A stretch of 35,994 bases of DNA from a virus. This document shows positions 1 to 35,994 of this stretch, piece after piece (within the stretch, counting starts at the first letter, position 1; the number at the start of each line of letters is the position of its first letter). The notes under the pieces are model-generated. The model was not told the origin of the DNA. It saw only the letters and a list, made by a program, of their open reading frames with translations, and did not search any database. Position numbers and translations under genes: made by a program. Where the stretch lies: IMG/VR virus record IMGVR_UViG_3300037010_000841, positions 1 through 35,994 of that record; one strand, written 5' to 3'.

Positions 1-911
1 TCATCAGGCCCGAAGGCGACAAAGTAACAAGGTGTGTATTCCCCGTCGATCTTCAGGTTGCACCACACCTGATGCAGCATCAAGTGTTTTGTGCCTTTGT
101 CGCTCTTGACCCCGGCCTCCTTGGCCTGCCGCTTGGGGTCGTCGGGATGGTTGGGGTTCTCCTTGCGCTCCGACGAGGCGGAGAATAACTCCATCGCCCG
201 CTTGTATTGCTTCGGTGAGAACTGATCCTTGCGTTCGCGCAGCCAAGATTTCGTCGCTCGCAAAGTGACGGCCACCACGTCCGCGTCGTCGATGTTGTCC
301 ACCGTCGCCGGGATGACCGCCAAGTCTTGATCGGCGATCACCCACACGTCCGGCAGACCGACTTCAACCTCGACTTCCTTTTCTGTCTCGATTTGCACAC
401 CGGTCGGCAGCCCATCAGGGGTCAGCACGTCCTCTAGCTGCCGTTCGGTGACGGTGCGTGCTCGCGTCTGCCAGTCCACATACAGGTTATATTGCCCCGT
501 AACGTCGCCAGCGCGTAGCAGTGACGTAATCACTTCACGCAGTCGGCTCGCACGTACATAGTGATTCTGTAGCGCCGTCAGCGCCCGCGCCGTATCTTGC
601 GTGCTGGAAATGCACTCAACGTATCGCCCATTGCTCGGGAAAAGGGCGTTGCTAAACCGCAACGTCCGCGCCTCCACCGCGTCACGCACAATGGGCACAA
701 ACACCTTCGACTTGCCCGAGTAAGCCTGCTCGTCGCCCAACTTGCAGTTGTAGATGTCCCAAAACTTCTCGATGTCCCGATCACGATCCTCGCGGGCAAG
801 AAATGCCTCGATCACGTCTCGGTAGACCTCTTTCGCTTGTTCGAGCACGTCTTTTTTAGTGACGTATTCTCGATCCTGCTCTTGCTCTAGATCGCGGTCA
901 TCTTCAGTCAT
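1..911 (-). CDS. Portal protein, N-terminal part (cut by window edge)
   Basis: The frame is open from an ATG at 911 to the left edge, giving about 303 residues without a stop. The portal is the dodecameric ring at the capsid vertex through which DNA is packaged and ejected. The acidic, charged start is followed by a segment around residues 60-90 (KSKVFVPIVRDAVEARTLRF, then NALFP) typical of podovirus portals of the P22/T7-like type, and later by long helical charged stretches. It lies 45 bases downstream of the large terminase on the same strand, the usual terminase-portal order. No clear Shine-Dalgarno precedes the ATG. The rest of the gene should lie across the window junction. The identification rests on motif and context, not on a database search. 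Confidence 0.85.
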   Translation of the reverse strand, partial: MTEDDRDLEQEQDREYVTKKDVLEQAKEVYRDVIEAFLAREDRDRDIEKFWDIYNCKLGDEQAYSGKSKVFVPIVRDAVEARTLRFSNALFPSNGRYVECISSTQDTARALTALQNHYVRASRLREVITSLLRAGDVTGQYNLYVDWQTRARTVTERQLEDVLTPDGLPTGVQIETEKEVEVEVGLPDVWVIADQDLAVIPATVDNIDDADVVAVTLRATKSWLRERKDQFSPKQYKRAMELFSASSERKENPNHPDDPKRQAKEAGVKSDKGTKHLMLHQVWCNLKIDGEYTPCYFVAFGPD

Positions 912-956
912 TTATCGGCCATGCAAGAATGTAATTGGGACTGGCGGCTTAAGCGT

Positions 957-2927
957 TTACCGTCGCATCGAAATGTAAGGCCGCCCGGTGCTGGTGTAAC
1001 TATAAACGAGATCGTCCCGCTCGGAATCCAGCGCGTAGCCGCTCAAACTCGCATAACCAGACTCTAACGCCTGCGCAACGTGTTTGTAAACATTTTCTCT
1101 TACAGCGAACGACGCCGTTCCTGCCTCGCGGCAATACCCGCCCGCCAGGGCGTTGAGCGTCCACGTCGCCTCGGGGCTAACAGTGAATGTGGGCGCATTG
1201 TTGCGCCGCAGCCGCAACGCCGAGTCTAGGCTTTCCTGCGCATCAACAATCCGCTTCCCGGTGCGGTATTGCAGCCGCAGCCGCTTAAGCGTTGCAGGCA
1301 AGTTCGACGCATCGTTAATGAGCGTGCGGTCATACGGCACCACAATCTGCGGCACTTTACCTGTGGGGATCTCGTGGCTGACGGACATAAGCACGGCGCG
1401 CAAGCTATCGTCGAGCGACCCCTCGATCACCCAATCCTTGACGACGCTCAACAGGCCGTCCTGCACGAACGCGAGGACTGCAAGAAGCATACCAGGCGTG
1501 GCGTTCACGAACACATACCAATCCGCTCGGGCGTTGGGCACGCGATGCTGGATATGGTCTGAACTGAACGCCGCATAGACCGGCATCCCTGGCCGAAGCC
1601 TAAGCATGTAGGCCAGCGCGTTGACAATGTCGACACGCCCGAGAGGGAAGCTGGCAAGCTCCGCCTCAAGGTCAGGCAGCGGCTTGAGAAACTTAACCTC
1701 ATGCGCTCTGAAGAACGGCTGCAACCCCTTGATGAAGTTGACTTTGTCGCGCGGGGCCTTGACCGGCTGTAGTGGCAGGATGTCCGCCCTGCGCACCATT
1801 TCCGCCCGAATGGGCTGCAAGAGCCACTGGTTGAGGCCATCTTCTTCGACGGCCACTGTCATCGGGTGATGCGCGTCGTTGAGCCGGAATAGATACTCAA
1901 TCTGCTCCGAAGGCGTGTGGAACCCACCGATCGCCTCGTGGACGTGTAGCTCGTTGCCAACCCACGACCCAACGACGTAGCCCGTCCGCGCACTTGTCGC
2001 CCGGTTTGTCGTTCGTGCCGGGTCAACGATCAAGATGCGCGGGATGTAAAGATGCGCAGGTGACGGCGCAGCGTAAATAATGTCGTTGCGGTCGAAGATG
2101 CTGGCTACCGCATCCATAGGCTTGAGCAAGTATTCCTGACTGAACCCCGCAAGGTCGCCGTCCGTCCTGAACTGCTCATAAAGCTCATTGATCTTCTCCA
2201 GCGAGAACCGCGCAGGCCACATGGGCACGCGGTCAGGTTCTACGCCGGTGTAGATGGGGAAGCTCAAGCACTTCCAGTTTGCATTGCGCTTGAGTTCCTC
2301 AATCATGGAGTTCTCGTGCAACGGCGTGCCATTGACGCGGATACGCGCTTTGGGGTCGCACGCGGGGACAAGCTCGCGGGTGAACCACTGCCACACCTTG
2401 CGCCGAGCTTCTGGCGTGGCTACTGATTCCCGATCCTCTAGATCGTCAATCAGCACAAGGTCAGGGCGCATGTTGCGCGTCACTTCCTTCGCCCCGCGCA
2501 CGCTCTGCCCGGCGCCGAACGCTTGTACGCGCACCCCGTTGGACAGGGTAATGTCATTCTCCGTCCACGTCGCTCCGCGCACGGAGCCGAACATTGCGCC
2601 GATCTTCTCGTTGTTCTCTAGCTCGTGCTTGATACTCGCCAACCGATCACACGCACTGCTGTAGGTGTTTCCGACAAGCAGAATGTATTGCGCCTCCTGG
2701 AACAGCGCAGCAAGAGTGAGATATTCTTCTGCAAGTGTTGACTTCCCGCCGCCTCGGAACACCTCGATGAGCACGCGGGGATGCGGGTCATCCCACGCAG
2801 CAACGATCTGCTTGTGGAACGCAGGCGTCTCGTCTGGATGCCGATGCGCAAAGATGTAAGAGAGTGCAAACTGCTTGTCCGCTTGCAACTCCGCAATCAG
2901 TTCGACTAGTGGCGACGCATTAGACAT
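957..2927 (-). CDS. terL: Terminase large subunit (packaging ATPase-nuclease)
   Basis: This motor protein pumps DNA into the procapsid and cuts concatemers. Visible ATPase motifs are Walker A FRGGGKST near residues 57-64, Walker B LVLIDDLED near 156 and coupling motif NGTP soon after. An RNase H-like nuclease follows, with ILIVDPART near residue 298, AVEEDG, and a closing acidic motif in VDIVNALAYML. After that come about 200 further residues, longer than most terminases, that look like a second folded domain. The ATG at 2927 was chosen over an in-frame GTG at 2942 because the GTG lies inside a terminator-like hairpin; neither start has a good Shine-Dalgarno. The portal gene follows on the same strand. 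Confidence 0.95.
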   Translation of the reverse strand: MSNASPLVELIAELQADKQFALSYIFAHRHPDETPAFHKQIVAAWDDPHPRVLIEVFRGGGKSTLAEEYLTLAALFQEAQYILLVGNTYSSACDRLASIKHELENNEKIGAMFGSVRGATWTENDITLSNGVRVQAFGAGQSVRGAKEVTRNMRPDLVLIDDLEDRESVATPEARRKVWQWFTRELVPACDPKARIRVNGTPLHENSMIEELKRNANWKCLSFPIYTGVEPDRVPMWPARFSLEKINELYEQFRTDGDLAGFSQEYLLKPMDAVASIFDRNDIIYAAPSPAHLYIPRILIVDPARTTNRATSARTGYVVGSWVGNELHVHEAIGGFHTPSEQIEYLFRLNDAHHPMTVAVEEDGLNQWLLQPIRAEMVRRADILPLQPVKAPRDKVNFIKGLQPFFRAHEVKFLKPLPDLEAELASFPLGRVDIVNALAYMLRLRPGMPVYAAFSSDHIQHRVPNARADWYVFVNATPGMLLAVLAFVQDGLLSVVKDWVIEGSLDDSLRAVLMSVSHEIPTGKVPQIVVPYDRTLINDASNLPATLKRLRLQYRTGKRIVDAQESLDSALRLRRNNAPTFTVSPEATWTLNALAGGYCREAGTASFAVRENVYKHVAQALESGYASLSGYALDSERDDLVYSYTSTGRPYISMRR

Positions 2928-2952
2928 AAAAAGACGGCCCACAAGTGGGCCG
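2928..2952 (-). terminator. Rho-independent terminator abutting the terL start
   Basis: On the minus strand CGGCCCA, a 4-base loop and TGGGCCG form a 7-bp GC-rich stem followed directly by TTTTT and then the ATG of terL. It sits between the small gene at 2991-3161 and terL, so leftward transcripts would have to read through it to express terL. It may act as an attenuator or as an antitermination control point. Confidence 0.7.
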
Positions 2953-2990
2953 CGAACTCCAGGGGGAGGACAGGAGAGAGTGCGGGTAGA

Positions 2991-3161
2991 TTAGTGCAAA
3001 CATTGTTCGCTGTCAAGCTTTGTTTTGATCGCAAACAAGGCAAGCTCCAGCGCAGCGATCAGCGCATCCTCATCTGGAGGGGACGACTGGATTTTGAACA
3101 CGCCGTCCTCGCCAACCTCGATGGTGATTTTGATCGTGTCAGGGGAATCTGGTTCGGCCAT
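2991..3161 (-). CDS. Small acidic protein of unknown function upstream of terL
   Basis: A 56-residue frame from an ATG at 3159-3161 to TAA at 2991. It begins MAEPDSPDTIKITIEVGED and ends with a helical stretch rich in Ala and Leu. Composition (acidic N-terminal half, amphipathic C-terminal helix) looks protein-like, and the gene is first in the leftward late block. No function is recognised. There is no good Shine-Dalgarno; a TACTAT box 7-12 bases upstream of the ATG would make the message nearly leaderless if it is the -10. A plus-strand frame across the same bases reads as low-complexity Arg-rich sequence and was not preferred. Confidence 0.55.
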   Translation of the reverse strand: MAEPDSPDTIKITIEVGEDGVFKIQSSPPDEDALIAALELALFAIKTKLDSEQCLH

Positions 3162-3445
3162 GTGCGCATAGTATCAAGAACGAGGCGGAACGAGAATAGC
3201 GGCGGTCGCTATTTTCATGTGCGGGCGCAAGTAGTAGCAACGCGGTGGAAGTTTGAAATTTGCTCGCGGAATGGGCGGCATCCCGGAGTTATAAAATTTC
3301 ACCCCGTCCGTCCGGGTGGATTCCAGAGTTTCCAGCCTGGCACGCTTCTTGCTTGGCCCTGTCGCCTCAATGCCTCACGCCCCGCCGTCTCGAGGCCCGG
3401 CCCGCTCGCACGCCCACAAACAAAAGTGTAAAAGTTTGTAACGGC

Positions 3446-3476
3446 GTGACCTTATCGTGAATTTGTTTGCTATAAT
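3446..3476 (+). promoter_or_regulatory. Strong rightward early promoter with extended -10
   Basis: TGCTATAAT (TATAAT at 3471-3476) is a perfect sigma70 -10 with an extended TGn element. The -35 is poor: GTGACC at 3446-3451 with a 19-base spacer. This fits an extended -10 promoter. Transcription should start near 3483, and the leader runs to the ATG at 3524. Confidence 0.75.
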
Positions 3477-3480
3477 ACGA

Positions 3481-3492
3481 ACACCGCAGCAT
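3481..3492 (+). repeat. 12-base leader motif, copy 1 (ACACCGCAGCAT)
   Basis: The 12 bases just after the promoter at 3471 recur exactly at 5459-5470 just after a second promoter. This copy can fold as CCGC, 6-base loop, GCGG (3484-3497). It may be a 5' leader structure or a protein-binding site at the start of early transcripts. Confidence 0.6.
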
Positions 3493-3523
3493 CGCGGGAC
3501 AACCTAAACCTAGGAGAGCTACC

Positions 3524-3853
3524 ATGTTTCAACGCGTAACCCTTTCAGACTTCATCGATGCCTTCCGCGCTCACGGGCGCGAAAGCCAGTTCAGCTATGA
3601 AGCAAAGGAAGCCCTATTTAACTACATCGAACAACTCGAAGAAGAAACCGGCGAGCCGGTCGAGCTTGATGTAGTCGGTCTCTGCTGCGAATACGAAGAG
3701 GCCAGCGTGGACGACATCATTGAAGAAAACGGCCTAGACGCCTCAAGCTGCGAGGATGACGATGGCCGGCGCGCGCTGGCTGAGAAATATCTAGCCGACC
3801 GCACAACCGTAGTTTGGCACGACGGCGATACGTTCCTTTTTCAGCAATTCTAA
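3524..3853 (+). CDS. Small acidic conserved phage protein of unknown function
   Basis: The protein is 109 residues and strongly acidic, with an AGGAGAG Shine-Dalgarno before the ATG. It resembles a small-protein group seen widely in phages and plasmids, recalled by the pattern FIDAFRAHGRESQFSYEA near the start, VELDVVGLCCEY in the middle and a closing FLFQQF. The role of that group is not known to me. Strong net negative charge would be compatible with DNA mimicry or protein inhibition, which is inference only. It is the first gene after the strong early promoter, so it is probably among the earliest and most abundant products, a position that often holds host-takeover or anti-defence proteins. 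Confidence 0.85.
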   Translation: MFQRVTLSDFIDAFRAHGRESQFSYEAKEALFNYIEQLEEETGEPVELDVVGLCCEYEEASVDDIIEENGLDASSCEDDDGRRALAEKYLADRTTVVWHDGDTFLFQQF

Positions 3854-3863
3854 GGGGGAAGCC

Positions 3864-4034
3864 ATGCGCGAATCTGAATATACCGCAAACATCGAGCTAG
3901 CGCGCGGGGCTGAATCTATCATGCGCTATAGGGAAACCTACAGGCCGGAGCGGCGCACCAGCCGGGGTATGGAGGCGCTCGGCGCCGTCATGCTCGGGGC
4001 GTTCCTGGGTGTACTGCTGGCTGTCAGGGGGTAA
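3864..4034 (+). CDS. Small single-pass membrane protein
   Basis: The protein is 56 residues. The Shine-Dalgarno GGGGGA sits 5 bases before the ATG and the gene begins 10 bases after the previous stop. The N-terminal two thirds are charged and Arg-rich; the C-terminus is a hydrophobic helix of about 17 residues (ALGAVMLGAFLGVLLAV) ending in Arg-Gly. This suggests a tail-anchored inner-membrane protein with a cytoplasmic N-terminus. No family is recognised. In an early operon such proteins are often superinfection-exclusion or host-takeover factors, but nothing in the sequence shows that. Confidence 0.7.
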   Translation: MRESEYTANIELARGAESIMRYRETYRPERRTSRGMEALGAVMLGAFLGVLLAVRG

Positions 4035-4039
4035 ACATC

Positions 4040-4255
4040 ATGAGAGAGTTTCGCGTAATCCTTGAAAATGCGCACCGGTGGGTGGACGTGCGCGTCATCG
4101 CAAAGACTGACCCCGAAGCGAAAAAGATGCTTCGGCGCTACCTTCAGCGCGAAGGGCTACAAAGAAAGTACACCATCGCGGGCATGTGGGGTTACAGCGA
4201 CGCGCCGGGCGATGCCGCCAGCGCCAGGATCGTCGACAGCGGCAGGCGCACATAA
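4040..4255 (+). CDS. Small hypothetical protein
   Basis: The protein is 71 residues, beginning MREFRVILENAHRWVDVRVI, with alternating hydrophobic residues suggesting a small alpha/beta fold with basic central helix (KKMLRRYLQREG). Its start lies 5 bases after the previous stop, and the GGGGG just before that stop can serve as ribosome-binding site. It is the last gene of this short early cluster before a 374-base non-coding block. A different-frame reading from 4062 is Arg/Ala/Pro-rich low-complexity sequence and was rejected. Function unknown. Confidence 0.7.
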   Translation: MREFRVILENAHRWVDVRVIAKTDPEAKKMLRRYLQREGLQRKYTIAGMWGYSDAPGDAASARIVDSGRRT

Positions 4256-4297
4256 CGCGCCCGGCAGCGCGGGCATGTGAGTGCCCACTAACTTAGT

Positions 4298-4336
4298 TGC
4301 TTAATTCTTACGCATCGGCTGCTTAATTCTTACGCA
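4298..4336. repeat. Two 17-base direct repeats, period 22
   Basis: TGCTTAATTCTTACGCA occurs exactly at 4298-4314 and 4320-4336. The spacing of 22 bases is two helical turns, as expected for binding sites on one face of DNA (iterons or operators). Confidence 0.85.
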
Positions 4337-4345
4337 GCCGATGCG
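4311..4345. repeat. 12-bp inverted repeat within the direct repeats
   Basis: CGCATCGGCTGC (4311-4322) pairs with GCAGCCGATGCG (4334-4345) around an 11-base loop. No T-run follows on the plus strand, so it is not a classical terminator; it may be a cruciform or an RNA stem. Confidence 0.8.
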
Positions 4346-4437
4346 CCGACGCGCCCGAGCCGCGCCGCCAGCCCGGGAATGCGCCCGTTGGCTTCGGAAG
4401 CCCCACCTATCGTAAGTGCTTGATTTGCATAGTATTT

Positions 4438-4466
4438 TTCGCATTTATTTGTCTAGACACTATAAA
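4438..4466 (+). promoter_or_regulatory. Candidate promoter with an internal 10-bp palindrome
   Basis: TTCGCA (4438-4443), a 17-base spacer and TATAAA (4461-4466) resemble a sigma70 promoter. The perfect palindrome TGTCTAGACA (4450-4459) lies in the spacer, where a bound repressor would block polymerase. Transcription would start just before the 23-bp inverted repeat. Confidence 0.45.
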
Positions 4467-4479
4467 AACTAACAAAAAC

Positions 4480-4536
4480 AGGCATTACATTGTATCTATA
4501 TACAAGGCCACGCTATATAGATACAATGTAATGCCT
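4480..4536. repeat. Perfect 23-bp inverted repeat with 11-base spacer
   Basis: Bases 4480-4502 are exactly complementary to 4514-4536. The arms are AT-rich and begin AGGCATTACA. Read on the minus strand the stem is followed by TGTTTTTGTTAGTTTTT, so it could act as a strong terminator for leftward transcripts. Read on the plus strand there is no T-run and the RNA would be a long perfect hairpin. Confidence 0.95.
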
Positions 4537-4629
4537 CACACCCCTATCCCTAGGCGCTAATCTACCCGCTAAACCCAAAATTTCCCTGCAAAATCAATCA
4601 CTTACAAGAATCTACCCTCCATCCTTGCC

Positions 4630-5409
4630 ATGCTACCCGACAGAACCGCCCTCATGCTCGAGGCCGCGCGCCGGCGCAATGCTGCACGCCACGCCCGCGA
4701 GCGCGCAAAATCCCTCGTGCGCAAAGACCGCCGCCCCGATGTGCTGGCTGCTGGCCGTGCGCATCGCGCCATGCTCAAGCTCTACGCGCGTGCCGAAACG
4801 GAGTACCGCGCTTGCGTGCTGCATCCCGCCGTCGCGTCCGCCCCGGCTGCGCTGGCGCTTGGTGCTGAGCTTCGCCATGCCGTCGATCTTGTGCGCGACC
4901 TTGCGTATCGATGTGCAGGCTCACCCGCCGCCAATGCAATGCGCCTACGGATGCGCGAAGATGCGAATACAGCTATGCGCTTGGTGCGCCGGATTGAGGC
5001 GATCAAACGCCACGCGCCGCCATCCCCGCCCGTCCAGGCGGCCCCCAAGCTCGCGCCGATCACCCCGCCGCCGATGCCGTCCGCCCGTGACCCGCTGTAT
5101 CACGCGACCGATCCTAATGCGCAGGTCGAGCCTCGATCCGAGTATTACTGGGAAAAACACCTACACCGGCTCGACGGCTCCATTGACGCATGGCAGGCGC
5201 AGCGCAAAGCCGCCCGCAAGCAATACTTACAGTCTGAACAGGGCAAAGCCGCCCGCGCTCGATACGCGCAGTCTGACAAAGGCAAGGCCGCCCGCGCCGC
5301 CGCTGCCAAGCGTTACGCGCAGTCTGACAAGGGCAAGGCCGCCCGTGCCCGTGCCCAAGCCGCCTACCGCGCCCGGAAGTCGCCTGCTAACCCCTATGAG
5401 GAGGACTGA
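4630..5409 (+). CDS. Basic protein with C-terminal tandem repeats
   Basis: The protein is 259 residues. The N-terminal part is Arg/Ala-rich and helical; residues about 130-155 are Pro-rich and look like a linker. The C-terminal part has three copies of a 12-residue unit of the type YAQSDKGKAARA (near 5221, 5261 and 5312), also visible as DNA repeats of about 36 bases. Basic repeated helices of this kind often bind nucleic acid, which is inference. No Shine-Dalgarno is evident before the ATG at 4630. A longer frame from 4625 overlaps it, but is Pro/Ser/Arg low-complexity sequence. The gene follows the repeat-rich non-coding block and could be a DNA-binding factor for it. Confidence 0.65.
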   Translation: MLPDRTALMLEAARRRNAARHARERAKSLVRKDRRPDVLAAGRAHRAMLKLYARAETEYRACVLHPAVASAPAALALGAELRHAVDLVRDLAYRCAGSPAANAMRLRMREDANTAMRLVRRIEAIKRHAPPSPPVQAAPKLAPITPPPMPSARDPLYHATDPNAQVEPRSEYYWEKHLHRLDGSIDAWQAQRKAARKQYLQSEQGKAARARYAQSDKGKAARAAAAKRYAQSDKGKAARARAQAAYRARKSPANPYEED

Positions 5410-5428
5410 CCCGATAGAAAAAATCAAT

Positions 5429-5456
5429 TTGTATCCCGCACATTTTCATTTATAGT
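5429..5456 (+). promoter_or_regulatory. Early promoter for the Cys-rich and clamp genes
   Basis: TTGTAT (5429-5434), a 16-base spacer and TATAGT (5451-5456) form a reasonable sigma70 promoter. The shared 12-base leader motif begins 2 bases after the -10, and the next gene starts at 5502. Confidence 0.6.
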
Positions 5457-5458
5457 TC

Positions 5459-5470
5459 ACACCGCAGCAT
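5459..5470 (+). repeat. 12-base leader motif, copy 2 (ACACCGCAGCAT)
   Basis: Exact copy of 3481-3492, again just after a promoter -10. Here the leader can fold as GCAGCA, 2 central bases, TGCTGC (5464-5477). Confidence 0.6.
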
Positions 5471-5501
5471 GTGCTGCACCATCAAAACTAAGAGAGAGTC
5501 C

Positions 5502-5834
5502 ATGCGTTATGTTTCAAAGACTTCCCCGTGCGGGAATAGGTCATGGAGCGACACGAGCCAGGACGAGGCTGATGCCCGATGCAATGCGCTCGATAAGGCT
5601 GGTTGCGTCGAGTGCATCGGCTGCGACGGGTGCGTTAATTGTACCGGCTGCGCAGACTGTGTTGACTGCACCAATTGCCTAGACTGCGTTGACTGTATCG
5701 ACTGCGCCGACTGCGTGGGCTGCACCGACTGCGCTAGCTGCGCCGCGTGCGCCAGTTGTACCGACTGCGTCGGCTGCGCCAACTGTCGCCGTCTACGCGG
5801 TATGTCGTACTACAAACTTCCCGTCACTGCTTAA
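5502..5834 (+). CDS. Cys-x-x triplet-repeat protein
   Basis: The protein is 110 residues; the start at 5502 follows an AAGAGAGAG Shine-Dalgarno, whereas an upstream ATG at 5469 has none. Residues 35-95 are an unbroken run with cysteine at every third position: 21 cysteines, with Asp, Gly, Asn, Ala, Val and Thr between them. The DNA shows a matching 9-base... rhythm of TGC or TGT codons. A short basic tail (RRLRG) and YYKLPVTA end the protein. Every-third-residue cysteine implies a regular thread-like or coil structure able to bind many metal ions or Fe-S clusters, or heavy disulfide bonding. No signal peptide is seen, so it is probably cytoplasmic and reduced. Function unknown. The sliding-clamp-like gene follows 20 bases later. 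Confidence 0.85.
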   Translation: MRYVSKTSPCGNRSWSDTSQDEADARCNALDKAGCVECIGCDGCVNCTGCADCVDCTNCLDCVDCIDCADCVGCTDCASCAACASCTDCVGCANCRRLRGMSYYKLPVTA

Positions 5835-5854
5835 CTAACTAGGAGAGAGTCATC

Positions 5855-6406
5855 ATGGAAAACACCCTTAACCTTGAAGTCCTTCGCGCCCTGCTTCCTT
5901 TGGCCGCTAAAAAAGACGTCCGCCGCTATCTGAACGGCGTCTATATCGACTTCCAGCCGGCCCAAACGATCTACGTAGCCACGAACGGCCACGTACTCGG
6001 CAAATACGTCGAGGCGGTCGAGAATGAATACGTTTTCGATATCACCATCCCCGGCGACGTGGTGAAACAACTCAAGCCTAAACCCGGAACGGCGAAGTGG
6101 GGCGACTTGATCTTTAACCCTGAGACGAAAGCCGCCCGCATCATCAACCCCGGCGCGGGCCAGGACTTCGGTTTCGCCCCGCTCGACGGCAAGTACCCCG
6201 ACTACACTAAAGTTATCCCCTCCAATGCCAGCGGCGAAGCCGCGCAATTCGACGTTAAGCTTTTGTCCCTCTTTGCCCAGGTCAACAAATCGCTTGGCGC
6301 GAAATATCCGGGCCGGATCAAGATCGACCATAACGGCAACGCCGGCGCACTGGTGCATCTGTGTCGCGATGCGTTCCTCGGCGTCATCATGCCCTTCCGC
6401 CCATAA
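5855..6406 (+). CDS. DnaN-like sliding clamp, about half the usual length
   Basis: The protein is 183 residues with an AGGAGAGAG Shine-Dalgarno. It has features of the DNA polymerase III beta clamp fold: YLNGVYIDF followed by an ATNGHVLG segment (compare the ATDGHRL signature of bacterial DnaN), then a KYPDYTKVIPS segment like the PDYRRVIP signature. Cellular DnaN has three clamp subdomains in about 370 residues; this protein is long enough for about one and a half, so it may assemble as a larger oligomer or act as a decoy. Its likely role is processivity for the phage DNA polymerase at 8868 or recruitment of the host replisome. No clamp loader was seen nearby. Confidence 0.75.
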   Translation: MENTLNLEVLRALLPLAAKKDVRRYLNGVYIDFQPAQTIYVATNGHVLGKYVEAVENEYVFDITIPGDVVKQLKPKPGTAKWGDLIFNPETKAARIINPGAGQDFGFAPLDGKYPDYTKVIPSNASGEAAQFDVKLLSLFAQVNKSLGAKYPGRIKIDHNGNAGALVHLCRDAFLGVIMPFRP

Positions 6407-6415
6407 GGTGCTGCC

Positions 6416-6586
6416 ATGCGACAACGGATGACCCCTTACACCCTGGTCGAGCTGCGCCGCATGGCGCGGCGGCTATGGCCGGAACCTGCCATGCGGCGCC
6501 GCTGGCTGCGCGCGTGGCTGACTGCGCGAAAACACGGCGGACTGTTATTAGAAGGCGCTGATCCTAAGTGGGGGAACACAAGATGA
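6416..6586 (+). CDS. Small basic protein, coupled to the next gene
   Basis: The protein is 56 residues and Arg-rich (MRQRMTPYTLVELRRMARRL at the start) with a helical central region. An AAGGTG ribosome-binding site precedes the ATG. Its last residues, ADPKWGNTR, nearly match the C-terminus of the following protein, and the stop overlaps the next start as ATGA. Function unknown; the basic helical character would suit nucleic-acid binding, which is inference. Confidence 0.65.
   Translation: MRQRMTPYTLVELRRMARRLWPEPAMRRRWLRAWLTARKHGGLLLEGADPKWGNTR
6551..6586 (+). repeat. 36-base coupling repeat, copy 1
   Basis: This segment matches 6748-6783 at 32 of 36 bases. It encodes the C-terminal peptide DPKWGNTR and the stop, and at the same time carries the G-rich ribosome-binding site of the next gene. 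Confidence 0.85.
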
Positions 6587-6783
6587 TCGATGACCATCTT
6601 TATACAGCATCGGAGATCGTCGAAGTCGAGGCTCTACTGGAGTCGATCCCGGAAGGCAAATTGATCGAGCGCAAAAGCCTTGAGTCACGGCTTGAGTATC
6701 TAAAGAGTATTTTTGCGACGACGCAGCAGCGAGAGGAAAAAGCCCGCGAAGGTACTGATCCTAAATGGGGCAACACAAGATGA
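6583..6783 (+). CDS. Small coiled-coil hypothetical protein
   Basis: The protein is 66 residues starting MIDDHLYTASEIVEVEALL. The ATG at 6583 overlaps the previous stop as ATGA and has GGGGGAA upstream; an in-frame GTG at 6568 is less likely because it lies within that ribosome-binding site. The middle is a charged heptad-like helix (EGKLIERKSLESRLEYLKS). The C-terminal nine residues duplicate those of the upstream protein apart from one position. Function unknown. Confidence 0.7.
   Translation: MIDDHLYTASEIVEVEALLESIPEGKLIERKSLESRLEYLKSIFATTQQREEKAREGTDPKWGNTR
6748..6783 (+). repeat. 36-base coupling repeat, copy 2
   Basis: Second copy of the segment at 6551-6586. It again ends a coding frame in DPKWGNTR and a stop, just before the next gene start at 6794. 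Confidence 0.85.
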
Positions 6784-6793
6784 GAGTCGAGCA

Positions 6794-7006
6794 ATGACCC
6801 CTCGCACTGTCTACCTTGTCGCCGATCTGCTGATGCACTCGCCCGAGCCGCGCAGCATCCGGCAAATAGCATCCGAAATCCGCCGGCCCGTGCGCAGCGT
6901 GTCTAACGTAATCCTGCGCCTACGCCGGGCGGGTTTGGTCGAAGTGGCTGAAGTCATCAAGCCGCTCGGAACCCGGCGCGTGGCGCTGTACCGATGGACA
7001 GCATGA
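6794..7006 (+). CDS. Winged-helix DNA-binding protein
   Basis: The protein is 70 residues. SIRQIASEIRRPVRSVSNVI is a helix-turn-helix, followed by LRRAGLVEVAEV and a basic strand pair typical of a MarR/Rrf2-like winged helix (recognition helix, then wing). Length fits a single wHTH domain with no effector domain. The ATG at 6794 was chosen over a frame extending back to 6713 because the extension lies inside the previous gene. It is a candidate transcription regulator of the early region; possible targets are the palindrome at 4450-4459 or the repeats at 4298-4336, which is inference. Confidence 0.75.
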   Translation: MTPRTVYLVADLLMHSPEPRSIRQIASEIRRPVRSVSNVILRLRRAGLVEVAEVIKPLGTRRVALYRWTA

Positions 7007-7020
7007 ATGGAGGAAAGTTT

Positions 7021-7347
7021 ATGAATGAAGCCGCAATTAGGTTAGCCCGCCTACTAGATAAATGGGCCGATAGCAATGGAGTCCAGTTTCACTATAGAGA
7101 AACACTGCGCGGCGTATCGCGCGATGATCTTCTCACCTTAATTGAGGCTGTGGAGGTAGATACCCGCGAGCGGATCGCGTCAATGATTGAAGGTAAGCCA
7201 TTCAAAGATGGGGCAAACGACGCCCGAATTGGGCCTTGCGGTATAGGAACTTGGCACGAATCCAGCCTTATGGGGCTCACCATGCGCGAATTGGCTCGGC
7301 GCATACGGAGAATGAGCATTCGCGGCGACAGTCTAAATGGAGAATGA
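7021..7347 (+). CDS. Hypothetical early protein
   Basis: The protein is 108 residues beginning MNEAAIRLARLLDKWADSNG. A strong GGAGGAAAG Shine-Dalgarno sits before the ATG at 7021, which decides this start over upstream ATGs at 6994 and 7003. It appears mainly helical and soluble, with a basic C-terminal helix (ELARRIRRMSIRG). No recognised family. It overlaps the ribosome-binding region of the next gene, so the two are probably translated together. Confidence 0.7.
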   Translation: MNEAAIRLARLLDKWADSNGVQFHYRETLRGVSRDDLLTLIEAVEVDTRERIASMIEGKPFKDGANDARIGPCGIGTWHESSLMGLTMRELARRIRRMSIRGDSLNGE

Positions 7348-7348
7348 A

Positions 7349-7639
7349 ATGGCAATGTTTAGGAAGAAACCGATAGTGATTGAAGCGCACCAGTTTGACG
7401 GGACGCTCGAATCAAAGGCGAAACTGGAAACTGAGTTCGGGGTGGCGACAGTCGATGCAACAATCGACGACGGCAAGCTGCTGGCATGGCGCATCGGCAC
7501 ACTGGAAGGCCCGCATGAGGTGACGCCTGGGGACTGGATCATCCGTGGCGTGAAGGGTGAGTTTTACCCGTGCAAACCGGACATTTTCGAGGCAACCTAT
7601 GAGGCGGCGTATGGGGTGGGTTCCGACGCATTGGAGTAA
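7349..7639 (+). CDS. Conserved small phage protein
   Basis: The protein is 96 residues beginning MAMFRKKPIVIEAHQFDG. GGAGA six bases upstream favours the ATG at 7349 over one at 7337. The pattern FRKKPIVIEA near the start, then PGDWIIRGVKGEFYPCKPDI and FEATYE near the end, is shared with a widespread small phage protein of unknown role that I recognise by pattern only. It looks like a compact beta-rich domain. Its position in a run of small early genes suggests an accessory or host-takeover function. Confidence 0.8.
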   Translation: MAMFRKKPIVIEAHQFDGTLESKAKLETEFGVATVDATIDDGKLLAWRIGTLEGPHEVTPGDWIIRGVKGEFYPCKPDIFEATYEAAYGVGSDALE

Positions 7640-7662
7640 GTAAATGCAGCTTGAGGTCTAGA

Positions 7663-7887
7663 ATGTTTAAGCGGCTGATTTGTTCAGTAATTGGGCATCG
7701 CTACGTTATACAACGAGTTTTCAGCTCGACAAATCGGAAGGTTTGTTGTGCGCGTTGCCGTCAAGAATGGGGAATGAACGATAGTGTGCGCGCGCTAATT
7801 CCGTGGGATGGTGAGCTAGAGCAGTTGTATCGAGATATTGGACAATGGCCTGGGAAGGTGCCTACCGCACACAAGGAGAAAACATGA
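7663..7887 (+). CDS. DUF1660-like small zinc-binding phage protein
   Basis: The protein is 74 residues beginning MFKRLICSVIGHRYV, with CCARCRQEWG near residues 32-41 and PWDGELEQLY after it. This is the layout of the small prophage protein family DUF1660: a Cys and His near the N-terminus and a C-x-x-C pair that probably together bind zinc. GAGGT upstream supports the ATG at 7663. The stop overlaps the next start as ATGA. The function of the family is unknown. Confidence 0.75.
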   Translation: MFKRLICSVIGHRYVIQRVFSSTNRKVCCARCRQEWGMNDSVRALIPWDGELEQLYRDIGQWPGKVPTAHKEKT

Positions 7888-8102
7888 AAGACGCGGTTAA
7901 ATTCACCTGGAGCGGCGGTTCCAAGCATGAGGCGGGGATTGCCGTCTACGAGGTCGGCACATCGACCTATACGATAAGGTTCTCGACCCCTCGGCCTGCG
8001 AACCTTGTGCATATGGCGCTGCAAGACGCATACCGGGAAGGGTACGAGCGCGGTTTCTACAGTGCGAAGGCCGATGCGCAATCGGAGTCGTCAAAGCCAT
8101 GA
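7884..8102 (+). CDS. Small hypothetical protein, tandem paralogue A
   Basis: The protein is 72 residues with an AAGGAGAA Shine-Dalgarno. It is clearly related to the next gene: MKDAVKF, HEAGIAVYE and DAYREGYE occur in both. The fold seems to be a beta-rich half followed by one helix. The start overlaps the previous stop (ATGA) and the stop overlaps the next start. Function unknown; tandem duplication suggests a heterodimer or a diversified pair. Confidence 0.75.
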   Translation: MKDAVKFTWSGGSKHEAGIAVYEVGTSTYTIRFSTPRPANLVHMALQDAYREGYERGFYSAKADAQSESSKP

Positions 8103-8332
8103 AGGACACAGTTAAATTCCATTGGGAAGGTGCTACCGAGCATGAGGCCGGGATTGCTGTTTACGAGTTCGACAGGTCGTCTTACTCGTTACTACTTCCA
8201 AACTTCCGCTCTGCGCACCTTGTATATATGGCGCTGCGCGATGCGTATCGGGAAGGGTATGAGGACGGTGCTTACAAGACTGCGGCTGCGGTGAAGTCTG
8301 CGCTGTCGAAATTTCTGGAGGGGGCACAATGA
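8099..8332 (+). CDS. Small hypothetical protein, tandem paralogue B
   Basis: The protein is 77 residues and paralogous to the protein at 7884-8102, sharing MKD.VKF.W, HEAGIAVYE, LV.MAL.DAYREGYE. The ATG overlaps the upstream stop as ATGA. Divergence is greatest in the central strand region and at the C-terminus, where this copy has an Ala-rich helical tail. Function unknown. Confidence 0.75.
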   Translation: MKDTVKFHWEGATEHEAGIAVYEFDRSSYSLLLPNFRSAHLVYMALRDAYREGYEDGAYKTAAAVKSALSKFLEGAQ

Positions 8333-8366
8333 ATGCTCCGTTCACCATGCGTTCATGGAGAAGATT

Positions 8367-8863
8367 ATGAAAACATACGAAAACTTCTGGGCCAAAGTTC
8401 AGGTTAGAAATCCAGACGAGTGCTGGGAGTGGCAAGGTGCAAAGACTAGCAGCGGGTACGGCAACCTGTCGTGGTGCGGGGTGCAAGTTCAGGCACATCG
8501 GGTTGCGTATTTTTTTTGCGTAATGGCGATATTGAACTGTCTACCAACTTCCAACAGGAGGGTGTAGCCAAGCAATACCGCAAGTTCGTACTCCATAAAT
8601 GCGACAACAGATTGTGCTGCAATCCAGACCATTTGTTTCTTGGGTCAATGCGAGAAAACCTATTGGATGCCTATCAGAAAGGTAGGAAGGTGCAACCCAA
8701 AAGCCAACACGCAAACGCCAAGCTAACCGCAGCACAAGTAATCGAGATACGGCAACGTTACGACGCTGGTAGAAACACGCAACAGGAGCTTGCTGCGGAG
8801 TTCGGAGTGACTCAGCGTACAATCAGTTTGGTTGTCAGACGTAAATCCTACAAGGATGTTTAA
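8367..8863 (+). pseudogene. HNH homing endonuclease, reading frame broken at a T8 run
   Basis: The first frame starts at 8367 (GGAGA upstream) and reads MKTYENFWAKV, then ECWEWQGAKTSSGYG and AHRVAYFF, the start of a NUMOD/HNH endonuclease, but stops at 8567. The second frame continues the same protein as LRNGDIE, then VLHKCDNRLCCNPDHLFLG (the HNH motif) and a C-terminal helix-turn-helix (QQELAAEFGVTQRTISLVV) to 8863. The junction is a run of eight T at 8510-8517; six T would give AYFLRNG, the usual spacing of this family. It could be a decayed gene, a sequencing error, or a site of polymerase slippage. It lies immediately upstream of DNA polymerase, a common homing-endonuclease location. Confidence 0.85.
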
Positions 8864-8867
8864 TCTT

Positions 8868-10622
8868 ATGACGACGATATATTGCGATATAGAAACATAT
8901 TATGACAAAGATTACACTTTGTCGAAAATGTCAACGGAAGAATATATCCGTGATACGCGGTTCAAGGTGCATGGGTTCGCTTACTGCGAGGACGACGGGC
9001 CTGTCCGATGGGTGCCCGGCCCGTCAGTGTCCAGTGCCCTGCTCCAACTTGCAGAGGAATTTCCAGACGCATCCTGGTGCGCTCACAACGCCATGTTCGA
9101 TATGGCGATCCTGTCCTGGCACTACACCGTCAGGCCGCGCCGCATCGTGGACACACTGAGCATGGCGCGGCTGTCCGACGTGCATGGCAAGCATTCCCTG
9201 GCGGCGCTGAGCGCACGGTACGGCTTGGGCGCGAAGGGCGACGCACTGGTAAAAACCCTTGGAGTGCGCGACCTCGACCCCATGCTAGAGACGCGGCTGG
9301 CTGAGTATTGCAGGCAGGACGTGAATCTACTGCGCAGCCTACATCACGCGCTCGATACCGCCCTTCGGTCGGAACTGTCAGACATCCGGTACAAGCGCGA
9401 GCTGGCGCTGATCGACTGCACGGTGCGCATGTTCACCGAGCCGGTGTTGACTATCGACGCGGCACTGCTTCAAGCGCGGCTGGCGGAGCTAGAGGCGCAG
9501 CGTGATGCGGCTGTTGCTGCTTCGGGGGTAAGCCTCGACGTGTTGATGAGCAACCCGCAGTTTGCCGCAGTGCTTGCATCGCGTGGGGTTCAGGTTCCTG
9601 CATCCCTACGCAAGACTGATCCCGACCTGCTGGCGCTCAAGGACGATCCGCGCGCTGCTGTGCTTATCCAAGGCAGGCTGGCGGCCAAGAGCGTGTCGGA
9701 GCTACGACGGACGGCGAAATTTTTGAGCGTAAGCGGGCGCGGGTCGATGCCCGTGCCGCTCAAATACCACGGCGCACACACGGGCCGCTGGTCGGGTGCG
9801 GATGGGCTGAACATGCAGAACCTGAACCGAGGCTCGGCACTGCGCAAGTGCTTGACGGCCCCGGACGGGTATGTGCTGGTCGTCGTGGACTCCAGCCAGA
9901 TCGAGGCCCGCGTGCTCGCGTGGCTGGCCGGCCAGGACGATTTGCTGGCGATGTTTGCCGCCGGCGATGATGTTTACGTGCGGTTTGCGGAGCGGATATG
10001 GCCGGGGGAAAAGATTGATGAGATCAAACGCTTCGTAGGGAAAACCTGCATACTCGGACTGGGGTATGGGGTCGGCCACGCCAAGCTGCACGCGCAAATC
10101 GTCACCAAGCAACCCGAGACGACCCTGGAGGACGCGCAACAGTATGTCGCTACATACCGTAACACATACAAAGCGATCACGCGGCTTTGGAAGCGTGCCG
10201 ATGGTATGCTGCGTGCGATGATGCAGGACGCTCGCGTGGACTGGGTGCGCGGCATCTCGACGGGGTTTGAGACGCTTCGCTTGCCGTCTGGTCGGGTGCT
10301 GCGCTATCCTGGTCTACGCCTGACGACGGACGGGTATGAGTACGGCGTGGGGTCGGACAAGCGCAGGCTCTACGGCGCGGCGCTGGTCGAGAACATCGTC
10401 CAGGCCATCGCCCGCGACATTGTGGCCGATCAGATGCTGGCTGTCCGCAGTCGGTATCGCGTGGTCACTATGACGCACGATGAGATTGTCTTTTTGGTGC
10501 GAGAAGGTGAAGCAGCTGATGCGTTCGAGTTTGCGAAAAGTGTGATGCGTGCGGCACCGAGCTACGCGGAAGGTGTGCCGCTCAATTGTGCAGGCGGGTA
10601 TGCGAGGAATTATTCAAAATGA
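8868..10622 (+). CDS. Family A DNA polymerase with 3'-5' exonuclease
   Basis: The protein is 584 residues from the ATG at 8868 (AAGGA 11 bases upstream). Its N-terminal DnaQ-like exonuclease has CDIETYY near residue 6, AHNAMFDMAIL near 75 and YCRQDVNLL near 147. The polymerase domain has motif A VVVDSSQIEAR near 340, motif B KRFVGKTCILGLGYG near 386 and motif C THDEI near 535. All catalytic acids are present and there is no 5'-3' exonuclease domain. It should replicate the phage genome with the primase-helicase at 15653 and perhaps the clamp-like protein at 5855. It is a little shorter than T7 polymerase. An in-frame start at 8832 lies inside the HNH gene and was rejected. Confidence 0.95.
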   Translation: MTTIYCDIETYYDKDYTLSKMSTEEYIRDTRFKVHGFAYCEDDGPVRWVPGPSVSSALLQLAEEFPDASWCAHNAMFDMAILSWHYTVRPRRIVDTLSMARLSDVHGKHSLAALSARYGLGAKGDALVKTLGVRDLDPMLETRLAEYCRQDVNLLRSLHHALDTALRSELSDIRYKRELALIDCTVRMFTEPVLTIDAALLQARLAELEAQRDAAVAASGVSLDVLMSNPQFAAVLASRGVQVPASLRKTDPDLLALKDDPRAAVLIQGRLAAKSVSELRRTAKFLSVSGRGSMPVPLKYHGAHTGRWSGADGLNMQNLNRGSALRKCLTAPDGYVLVVVDSSQIEARVLAWLAGQDDLLAMFAAGDDVYVRFAERIWPGEKIDEIKRFVGKTCILGLGYGVGHAKLHAQIVTKQPETTLEDAQQYVATYRNTYKAITRLWKRADGMLRAMMQDARVDWVRGISTGFETLRLPSGRVLRYPGLRLTTDGYEYGVGSDKRRLYGAALVENIVQAIARDIVADQMLAVRSRYRVVTMTHDEIVFLVREGEAADAFEFAKSVMRAAPSYAEGVPLNCAGGYARNYSK

Positions 10623-11209
10623 GCAAGCAGACATGGAATAAGGGCTACCCGCCCTTCACTGGCTGGTGGTGCACAAAAATAGGCCCAGTAGCTGATGTTT
10701 GGCGCTGGTTCGACGCGGAATTGCAGACGTGGAGTATAGGCGTGGCCGACATCCACAGCGCTGAGTATGCGGCCCGACTCGCTACTGAAAAGGCCCCAAC
10801 CAAACCAGATTTGATTGAGTGGTCATACTATTGGCCCAAGCCCGCGCGTGTGCCGCGCATTGACCCAAGGAGAACAGGAATGAGCAGCTTATATTGCGTG
10901 AAGTGCGGAGCAAAAGACGGTGAACGGCATCATGACACATGCCTTTTCGCCGGGACGGTATACACCGCGAACAAAAGCCGGCTTGCCGACAGCTACCAGA
11001 TCGGCGGCGACCACTATAAAGAGCTGGCGGTTCAGCCGTGGGCGGCGATGGAGTCCTGGATGAGCGAGGCCGAGTTTGAGGGTTTCTTGCGCGGGAACGC
11101 GATCAAGTACCTTTCCCGCGCAGGTCGGAAGGGCGACGGCCTGCAAGACTTGAAGAAAGCCTTGCACTACCTTGAGAAGCTGGTGAGCGTAAAGGAGCAG
11201 CGGGAATGA
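10619..11209 (+). CDS. Two-part protein: Trp-rich N-terminal module plus DUF3310 domain
   Basis: The protein is 196 residues; its ATG overlaps the polymerase stop. Residues 1-85 are Trp-rich (GYPPFTGWW, WRWFDAEL, IEWSYYWPKP), like a small module seen in many phage accessory proteins. Residues 88-196 hold a zinc-ribbon-like CVKCGAKDGERHHDTC and then DUF3310 (GGDHYKELAVQPW, GNAIKYLSRAGRK, DLKKALHYLEKL). DUF3310 proteins are common in phage nucleotide-metabolism and replication regions and have been called nucleotide kinase-like, without firm proof. An internal ATG at 10880 has a strong AAGGAG upstream and may give a separate short product of 109 residues. Confidence 0.8.
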   Translation: MSKQTWNKGYPPFTGWWCTKIGPVADVWRWFDAELQTWSIGVADIHSAEYAARLATEKAPTKPDLIEWSYYWPKPARVPRIDPRRTGMSSLYCVKCGAKDGERHHDTCLFAGTVYTANKSRLADSYQIGGDHYKELAVQPWAAMESWMSEAEFEGFLRGNAIKYLSRAGRKGDGLQDLKKALHYLEKLVSVKEQRE

Positions 11210-11592
11210 TCTACACGACGCTGAACCGTATCTGTCCAAAGGACACTTTCGAAGGCGGATGGGACAACCTGCTTCGTTACTTGGGTAAATATAAAGCGGA
11301 CGACGAGCCTCTGCCCCTTGCGACAATCGTCAAAGCAGTTGGTCTTGACGACACAATGTACTACTGCCGAAACGACTCGGAGCACGCGGAGTTTGTTCTG
11401 TCGAAAGCGAGAGAGTATTTTCCAGCAAGAGAAAAAGCATTTTCTGACGCCTATACCAAGAAATACAACGAAGTGAGCGGCACGCACGAAGAAAAGGACG
11501 CCGCCGCTATAACTTACGGGTGCCGTGCGCGGCTCGCAGTTGTAGAAGCGCAAACAGCAGATCTCCTGCGCTTTTTGGAGGGCGCAGCATGA
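11206..11592 (+). CDS. Hypothetical protein in the replication module
   Basis: The protein is 128 residues beginning MIYTTLNRICPKDTFEGGWD. AAGGAG upstream and an ATGA overlap with the previous gene fix the start. It is predominantly helical, acidic and soluble; no catalytic motif or known family is visible. It lies between the DUF3310 gene and the Cas4-like nuclease gene and overlaps the latter as ATGA, so co-expression with replication and recombination proteins is likely. Confidence 0.75.
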   Translation: MIYTTLNRICPKDTFEGGWDNLLRYLGKYKADDEPLPLATIVKAVGLDDTMYYCRNDSEHAEFVLSKAREYFPAREKAFSDAYTKKYNEVSGTHEEKDAAAITYGCRARLAVVEAQTADLLRFLEGAA

Positions 11593-12239
11593 TCTACTCT
11601 TACTCTAGCCTAAGCTGCTACCTGAAGTGCCCGCAGCAGTTCTATCGGAAATACAAAGCGCGGGACACGCTGCCTTACCAGAGCAAGGAGTCGTCTAATG
11701 GCGTAGAGATTCACGAGGCAATTGAGACTGCGCTCAAGACGCGCACGCCGCTGCCCGAGCCGCTGACGATCTACGAGGAAAGCATCAGCAGCGTGCGCAA
11801 CCGCATCGACAATGCGCGGATCGAGCAGACGATCTTCCTCGATGACAAGTTCGACTACGTGGTGACAAAGCCAGCTAAAGGGTTTGTGGCGAAGCTAGAC
11901 GTGCTGCTCATCAGCGATGACGGCAAGCGGGCTGTAGTGTGCGACTGGAAGAGCGGCAAGCCCTATGAGGACACGCTGCAACACGACTGCTATGCGCTCG
12001 CTGTCCTCAAGGCGTTCCCTGCCGTGGAGAGAGTGACGGGTTTCAACGTCTACCTGCGCCACGGCAAGGTGGGCGCAGAAGTGGTGCATGAGCGGTGCAA
12101 CCTGCAAGCGGTCGAGGACAAGATCGCCCGCATCATCGCGCAGATCGAGGCTGACGAGCGATGGGCACCCAAGCCTTCGCCGCTTTGCAATTGGTGCAGT
12201 GCGCACAAGTGCGTGCTTTACCCGAAGAAGGAGGCTTGA
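11589..12239 (+). CDS. PD-(D/E)XK nuclease, RecB/Cas4-like with probable Fe-S cluster
   Basis: The protein is 216 residues. SYSSLSCYLKCPQQFYRKY at the N-terminus is the typical opening of RecB/Cas4-family nucleases. GVEIHEAIE supplies the conserved His, KLDVLL near 102 the Asp, and CDWKSGK near 118 the D-x-K of the active site; QHDCYALAV is the following helix. Cys near residue 14 and the C-terminal cluster CNWCSAHKC are placed like the four cysteines of a 4Fe-4S cluster in Cas4/AddB enzymes. It probably degrades or processes DNA ends during recombination or replication. The start overlaps the previous gene (ATGA). The SNF2-like helicase and VRR-NUC protein nearby are likely partners. Confidence 0.88.
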   Translation: MIYSYSSLSCYLKCPQQFYRKYKARDTLPYQSKESSNGVEIHEAIETALKTRTPLPEPLTIYEESISSVRNRIDNARIEQTIFLDDKFDYVVTKPAKGFVAKLDVLLISDDGKRAVVCDWKSGKPYEDTLQHDCYALAVLKAFPAVERVTGFNVYLRHGKVGAEVVHERCNLQAVEDKIARIIAQIEADERWAPKPSPLCNWCSAHKCVLYPKKEA

Positions 12240-12240
12240 C

Positions 12241-12366
12241 GTGGGGATGCTTGCGGTCGTTATGGTGTTGCTTGTTTTGGCGCTCCTATCTGTTGGAGCC
12301 CGGCTCGGGGTTGCGTTCCTAGCCGCCTACGCCATCCTGTTTTTCTTGGTGTATACGCTCCAATGA
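12241..12366 (+). CDS. Tiny two-helix membrane protein
   Basis: A 41-residue frame from GTG at 12241, with AAGGAGG seven bases upstream. Nearly the whole chain is hydrophobic: LAVVMVLLVLALLSVGARLG, then FLAAYAILFFLVYTL, separated by one Arg, suggesting a helical hairpin in the inner membrane. It overlaps the VRR-NUC start as ATGA. Function unknown. It is isolated within DNA-processing genes, so it could be a small toxin-like, exclusion or membrane-anchoring protein. Confidence 0.65.
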   Translation: MGMLAVVMVLLVLALLSVGARLGVAFLAAYAILFFLVYTLQ

Positions 12367-12659
12367 CACCTGAAGGCAAAGTGAAGGCCGAGATCAAGAA
12401 AGTCTTGGCTGAATATGGGTGCTGGTACTTCATGCCCGCCATGAACGGTTATGGACGGTCGGGGATACCGGACTTTATTGGCTGCTACAAAGGCACATTT
12501 TTCGCTATCGAAGCCAAGAGCGCGAACGGCAAGCTAACGCCGAACCAGGAGCGTGAGGTTGCCGCTATTCGACAAGCGCACGGCGCTGTAACCGTTGCTT
12601 ATAGTGGGGATGACGTAAGGGGGATGTTGGATGCAATTAGCCTACAGTGCAAAGCATAA
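12363..12659 (+). CDS. VRR-NUC domain nuclease
   Basis: The protein is 98 residues, a stand-alone VRR-NUC domain of the PD-(D/E)XK superfamily: GIPDFIG supplies Asp37, and FAIEAKS supplies Glu50 and Lys52; LTPNQEREVAAI is the following helix. Phage stand-alone VRR-NUC proteins are thought to be structure-specific, Holliday-junction-type nucleases that act with a neighbouring SNF2-like helicase, as is the case here. The start overlaps the previous stop (ATGA), and the helicase start at 12631 lies inside this gene. Confidence 0.92.
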   Translation: MTPEGKVKAEIKKVLAEYGCWYFMPAMNGYGRSGIPDFIGCYKGTFFAIEAKSANGKLTPNQEREVAAIRQAHGAVTVAYSGDDVRGMLDAISLQCKA

Positions 12660-14202
12660 CGTGGTCGGGTGGCCCGGATTGCCCGAGCCTGACCGGGTTG
12701 CGCGCGCGATTCCTGGCGCACGAGTCGTCAAGGATGTAGTGGTCGCGCCCGTTAATCTGCTGGCGATGATCGCCGCTGCGCATATCGGCCTGCCGGTCAA
12801 GTCGCCCATTGAGACGAGCTACGACTGGCCGCGCTCGCCGTCGATCGAGAAGCCGATGGCGCACCAGATCGAAATGGCGCGGTTCCTGACCACGCACCCG
12901 CGCTGCCACAACTTATCCGAGCCAGGGACGGGCAAAACGCTCGGCAACTTGTGGGCCAGCGACTACCTGTTGGGGCTGAACGTCGTTACGAAGGTGTTGA
13001 TCGTCGCCCCGCTGACTACGGTCTACAGTGTCTGGCGCGATGCAATTGGCGAGCACTTCCCAGGGCGCAGACGGTCGAGCGTGCTGCACGGAAGCGTGAA
13101 GCAGCGGCTCGAAGCGCTGGAGTATGACGCGGACTACTACATCATCAACAACGAGGGGCTGACCATCCCCGCGGTGCGCGAAGCGATCATGGCGAAGCAA
13201 ACGTCATGGCTAATCATCGTGGACGAGAGTCACAAGTACCGGCACCCGACGACTGCGCGGTGGAAGGCCTTGCGCGACCTGATCCGTGGGTTGCCGAACC
13301 CGCTGGTTTGGCTGAACACGGGCACGCCCACGCCGCAAGAGCCGACCGACGCCTACGGCCAGCAGGCGCTGATCGACAAGCCCAAGCTGAGCTACCGGGC
13401 GTTCCGTAACACCGTGATGCGGCAGGTATCAAACTTCAAGTGGGAACCGGTTCCGAGTGCGGAAAAGATCGTCGGTGAGTTTATGCAACCTGCGATTCGG
13501 TTCCGGCGCGATGACTGTATCGACTTGCCGCCGACGACCTACGAGCATCGCAAGGCGGAGATGACGCCCGCGCAGCGCAAGGCGCTCGATGAGCTACGCA
13601 AAAAGATGCAGTGGGCGCTCGATAACGGCGCGGAGATAACGGCGGTGCATGAGGGGGCACTGCGCATCAAGATTTTGCAGATCCTGGCTGGCGCGGTCTA
13701 CGACAAAGATCATCAGGCGCATGACGTGGACGCTTCGCCCCGGCTGGCTCTACTGCGCGACATTGTGGACGAGTGCGACCGGAAGATCATCGTGTTCGCG
13801 CCGTTCCAGAGCATCGTCAAGCGGGTTGCAGACGCGCTCAAGGGCGACTACTCGGTGGCCGTAGTGTCGGGCGAGACGAGCCTGAACGACCGCACGCAGA
13901 TTTTCGCAGACTTCCAAAAGAAGCCCGAGCCGCGCATCATCGTCGCTGACCCGCGCACCATGAGCCACGGCCTGACGCTCACGGCGGCTAACACGATCAT
14001 CTGGTACGCACCAACGGACGGCGGAGACGCTTACGTGCAGGCCAACGCCCGCATCCAGCGACCCTCGCAAACATCTCATACGAGAATCTTACACATTTTC
14101 GTTGACGCCCTAGAACGGGCAATTTACAGTAGGAACCAAGCACGCCAGTCCCTACAGAATCTCGTTATGGCGTGGATAAACGGAGAGAGCTATGGAACTT
14201 AA
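12631..14202 (+). CDS. SNF2-like superfamily 2 DNA helicase/translocase
   Basis: The protein is 523 residues. Motif I is EPGTGKT near residue 96, motif II VDESH near 196, motif III NTGTPTP near 230, and motif VI QANARIQRPSQ near 469, where the usual R-x-x-R of SNF2/SF2 proteins is nearly kept. The C-terminal RecA-like domain contains KIIVFAPFQSIVKRVADAL and VSGETS. The N-terminal about 70 residues are less conserved. It probably remodels forks or recombination intermediates with the VRR-NUC nuclease. An AGGGGGATGTTGG stretch precedes the ATG, which overlaps the upstream gene by 29 bases. Confidence 0.92.
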   Translation: MQLAYSAKHNVVGWPGLPEPDRVARAIPGARVVKDVVVAPVNLLAMIAAAHIGLPVKSPIETSYDWPRSPSIEKPMAHQIEMARFLTTHPRCHNLSEPGTGKTLGNLWASDYLLGLNVVTKVLIVAPLTTVYSVWRDAIGEHFPGRRRSSVLHGSVKQRLEALEYDADYYIINNEGLTIPAVREAIMAKQTSWLIIVDESHKYRHPTTARWKALRDLIRGLPNPLVWLNTGTPTPQEPTDAYGQQALIDKPKLSYRAFRNTVMRQVSNFKWEPVPSAEKIVGEFMQPAIRFRRDDCIDLPPTTYEHRKAEMTPAQRKALDELRKKMQWALDNGAEITAVHEGALRIKILQILAGAVYDKDHQAHDVDASPRLALLRDIVDECDRKIIVFAPFQSIVKRVADALKGDYSVAVVSGETSLNDRTQIFADFQKKPEPRIIVADPRTMSHGLTLTAANTIIWYAPTDGGDAYVQANARIQRPSQTSHTRILHIFVDALERAIYSRNQARQSLQNLVMAWINGESYGT

Positions 14203-14536
14203 CGACCTGATCGCGGCGTATAAACGCGCCCGCGAGGAGAAAGACGCTGCCGTCAAAAAATACACGGCCTTGCTTGACGACCTGAGCCGACAGATTGAAG
14301 CAAAGCTGGCCGAGGCAGGGCTGAAGTCGGCACGCACCGATGCCGGCCTGGTGACGACCTACGTGCGGCGCAACGTCAAGGTGACAGACTGGAACGCTTT
14401 TGCACAGTTTGCAGAGTCCAACCCCGCGCTGGTCAAGCAGTCGATTGACTCGACCGAAGCACTGAAGCTGATCGAGGACGGCGAGGTTATCCCCGGCGTC
14501 GAGGTGAGCGGAACGACTGTGTTGAGTGTCAAATGA
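14192..14536 (+). CDS. Conserved phage protein with coiled-coil N-terminus
   Basis: The protein is 114 residues. The start has GGAGAGAG upstream and overlaps the helicase end by 11 bases. Residues 1-45 form a charged helix (MELNDLIAAYKRAREEKDA), and the rest contains TDAGLVTTYVRRNVKVTDWN and a closing IPGVEVS. This layout is common in phage replication clusters, between helicase and SSB-like genes, but I cannot name a proven function. Some resemblance to host-nuclease-inhibitor-like helical proteins is too weak to use. Confidence 0.75.
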   Translation: MELNDLIAAYKRAREEKDAAVKKYTALLDDLSRQIEAKLAEAGLKSARTDAGLVTTYVRRNVKVTDWNAFAQFAESNPALVKQSIDSTEALKLIEDGEVIPGVEVSGTTVLSVK

Positions 14537-14721
14537 ATCCACGCGAGATCCTCCGTGTCGGCGCAGTGATCCGTACCCTTACGCTAGGGCGGGTGCGCGT
14601 CGAACAGATCAACCGTGACGAGGTGCATTGCCGCGTCATTGGAAGAAAGACTCGGATTGTTCTGAGTCGAGCTGCGGCGCTACGCCGTTTTATTGAGCCT
14701 GCGAAAAGGAGCGAAGTATGA
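14533..14721 (+). CDS. Small basic hypothetical protein
   Basis: The protein is 62 residues beginning MNPREILRVGAVIRTLTLG. The start overlaps the previous stop as ATGA and the stop overlaps the next start as ATGA, so it is embedded in the coupled series. It is beta-rich with many Arg residues (RVRVEQINRDEVHCRV), like a small SH3-type or KOW-like strand domain, which is a guess from pattern. Function unknown. Confidence 0.7.
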   Translation: MNPREILRVGAVIRTLTLGRVRVEQINRDEVHCRVIGRKTRIVLSRAAALRRFIEPAKRSEV

Positions 14722-15605
14722 GCAACCTGACCACTAAAACCACGAACCTGCCGACTGTTGCAGGGCTGTCTAGCCTTGCGGCTGACGTAATCAGCGGCAT
14801 GTCCGGCGAAGGCCGCATGTTCCCTGAGATCAGCATCAAGGGCGCACGCTGGCGCTTGCGTATGCTCGACGGCGAGGAGCATGTGTTGAACTCGTTCAAC
14901 ATCCAGTTTGCGCTGATCGCCGCAAACCCGGCCAAGAGCAAGACGTTCTATCTGAGCAAGTATGACCCGGACGGCGAACCCCGCGCCCCGGACTGCGCTT
15001 CGGACAACGGCATCCGCCCCAACGACGGTGTTGAGCACCCGCAATCGCCGTCTTGCGCAAACTGCCCGCACAATGTTTGGGGCAGCGACATTAACCCGGT
15101 GTCGGGCAAGAAAAACAAGCGGTGCAAGGACTCCAAGCGCATCGCCGTCATGCTGGTGGGCGACCCTGACGCGCAAATTTTCGCGTGGCGGCTCTCGCCC
15201 ATGAACATGCTGGCGTTTGCCGATGCGGTCAAGGATGCTGTTCGCCAGAACATCGACCTGGAGAGGGTGGTATTCGATGCGTCGTTCGATGCCAAGAGCG
15301 ATTACCCGCGCGTGGTGTTTACGATCAAGCGCCCGTTGACCGAGGAAGAACTGCACGCTGCGGCGCAATTGCGCCAGAGCGAGGGCGCGAAGGCCGCAGT
15401 TGGCATGGGTGCGCCGATGGTCGCTGCGCCTGTTCGGGAGGTCGTGACGGAGGCACCTGCGGAGGCCGTGACGAAGCCTCCTATGATGAAGCATCCTGTG
15501 GTGAAAGAAGTGCCTATTGCCTTGCTGAAAGAAAAAGCACCGCTTTCCAAGGTCAAGACGGTAACGGCTGAAAAAGTCGACTTGGATGCTTTGCTCGGCG
15601 ACTGA
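14718..15605 (+). CDS. Probable single-stranded DNA-binding protein with zinc motif
   Basis: The protein is 295 residues with AAAGGAG before the ATG. The central region has cysteines in APDCASDNG, SCANCPHNVWGS and RCKDSKRIAV, a probable zinc-binding site in a beta-rich domain seen in phage replication proteins. A flexible Pro/Ala/Val/Lys-rich linker follows (about 225-280), and the chain ends in VDLDALLGD, an acidic tail like that of SSB proteins that recruits partners. Context (polymerase, helicases, nucleases, primase-helicase) supports an ssDNA-binding role. A terminator follows nine bases after the stop codon. Confidence 0.7.
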   Translation: MSNLTTKTTNLPTVAGLSSLAADVISGMSGEGRMFPEISIKGARWRLRMLDGEEHVLNSFNIQFALIAANPAKSKTFYLSKYDPDGEPRAPDCASDNGIRPNDGVEHPQSPSCANCPHNVWGSDINPVSGKKNKRCKDSKRIAVMLVGDPDAQIFAWRLSPMNMLAFADAVKDAVRQNIDLERVVFDASFDAKSDYPRVVFTIKRPLTEEELHAAAQLRQSEGAKAAVGMGAPMVAAPVREVVTEAPAEAVTKPPMMKHPVVKEVPIALLKEKAPLSKVKTVTAEKVDLDALLGD

Positions 15606-15613
15606 TCGAGTAT

Positions 15614-15642
15614 AGGATTGGGGTTCCCGCCCCAATCCTTTT
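15614..15642 (+). terminator. Rho-independent terminator before the primase-helicase gene
   Basis: AGGATTGGGG, a 6-base loop and CCCCAATCCT form a perfect 10-bp stem followed by TTTT (15639-15642). It lies in the 47-base gap between the SSB-like and primase-helicase genes, so it either ends the operon with leaky read-through or lowers primase-helicase expression. Confidence 0.8.
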
Positions 15643-15652
15643 CCCCTTCAAA

Positions 15653-18121
15653 ATGATCCAAGACTATCTACGGTTAGGGTTAGCACTTGTCGCTATCCCA
15701 CGAGACGAAAAAGGGCCGAGAGAGCAGGGGTGGGTGGAGCGAAGGTGCGAGGACGTTGCGCGGCTCGAACGCGGCAATGTAGGTGTCAACCACGCGCTTT
15801 CTGGCACTTGCTGTCTTGACGTTGACGATTCCACGCTGTTTAAGGCGTGGTGGACTGCGCAGGGGTTCCCGCCCGATGCGCTCAAGCAGATTCTTGCTGC
15901 GTGCCCCGTCTGGACGAGCGGCAGGCCGCGCCGCTGGAAAGCGCTATTCCGCGCGCCAGAGGGCATGCGCACGGTCGCCCTGCATCAGCATGGGTTTGAA
16001 CTGCGTGCGGCTGGCGGCCAGGACGTGTTGCCCCCATCGGTTGTTGTCGACGATGCAGGCACTCCGTGGCAATACCGCTGGATCAACGGTCTGCCGCCGT
16101 CGCTGGACGACGTGCCGGTGCTGCCTGCAAAGCTGCTTGCCAAGGCGCAGGCAACTCCACGCCAGGAATGTCCGCTGGATGCGCCAACAGGAATGTTGGC
16201 GGCAGTCTTGAGCGTCGTGCCGCAGGGCGGGCGCAATGACTATCTGAGCCGGGCGTGCTACGCCAAGATCAAGGCTGGCGTCGAAGGCGATGACCTAGTG
16301 GCCGAAATGCTGGCGCTGAACGAATCCAAGTGCGAGCCGCCACTGCCCGAGGCCGAGGTGTTGGCGATCGTTCGCGGCAAAGAGCGGCGCGGCATCGAGC
16401 CAGCACCAGAGGTTGAGCAATGGAAGGCACTGGCACCGTTCATCCCCGATGGATATCGCCTTCATGCAGGTGCTTTGCAGGTCAAGGTAAAAGATGAAGA
16501 AAGCGGCGAGGCGACATGGGACACCCTGTTGCACTACCCGGTTGCCGTGACGAACGTGATTCGCATCCCTGGCGTGCAAGAGCAGCGGTACATCGAAGTG
16601 ACGTTGCTCAACCCGCACGAGGCCAAGCACCACATCACAATGGCGCAACTGAGCCGGGAGTTCGAGCAGGCGCTGAACAACATCGGCGTGAGCGTGTTCG
16701 GCAAGCGTGCGACGGGGGTCAAGGCGTTTTTGATCGCATCGAAAGAAAAACTGGAGCGGGAGCAAAAAGTGACGGACTCATACAAACAATTCGGCTGGCA
16801 GCCTGACGGCAGTTTTCTTGTCGGCAACCGGCTTTACCGCGCAGGCCAAGTGCCCGTACTGGTGCATCTGGAGCCGCACGCTGCGCAATTGGCGCGGTAT
16901 ATGCCTTTGGTCGGGGACGTGAACGCATGGCGCGAGGCGGCGCTGCCTCTGCTGTGCGGCGACAGCCCCAAGCAAACCTTCGCGTTCATGTGCTCGCTGG
17001 CCGCGCCGTTGATGAAGCTGTCGGGCGAGCGTGGCGGCATCCTGTCGCTGGTCGGCCCTTCAGGGCAAGGCAAGTCCACTGTGCAGAGTGCCATAACGAG
17101 CGTGTTCGGGACGCAAGAGTCTGCGTTTAGTAAAGCGCAGGACACTGATAACGCGCGGGTGGCGTTCCTCTCCATCATGCACAACCTACCGGTGCAGGCC
17201 GAAGAACTGACGAAGCTTGACGGCCAAAGGCTCGCCGTGCTCGCCTATGACGTGTCCGAAGGCCGGGATAAGCGGCGGCTCGACCGCTCGGGCCACATGC
17301 GCGAAATGGCCCCGGAGTGGCATACCATCCTCACGTCGAGCAGCAACACATCCATCATTGAGAAACTGATGGATTTGGGCGCAATCCCGGAGGCTTTCCG
17401 CGTGCTGGAAATGCGCGTGGTGTTGCCGCCCAACGCTCGCCTGCAAGACGGCGACATGATGAAGCGCCTGCTGATGGCGAACGCCGGAACCGCCGGGCAT
17501 GTCCTGGCGCAATACTTGGTCGACCACAAAGACCTAATCGCGCAGGGGCTGGAAAAAGTCAAAAACGCGCTGCAAGCGGCGATTCAGGCACCGACTGAAG
17601 AGCGCATCCGCGTCAACATGGTCGCTGGCGCGGCCATGATGGCCCGCATTGTGAAGGCCGCGCTCGGCATCCCCGTCGATGCGAACGTCGTGCTGGAATT
17701 TGGCCGTGACCTGATCCTGGCTGAACGGGAGCATCGCAGCGCCTACGAGTCAGACGCGACACAAACGCTTACAGACTTCATCAACGAGAATATCGCGCAT
17801 TGCGTGCAGACCAACATGCAGAACGTGGTGTTCGACCTGATCCGCACCACGCCGCCCTACACCATGCGATATGAAGCGCCTAGCCGCACGCTCTACGTTT
17901 CTTACTCGCTCATGCGTCGCTACGCGTTGCAGCGGCGGCTAGATTGGGCGGATGCGCAACGCGAACTGCGCAAGATCGGAGTGCTGCGCGGCTTGCGCAA
18001 AGTGACGCTGACCAAGGGCATGACGGGCGTTCCCCCGCAAGGGCAGACGCAATGCCTCGAAATCGACACCGACAGGCTTGGCTTCGAGTTCAAGCAAGAG
18101 GGCGAAGCTCAAGCGGCGTGA
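15653..18121 (+). CDS. Primase-polymerase/helicase replication protein
   Basis: The protein is 822 residues. The N-terminal about 190 residues look like a bifunctional primase-polymerase domain (NVGVNHALSGTCCLDVDD with the acidic pair, then WKALFRAP and GGQDVLPPSVV). A PriCT-like helical domain follows (SRACYAKIKAG, LNESKCEPPLPEAEVLAIV). The C-terminal DUF927-type helicase has Walker A GPSGQGKST near residue 467 and Walker B-like AEELTKLD. It should prime and unwind the genome for the family A polymerase. No Shine-Dalgarno is visible before the ATG at 15653, and a terminator lies just upstream, so expression may be low. Its end overlaps the convergent frame at 18109 by 13 bases. Confidence 0.88.
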   Translation: MIQDYLRLGLALVAIPRDEKGPREQGWVERRCEDVARLERGNVGVNHALSGTCCLDVDDSTLFKAWWTAQGFPPDALKQILAACPVWTSGRPRRWKALFRAPEGMRTVALHQHGFELRAAGGQDVLPPSVVVDDAGTPWQYRWINGLPPSLDDVPVLPAKLLAKAQATPRQECPLDAPTGMLAAVLSVVPQGGRNDYLSRACYAKIKAGVEGDDLVAEMLALNESKCEPPLPEAEVLAIVRGKERRGIEPAPEVEQWKALAPFIPDGYRLHAGALQVKVKDEESGEATWDTLLHYPVAVTNVIRIPGVQEQRYIEVTLLNPHEAKHHITMAQLSREFEQALNNIGVSVFGKRATGVKAFLIASKEKLEREQKVTDSYKQFGWQPDGSFLVGNRLYRAGQVPVLVHLEPHAAQLARYMPLVGDVNAWREAALPLLCGDSPKQTFAFMCSLAAPLMKLSGERGGILSLVGPSGQGKSTVQSAITSVFGTQESAFSKAQDTDNARVAFLSIMHNLPVQAEELTKLDGQRLAVLAYDVSEGRDKRRLDRSGHMREMAPEWHTILTSSSNTSIIEKLMDLGAIPEAFRVLEMRVVLPPNARLQDGDMMKRLLMANAGTAGHVLAQYLVDHKDLIAQGLEKVKNALQAAIQAPTEERIRVNMVAGAAMMARIVKAALGIPVDANVVLEFGRDLILAEREHRSAYESDATQTLTDFINENIAHCVQTNMQNVVFDLIRTTPPYTMRYEAPSRTLYVSYSLMRRYALQRRLDWADAQRELRKIGVLRGLRKVTLTKGMTGVPPQGQTQCLEIDTDRLGFEFKQEGEAQAA

Positions 18122-18387
18122 TTCTCAATCAGCGTCTGTGACCGCACGGCCTTGAGCCTGCGCACTTCGTCCAGGATCACCGCGATAGCCGCGTCCGACT
18201 GCGCACGGAACCGGCTCTCGTCGGCCTTGATCGCCATATTGATCGCGCTGGCGGCTGCATCCTTCTGGATGGATAGCAGTCGCGCATAGTCGTTGTCCCA
18301 AGGCGCAGGGTTGAGGTCAAGAATGTCCTCGATCTTGCGCAGCGCCTTGTTGACGATCCGGTTGAGGTGGTTGGTCTGCTCGTTGTT
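18109..18387 (-). CDS. Start-less frame resembling a small terminase subunit
   Basis: Downstream of the ATP-grasp stop, the -1 frame stays open for 92 sense codons to TGA at 18109: helical, beginning around NNEQTNHLNRIVNKALRKIE and containing QKDAAASAINMAIKADESRF and a closing ILDEVRRLKA. This pattern (Q..AA..IN...K.DE.RFR, then an Ile/Leu-rich helix) resembles small terminase proteins of some podoviruses as I remember them. No ATG, GTG or TTG lies in frame between 18237 and 18649, and the ATG at 18235-18237 would leave only 42 residues. Possible explanations are a non-standard start, re-initiation, or ribosomal frameshifting from the ATP-grasp gene. Coordinates mark the frame after the upstream stop, not a proven start. 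Confidence 0.5.
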   Translation of the reverse strand, partial: NNEQTNHLNRIVNKALRKIEDILDLNPAPWDNDYARLLSIQKDAAASAINMAIKADESRFRAQSDAAIAVILDEVRRLKAVRSQTLIENHAA

Positions 18388-19697
18388 TACAGTTTCAGGC
18401 TCGTTGCATAGCCCATCTTCTGCAACTTGGGCAACTGGGAATTGAGGCGCTTGCCAATGTCCGTCCGATACATCGGGGAGTTCGGCACCGACAACGACTC
18501 CAAGGCTTTGTAGGCTTGCTCCCGGCTTGCGTCCACTGTTGGCGCTGCCGCCGCTGCTATGAGCAGATACGTCCCGGCGCTCACGAGGTGCATTTCCTCC
18601 ACGATCTTGTTTCCGCGTTCCACTGGCACCTTCGCTGCTTTCAGTTCGCAAGGGTGAATGTGGCTGCTCACCGCATCCAGGTTGTAGATCGGCGTGCCCG
18701 ACACTTCCTTGCGGCTCAGCTTGTTGTAAGGAAAGTCCGGGATCGCCAGCACGACCCCCGTTGCCGTTAGGCCCGTCAAGAAGTTCGTCCAGATCGATGA
18801 TCCGTTTAGGCTTTCGAGCATCCATTTTGCTGTGCTCCGGTGTAGTTGCTGCTGAATGTTGAAGATCGGCCAACCTGGGCGCATCGTAAACTCTAGCGGC
18901 CACGGGTTGCCTTTGTCGTCAATGATGACCGCAACATCCACGAACCCAATGTGCCCGCTGCGCACCAGATAGTCCTCCAGCGGCTTGAGCACTTTGTCGG
19001 CCAGCTTGGACTTCTCGGTGTAAGTGACGACAGTCCCCATTTCGCCTGTGTTCGGGCCTTTGTCGTCGTTCATCAGCTTCTTGTGCTCGAAGTTCTCGCA
19101 CCAAGGGCTTGCAAACCCGCCCGGCCCGACCCATGCGCCCACGGCCATTTCGATGCCGGGTTGGAACTGCTGCACGATGAACGCGGGGACGTGCTTACCG
19201 GTGCGCTTCCACTTTTCCAGCATGTAGACCATATCTGCCGGCCCTTTGCTGACGTAGGACAAGCTGCGGTCTGCGTCCCCAAATGGCTTGGAAACGTAGC
19301 GCCCCATATTGGCCTTGACGTAGGCGATGGCCTTGTCGTAGCTGGTAAACGTCTCGCCTTCGATGAGCGGTATGCCGTGCGCTTTGAGCACATCCATGCC
19401 CACCTGCCGGTTTAGCTCCCACTGCGCAGTGAAGCTGTTGGCCCCGTAAATCGGATACCCGCGCTGTCGCCACTTGTCCAGGTCGGCCATGTAGACCGCA
19501 TTGTCTGGCAGGAACACCAAGTCCGCCCAATTCATGTGCTGCTCCCAATGCTGCACCTTCTGGACAAGATGATCCCCAACAGTAATCATCCCATCGGGCT
19601 TGTTGCGGATGAACCACCGGACTTGTGCGCCCTCGGCCATGCTGCGTAGACAAAAGTCGAGCGCCAACGCCGACGGGTCGATGACGAGAATTTTCAT
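18387..19697 (-). CDS. PurD-like ATP-grasp ligase
   Basis: The protein is 436 residues, full length for phosphoribosylamine-glycine ligase. The Rossmann-like N-terminus reads MKILVIDPSALALDFCLRSM. The ATP-grasp core has YVSKPFGDADRS near 135, FIVQQFQPGIEMA near 172 and GPNTGEMG near 212, matching the GPNTGGMG loop of PurD. Then comes EFTMRPGWP near 267, where PurD has EFNCRFGDP. The C-terminal domain keeps ATGVVLA and MYRTDIGKRL. The Asn that helps bind magnesium and the following Asp are replaced, so the acceptor substrate may differ from phosphoribosylamine. The start overlaps the ejection-protein stop (ATGA). It lies at the end of the late block, apart from replication genes. Candidate roles are purine supply, DNA base modification or small-molecule synthesis; none is shown. 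Confidence 0.85.
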   Translation of the reverse strand: MKILVIDPSALALDFCLRSMAEGAQVRWFIRNKPDGMITVGDHLVQKVQHWEQHMNWADLVFLPDNAVYMADLDKWRQRGYPIYGANSFTAQWELNRQVGMDVLKAHGIPLIEGETFTSYDKAIAYVKANMGRYVSKPFGDADRSLSYVSKGPADMVYMLEKWKRTGKHVPAFIVQQFQPGIEMAVGAWVGPGGFASPWCENFEHKKLMNDDKGPNTGEMGTVVTYTEKSKLADKVLKPLEDYLVRSGHIGFVDVAVIIDDKGNPWPLEFTMRPGWPIFNIQQQLHRSTAKWMLESLNGSSIWTNFLTGLTATGVVLAIPDFPYNKLSRKEVSGTPIYNLDAVSSHIHPCELKAAKVPVERGNKIVEEMHLVSAGTYLLIAAAAAPTVDASREQAYKALESLSVPNSPMYRTDIGKRLNSQLPKLQKMGYATSLKL

Positions 19698-21415
19698 TTG
19701 GAGGGCGCAGATGACGGATCGTATGAAGAAAAGGACGGAAGTGCTCCGGGTAAGGTAGACACCATCGCTCGATTTCCTGCCTGAATGAGCTTCCCGGTTA
19801 AAGGGTCAACCATCTGGCCCGATTCTAGTAGTCTTTGTCCCATTGGCGACCCATACAATGTGCGTCCGGCTGCGCCGAGGCCAACTGCAGTGCCGATTTT
19901 TGGGAGAACGTTGAAAGACCCCAAAGACAAATGCACTGGCGCCCCCGCCGTATGCGCGCCGGCCAGGAGCAGGTTCAGCATTTCAGCGTCCCCTTCCTCT
20001 CGCGCCTGCGGCACAAGGTTTAGCTGCGCAGCGCGTCGCACGGTCTGCGTCAACGGATCATCGGTGATGAGCGTCTTTGCCTGCGCACTTGTAGATTTTG
20101 CGTCGTTCATCGCCGCTGCCCACACTTTGACGGGGTTGATCTTGCCGGTCTGCAAAAAATTTATGTCATTGGCTGTTGCATCAAGAAGCAACGCATTGGC
20201 GCGATATTGGTTGTTAAATGTTCGGTACGCCTTGTTAATGTCGGGGCTAAACTGTTGGACAGGTAGCTCTAGCGCGTCGATGACCGAGCTTAGCTGGCGC
20301 TGGACGTTCGGCTCTTTTTGCGCGTAGCGCATAGCTTTAAGTTGCCGCACAATGGCGAACCAATCTTTTGCAGGAATAGGCTCTCCGTTTGCGGCGGCCT
20401 CGAACGCTTTTGATAATCCCGTAGCGCCTATAACCTCTTCGGCAATAGCCGGTTGCCTTTCCACCAAACTGCGCACAGCAGACGCTGTTGTTGTTGGAAT
20501 TTTGACCGTCTTTCCGGCGAGTTTTGACGCAAATGCGTTCGAGATGGCGCTGTTTGCCTGCGCCAAAGAGTCGCTATCGATTTTGACGCCTTTGGGGATG
20601 CCGGCCAACTCCCCGAGCGTCTGCTCATAGAGGTTGTAGTTGTGCGCGGCTGCGGAACCTTTCCCCGCGTTGATAAGCTGCTGCGCACCTTTGCCGAAGC
20701 CCGTTGCCGCGCTCGGCATGATCTTGTAGCCTTGCTCTTTAGCCTCTTGGATGGCACGTTCGGCGGCAGGCGTTGCTGCTTTACCTCCTAGCAGCTTAGA
20801 TAGCCCGGAGCCGACGCCGCTTAGTACGCCGCCGGCTGCTGCACCAACTTCGGCGGCTTGGTTTTTCTCGCCTTGAGGCGCTGTTAGGTACGACTGCAGC
20901 CCGCTAAGAGCGGCTTGGCCTGCCGTTCGCATCCACAAGGCACCCTTGATTTCGGGCTGTGCCAGCATAGTGAGGGCTTGTGTCGTCCCTTGGCCGAGCG
21001 CCTGTCCAGTCGGTGAACCCAAATTGCCAGCGGCTTGCGCCTCTTTTTGCGCATATTGCTGCACTGCCGGGATAGGGATTGATCCTACAGCGTTCCAGAA
21101 GGGCACGTTCATGCCGCCTACGACGCCTTTAGCGCCTTGTATTGCAGTGTCCAGCCAATTGTGCCCTGCGGATTGCGGCGCGGGTGTGCTCGGCGGCATG
21201 ACGGCTTTACTGCTCGGTTGCGCCCCCGGCGTCGGAGGCGCAGGCGCGGCATCAAGACCGACGTAGATAGGATTTTTTGCCGCCGCGCTACTGGCGCTAC
21301 TGGCGCTACTGGCGCTACTGGCGCCACTGGCGCTACTGGCGCTTGGGGCAGGCGTAGAACTTTGCCTCGGGGCAGGCGCGTCGGTCAAACCAACATAAAC
21401 GTCCGATGCCGCCAT
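19694..21415 (-). CDS. Ejection (internal virion) protein with repetitive N-terminus
   Basis: The protein is 573 residues with GGAG seven bases before the ATG. Residues 1-75 are low complexity (Ser/Ala/Pro) and include a peptide seen twice, VYVGLTDAPAP and IYVGLDAAPAP, on either side of a Ser-Ala repeat. The rest is Ala/Gln/Gly-rich and helical, with a hydrophobic glycine-rich stretch (GVLSGVGSGLSKLLGG) near 200. Three consecutive proteins of this type after lysis genes resemble the P22 gp7/gp20/gp16 set, which forms a channel for DNA across the envelope. The assignment rests on composition and position. Confidence 0.65.
   Translation of the reverse strand: MAASDVYVGLTDAPAPRQSSTPAPSASSASGASSASSASSASSAAAKNPIYVGLDAAPAPPTPGAQPSSKAVMPPSTPAPQSAGHNWLDTAIQGAKGVVGGMNVPFWNAVGSIPIPAVQQYAQKEAQAAGNLGSPTGQALGQGTTQALTMLAQPEIKGALWMRTAGQAALSGLQSYLTAPQGEKNQAAEVGAAAGGVLSGVGSGLSKLLGGKAATPAAERAIQEAKEQGYKIMPSAATGFGKGAQQLINAGKGSAAAHNYNLYEQTLGELAGIPKGVKIDSDSLAQANSAISNAFASKLAGKTVKIPTTTASAVRSLVERQPAIAEEVIGATGLSKAFEAAANGEPIPAKDWFAIVRQLKAMRYAQKEPNVQRQLSSVIDALELPVQQFSPDINKAYRTFNNQYRANALLLDATANDINFLQTGKINPVKVWAAAMNDAKSTSAQAKTLITDDPLTQTVRRAAQLNLVPQAREEGDAEMLNLLLAGAHTAGAPVHLSLGSFNVLPKIGTAVGLGAAGRTLYGSPMGQRLLESGQMVDPLTGKLIQAGNRAMVSTLPGALPSFSSYDPSSAPSK
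21285..21338. repeat. Six tandem 9-base repeats (GCGCTACTG)
   Basis: There are five exact copies and one variant (GCGCCACTG at 21321-21329) within the N-terminal coding part of the ejection protein, encoding alternating Ser-Ala-Ser on the minus strand. Such short in-frame repeats expand and contract by slippage. Confidence 0.9.
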
Positions 21416-21418
21416 GCT

Positions 21419-23125
21419 TTACTCCGGGTAAATTCTGTGCGCGATTAAATACCGCTGTGCGGCGTCTGTGTCGCCGTTAAAATGCTGTTTAGCGTAGTCC
21501 GCAAAGGTTTTACTGTCCATTAGCTTAAACCCAACATATTGAGCCGCCAAAGGTTTATTTTTTGCGGCCTCAATAAGTTTGGACTGCGGCAAGCTCTGGT
21601 AGTATTGGAGCGTGTCTTGAAATGCGTTTCCTGCCTGCTTCGTGCCAAATTGAACCGCGTCGGCAACCCCGTTTATCGCAACGCCTTGGGCCGGGTCGAA
21701 AACTTTCTCTGCGCTCTTAAACGCATAGCCTGTCATCTTACCAAACCCCGTTACAATCCCGTACTCGCGGGCCATTTCATTGACTAACGCGTCGTATTGG
21801 GCCACAAGTTGCCCTTGTGCGGAACCCGTAGGCGCAAGTTTTCGGTCAATTATTAACCGCCCTTTGTTGGTTGTAGCGATGCCGTTTAATTGCAACTGCT
21901 TGGCAATCTCTTGGACTTGGTCAAACTGTTTCTCCAACGTTTTTGCGCTAGTCTGAAATTGTGCGTAGCGGTTTTGCAACTGCGTAGCTGTAGCTTGGCT
22001 GCTTTTAGCCTGCTGGCCGATGGCGGGAATAGCGCCTGGGGGCAGCCCTAGCTGTTGCTGCAAGTTTGCTTCTTCCCGCCGCGCAGCAACCCCTTGGGGG
22101 CCGCCGACGGGCAGCTTCCCGCCGCCAAGCCAGCTTTGGATAACCTGTTGCTGCATCCCTGATAGGTTAGGGTTTGGTGAGTTTGCGTCGGCCGCCTGCG
22201 GAGCAGCGCCTGTCGCTCCAGCGTCGCCATCAGAATAATAGCGTGCCTTAGCATTATGTTCGTGGGCCTGCGCTTCGGCTTTATCAATCTGCGATGGTAG
22301 CAATGCGTCGTCGTGTTGATTTTTCTGCTGCCGCAAAAGCGCGTTCACGGTCTTGAAAAAATCCGTATCGACCAACCCTGCGGCGCGGATTGCGGCATCG
22401 GCTTGCTTTGTTAGCGTCGGGTTAATCATGCTCATCGTGAGGCCAAGCTCGCGGTCGCTCATGTTTGGGTGCGCCTTGAGCAAATCCGCAGCGGTTCGAG
22501 CAGCGAGGTTAATGGGCTGGTTGTTCTGAATGAGCGCCATCATGCGCCCATAAGTTCCGGGTGAAAGCGGCGAATCAGCATCTTGACCTTGCTGCGTGGG
22601 CTGCGTGGGCGGGGCCGCTGCGGGCGTCTGCCCCACACCGCGCCGTGCCATGTCGAGCAAGACACTCGCCGCAGCGTTCGGACTCATCTGCTTCGCTTTG
22701 AGCGCAGCGGCGACTTGATCCGGGGTCGAAATGTGCCCAAACTGCTGCTTCGGGCCGAACGTAGGAACTGACTCTGCGCCCGGTAGCGGCACGGACTGTA
22801 TATTTCGAGGCGGAACAGGGGACGCCTGTGCCGTATCTACTGGCGGAAGCGGCTGCTGTGCGCTGTTCTGTCCGGGCACTGGAGCGGGAGCATAGTTATG
22901 ATCGGGCGGCGGGTTGTCTGCAAGGCTTCGGTAAAACCCCCCTGCGCCTTGCGTTGCAGCTAGGTAGTCTTGGAACTTCTGGCTGTCAATCTGACGCGCC
23001 AACGCACTGTTCGCCAGCAGGTTTTCTAGCTGCTGCTGTTGACGCTGGTTGACAATGTCTTGCTGGTTGGCGTCGTAGGCGCCCCCCAGCATGTTGCCAA
23101 ACCGCAAGTAGCTGCCGATGTTCAT
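21419..23125 (-). CDS. Ejection (internal virion) protein, Gln/Ala/Pro-rich
   Basis: The protein is 568 residues with AAGGA before the ATG. The N-terminus MNIGSYLRFGNMLGGAYDA is followed by a Gln-rich helix, a Pro-rich linker (about 72-130), a helical middle, and a long coiled-coil segment near 345-420 (TLEKQFDQVQEIAKQLQLNG). Size, composition and place between two similar proteins suggest the second of three DNA-ejection proteins. It has no lytic transglycosylase motif that I can see. Confidence 0.65.
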   Translation of the reverse strand: MNIGSYLRFGNMLGGAYDANQQDIVNQRQQQQLENLLANSALARQIDSQKFQDYLAATQGAGGFYRSLADNPPPDHNYAPAPVPGQNSAQQPLPPVDTAQASPVPPRNIQSVPLPGAESVPTFGPKQQFGHISTPDQVAAALKAKQMSPNAAASVLLDMARRGVGQTPAAAPPTQPTQQGQDADSPLSPGTYGRMMALIQNNQPINLAARTAADLLKAHPNMSDRELGLTMSMINPTLTKQADAAIRAAGLVDTDFFKTVNALLRQQKNQHDDALLPSQIDKAEAQAHEHNAKARYYSDGDAGATGAAPQAADANSPNPNLSGMQQQVIQSWLGGGKLPVGGPQGVAARREEANLQQQLGLPPGAIPAIGQQAKSSQATATQLQNRYAQFQTSAKTLEKQFDQVQEIAKQLQLNGIATTNKGRLIIDRKLAPTGSAQGQLVAQYDALVNEMAREYGIVTGFGKMTGYAFKSAEKVFDPAQGVAINGVADAVQFGTKQAGNAFQDTLQYYQSLPQSKLIEAAKNKPLAAQYVGFKLMDSKTFADYAKQHFNGDTDAAQRYLIAHRIYPE

Positions 23126-23134
23126 TTTTCGTCC

Positions 23135-24124
23135 TTAGCCCATGTAGGCGAGTGGGTCGCCCGACATGGTGGTGCCTCCGCTGCTTCCGCCAACGCCCGA
23201 CCCCCAATTTTTAATTGCGTCGCCAACGGCGTTGCCGATTGGCTTGGCGATCGTTGCGCCAAAGGCTTGCGACGCTTGGTTGAGTTGGCCTTGCTGCCCA
23301 AGCTGCGAGCTTGGGCTTCCAAGCCCTTGGTATGTGTTGTAGTCAATAATCTGCTGCTGGATCGGCACGTTGGCCTGCTGGCCCATCTGCCCAAAACTGT
23401 TCATCATTCCGAGCAGCGAGTTTGCCGAGTTCATCTGCGTCTGGTAGGGCATCGCCGCAGACTGGTTTATCAAATTCGATCCTTGCGTGCCGATGCTCGC
23501 CCCAACTGCACCCAATTGTCCCGCAGATTGATTGAGCGAGCCAATCCCGCGCACCCCGGCCAGTTGTCGGTTCAGTAGGTTGTCTTGCCAGTTTTGGTTG
23601 AATAGCTGGTTTTGCTGCGCCGCGATCTGCGCACCAGCTCCGCTCATACTTAACCCCCGCGCGGCGAGGTCTGCGTTGACTTGGTTTGCGTTCTGCGCCC
23701 GTAGGTAGTTGTAAAGCGGGCTTTGCGGGTCGAAGGCCGACTGAATAAGTTGATCTTCTAGCCCCGGAATACGGCCCATTTGGCCGTAAAGCTGGTTTGC
23801 TGCGTTGGCTGCCTGCGAGCCTTGCTGCATCCCATACTGCGCCGCCTGCTGCGCGCCAGAAAGAGCTTGGCCGTAGTAGGGGCTGTAAAGCGCTCCGTAT
23901 ACGGCGTTTTGCGCGTCCGGCAACACCTGCCGGTAGGTGTTGTTCGCCCCGATTTGCGGGATCAAATTCAGTTCGTTGCCCGCTGCTACGTCTAAGTTCG
24001 GCGGAAGGTATGAGCCGCCCTGGTAGCCACCTGACGAACTGCCGCCGCCAAACAGGGCGTCCCCGACAACGGCTGAGGCGACTCCGCCGATAAGTGGCCC
24101 CGCGATTGCGCCGATAAGAGGCAT
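23135..24124 (-). CDS. Ejection (internal virion) protein, Gly/Gln/Asn-rich
   Basis: The protein is 329 residues with AAGGAG before the ATG. It opens with a glycine-zipper-like hydrophobic helix (PLIGAIAGPLIGGVASAVVG), able to insert in a membrane, then becomes rich in Gln, Asn, Ala and Gly with many short helices (QNANQVNADLAARGLSMSGA). This is typical of the smallest podovirus ejection protein, such as P22 gp7. It is the first of three such genes, after the cupin gene. Confidence 0.65.
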   Translation of the reverse strand: MPLIGAIAGPLIGGVASAVVGDALFGGGSSSGGYQGGSYLPPNLDVAAGNELNLIPQIGANNTYRQVLPDAQNAVYGALYSPYYGQALSGAQQAAQYGMQQGSQAANAANQLYGQMGRIPGLEDQLIQSAFDPQSPLYNYLRAQNANQVNADLAARGLSMSGAGAQIAAQQNQLFNQNWQDNLLNRQLAGVRGIGSLNQSAGQLGAVGASIGTQGSNLINQSAAMPYQTQMNSANSLLGMMNSFGQMGQQANVPIQQQIIDYNTYQGLGSPSSQLGQQGQLNQASQAFGATIAKPIGNAVGDAIKNWGSGVGGSSGGTTMSGDPLAYMG

Positions 24125-24142
24125 GTCAGTCTCCTTGTCCGA

Positions 24143-24466
24143 TTATTTCTGGATGACGACTTCGTCAACCTTGGCGGGGTCAGTCTCGTCCGTAGCGTGG
24201 ATGCAAAACCAAACAGAATCTTCGAGCGCCATGATGCCGTGGGAAACCCCCGCGCGGATGGTCACGGCAACCGGGGCGCGGTACAGTTGCCGTCCTTCGG
24301 GTGTCTCCAGCACTACCGCACCCTGCGCTAAAATGCTCAAGTGGTCATACTTGTGCTTGTGCGTCAACGCAATCGCCCCTTTCGGCAGGAGCATCTGCTT
24401 TGCGTAGACCCCCGACGAAAAATGATGGATTGTGTCCCGGTCGATCTGTTCCTTGAGTGAGATCAT
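24143..24466 (-). CDS. Cupin-domain protein
   Basis: The protein is 107 residues, one cupin barrel. ALTHKHKYDHLSIL is cupin motif 1 with the His-x-His pair, and IRAGVSHGI is motif 2 with the last metal-binding His, so metal binding is likely. The start at 24466 overlaps the holin-like stop as ATGA, with GGAG about nine bases upstream. A longer frame from 24589 lies inside the holin-like gene and was rejected. Small phage cupins occur among tail and lysis genes; this one could be a structural decoration or an enzyme such as a sugar epimerase or dioxygenase. The sequence does not decide. Confidence 0.8.
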   Translation of the reverse strand: MISLKEQIDRDTIHHFSSGVYAKQMLLPKGAIALTHKHKYDHLSILAQGAVVLETPEGRQLYRAPVAVTIRAGVSHGIMALEDSVWFCIHATDETDPAKVDEVVIQK

Positions 24467-24975
24467 GGTTTCAAGCTCCGTGCGATTTTTTCTCCAGACC
24501 TGCCCACAATATAACCGCCTACGCCAATTTTTAACAGTGCCCACATATCGGGCGGCAGCGTCAAGGGCGGCTCGGTCACTCCAAACCACTGCGCAACAGG
24601 CAGCACAAGGTAGTTCACAACGATGATCGCCGTAAACGACAACATCAGGATAGGCCGCCAGTTCGCCGCGAGCCAGGATTCTGACTTCGCCTCGGCCTGA
24701 ATGTCGCCTGCTTGGGCGTTGACGACCGCAGCCTCGTAGTCCAGATTCATCTTGGCGAGGGCTTCTTCGTGCTCCGCCTGAAGCTGAATGATTTTGGCCG
24801 CGTTGGTCGGGTCTGCGGCGATGGCGGCGTTCACTGACGCGGGGTCATTGTTCGTTCCAAGCGCCGAAGCGATCAGGCTGCCCACTACGGCACCCGCAGG
24901 GCCGCCAAGTGCCGTGCCGAGAATCGGCGCAACGCGGCCAACTGCGTGACCAACATCTGCCCATGTTAGACTCAT
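24463..24975 (-). CDS. 3-TM holin-like protein
   Basis: The protein is 170 residues; AGGAG precedes the ATG at 24975, which overlaps the endolysin stop as ATGA. The N-terminus has a Gly/Ala-rich hydrophobic segment (ILGTALGGPAGAVVGSLIAS), then a charged coiled coil (LQAEHEEALAKMNLDYEAAV), then hydrophobic segments (MLSFTAIIVVNYLVLPVA and a shorter one near ALLKIGVGGYIVG). This matches the 3-TM holin family known from gene-transfer agents and phages. Directly after the endolysin gene, it is the best holin candidate, opening the inner membrane for the endolysin. Confidence 0.75.
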   Translation of the reverse strand: MSLTWADVGHAVGRVAPILGTALGGPAGAVVGSLIASALGTNNDPASVNAAIAADPTNAAKIIQLQAEHEEALAKMNLDYEAAVVNAQAGDIQAEAKSESWLAANWRPILMLSFTAIIVVNYLVLPVAQWFGVTEPPLTLPPDMWALLKIGVGGYIVGRSGEKIARSLKP

Positions 24976-25457
24976 CGTTGCGCTCCTAGTAAAAGATTGC
25001 GTGCAATCCGGTTCGCCCACCCGCGCCCGAAGGTCTGCCACGAACTAAGCGACGTCAAGTAACTTAGCCGGTAGCTGTTGAACCGCATGATGACTTGCAA
25101 CGGGTCGGCAGCGTTCACAGCGGCAATCGTTACAGGGCCAATAATGCCGTCCTCCGGCACGCCGACTGCTTTTTGTAGCCACAGGGCCGGCTGGCCGCCA
25201 TTATACGCCGCATCAAACACTTGGAACGCAATGCGTGGGTCGAATTTATCGCACGAGTAGGCGTCCCAATATCTCGCCTTGGCAATAGCCTTCGCCGTTT
25301 CCAGCGGCAAATCCTTCATTGCGCCTATGTAACCATACGCACGGGCTACGCGCTGCGTGATGCCCCACATTGTCTCGCCGCCAGGGTCGGCAGGGTTGCT
25401 GCTGTATCCCCCCTCGTTGCCGATGAGGGCGGTAAATGCGTCATCGAAGGTTGACAT
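24972..25457 (-). CDS. Endolysin, glycoside hydrolase family 108 type
   Basis: The protein is 161 residues. The N-terminal lysozyme domain has IGNEGGYSSNPADPGGETMW, with the probable catalytic Glu15, followed by GIT. The C-terminal part looks like a peptidoglycan-binding domain (ALWLQKAVGVPEDGIIGPVT). It should cleave the peptidoglycan glycan chain at the end of infection. There is no signal peptide, so it depends on a holin to leave the cytoplasm. The next gene, overlapping by ATGA, encodes the 3-TM holin-like protein. Confidence 0.92.
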   Translation of the reverse strand: MSTFDDAFTALIGNEGGYSSNPADPGGETMWGITQRVARAYGYIGAMKDLPLETAKAIAKARYWDAYSCDKFDPRIAFQVFDAAYNGGQPALWLQKAVGVPEDGIIGPVTIAAVNAADPLQVIMRFNSYRLSYLTSLSSWQTFGRGWANRIARNLLLGAQR

Positions 25458-25460
25458 GGT

Positions 25461-26153
25461 TCAGAACGAGTAAAGGAGCATTAGGACGTACTGCCCTTTC
25501 CATAGCGGGGGCCAGGGGTCGTCGCCGTGGCCGGCGAAGCCGTGCTTGTCGCTATAGTAAGACAGGGCAGCGGAGAACTGTCCATGCCGAAGGGTTAACC
25601 CTACCATGTGCCTGAGCGACCATTGTGATTGGCTAACATTGATCGGTGAGATTGGCCCGGTTTGCGCAAATACACCGGGCGATACTTCTGCCGAGGGATA
25701 CCAGTTTGGGACTGCGAGGCTCCATGTAGCGTGGTAGAGGAACGGCCCTGCCTGTACGCCGAACTGCCACTCTCCTTGCGTATGCGCTTGAAGGGTTGCT
25801 GCGATGCCATAGACTGAGCCAGACCCCATGTAGTGCGCCAAGGGGAGCGCGTTGCCTCGGTAGCCCGAACCAGAATAATTCGCGTCGTTCGGCGTATCCC
25901 ATGAGTCAACGGAGTAAGACCCGAGGGACACCGCGTTGACGTGCCAAGCAACATTCGGTGTCAGGTCGTCCGTTACGCCGAGCAAGAACACAGGCGAGCG
26001 CAGGTTAAGGGAATGTGGGAAGCCTTCTTGATACCAAACCCCATTTTCCTGCGGAATGGCTCGTGCAGCCCCTGCGCCAACTTCAACATCGATGGCATAT
26101 GCGGCCATCGAAGCCAGCAACAAAGCGAAGGCAACAGAGAGCAGCTTGGTCAT
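25461..26153 (-). CDS. Secreted outer-membrane beta-barrel-like protein
   Basis: The protein is 230 residues. It begins with a classic signal peptide (MTKLLSVAFALLLASMAAYA) with cleavage expected after AYA. The mature part is rich in aromatic and alternating residues (WHVNAVSLGSYSV, WQFGVQAGPFLYHATWSL, FSAALSYYSDK) and ends with QYVLMLLYSF, where a terminal Phe is the usual signal for outer-membrane barrel insertion. An AGGGTG ribosome-binding site supports the ATG at 26153. Size suits an eight-stranded barrel (OmpA/PagL type). No catalytic motif is evident. Possible roles are blocking receptors against superinfection or helping release. It lies next to the endolysin gene. Confidence 0.75.
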   Translation of the reverse strand: MTKLLSVAFALLLASMAAYAIDVEVGAGAARAIPQENGVWYQEGFPHSLNLRSPVFLLGVTDDLTPNVAWHVNAVSLGSYSVDSWDTPNDANYSGSGYRGNALPLAHYMGSGSVYGIAATLQAHTQGEWQFGVQAGPFLYHATWSLAVPNWYPSAEVSPGVFAQTGPISPINVSQSQWSLRHMVGLTLRHGQFSAALSYYSDKHGFAGHGDDPWPPLWKGQYVLMLLYSF

Positions 26154-26155
26154 AG

Positions 26156-26776
26156 CTAACACCCTAGCAGTAGTGTTTGAGTCAGCACAGACTCAACTTG
26201 CTTGAAGTCTTGCGTCTGTTGCGCAAGCGCAAGCTGCGTGCCCACCTTGCGGATATGCGGCAAAATTTTGGCTGAAAAGTCTGGATGCTGGCGCATCGTG
26301 GCTATATGGTCATAGCCGATGCCGATTGCGTTGGCGAGCAGCATGTTCTCGGCGCGGGCTTTTAGTTCTTCTGCCCACTCGTCTTGCTGCATGGCTTGCT
26401 CCATCTTGAGAATGTCAGCGTCCCAATGCTTGCACATAGGCTTGAGTTCTTCGAGCAGGGCGTTGATCTCTTGCAGTTCTCGCTTTGCGCCCTCCAGGTT
26501 AAGCTCGAAGTTCTTGCGTGCCGCCTTCAGCTTAATGAGTTCAGCCTGGGCGCGCAAGCGATCCGCTTCAGACGCGGCGGAAGCAACCTTCTCTTGCAAT
26601 TCCAGCTCGCTTGCTTTTTGCTCAAGGAGACTCGCTTCGCCTGCCGCTACGTCCATTTCAACTTGTTCACCTTGCGCGTACAAAAGGCAGAACGCTGCGT
26701 CTGGCGTGTAGCAAGACCCGGCAATGAAATGCCGAAGGGCGAAAGAAGAGTGCTTCCGATGATTGTTGATAATCAT
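26156..26776 (-). CDS. Coiled-coil protein of unknown function
   Basis: The protein is 206 residues. After about 45 residues with cysteines, a long Glu/Ala/Leu/Lys helix runs from about 45 to 115 (ASELELQEKVASAASEADRL), then a mixed helical C-terminus. No signal peptide or membrane helix is seen. The start overlaps the kelch-like gene stop. It could be a tail or fibre assembly chaperone or a virion component; coiled coil and position after fibre genes are the only guides. It is not an obvious Rz spanin because it lacks an N-terminal membrane anchor. Confidence 0.7.
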   Translation of the reverse strand: MIINNHRKHSSFALRHFIAGSCYTPDAAFCLLYAQGEQVEMDVAAGEASLLEQKASELELQEKVASAASEADRLRAQAELIKLKAARKNFELNLEGAKRELQEINALLEELKPMCKHWDADILKMEQAMQQDEWAEELKARAENMLLANAIGIGYDHIATMRQHPDFSAKILPHIRKVGTQLALAQQTQDFKQVESVLTQTLLLGC

Positions 26777-27660
26777 TACCAGTTTACTCCGGGGTTAGGC
26801 GAGCAGGCAGCCAACTCATATGACGTATAACTCAAGTTCCCGCCAGCAGCAGCGGTGTTTGAGGAATACGTGTAAACGGATGTAGTGTTAAAGACACTGG
26901 AGCCGTTATACCCGCCGCCAAAAACGCCAAGCGTGCTGTTGCCTGCGGCAGCTAAATAATACGCTGCGTAGCTCAAGTTCCCGCCAGCAGCGGCGGTGTT
27001 CGAGGAATACGTGTAAACGGATGTAGTATTGACGCCGCCGTTCCCGCCACCAAAGACGCCGAGCGTACTGTTGCCTGCGGCAGCTAATCTATAAGCTGCG
27101 TAGCTCAAGTTCCCGCCAGCAGCGGCGGTGTTTGAGGAGTATGTGTAAACGGATGTAGTATTGACGCCGCCGTTCCCGCCGCCAAAGACGCCTAGCGTAC
27201 TGTTGCCTGCGGCAGCTAATTCAGACGCTGAGTAGCTCAAGTTCCCGCCAGCAGCGGCGGTGTTTGAGGAGTATGTGTAAACGGATGTAATGTTAGTGGG
27301 GCCGTTGCCGCCGCCAAAGACGCCGAGCGTACTGTTACCTGCGGCAGCTAAATAATACAGTGCAGAACTCAATTTCCCGCCAGCAGCGGCGGCGTTTGAT
27401 GCGTATGTGTAAACAGATGTAGTGGTTAGACCGCCCCCGTTATACCCGCCGCCAAAGACGCCTAGCGTGCCGTTGCCTGCGGCAGCTAAATTGACCGCTG
27501 CGTAGCTCAAGTTCCCGCCAGCAGCAGCGGCGTTCGAAGCATATGTGTAAACGGATGTAGTGTTTAAGACGCCCCCGTTATACCCGCCGCCAAACAGAGC
27601 AAACTTTCCAACCTTTGCGACTTGGTTGTTCCACATCCCCCAAGGAATTGAAACCAGCAT
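26776..27660 (-). CDS. Kelch-like repeat protein, probable six-blade propeller
   Basis: The protein is 294 residues with AAGGAAAAG before the ATG. After about 20 residues it consists of six near-identical units of 44-47 residues, each with LGVFGGG, TTSVYTYSSNTAAAGGNLSY and LAAAGN. The double glycine and spaced aromatics match kelch repeats, so one closed beta-propeller is expected. There is no signal peptide. It follows the tail fibre and is probably a tail-associated receptor-binding or glycan-binding part, though a decoy role is possible. Units 2-5 are most alike, indicating recent unit duplication or gene conversion. Confidence 0.8.
   Translation of the reverse strand: MLVSIPWGMWNNQVAKVGKFALFGGGYNGGVLNTTSVYTYASNAAAAGGNLSYAAVNLAAAGNGTLGVFGGGYNGGGLTTTSVYTYASNAAAAGGKLSSALYYLAAAGNSTLGVFGGGNGPTNITSVYTYSSNTAAAGGNLSYSASELAAAGNSTLGVFGGGNGGVNTTSVYTYSSNTAAAGGNLSYAAYRLAAAGNSTLGVFGGGNGGVNTTSVYTYSSNTAAAGGNLSYAAYYLAAAGNSTLGVFGGGYNGSSVFNTTSVYTYSSNTAAAGGNLSYTSYELAACSPNPGVNW
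26836..27640. repeat. Six imperfect DNA repeats of about 132-141 bases
   Basis: Units begin with the bases TTCCCGCCAGCAGC near 26836, 26977, 27109, 27241, 27372 and 27511. They encode the kelch-like blades. High identity between units allows copy-number change by recombination. Confidence 0.9.
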
Positions 27661-27669
27661 TTCTTTTCC

Positions 27670-29067
27670 TTAGTAGGTCAGGAACAGTGAGATTGCCACG
27701 TTCGCCAGCGTTGTATCTGCCGAGCTACCAACCTGCACATACATTGCTTCGCCAGGGTTGAACGTCACTGCCGCGCTGGAGGTTGTGGAGAACGTGCCAG
27801 ACGACGCACCGGCTGCGAAAGTGATTGCCCCGACTGTAGTCAGCGTCGTTGACCCTGCGGCCTTCTTAAGAATGTTGATCGTTTGCGAATTGGTCGCCGT
27901 GGCCGTGGCAACCGCGTAGCTACCGGAGCAATTCCCTGGCAACGTAACCGCTACACCAGAGCCATTGACCTGCATCGCGTTAACATAGACTCCAATGTAG
28001 GCATTGCTGGTCAACGTGCCCGCAGCCCCTGCCTCAACAATTAGATTTCGTTGTTGGTAACGGGAATCAGCCTGCCCAAGGTTTAGTGCGTGCGCGCTAG
28101 CCACCGCGTTAGGCACCAAAACCCCGCTGTTGCTCGTCAGGTCAAGCGGGTTTGTATTAGCCCGAACAAACGGGCCGTTTGGCCCTTCGCCTACAGAAAT
28201 GACACGCGAGTCAGACGCACTAAACGACACCCCTGTCGTTGGAGTTGACGTTGCCAACAACACAACTTGGTTTGTGTCGTAGTCAGAAGGCCGCGAAGAA
28301 ATGGATTGTGTAACAGGCAAACTACTGCCGCTGTTACTTATCAAAGTTTGAACCTGACCAAGATTGACCGCTTGCCCGCTTGCCACCGCATTGGGCACAC
28401 TGACCGGCTTAGTAAAGGCTGGAGAAACGTTTTGAAACACTAGCAAGGAGCCGCCAGTAATGTCGTACTCACCATTTCCGCGCGATGTAAGCTCAATCCA
28501 GCCGCCGTCAGAGACGTTGACAGTCGTCGGGCCGGAGCTAGGGGTTAACCCTAATGCTGGAGAGTAAATATACTGGTTGCTGTTACTAGCAACAGAAAAT
28601 GGCCCTCCAAACCCGAACAGCACAACTTTGCTTCCTGCTGGCGGGTTCGTTGTTGGAAGCGTAGCTGTCGCGTTTTGCTGAACTTGAACCGCACCGCCCC
28701 AACAAGTAGACGGCAACGTTCCGGTTGCAAAAGAAGCAATGACTTGGTTGTAGCTGCCAAGTTGGGAAAGATTGACCGCTTGAGTTGGCGACGCTGCGTT
28801 CGCTACGGCAAATACTTGCGCAGGGTCGCCGTTAAGGGCCGCATAGTTTCCAGCCGGGGCGTACAAAGAGTTGGCCTGCCCCAAGTTTACTGCCTGACCG
28901 GGGTCAACTGCGGGGGCCACAAAGAACGGCTGCGTTGGGTTGCCGCCCGCAGCTAACACATTAGCGTTAATATCTTCAACAAGCTGGATGAAATTTTTTG
29001 TGATCGCGCTTGCGTCGATATTTTCACCGACTTGTATGTTGTAAGGGATTGGACGAACAACGCTCAT
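27670..29067 (-). CDS. Tail fibre protein
   Basis: The protein is 465 residues with AAGGA before the ATG. The N-terminal about 65 residues (PIPYNIQVGENIDA, LVEDINANVLAAGGN) match the N-terminus of the tailspike at 29641, so both probably dock to the same tail site. A short linker motif of the type NAVASGQAVNLGQ appears four times (near 55, 95, 230 and 325), which is common in phage fibre shafts. The C-terminal about 130 residues are Thr/Ser/Ala-rich beta strands, probably a trimeric receptor-binding tip. Confidence 0.85.
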   Translation of the reverse strand: MSVVRPIPYNIQVGENIDASAITKNFIQLVEDINANVLAAGGNPTQPFFVAPAVDPGQAVNLGQANSLYAPAGNYAALNGDPAQVFAVANAASPTQAVNLSQLGSYNQVIASFATGTLPSTCWGGAVQVQQNATATLPTTNPPAGSKVVLFGFGGPFSVASNSNQYIYSPALGLTPSSGPTTVNVSDGGWIELTSRGNGEYDITGGSLLVFQNVSPAFTKPVSVPNAVASGQAVNLGQVQTLISNSGSSLPVTQSISSRPSDYDTNQVVLLATSTPTTGVSFSASDSRVISVGEGPNGPFVRANTNPLDLTSNSGVLVPNAVASAHALNLGQADSRYQQRNLIVEAGAAGTLTSNAYIGVYVNAMQVNGSGVAVTLPGNCSGSYAVATATATNSQTINILKKAAGSTTLTTVGAITFAAGASSGTFSTTSSAAVTFNPGEAMYVQVGSSADTTLANVAISLFLTY

Positions 29068-29076
29068 GACAAATCC

Positions 29077-29364
29077 TTAACTGTTGCGCCCAATCAAAAG
29101 ACGCTTCACAATAGATTGAAGTGCAGAAGTGCCCAAACTTGCAAGCATAGCGGCGAACGCAAACTCGGCCATACGCGGCATTTGAGGGAACCACGTCAAA
29201 AGCGCAGGGGCGGTCGACGCCACCCCTGCTGACACGAGCGCGCGCCCAACAACGACGCGCCAGGACAATCGCTCGGCGGAGTCAAGGAGTTGGCCTAGCC
29301 CAATCATCGCGCCGAGGACAGACGACCAAGCAAAAAACGAAAAATCAATCTTGTCGTGATCCAT
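29077..29364 (-). CDS. LydA-type holin-like protein
   Basis: The protein is 95 residues. It has hydrophobic segments near 8-27 (FFAWSSVLGAMIGLGQLL), 38-58 (VVGRALVSAGVASTAPALL) and 68-84 (FAFAAMLASLGTSALQSI), with a basic end (VKRLLIGRNS). The GRALVSAG and LASLGTSALQ segments recall the P1 LydA holin family. It lies away from the endolysin, between tailspike and fibre genes, with two tiny genes before it, so this phage may have two holin-type proteins. No good Shine-Dalgarno is seen; translation may be coupled to the overlapping gene at 29345. Confidence 0.65.
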   Translation of the reverse strand: MDHDKIDFSFFAWSSVLGAMIGLGQLLDSAERLSWRVVVGRALVSAGVASTAPALLTWFPQMPRMAEFAFAAMLASLGTSALQSIVKRLLIGRNS

Positions 29365-29452
29365 AGCGGCGTCTTAGGTATCGTCGGAAAGCGACCTCGC
29401 CCACAATAAAGACCGCCGCCACAGCAAGAACATCCAACAAGTCGTGGATCAT
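29345..29452 (-). CDS. Tiny membrane protein, possible holin partner
   Basis: A 35-residue frame whose ATG overlaps the previous stop as ATGA and whose end overlaps the holin-like gene start in another frame. It has one hydrophobic helix (LLDVLAVAAVFIVGEVAF) and a very basic tail (RRYLRRRYGSRQD). The overlap on both sides suggests coupled translation. It may be an antiholin or lysis accessory, by position only. Confidence 0.45.
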   Translation of the reverse strand: MIHDLLDVLAVAAVFIVGEVAFRRYLRRRYGSRQD

Positions 29453-29628
29453 TTTGCCCACCGCTTTGCGTTGAGCGCAAAGGCCGCCCGCTTGCGTGTT
29501 GCAGGGTCGGGAGAACGCTTTGCTTTCTCTAGCTTTGCCATAGGAATCTTCTCGTTCTTCGGGACGTGGAGCGTCTTGTGCAGCTTGCCCTTGTTGGCAG
29601 GGTTGATTTTAACCCCAGACTTGCTCAT
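29449..29628 (-). CDS. Small lysine-rich conserved phage protein
   Basis: The protein is 59 residues with a perfect AGGAGGT Shine-Dalgarno before the ATG. It is basic: INPANKGKLHKTLHVPKNEK, then KLEKAKRSPDPATRKRAAFA and NAKRWAK. The pattern is familiar from short phage proteins encoded near structural and lysis genes; function is unknown to me. Basic charge suggests nucleic-acid or virion-DNA association. It is coupled by ATGA to the tiny membrane protein. Confidence 0.75.
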   Translation of the reverse strand: MSKSGVKINPANKGKLHKTLHVPKNEKIPMAKLEKAKRSPDPATRKRAAFALNAKRWAK

Positions 29629-29640
29629 TGGCTACCTCCT

Positions 29641-31332
29641 TTAGATCGGCCCCTCGATTGCCATCCAGCTTGCCGGAGCATTTTGAACGACCGTAGCTTG
29701 CGCAGGCGCTTCGCCACCGACATAAACAACGTCTCCTGCATTCAAGTGAATGACCGCTGTCGCCTGGATAATGATTCCCACTTGCGCGGCTGGCGTGTAC
29801 GTCGAGTTTGCGGCAACAACGGGCGTCGCTCCGTTTACTGCTACCCCAACAAAAACCATCCCCGCGCCGGCTGCGTTCACTTGAAGGCTTATGTATACTC
29901 GATAGTAACCGTACAACGAAACCTTTACTCCCCCGCCAGACGTTGAGAGCGTCGTCCCATAAGAGTCCGTCTTCTGCATAGGAACGATGGACGGCGAAGA
30001 GGAGAGCGTTGCGGACGACGAAGGAACAAGAAACATCTGGTTCGGCGGGAACGCTGGCACCGAAATGTAATCTGGCACACTGCCCCACCAACAGCCAAGG
30101 TCTACAAACTGCGTCTGAGAGTCCCCATTAAGGAACGGTCTGGTTGAGCTTGGAGAATAATCCCCGTAGTTCTGAAATGAACAGCCAATCAAGAGGATCG
30201 TGTTAGGACCTCGCGAAACAATGTTGTTCTGCGTGTAGTTCGTACTGCTAACACGATTGAAGTTGCACCCTTGAATGATATGCGTCATCCTTTGAGTGCC
30301 AGTGTTCACGATTTTAATGTCTGCATCGCCGTTGTTTAGCTCGAAGTAGACATTCTTGATCGTTACGCCGTTCGCCCCTTCTACGCTGGTAACTGTAATG
30401 TTTAGACCAGCGGTTCCAGAAACACCCATCACGCCGTTGTTGCTTACTTGGCCGCCCTCGATCGTCAAGTTGGCTGCGTTATCTGTCACCAGCAAGCCGT
30501 TAGCAGTGTTTCGATCAAGGATTACGTCTTGAAACGTCGAAGCATTCAGATGCGTAAAACCGTCCGACCCTTTGGCGCTAACAATACCGTTGACGTTGCC
30601 TTCAAAAAGGCACTTTCGCAGGGTCAAGTATTCAACGCTGTCGAGATACAACCCGATGTTCAGTTGCTCGAACCGCAGATTTTCGAGCGTTTGCATTTCA
30701 ACAACGTCGAGATACAACCCATTGACGTTGTGAATGTTGTTTCTTCCGCTAATGCAGAAGCCATGATACCGCACCCCCATAATTGATGCCGTTGCGGTCG
30801 AAGACGCCTGGATTGCATACATGCCCGTCGTCGTCGGGCAAAGGATGCTGTTCTGCGGGCCAGCACCATAGAGCGCACCGGGCATTGGCTGGCCGTCGAA
30901 GGCGTACATGCCGCCATTTGCGTAGCTTATCTGCAATGCCCCTACGCCAGCCGTTCCAGACAGCTTGTATTTTCCTGCCTCTAGCTTCCAGTTTGTCCCA
31001 ATAATCGAGACAAGTTTTTGCAATGCGGCAGTATCGTCGGCGACGTTGTCCCCAACAGCCCCTTCCGTTGCCTTTGCAGAAGGGTCAATCGCCCCTAGGC
31101 CCCCTCCACCTCCGCCCCCTCCAACGATAAGCTGCTGAACTTGGTTCAAAGGAACAGCAGCGGATGGAACCGTTGCAGGAGCGACAAGAAACTGTTGCGA
31201 AGCGTTGCCGCCTACAGGTGCGGCGTTTGCGTTCACGTCTTGGACGATCTGCGCAAAATTGGCCTGCACCGGGGTTGCATCTACCGGATCGCCGTTTTTA
31301 ATCGTGTAAACCAGAGGGTTAATGATAGCCAT
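29641..31332 (-). CDS. Tailspike with right-handed beta-helix
   Basis: The protein is 563 residues with GGAG before the ATG. The N-terminal adaptor (about 1-65: PLVYTIKNGDPVDATPVQAN, QDVNANAAPVGGN) is shared with the fibre at 27670. An eight-glycine hinge follows near 72-80, then GDNVADDTAALQKLV, the usual entry to a pectate-lyase-like beta-helix. The helix region has many NG/NN turns (GLYLDSVEYLTLRKCLFEGN). The C-terminal about 120 residues form a separate beta domain. It probably binds or degrades host surface polysaccharide; catalytic residues cannot be assigned by eye. Confidence 0.85.
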   Translation of the reverse strand: MAIINPLVYTIKNGDPVDATPVQANFAQIVQDVNANAAPVGGNASQQFLVAPATVPSAAVPLNQVQQLIVGGGGGGGGLGAIDPSAKATEGAVGDNVADDTAALQKLVSIIGTNWKLEAGKYKLSGTAGVGALQISYANGGMYAFDGQPMPGALYGAGPQNSILCPTTTGMYAIQASSTATASIMGVRYHGFCISGRNNIHNVNGLYLDVVEMQTLENLRFEQLNIGLYLDSVEYLTLRKCLFEGNVNGIVSAKGSDGFTHLNASTFQDVILDRNTANGLLVTDNAANLTIEGGQVSNNGVMGVSGTAGLNITVTSVEGANGVTIKNVYFELNNGDADIKIVNTGTQRMTHIIQGCNFNRVSSTNYTQNNIVSRGPNTILLIGCSFQNYGDYSPSSTRPFLNGDSQTQFVDLGCWWGSVPDYISVPAFPPNQMFLVPSSSATLSSSPSIVPMQKTDSYGTTLSTSGGGVKVSLYGYYRVYISLQVNAAGAGMVFVGVAVNGATPVVAANSTYTPAAQVGIIIQATAVIHLNAGDVVYVGGEAPAQATVVQNAPASWMAIEGPI

Positions 31333-32951
31333 CAGTTTGCTCCAATGTAGCGAAGCGCCTCGTAACGGAAGTTAATCCGCCCCAAGCGCAAATACGGGCC
31401 GCTGTTTCCAAAAAGAACGATTTGACACGTCTGAAAGACAAGCGGGGCAGAAAAGTACAACGGCGATATTGTGGAGTTGTAGGGGAAAGCCCCCCACACA
31501 CTGCCTGCCGCGCCCCACACAAGCCCAAGATTGCCCCATTTGGCTGGAGCAGTTATAGGGCGCAATGTCGCTTGGTTGAGGAGCTGCCCCTGGTCGTCTA
31601 ACACCTGTATGGTGTATGGCTGTAGCCCATTTACTGCCGCAACCGTCATCTCGACTGACGCCTTTTCAGCCATCGGCGGGTCTGGCTCGATCAAACTGCT
31701 AGTCATGTTGACGGCTAGCTGCACGTCGTTTTCAACAAAAACGTCTGTTGGGGAAGTGTAGGCGTTGCTCTGAAACAGTTTTGCGCCGGCGCTGTTGACC
31801 GCAATAACGAACGAGTTGCCGAGCGGGGTAATCACGTCTGCGGGGAACGTATGGGGGCCATTCCACTTGCCGACCTTGAGGGAGAACCAATACTCAAACC
31901 GACCGAGCACGTCCGTTGTCGTCACCGTATCAAGCGAGATACGATACGTATCAGCACTGTAGGCTGCGCAGGCGCGTGTGGGCTGCGTGCAGTTGAAGAA
32001 CGGATACACCACGTCAGGGTTTGGCTCCGTCACGGCCATGCTCAACGTCGGGATGGTGCGAATCCCGTCCGCCGCCATGAACATGACGCCCGCAGGGGTC
32101 GGAACCGCTGTTCGCGGCGCGGAACAGCCGACACTAGCAGTAATCTGGTTCAGCGCAAGGTTGCCGCCAGTCGTTGACCCGCCATAGCTCCAGTCGCCCG
32201 TGATCTGCCAAATTGAGTTCGCCTTGAACGCGATCAGCGCGGACAAAATACCTTGCGTTGCAGTTGAGATGCCTTGCGGCACAAAAACAGTGATCGGCTC
32301 GGTGCTTGCGCCAAGCGTCAACACTTGCCCCGCGTTGGTCTGCCGCAACGGAAGAAGCGAGTCACTGAAGTAGGCTTGGTTTCCCACTGCATACCATGCA
32401 CGCCCATAAAACTGCGCAACCGCCGTTGGTACAGCGTTCAGCACGGCAGTCGTGCCGTTTATCATGTTGCCCGTGCTATAAGTCAGCGTCGTCAGGTCAA
32501 TCGTCCCGATTGGGCCGCTGGCCATCGTGTAGCCTGGATGCGTGATGACGATGTAGTTTCCGACAACCGCCATGCAAGGAGGCGTCCACGCGCCACTCGT
32601 GCCTTGCGTTACAGGAACATGGTTGCTGGTCACACCGCTAATGGGCACGAACGCATTAGTTGCCGTGTCGTAGCAAAACGGCTGGTCAAACCCAGGGTAA
32701 AGCCCGCTAGCGACCATGCCAAAGACACGCGTACCAACGGAAATCATGACAGACACAACGCCGGACGACGTAAACCCGTTGAACGTTGTGATAACTGTGC
32801 TGGCAGGGCGCGGGGCCAGCATACTGTTGCTGACCGGATCGTGAATCAGGTTCGTCAGCAGTTTGCAAGCGCCGGGGAACGCCAGCTTGCCGTCCCGCGC
32901 ATCAGATAGACCTACCGGCCTCCACTGGTAGATTGCCGGGTTGCGGAGCAT
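31332..32951 (-). CDS. Tail nozzle protein (gp10/gp12-like)
   Basis: The protein is 539 residues, beta-rich with propeller-like repeats. Its start follows the adaptor gene stop directly (TAAATG). The N-terminal segment GACKLLTNLIHDPVSNSMLA and later MFMAADGIRTI and GRFEYWFSLKVGKWNGP fit short-tail nozzle proteins of the T7 gp12/P22 gp10 kind, which form the distal tube and carry fibres. Order (adaptor, nozzle, spike) supports the call. Confidence 0.8.
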   Translation of the reverse strand: MLRNPAIYQWRPVGLSDARDGKLAFPGACKLLTNLIHDPVSNSMLAPRPASTVITTFNGFTSSGVVSVMISVGTRVFGMVASGLYPGFDQPFCYDTATNAFVPISGVTSNHVPVTQGTSGAWTPPCMAVVGNYIVITHPGYTMASGPIGTIDLTTLTYSTGNMINGTTAVLNAVPTAVAQFYGRAWYAVGNQAYFSDSLLPLRQTNAGQVLTLGASTEPITVFVPQGISTATQGILSALIAFKANSIWQITGDWSYGGSTTGGNLALNQITASVGCSAPRTAVPTPAGVMFMAADGIRTIPTLSMAVTEPNPDVVYPFFNCTQPTRACAAYSADTYRISLDTVTTTDVLGRFEYWFSLKVGKWNGPHTFPADVITPLGNSFVIAVNSAGAKLFQSNAYTSPTDVFVENDVQLAVNMTSSLIEPDPPMAEKASVEMTVAAVNGLQPYTIQVLDDQGQLLNQATLRPITAPAKWGNLGLVWGAAGSVWGAFPYNSTISPLYFSAPLVFQTCQIVLFGNSGPYLRLGRINFRYEALRYIGAN

Positions 32952-33620
32952 TTAGAACCCCGTGATCTTAGACGGCGGCAGCCGGCCCGACCCGCCCGCA
33001 AACGAATTGCCGAGCTTGATAGTGCGAGCGTGGTTCTCACGATCGCCTTGCATCTTCAAGAACGCTTGCAGCTTGTTTTGCGCTTCAGCCGAGTATTGAG
33101 GCTGGCGCGTGTCGTCGGTCAAGCGCATCACGTCTGCGGCCAACGCCGTGAGCAAGTAGTCGCTGTCCGGGAACCAAGGAACAACGTTGGACGTTGCAGG
33201 GTTAGCAATATCTGGCGGTTGGCTCCAATACCGCAGCGTGAACGCAATTGTGCTGTTCGGCATGGGGTACAAGTGCAGCGTCCCGGACGCCGGGTTGCTT
33301 GCCCACATCGTCGGGTTTGACATTGCGACAGTGCCGACGTTGATCCGGTCGTAGTCGGGCAAGCTAATCTGCCGCATCGTCTGCGGCAGCCCGCCAATGT
33401 AATACCACAGTTCATGCCCGCGAACGTAGTCCGCAGGGAGGGTATAAGTCTGAACGCCAGCGAGCACCGAGAACTGCGCCGTGTTGAGCAACACGTCCAG
33501 GTCATAAGTGCGCGCCAGCGTTGCAAGGCGCATGTTGAGCAGATCACCCGCCTGCGCGGTGTACCCAGGCGCTTTTGCGATCTGCAAAGCGTAAGTAATG
33601 ATCTGCTGCGCCGTAAGCAT
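32952..33620 (-). CDS. Head-tail adaptor (gp4/gp11-like)
   Basis: The protein is 222 residues, beginning MLTAQQIITYALQIAKAPGY. Helical N-terminus, then TYTLPADYVRGHELWYYIGG, LPDYDRI and LYPMPNSTIAFTLRYW, and a helical end. This is the arrangement of podovirus adaptor proteins (T7 gp11, P22 gp4) that sit below the portal and seal packaged DNA. Its ATG overlaps the preceding stop (TAATG) and the nozzle gene follows immediately. Confidence 0.8.
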   Translation of the reverse strand: MLTAQQIITYALQIAKAPGYTAQAGDLLNMRLATLARTYDLDVLLNTAQFSVLAGVQTYTLPADYVRGHELWYYIGGLPQTMRQISLPDYDRINVGTVAMSNPTMWASNPASGTLHLYPMPNSTIAFTLRYWSQPPDIANPATSNVVPWFPDSDYLLTALAADVMRLTDDTRQPQYSAEAQNKLQAFLKMQGDRENHARTIKLGNSFAGGSGRLPPSKITGF

Positions 33621-33988
33621 TAAACCGCCTTAGCTCGCGTTTCTTCGAGCTGCTTGACGCCGCGCTCGTGGTCGAGCGACAGTTCCTTGATCTTCGCCTT
33701 GAGCCGCTCAGAAAAGTCGTCGCCGTCCTTGTTCTTCTTGAGATACTGGCGCAAATCCAGTTCGGCGTTACGAATCATCGACTCTTTCTCGATCAGCATC
33801 GCCTCAAGCATCTTGACTTCGTTCTTGGCGCGTTGCCGTTCGGCCACAGCGCGGAAGCGGTCGATTTCAGCGTTGATCGCTTCAGCCGACACGCCGACCG
33901 GGAAGTTTCCATTGAAGGTGACGCTCATCCCGTCTGCGACGGTTGCCGCAAACTGATAGACATACCCAACGTTGCTTTTTTCACTCAT
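33620..33988 (-). CDS. Coiled-coil virion-region protein
   Basis: The protein is 122 residues with GAGAGG before the ATG. The N-terminal about 40 residues are beta-like (VGYVYQFAATVADGMSVTFN), then a long charged helix to the end (RQRAKNEVKMLEAMLIEKES, RLKAKIKELSLDHERGVKQL). It lies between the capsid and adaptor genes. It may be a head-tail joining or assembly factor; no family is recognised. Confidence 0.7.
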   Translation of the reverse strand: MSEKSNVGYVYQFAATVADGMSVTFNGNFPVGVSAEAINAEIDRFRAVAERQRAKNEVKMLEAMLIEKESMIRNAELDLRQYLKKNKDGDDFSERLKAKIKELSLDHERGVKQLEETRAKAV

Positions 33989-33991
33989 AGA

Positions 33992-34300
33992 TTAACCTCT
34001 CAGGCTGAACTCACGTTGACGACGATATGCGTCGAATGGTTTGCGCTGGCCGCGAACTTCTTGTTCGTGCGCCCAAGCACGGCTCATGATATCACGCATT
34101 GACGCCGCCTGCGCCTTCGTAACCTTGTAAGACGCGCCTTGCTGAAAATGCCGCCCGTCAATCGAGATGTGGCTGCTATGCGGAGGAAGGTCGATGAACA
34201 CTTCTTCGTACTCGACTTCGACCTCGATCGGCTTGTCCTCTTTTTTAGACTTGGCGGTTGCCGCTGCTTCGCGGATTTGTGCTTCAAGTTTGTCGTTCAT
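33992..34300 (-). CDS. Small protein downstream of the capsid gene
   Basis: The protein is 102 residues with GGAG before the ATG. The first 25 residues are charged and flexible, then IEVEVEYEEVFIDLPPHSSH and ISIDGRHFQQGASYKVTKAQ form a beta-rich part, with a basic helical end. The DGRHF...G..Y.V...QA pattern suggests a small domain that reads like a virion-associated or decoration protein. Its position after the capsid gene supports that, without proof. Confidence 0.65.
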   Translation of the reverse strand: MNDKLEAQIREAAATAKSKKEDKPIEVEVEYEEVFIDLPPHSSHISIDGRHFQQGASYKVTKAQAASMRDIMSRAWAHEQEVRGQRKPFDAYRRQREFSLRG

Positions 34301-34307
34301 GCTTGCT

Positions 34308-34341
34308 CCAAAGAAACTGGCGGGGCTACGCGCCCCGCCAG
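34308..34341 (-). terminator. Rho-independent terminator after the capsid gene
   Basis: On the minus strand CTGGCGGGGC, a 5-base loop and GCCCCGCCAG form a 10-bp stem followed by TTTCTTT. It sits just after the capsid stop, so partial termination would give more capsid message than downstream head-tail message. Confidence 0.85.
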
Positions 34342-34349
34342 GTTAACCA

Positions 34350-35687
34350 TTAGCCAAAGGTGGGCGAGAAGGCCGATCCGGACTCGATGCGCATGAAGAA
34401 CTGGTTGTTCATAATCATCGTGCCGTAAAAGACCTTCCAAGACACCACGCGGGTTTGGTTTTGCGGGTCAAACTTATCCGCGCCAGTCAGGTAGAACGTC
34501 TTGAGCGAGTCAAGCTCGACTTGCGCGAACGCTTCCTTACCAAAGATGAAGGTAGGATAGACCGTCACGCCAACTGCGGGGGCCGCAGGCGCGACTTGCG
34601 ACACGCCAAGGCCCGTGATAACCACAGTCGCGCCCGGAGGAATCTGCACCGCGTTGCCAGACAGCGGGCCAGTCGTCGGGCCGGAAGCAGACAAGCCAAG
34701 GTTTGCCGGGGGAGACACCGTGCCAACATACACGTTGTAGGTGTAGCCCGCCGTGCTCGGCACCGTAACGCTAATGGAGCCGGTCGGCCCCGTCACGCTG
34801 ATGCCCGCAGACGGCTGGTAGATCACCCTCTCGTAGTTGGTGTTGATATCCGAGGCCGTGACCTGAATGTAGTAAGTGCCCGTCGCCAGCGAACCCGCAG
34901 AACCTGCCGTGCCGGAGACAGCCGCCGCGCCCGTCCACGCCGGGACAAGGTTGGAGCGGGTAAACCGAACACCAGACCACTGACCGATCTCGTTGTTGTA
35001 CAGCTTGCCAACGTCGCTGTATTGCCATGCGGTAACAACAGTCGAGTTCTCGCGCAAGTCTTGCTCGACCAGCGGGTGGATGACGGCCACGTAGTGCGGA
35101 GCAGTCGCAGCGGTGACGCCCTTGGCGTTTGCAGCGGGCTTCGTCTTGATGTCCGTCTCGCCGCCGCCCATGTAATACCGCGCGCCGTTGGTGAACAGCG
35201 TACCCATTGCACGGTTAAGCTCGTGCGGAGTCAGAACAGAACTGTTCGTCAGGCTAGCGCGTGCGCCCACAGCGCCAACGTAGTTGACCTGCGTGCCGCC
35301 CATGATCGCATTGAACGTATTGCGCTCGATGGTTTCCGTCGCCTGCAAACCGATCAACTCCACGGCCTTCTTAAAGACCGGGTGGTGGATGGTCAGTTCA
35401 GCAACGTCCGTGATGCGGATCAGGTCGCCCCACTGCGCCACGGTGCCGGTCACTTGCGTAATCGTCATCGTCTCGCCAGCGGAGGGCACGCCTTCCGACA
35501 AGGTGGTGTAGGGCAGGGGAACACGCTCGTAACGGAACGCGTAGTAGGTCGTGCCCATGCCTTTCGGCAGTTCAACCCGCTCCGCGAGTTGAGACACAAC
35601 GATTTGACGCTGAGTCAATTCCAGCGTCTTTTTCTGAATGTATTTGCCGACGTCTGCGGCAAAGTTGGCAGCGGTGTTGTTTGCCAT
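34350..35687 (-). CDS. Major capsid protein, N4-gp56 family, with inserted Ig-like domain
   Basis: The protein is 445 residues with AAGGAT before the ATG. HK97-type features seen in the N4-gp56 capsid family include QRQIVVSQLAERVELPKGMG, TITQVTGTVAQWGDLIRITD, GLQATETIERNTFNAIMGG, HPLVEQDLRENS and a closing KVFYGTMIMNNQFFMRIESG. Residues about 255-365 interrupt the fold with a Gly/Thr/Ser/Val-rich beta domain (AGSLATGTYYIQVTASD, YNVYVGTVSPP), resembling an Ig or fibronectin type III fold that would project from the shell. A strong terminator follows. The upstream gene is scaffold-like. Confidence 0.9.
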   Translation of the reverse strand: MANNTAANFAADVGKYIQKKTLELTQRQIVVSQLAERVELPKGMGTTYYAFRYERVPLPYTTLSEGVPSAGETMTITQVTGTVAQWGDLIRITDVAELTIHHPVFKKAVELIGLQATETIERNTFNAIMGGTQVNYVGAVGARASLTNSSVLTPHELNRAMGTLFTNGARYYMGGGETDIKTKPAANAKGVTAATAPHYVAVIHPLVEQDLRENSTVVTAWQYSDVGKLYNNEIGQWSGVRFTRSNLVPAWTGAAAVSGTAGSAGSLATGTYYIQVTASDINTNYERVIYQPSAGISVTGPTGSISVTVPSTAGYTYNVYVGTVSPPANLGLSASGPTTGPLSGNAVQIPPGATVVITGLGVSQVAPAAPAVGVTVYPTFIFGKEAFAQVELDSLKTFYLTGADKFDPQNQTRVVSWKVFYGTMIMNNQFFMRIESGSAFSPTFG

Positions 35688-35699
35688 GATGCAAAATCC

Positions 35700-35994
35700 T
35701 TAAAAAGTCATCCGAGAGAGGCGTTCTTCCAAGTCTGCATCGTCATCCGGTGCGCCTGGGGCAGCATTGCCACGGGCACGTAACGGCTTGGACGTAGATT
35801 TAGAAGCGGCTTTAGCGGCTTTGGCGATAGACGCCGGAGCCTTGGTAAGCACATCTTCTCCGACCAAAAATTTCAAAATCGATTCGCGGGGGGCAGTCTG
35901 GCCTTTTGCGCGCATCTGCAACAGCGTCTGCTCAACCCGATCAGCATATTTGCCGACCATCGGGTTTTGCAACGCACGCTGCTGGAACGCAATC
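35700..35994 (-). CDS. Scaffold-like protein, C-terminal part (cut by window edge)
   Basis: The frame enters from the right edge and ends at TAA 35700, giving 97 residues. A helical segment with MVGKYADRVEQTLLQMRAKG and RESILKFLVGEDVL is followed by a flexible Ala/Ser/Lys-rich linker and an acidic then basic end (DDDADLEERLSRMTF). Position between portal and capsid and helical charged composition fit a capsid assembly scaffold, whose C-terminal helix usually binds the capsid protein. The real start lies outside; the apparent TTG at 35972 is not used. Confidence 0.6.
   Translation of the reverse strand, partial: IAFQQRALQNPMVGKYADRVEQTLLQMRAKGQTAPRESILKFLVGEDVLTKAPASIAKAAKAASKSTSKPLRARGNAAPGAPDDDADLEERLSRMTF

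What the first reader, a model, noticed from the sequence alone, without database searches (positions are those of the whole stretch)
5502..5834. Protein with 21 cysteines at strict every-third-residue spacing
Residues 35-95 are a pure Cys-x-x triplet array with no exception. Ordinary zinc-binding domains do not use such long unbroken arrays. Possible uses are metal sequestration, a redox sink, an Fe-S or multi-metal rod, or a novel solenoid. It is an early gene just before a clamp-like protein.
Basis: seen in the sequence. Interest (0 to 1): 0.7.

Follow-up and report, generated by a model that had tools for sequence, protein, structure and literature searches.

The report
Cysteine-every-third-residue phage rod protein
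A small phage protein with a cysteine at exactly every third position for 61 residues belongs to a widespread, apparently undescribed family of phage proteins in which this cysteine array takes the place of known rod-shaped beta-helices; its biological role is still unknown.

Summary
The gene at 5502-5834 encodes 110 aa with 21 Cys at residues 35, 38 ... 95 without exception. It is not drifting repeat DNA: against four ungapped relatives, Cys codons show 54 identical, 29 synonymous and 1 nonsynonymous comparison, while 80 of 160 intervening codons changed amino acid. Array lengths change only by whole triplets, and all seven close relatives found through the neighbouring clamp gene keep it.

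It belongs to a broad phage family (PHROG 15341, unknown function) sharing an N-terminal cap. In 101 array proteins retrieved by their C-terminal domains, 2563 of 2569 Cys-to-Cys steps are exactly three residues. One such C-terminal domain also follows pentapeptide repeats, hexapeptide (YdcK-type) solenoids, C-x-F-G hexads and an LRR-like array, so the Cys array is swapped with known solenoids. The same inward-every-third-residue register is published for Tenebrio antifreeze protein (12-residue coil).

Best reading: a compact beta-solenoid rod with a thiol-lined core and variable exposed faces, probably an accessory host-interaction protein. The fold is inferred: AlphaFold stayed at low confidence in the array. 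Metal or redox chemistry is untested. I found no paper describing the family.

The parts
5502..5834 (+). CDS of the 110-aa Cys-triplet protein (P0001), stop codon included
5490..5498 (+). purine-rich ribosome-binding-site-like stretch AAGAGAGAG before the ATG
   Evidence: seen in sequence; a similar stretch precedes the next gene
5502..5603 (+). N-terminal cap, residues 1-34 (G-N-x-x-W ... EA ... L motif; predicted hairpin plus helix 20-32)
   Evidence: alignment A2, AF2 (pLDDT about 60-65); the homologous cap of L549 is predicted at pLDDT about 90
5604..5786 (+). Cys-x-x array, residues 35-95, 21 Cys; X2 rich in D/N/G, array acidic
5787..5831 (+). short tail RRLRGMSYYKLPVTA, conserved in close relatives; no large C-terminal domain
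4630..5409 (+). upstream neighbour, about 82% identical and syntenic in relatives, with 13-residue repeats
5855..6406 (+). downstream neighbour, sliding-clamp-like protein

Best explanation
The protein is a phage-encoded short-repeat solenoid. A small N-terminal alpha/beta cap nucleates a compact right-handed beta-helix made of C-x-x units. Each Cys points into the core, X1 (S/T/I/V/R) sits on the strand and X2 (D/N/G) makes the turn, probably four triplets (12 residues) per coil as in beetle antifreeze protein. The cysteines are the core residue of this solenoid type, as Ala/Leu are in pentapeptide repeats; in the reducing cytoplasm they would be thiols, or paired or metal-bound if conditions allow. 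The rod offers variable outward X faces and changes length by gaining or losing triplets. It most likely acts early in infection as an accessory binder or scaffold for a host or phage macromolecule. Shown: the family, the register, selection on Cys, retention, and domain swapping with known solenoids. Inferred: the fold of the array, the coil size, and the function.
For: Cys register under strong purifying selection. Array gene kept in 7 of 7 close relatives found through the clamp gene. Shared N-cap with distant phages including Campylobacter phage CP20 and PHROG 15341. Scan with the CGCF C-cap pattern: the same cap follows Cxx arrays 30 times, hexapeptide arrays 43, pentapeptide arrays 27, plus C-x-F-G hexads and an LRR-like array. 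Cap PHROG 20532 matches the hexapeptide protein P0002 (2.2e-39), pentapeptide P0003 (1.6e-8) and all 30 Cxx members. Pfam types P0002 as YdcK solenoid (2.9e-15) and P0003 as pentapeptide (3.9e-6). The predicted cap matches viral proteins named beta-solenoid, pentapeptide and hexapeptide. A window-type N-cap with this C-cap occurs in one protein, L217. X1/X2 preferences fit strand/turn. The first AF2 model puts a bridge at every X1. The profile search of PDB sequences ranks Tenebrio AFP first (E 1.3e-4 whole sequence), whose inward residues are every third (PMC8038014).
Against: The array was never predicted with confidence: pLDDT 52-61 in model 1 and 53-57 without bridges in model 2. The PDB match is composition-driven (best stretch i-E 0.043, bias 44.9) and fold matches are weak (Z 3.8 or less). 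The 4-triplet periodicity signal disappears when segmental duplications are excluded, and array-length differences are not all multiples of four. The function claim rests on analogy, place in the genome and paralogue expansion only.
Confidence: 0.62

Rival explanations
1. Metal-loaded rod or sponge: the array binds many Zn, Cu(I) or Fe-S centres (C-x-x-C-x-x-C resembles cluster motifs) and the phage uses it to sequester metal or carry electrons.
For: Cys is kept in 83 of 84 codon comparisons and 2563 of 2569 steps are exactly three residues in cap-retrieved arrays, slightly stricter than the A (95.6%) and L (98.6%) core positions of pentapeptide arrays in the same cap class.
Against: The few in-register replacements are mainly Ser and Phe, not His/Asp ligands. 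Sharing caps with pentapeptide and hexapeptide solenoids argues for a structural core. No metal-related neighbour was noticed in a small sample of flanking genes, read by eye only. No Pfam metal family matches.
Confidence: 0.2
2. Polyproline-II-type or other triplet helix bundle, as in Gly-x-x collembolan antifreeze proteins, with Cys in the packed core.
For: Tripeptide repeats with the first residue inward form PPII bundles in Collembola (PMC10235112).
Against: That fold relies on side-chain-free Gly in the core; D/N/G at X2 and S/T/I/V at X1 fit turns and strands better; AF2 model 1 gives bridges at X1.
Confidence: 0.08
3. Precursor of a thiazole-modified peptide (heterocycloanthracin-like Cys-Xaa-Xaa bacteriocin).
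For: Those precursors also have Cys-Xaa-Xaa repeats and tripeptide indels (PMC2674419); TIGR03601 gives a trace score.
Against: TIGR03601 11.4 bits against a cut-off of 35; no YcaO in the record; no Bacillus-type leader, instead a folded N-cap shared with larger multidomain phage proteins.
Confidence: 0.03
4. Low-complexity repeat DNA without protein function, or an artefact of reading the wrong frame.
For: Short tandem periods of 9-36 bp; many C-x-x hits elsewhere look like collagen-like genes read out of frame.
Against: Codon test, synteny, retention and caps.
Confidence: 0.02

Closest known systems
PHROG 15341 (phage proteins, unknown function)
   Same: same N-cap and Cys-triplet array; window protein E 1.6e-11, all 30 members of A5 match
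   Different: no real difference: this is the family, an unnamed cluster without description
Phage pentapeptide repeat and YdcK/hexapeptide solenoid proteins carrying the PHROG 20532 cap
   Same: the same C-terminal domain caps Cxx-array relatives of the window protein
   Different: core residue and unit length differ (Cys triplet against A-D-L-x-x pentads and V-x-G-x-A-x hexads); the window protein itself lacks the large cap
Tenebrio molitor antifreeze protein (1EZG)
   Same: inward residue every third position in a repeat array, Cys-rich core (PMC8038014)
   Different: TCTxSxNCxxAx repeat with alternating Cys/Ser/Cys/Ala core, extracellular, disulfide-bonded, from beetles; no shared caps; likely convergent
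Heterocycloanthracin (TIGR03601)
   Same: Cys-Xaa-Xaa array, tripeptide indels
   Different: leader and cyclodehydratase system not found, below model cut-off

Membership tests
PHROG 15341 | profile match over N-cap and array | tested here: met
   E 1.6e-11, residues 12-96
Pentapeptide repeat proteins (PF00805) | A(D/N)LXX repeats recognised by Pfam | tested here: not met
   no Pfam match for P0001
PHROG 20532-capped phage solenoid proteins | C-terminal IGSR...CGCFxG domain | tested here: not met
   window protein ends in a 15-residue tail; relatives such as L217 have the cap
Short-repeat beta-solenoids in general | parallel beta-helix fold | tested here: inconclusive
   AF2 array pLDDT 52-61; fold matches are mostly beta-helices but weak
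Beetle antifreeze protein | 12-residue TCTxSxNCxxAx repeat | tested here: not met
   no T-C-T/S/C/A alternation in the array; profile hit is composition-biased
Heterocycloanthracin/sonorensin bacteriocins (TIGR03601) | score above curated cut-off | tested here: not met
   11.4 bits against 35
Heterocycloanthracin/sonorensin bacteriocins (TIGR03601) | YcaO/cyclodehydratase in the genome | tested here: inconclusive
   no YcaO in this virus record, but maturation genes may lie elsewhere
Zn-finger or ferredoxin-type metal proteins | bound metal or cluster | not testable with these tools
   no Pfam match; needs metal analysis

The most novel reading that the evidence does not exclude
A continuous all-thiol core running the length of a beta-solenoid that is loaded with metal or switches by disulfide formation, i.e. 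a genetically length-tunable redox or metal wire used by phages.
Probability: 0.15. Interest if true: 0.9.

Novelty: new variant of a known kind. Interest (0 to 1): 0.64.

Why it matters
If right, phages use one set of capping domains on at least four chemically different rod types, and the Cys triplet would be a very short solenoid repeat with an all-thiol core. That gives a simple, length-tunable protein rod, a concrete handle on a class of phage genes now labelled hypothetical, and a direct test of what these swapped solenoids do for the phage. It may also explain mis-annotation: such genes can be called in the wrong frame, as in Flavobacterium phage FL-1, and low-complexity filters hide their relatives.

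Tried and rejected
Coil size from sequence: lag-4 enrichment of X1/X2 and of aromatics vanished when segmental duplications were excluded, and control runs on pentapeptide and hexapeptide arrays showed little signal: inconclusive. Quantised array length (multiples of four triplets), suggested by the first eight relatives, failed with more relatives (16, 17, 20, 24, 25, 32 triplets). DNA mimicry: the window array is acidic, but family arrays average only -0.18 charge per triplet and 18% are not negative. Foldseek against PDB gave nothing significant for either model; the C-cap resembles PUR repeats only weakly (Z 6.0). PADLOC none. No Rfam family or tRNA in the window. First-pass viral hits with monotonous arrays (SGC, CCS and the like) were discarded as probable collagen-like genes read out of frame. 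Acinetobacter phage MD-2021a DNA hits are a simple TDC/APT repeat at the end of a contig with bacterial housekeeping genes. My expectation that the WHTC C-cap would often sit on pentapeptides was not borne out among the best 80 viral loci (71 Cxx), though PHROG 31265 appears to combine the two. Literature searches on C-x-x or CXXC repeats in phages found no description.

Full report
Observation. The ORF at 5502-5834 (+) encodes 110 residues with Cys at 35, 38 ... 95, 21 in all and no exception. It lies between a basic repeat-containing protein (4630-5409) and a clamp-like protein (5855-6406), in the rightward cluster that holds polA, an SNF2-type helicase and a primase.

Not drifting DNA. Eleven syntenic contigs were found. 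Terminase is about 99% identical between them, the clamp about 79%, the Cys gene 52-75%. In four ungapped comparisons, array Cys codons were identical 54 times, synonymous 29 times and nonsynonymous once; X1 and X2 codons changed amino acid in 43/80 and 37/80 comparisons. Arrays have 16, 17, 20, 24, 25 or 32 triplets: length varies by whole triplets. Using the clamp as query, which does not depend on the array, all seven relatives at 73-80% identity carry the array gene and two distant ones (30%) do not. Tandem second copies occur in L128, L131 and L358.

A broad family. Pattern scans returned many genuine arrays and many that look like collagen-like genes read out of frame, separated by entropy and caps. 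Genuine members share an N-cap of the form W-x-D-x-N-G-N-x-W ... EEA ... L-x-x-C (A2) and PHROG 15341. The window cap GNRSWSDTSQDEADARCNALDKAGC aligns with it; L217 has a window-like cap, MRYES...GN...SQ...AD, joined to a large C-terminal domain. The family occurs in Campylobacter phages and Flavobacterium phage FL-1. One 127-kb phage record gave 15 PHROG matches and a 41-kb one gave 10; 14 control genomes gave none. Most of the genome-contig hits were spurious; three loci (L317, L318, L345) look genuine.

Regularity without ascertainment. In 101 array proteins retrieved by C-terminal domains rather than by the array, 2563 of 2569 Cys-to-next-Cys steps are exactly 3; the others are 4, 5 and 6. 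As a control, pentapeptide arrays of the same cap class keep A at 95.6% and L at 98.6% of core positions, so the Cys constraint is only somewhat stricter than that of another solenoid core. X1 is S/R/T/I/Y; X2 is D/G/N/R/Y.

Swapping with known solenoids. Profile evidence agrees: PHROG 20532 matches P0002 (YdcK solenoid by Pfam), P0003 (pentapeptide by Pfam), a further pentapeptide protein and all 30 Cxx members. The predicted cap structure matches viral proteins named beta-solenoid repeat, ydcK, polymer-forming cytoskeletal, pentapeptide and hexapeptide. A second cap, WHTCETTHCRAGW, has 408 viral relatives; 71 of the best 80 carry Cxx arrays, and PHROG 31265 appears to join it to pentapeptides. 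This is the main reason to read the Cys array as a solenoid.

Fold. AF2 of the window protein had mean pLDDT 55 but placed a beta bridge at every X1 of the array; VIA matches were weak and mostly beta-helices, including Tenebrio AFP (Z 3.2, rmsd 5.1, 73 aligned) and MfpA (Z 2.0, rmsd 3.0, 46 aligned). AF2 of a capped relative gave confident N- and C-caps and an unresolved array. A profile search of PDB sequences put Tenebrio AFP first (E 1.3e-4 whole sequence, best stretch 0.043, strong composition bias). Published work states that beetle AFP has 12-residue coils with inward residues 2, 5, 8 and 11, i.e. every third, and disulfides between 2 and 8 (PMC8038014). The analogy is likely convergent. 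Direct sequence tests of a 4-triplet coil were inconclusive.

Function. Not shown. Position with replication genes, fast evolution, tandem duplication, paralogue expansion and variable outward residues fit an accessory host-interaction or scaffold protein; this is inference. Thiol chemistry remains open. Heterocycloanthracin-type modification is unlikely.

Novelty. The sequence cluster exists in PHROGs without a function. I found no paper on it in the held open-access library, which does not exclude one elsewhere. I rate it a new variant of a known kind: a Cys-triplet member of the phage short-repeat solenoid class.

Noticed in passing
L365:2027-2731 (Flavobacterium phage FL-1, KY421186): A 234-aa Cys-array ORF is not annotated; GenBank calls VAPIAP repeats in another frame instead (26567-26911), and the C-cap runs on in a different frame in the deposited sequence.
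   Followed up: partly
L462, L470, L514, L564: A further array type, C-x-F-G-x-x hexads (e.g. CSFGERCIFGECC), carries the same C-terminal cap: possibly another Cys-containing solenoid.
   Followed up: no
window 26831-27564 (-): 132/264-bp tandem repeats in a Kelch-like repeat protein of the structural module.
   Followed up: partly
window 18387-19697 (-): GARS/ATP-grasp-like protein (PF01071 E 1.1e-9) encoded beside the structural genes of the phage.
   Followed up: partly
window 5200-5297: 39-bp repeats encode 13-residue QSDKGKAARARYA-type units in the upstream neighbour protein.
   Followed up: no
window 5855-6406: PHROG 3007 is labelled RusA-like resolvase, but this window protein also matches sliding-clamp models, so the label may be wrong.
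   Followed up: no
L549 protein residues 98-165 (cap domain): The PHROG 20532 cap is predicted as four strands plus two helices and weakly resembles PUR repeats (Z 6.0 to PURA).
   Followed up: partly

What the first reader, a model, noticed from the sequence alone, without database searches (positions are those of the whole stretch)
18387..19697. Phage PurD-like ATP-grasp enzyme with altered active-site motif
The whole PurD length and fold pattern is kept, including the GPNTGEMG loop and the C-terminal MYRTDIGKRL segment. The catalytic EFNCRFGDP of the family as I know it reads EFTMRPGWP here: the Asn that helps bind magnesium and the Asp after it are gone. Both positions changing while the rest is kept points to a different acceptor rather than decay. 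The gene is in the late virion block, not with the replication genes. It may conjugate an amino acid or small molecule, for example in DNA modification or an anti-defence metabolite.
Basis: partly seen in the sequence, partly recalled or inferred. Interest (0 to 1): 0.75.

Follow-up and report, generated by a model that had tools for sequence, protein, structure and literature searches.

The report
Phage PurD look-alike, different substrate
This phage gene looks like the purine-synthesis enzyme PurD but belongs to a separate, uncharacterised family, shared by many environmental phages and some archaea and bacteria, whose substrate pocket is rebuilt; viral genes counted as 'purD' may therefore include genes that do not make purines, and about half of the phage copies examined carry a second, overlapping reading frame.

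Summary
Observation confirmed: window 18387-19697 (-) encodes a 436-aa protein of full PurD fold (AlphaFold pLDDT 94.8; Z 35.8 to GAR synthetase 2yw2) whose EFNCRFGDPE motif reads EFTMRPGWPI. The change is no quirk of one phage: E-x-T-x-R-x-G-[W/Y]-P recurs throughout the relatives checked, in phages and, as EFTxRFGYP, in archaea and bacteria. These form a well-supported clade apart from PurD; 11 of 12 genomes carrying a copy also hold a real PurD. Predicted ATP/Mg residues are mostly kept; the PurD glycine site is not (D212->E, E292->I), nor is the N-terminal GGREHA loop. dN/dS is about 0.05. Best reading: a working ATP-grasp carboxylate-amine ligase that is not PurD, substrate unknown. It is encoded directly after the DNA-ejection proteins; cultured cousins with the same late block lack it. 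DNA modification and anti-defence have no support here; modification of a late or virion protein is plausible, unproven. Unexpected: in 49 phage loci, window included, a helical domain follows the stop always in the -1 frame, and that frame stays open at least 270 nt back inside the ligase gene, beyond synonymous-codon expectation: a conserved nested ORF (18109-18825) or frameshift product of unknown function.

The parts
18387..19697 (-). PurD-fold ATP-grasp ligase, 436 aa, of a separate paralogous family (not PurD)
   Evidence: (80 bits against a 288-bit purD cut-off)
18867..18893 (-). EFTMRPGWP (residues 269-277), counterpart of PurD EFNCRFGDP; N->T, D->W, and the following E->I
19035..19058 (-). 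GPNTGEMG loop (residues 214-221); PurD has GPNTGGMG; E219 invariant in the family
18444..18473 (-). C-terminal MYRTDIGKRL segment (residues 409-418), shared with PurD; a helix special to the family follows
18109..18825 (-). nested open reading frame in the -1 frame of the ligase gene: 238 aa from ATG 18825 (GGAG upstream) or 180 aa from TTG 18651; start, and internal initiation versus frameshift, unresolved
18109..18390 (-). conserved three-helix domain encoded by the nested frame after the ligase stop; no known family
19694..21415 (-). 573-aa gene directly upstream, 4-nt overlap (ATGA) with the ligase gene; third ejection/internal-protein position by synteny
   Evidence: synteny with PBR31 internal protein C
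21419..23125 (-). 568-aa gene, second ejection/internal-protein position by synteny
23135..24124 (-). 329-aa gene, first ejection-protein position by synteny (its homologues lie there in 28 phage loci)
   Evidence: the counterpart at this position in L105 hits PHROG 598 'DNA ejection'
34350..35687 (-). major capsid protein: shows that this is a phage late block
   Evidence: phrog_1357, 2.8e-42
957..2942 (-). large terminase, same strand
   Evidence: phrog_38, 7.9e-71

Best explanation
An ATP-grasp ligase of a separate, unnamed paralogous family of PurD. It most likely activates a carboxylate with ATP as an acyl-phosphate and joins it to an amine (class chemistry, inferred), but its substrates are not glycine plus phosphoribosylamine: the PurD glycine site and the PurD N-terminal loop are replaced by other conserved residues. 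The phage makes it late, from the cistron directly after its DNA-ejection proteins, so the likeliest target is a late or virion protein or a late metabolite (inferred, weak). Shown by computation: fold, separate clade, conserved altered site, purifying selection, position, coexistence with true PurD in cells. Inferred: catalytic activity, reaction type, target.
For: Fold: model pLDDT 94.8, pTM 0.92; 2yw2 GAR synthetase Z 35.8, 392 aligned, rmsd 3.2, 22% identity, other PurD structures 31-35.5, PurK/PurT about 24. Separate family: 80 bits against a 288-bit TIGR00877 cut-off; tree split with 100/100 support on both sides; 11 of 12 carrier genomes also hold a PurD (10 over the cut-off, one at 258.7 bits) while the family copy scores about 65-110. 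Catalytic parts kept: E94, R97 (K in PurD), K137, E183, K206, E269, R273; changed: E185->Q176, N285->T271, D290->W276, D212->E204, E292->I278 (PurD roles from PMC8880213). Twenty-seven columns invariant in 61 phage and cellular members, among them W57, E219, T271, R273, G275, P277. dN/dS about 0.05. Position: in 76 of 84 phage loci the gene directly upstream is on the same strand, in 66 it is 400 aa or longer, often overlapping; ejection-protein synteny.
Against: No activity is shown. N->T removes a presumed Mg ligand, and ATP-binding E185 is Q, so weakened or lost catalysis cannot be excluded by sequence. AaPurD D212->E is conservative. The target is unknown; cellular copies have no conserved gene neighbour that would hint at it.
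Confidence: 0.68

Rival explanations
1. A true PurD carried as an auxiliary metabolic gene to raise purine synthesis during infection.
For: PurD fold along the whole length; automatic annotation would call it so; purD has been reported as a viral AMG (PMC11097641, PMC12043954).
Against: Fails the curated purD cut-off, lies outside the PurD clade, lacks the EFNxRFGDPE motif, the GGREHA loop and two of the three charged glycine-site residues named in PMC8880213; family members coexist with real PurD.
Confidence: 0.03
2. A protein-modifying ligase: it joins an amino acid or small acid to a late phage protein, for example an ejection protein or the nested-frame protein.
For: Cistron directly after the ejection proteins with overlapping start in many loci; the late blocks of many relatives also carry a GNAT (20 phage loci) and an Asp/Asn-hydroxylase-like gene; conserved companion helical protein.
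Against: Position only; an acetyltransferase also occurs in the PBR31 block without a ligase; cellular members have no ejection proteins, so the ancestral reaction need not be of this kind.
Confidence: 0.3
3. A small-molecule ligase making a late metabolite (cofactor, osmolyte, anti-defence compound or modified-nucleotide precursor).
For: The nearest known relatives (PurD, PurK, PurT) act on small molecules; cellular members stand alone and are 44-71% identical to the Woeseiaceae member across bacteria and archaea, as expected of a transferable metabolic gene.
Against: No partner pathway gene in the phages; no base-hypermodification gene found in the window.
Confidence: 0.3
4. A catalytically dead PurD-fold protein used as a binding or virion component.
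For: Loss of a presumed Mg-binding Asn and of E185; a position among virion genes.
Against: The other predicted ATP/Mg residues are conserved or conservatively replaced, and the altered motif itself is strictly conserved in phages and cells.
Confidence: 0.12

Closest known systems
PurD / GAR synthetase (TIGR00877, EC 6.3.4.13; structures 2yw2, 1gso, 2xcl)
   Same: Whole fold, ATP-grasp core, K137/E183/K206/E269/R273 counterparts, C-terminal R-x-DIG segment
   Different: EFT-x-R-x-G-W-P instead of EFN-x-RFGDPE, GEMG instead of GGMG, no GGREHA loop, glycine-site D212 and E292 replaced, extra C-terminal helix; 22% identity; separate clade
Cellular proteins named 'phosphoribosylglycinamide synthetase C domain-containing protein' (e.g. 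Halarchaeum WP_123078225.1)
   Same: Standalone relatives of the same size recovered with a family member as query; the cellular clade built here from other such copies shares EFTxR-x-G, GEMG and lies on the same branch
   Different: The cellular clade has GYP instead of GWP, about 30% identical; no function described; no ejection-gene context; this particular Halarchaeum protein was not placed on the tree
PurK and PurT (ATP-grasp purine enzymes)
   Same: Next-best fold matches, Z about 24; from memory these too lack Asn in the E-x-N position
   Different: About 12% identity; other chemistry (carboxylation, formylation)
Phage ATP-grasp/amidoligase clusters (LUZ24-like, PMC3890496; Iyer et al. 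2009, known only by citation)
   Same: Phage-encoded ATP-grasp ligases of unknown target
   Different: 291-aa enzyme in the early region beside amidoligase and amidotransferase genes; none of those partners found here

Membership tests
PurD (phosphoribosylamine--glycine ligase) | GARS N/ATP-grasp/C fold over the whole length | tested here: met
PurD (phosphoribosylamine--glycine ligase) | Curated equivalog score (TIGR00877, 288 bits) | tested here: not met
   80 bits
PurD (phosphoribosylamine--glycine ligase) | EFNxRFGDPE catalytic motif | tested here: not met
   EFTMRPGWPI; E-x-T in the whole family
PurD (phosphoribosylamine--glycine ligase) | Glycine-binding residues D212, R287, E292 (AaPurD numbering, PMC8880213) | tested here: not met
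   E204 / R273 / I278
PurD (phosphoribosylamine--glycine ligase) | N-terminal GxGGREHA loop | tested here: not met
   IDPSALALDF
PurD (phosphoribosylamine--glycine ligase) | Falls inside the PurD clade | tested here: not met
   100/100 split
PurD (phosphoribosylamine--glycine ligase) | Makes GAR / complements purD | not testable with these tools
   needs the bench
ATP-grasp carboxylate-amine ligases (superfamily) | ATP-grasp fold with ATP/Mg residues | tested here: met
   K137, E183, K206, R97, E94, E269 present; Q176 for E185 and T271 for N285 deviate
ATP-grasp carboxylate-amine ligases (superfamily) | ATP-dependent ligation | not testable with these tools
   needs enzyme assay
Phage amidoligase/ATP-grasp modification clusters (LUZ24 type) | Amidoligase, COOH-NH2 ligase or GAT-II genes alongside | tested here: not met
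   none among the genes scanned in the window
Conserved nested (overlapping) gene | Second frame kept free of stops beyond synonymous-codon expectation where its downstream domain exists | tested here: met
   within-group loss L052 shows 4 stops, 4.3 expected
Conserved nested (overlapping) gene | Defined start codon / expression | tested here: inconclusive
   ATG at the W292 position 37/44 vs 21/53; NTG at the C350 position in 44/44 placed loci, 15 of them CTG
Programmed -1 frameshift product | Conserved slippery site | tested here: inconclusive
   junction and start-region sequences read by eye; no common heptamer or Z_ZZN tetramer seen; no systematic scan

The most novel reading that the evidence does not exclude
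A phage late-gene unit in which a PurD-derived ligase and a helical protein are encoded in overlapping frames of the same DNA, the ligase modifying the helical protein or the neighbouring ejection proteins (or both frames joined by frameshifting): a so far undescribed virion-protein modification system.
Probability: 0.1. Interest if true: 0.85.

Novelty: new variant of a known kind. Interest (0 to 1): 0.6.

Why it matters
Viral 'purD'/GART genes reported as purine AMGs (PMC11097641, PMC11360552, PMC12043954) may include it; the E-x-T versus E-x-N check separates the two quickly (whether those particular genes are of this family was not tested). If the enzyme is active, it is a new ATP-grasp specificity shared by phages, archaea and bacteria; prophage-like copies in sequenced Paraburkholderia isolates (L105-L109) make it testable. 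The nested frame is a separate, conserved case of overlapping coding.

Tried and rejected
Simple purD AMG: rejected on score, motif and tree. Decay: rejected, dN/dS about 0.05 and conserved motif. Amidoligase-type cluster: partners absent. DNA hypermodification: no supporting gene found. Function from the neighbours of cellular copies: no conserved partner. The low-identity 'phage' hits are probably bacterial purD on mislabelled or host contigs (judged from low identity and the purH-purD order in H6 and H10); not counted as family. No similar viral protein in BFVD by fold: best TM about 0.45/0.53 to 0.42/0.63. The helical domain: no Pfam or PHROG match worth the name, best PDB Z 5.6, best BFVD E 0.57, meaningless for helices; I first suspected a small terminase, without support. 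Reduced dS over the overlap as proof of coding: inconclusive, control pairs without the nested frame also drop towards the 3' end. Shine-Dalgarno upstream of the nested ATG: weak, 28/44 versus 21/53, partly explained by the conserved peptide. First genome scan with the single protein found nothing; the alignment scan succeeded. No paper on this family was found in the library.

Full report
WHAT THE WINDOW IS. The window is an IMG/VR virus record of 35,994 bases. On the - strand it carries large terminase (957-2942), capsid (34350-35687), SU10-type adaptor (32952-33620), tail proteins (29641-32951), holins, a GH108 lysin and a tail adhesin; on the + strand Prim-Pol/DUF927 primase, family A polymerase, SNF2 helicase and nucleases. 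Cultured phages with a related late block (found with the stabilisation protein of L105) are Rhodoferax phage P26218 and Xanthomonas phage PBR31; phage DSL-LC05 is another such genome. Their order is tail/stabilisation protein, sometimes an acetyltransferase, three internal/ejection proteins, then spike or lysis genes.

THE OBSERVATION. The ORF at 18387-19697 is real and starts ATGA-overlapped with the gene before it. It matches PurD in Pfam and the PDB. Two points need correction. The loop is GPNTGGMG in PurD, so GPNTGEMG is itself a change; its Glu is invariant in the family. And more is gone than two residues: the N-terminal GGREHA loop, and the Glu after GDP that contacts glycine in Aquifex PurD (PMC8880213).

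IT IS A FAMILY. In all but one of the relatives whose motif was read (L094), the motif is E-[FWV]-T-x-R-x-G-x-P, with W in phages and Y in cells, a few exceptions apart. Genome-contig copies of phage type (L100-L114) include loci in five Paraburkholderia genomes; in the loci whose neighbours I read (L105, L107, L110, L112) phage late genes lie around the copy, as in a prophage; others may be phage contigs binned with their host. The cellular type occurs in DPANN archaea, Halobacteria, Altiarchaeales, Patescibacteria, Woeseiaceae, Parvularculaceae, Gemmatimonadota and others. It is patchy: 13 of 148, 8 of 145 and 1 of 299 genomes sampled from the phyla of three carriers, each count including the carrier itself. 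Yet cellular members are 44-71% identical to the Woeseiaceae member across domains, which suggests transfer between lineages (inference).

IT IS NOT PURD. The window protein scores 80 bits on the purD equivalog model against a cut-off of 288. Ten of twelve carrier genomes have another gene over that cut-off, and an eleventh one at 258.7 bits; the family copy scores about 65-110. On a maximum-likelihood tree of 75 proteins PurD and the new family are separated with 100/100 support on each side; phage and cellular members are sister groups, apart from L111, a genome-contig copy with a GYP motif that falls inside the phage group.

HOW IT MAY WORK. The AlphaFold model (pLDDT 94.8) superposes on GAR synthetase 2yw2 with Z 35.8 over 392 residues. 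Mapped on Aquifex PurD, the ATP and metal residues are mostly kept (E94, R97 for K103, K137, E183, K206, E269), with Q176 for E185 and T271 for N285; of the glycine-binding charges only the arginine remains unchanged (R273), D212 is E204 and E292 is I278. My reading: the carboxylate is still held by the arginine while its amino group, if it has one, is not bound as in PurD; and the partner site in the N-domain is new. That E-x-N is not strict in ATP-grasp enzymes (PurK, PurT) is from memory. Activity is inferred, not shown. Close pairs give dN/dS of 0.02-0.07.

ROLE IN THE PHAGE. Of 84 phage loci with enough upstream sequence, 76 have a same-strand gene directly upstream, 66 of them 400 aa or longer, with the start often overlapping the previous stop. 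These are the ejection/internal protein genes by synteny; in L105 two of them hit PHROG 'DNA ejection' models. P26218, DSL-LC05 and PBR31 share the late block without the ligase: tblastn of the window protein against the phage collection gave one true family hit, MW202796 (44%), and no hit in these three. So the gene is an accessory of a fixed slot. GNAT and Asp/Asn-hydroxylase-like genes occur upstream in many of the late blocks. I rank modification of a late protein and synthesis of a late metabolite about equally; DNA modification and anti-defence have no specific support.

AN UNEXPECTED SECOND FRAME. After the ligase stop a helical domain of about 85 aa follows (model: three helices, pLDDT 85). 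A profile of it found the domain in 49 loci including the window: directly for 45 and, once the true gene ends were used, also for L078 and L101-L103, always in the -1 frame relative to the ligase, its start between 22 nt before and 23 nt after the ligase end, and with no hit elsewhere in the phage-type loci searched or in the cousin phages (one second weak stretch in L029 lies in the same ORF). A canonical start near the junction is missing in most (exceptions: L062-L070 TAATG, L071, L073). In the loci found by BLAST the -1 frame is open at least 277 nt back inside the ligase gene, while loci without the domain have about as many -1 stops as synonymous shuffles predict (the '-2' printed for the window is a coordinate slip, its true extent is 529 nt). 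The chance of an open frame over 270 nt is 0.08 for the window and 0.002 for L029; the product over 14 lineages is 2e-15, an overstatement because they share ancestry. On a tree made without the overlap region the carriers fall almost in one group of 43 rows; its member L052, which lacks the domain, has the expected stops (4 observed, 4.3 expected). L010, also scored as lacking it, is cut off before this region and says nothing.

WHAT THE SECOND FRAME IS. An ATG formed at the W292 position (window 18825) is commoner in carriers than non-carriers (37/44 versus 21/53; related sequences, so the Fisher p of 9e-6 is not a clean test). In all 44 carriers where I could place it, the codon at the C350 position makes NTG in the -1 frame, though 15 are CTG. 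L029, L054 and L100 have stops just upstream and an ATG with GAGG before it at that point, which favours internal initiation there. Frameshifting is not excluded. dS over the overlap did not decide.

CAVEATS. The carrier set of 44 was chosen partly by open-frame length; only the BLAST- and profile-defined sets are free of that. The coordinates of a few loci rest on the longest ORF. The viral-contig relatives are metagenomic and often fragments. The 'cellular' genomes are largely MAGs; the Paraburkholderia, Halogranum and Parvularcula ones are isolates.

Noticed in passing
window 18109-18825 (-): Conserved nested -1 reading frame over the 3' third of the ligase gene, ending in a helical domain of unknown family; start mechanism unresolved.
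   Followed up: partly
PMC11097641, PMC11360552, PMC12043954: Viral 'purD'/GART genes reported as purine AMGs could include this non-PurD family; the sequences behind those reports were not checked.
   Followed up: no
L044 4743-5333, L105 4859-5308, L061 683-1246, L096 3755-4675: GNAT and Asp/Asn-hydroxylase-like enzymes (some with cupin) encoded in the late block between stabilisation and ejection genes of many relatives; an acetyltransferase also in the cultured cousin PBR31.
   Followed up: partly
L112 genome (G012, Rhodanobacteraceae bacterium ZG21-1): No PurD over or near the purD cut-off was found in this assembly, although a PurE-type (AIRC) gene is present; perhaps an assembly gap.
   Followed up: no
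L115-L179: Cellular members: patchy in archaea and bacteria yet 44-71% identical to one reference across domains, standing alone without conserved neighbours; function unknown.
   Followed up: partly
phages collection H6, H7, H10, H12: Records listed as phage hold what look like ordinary bacterial purD genes (purH-purD order in H6 and H10); probably host sequence.
   Followed up: no
window 8471-8863 (+): HNH_3 endonuclease-like ORF overlapping the start of the family A polymerase gene.
   Followed up: no
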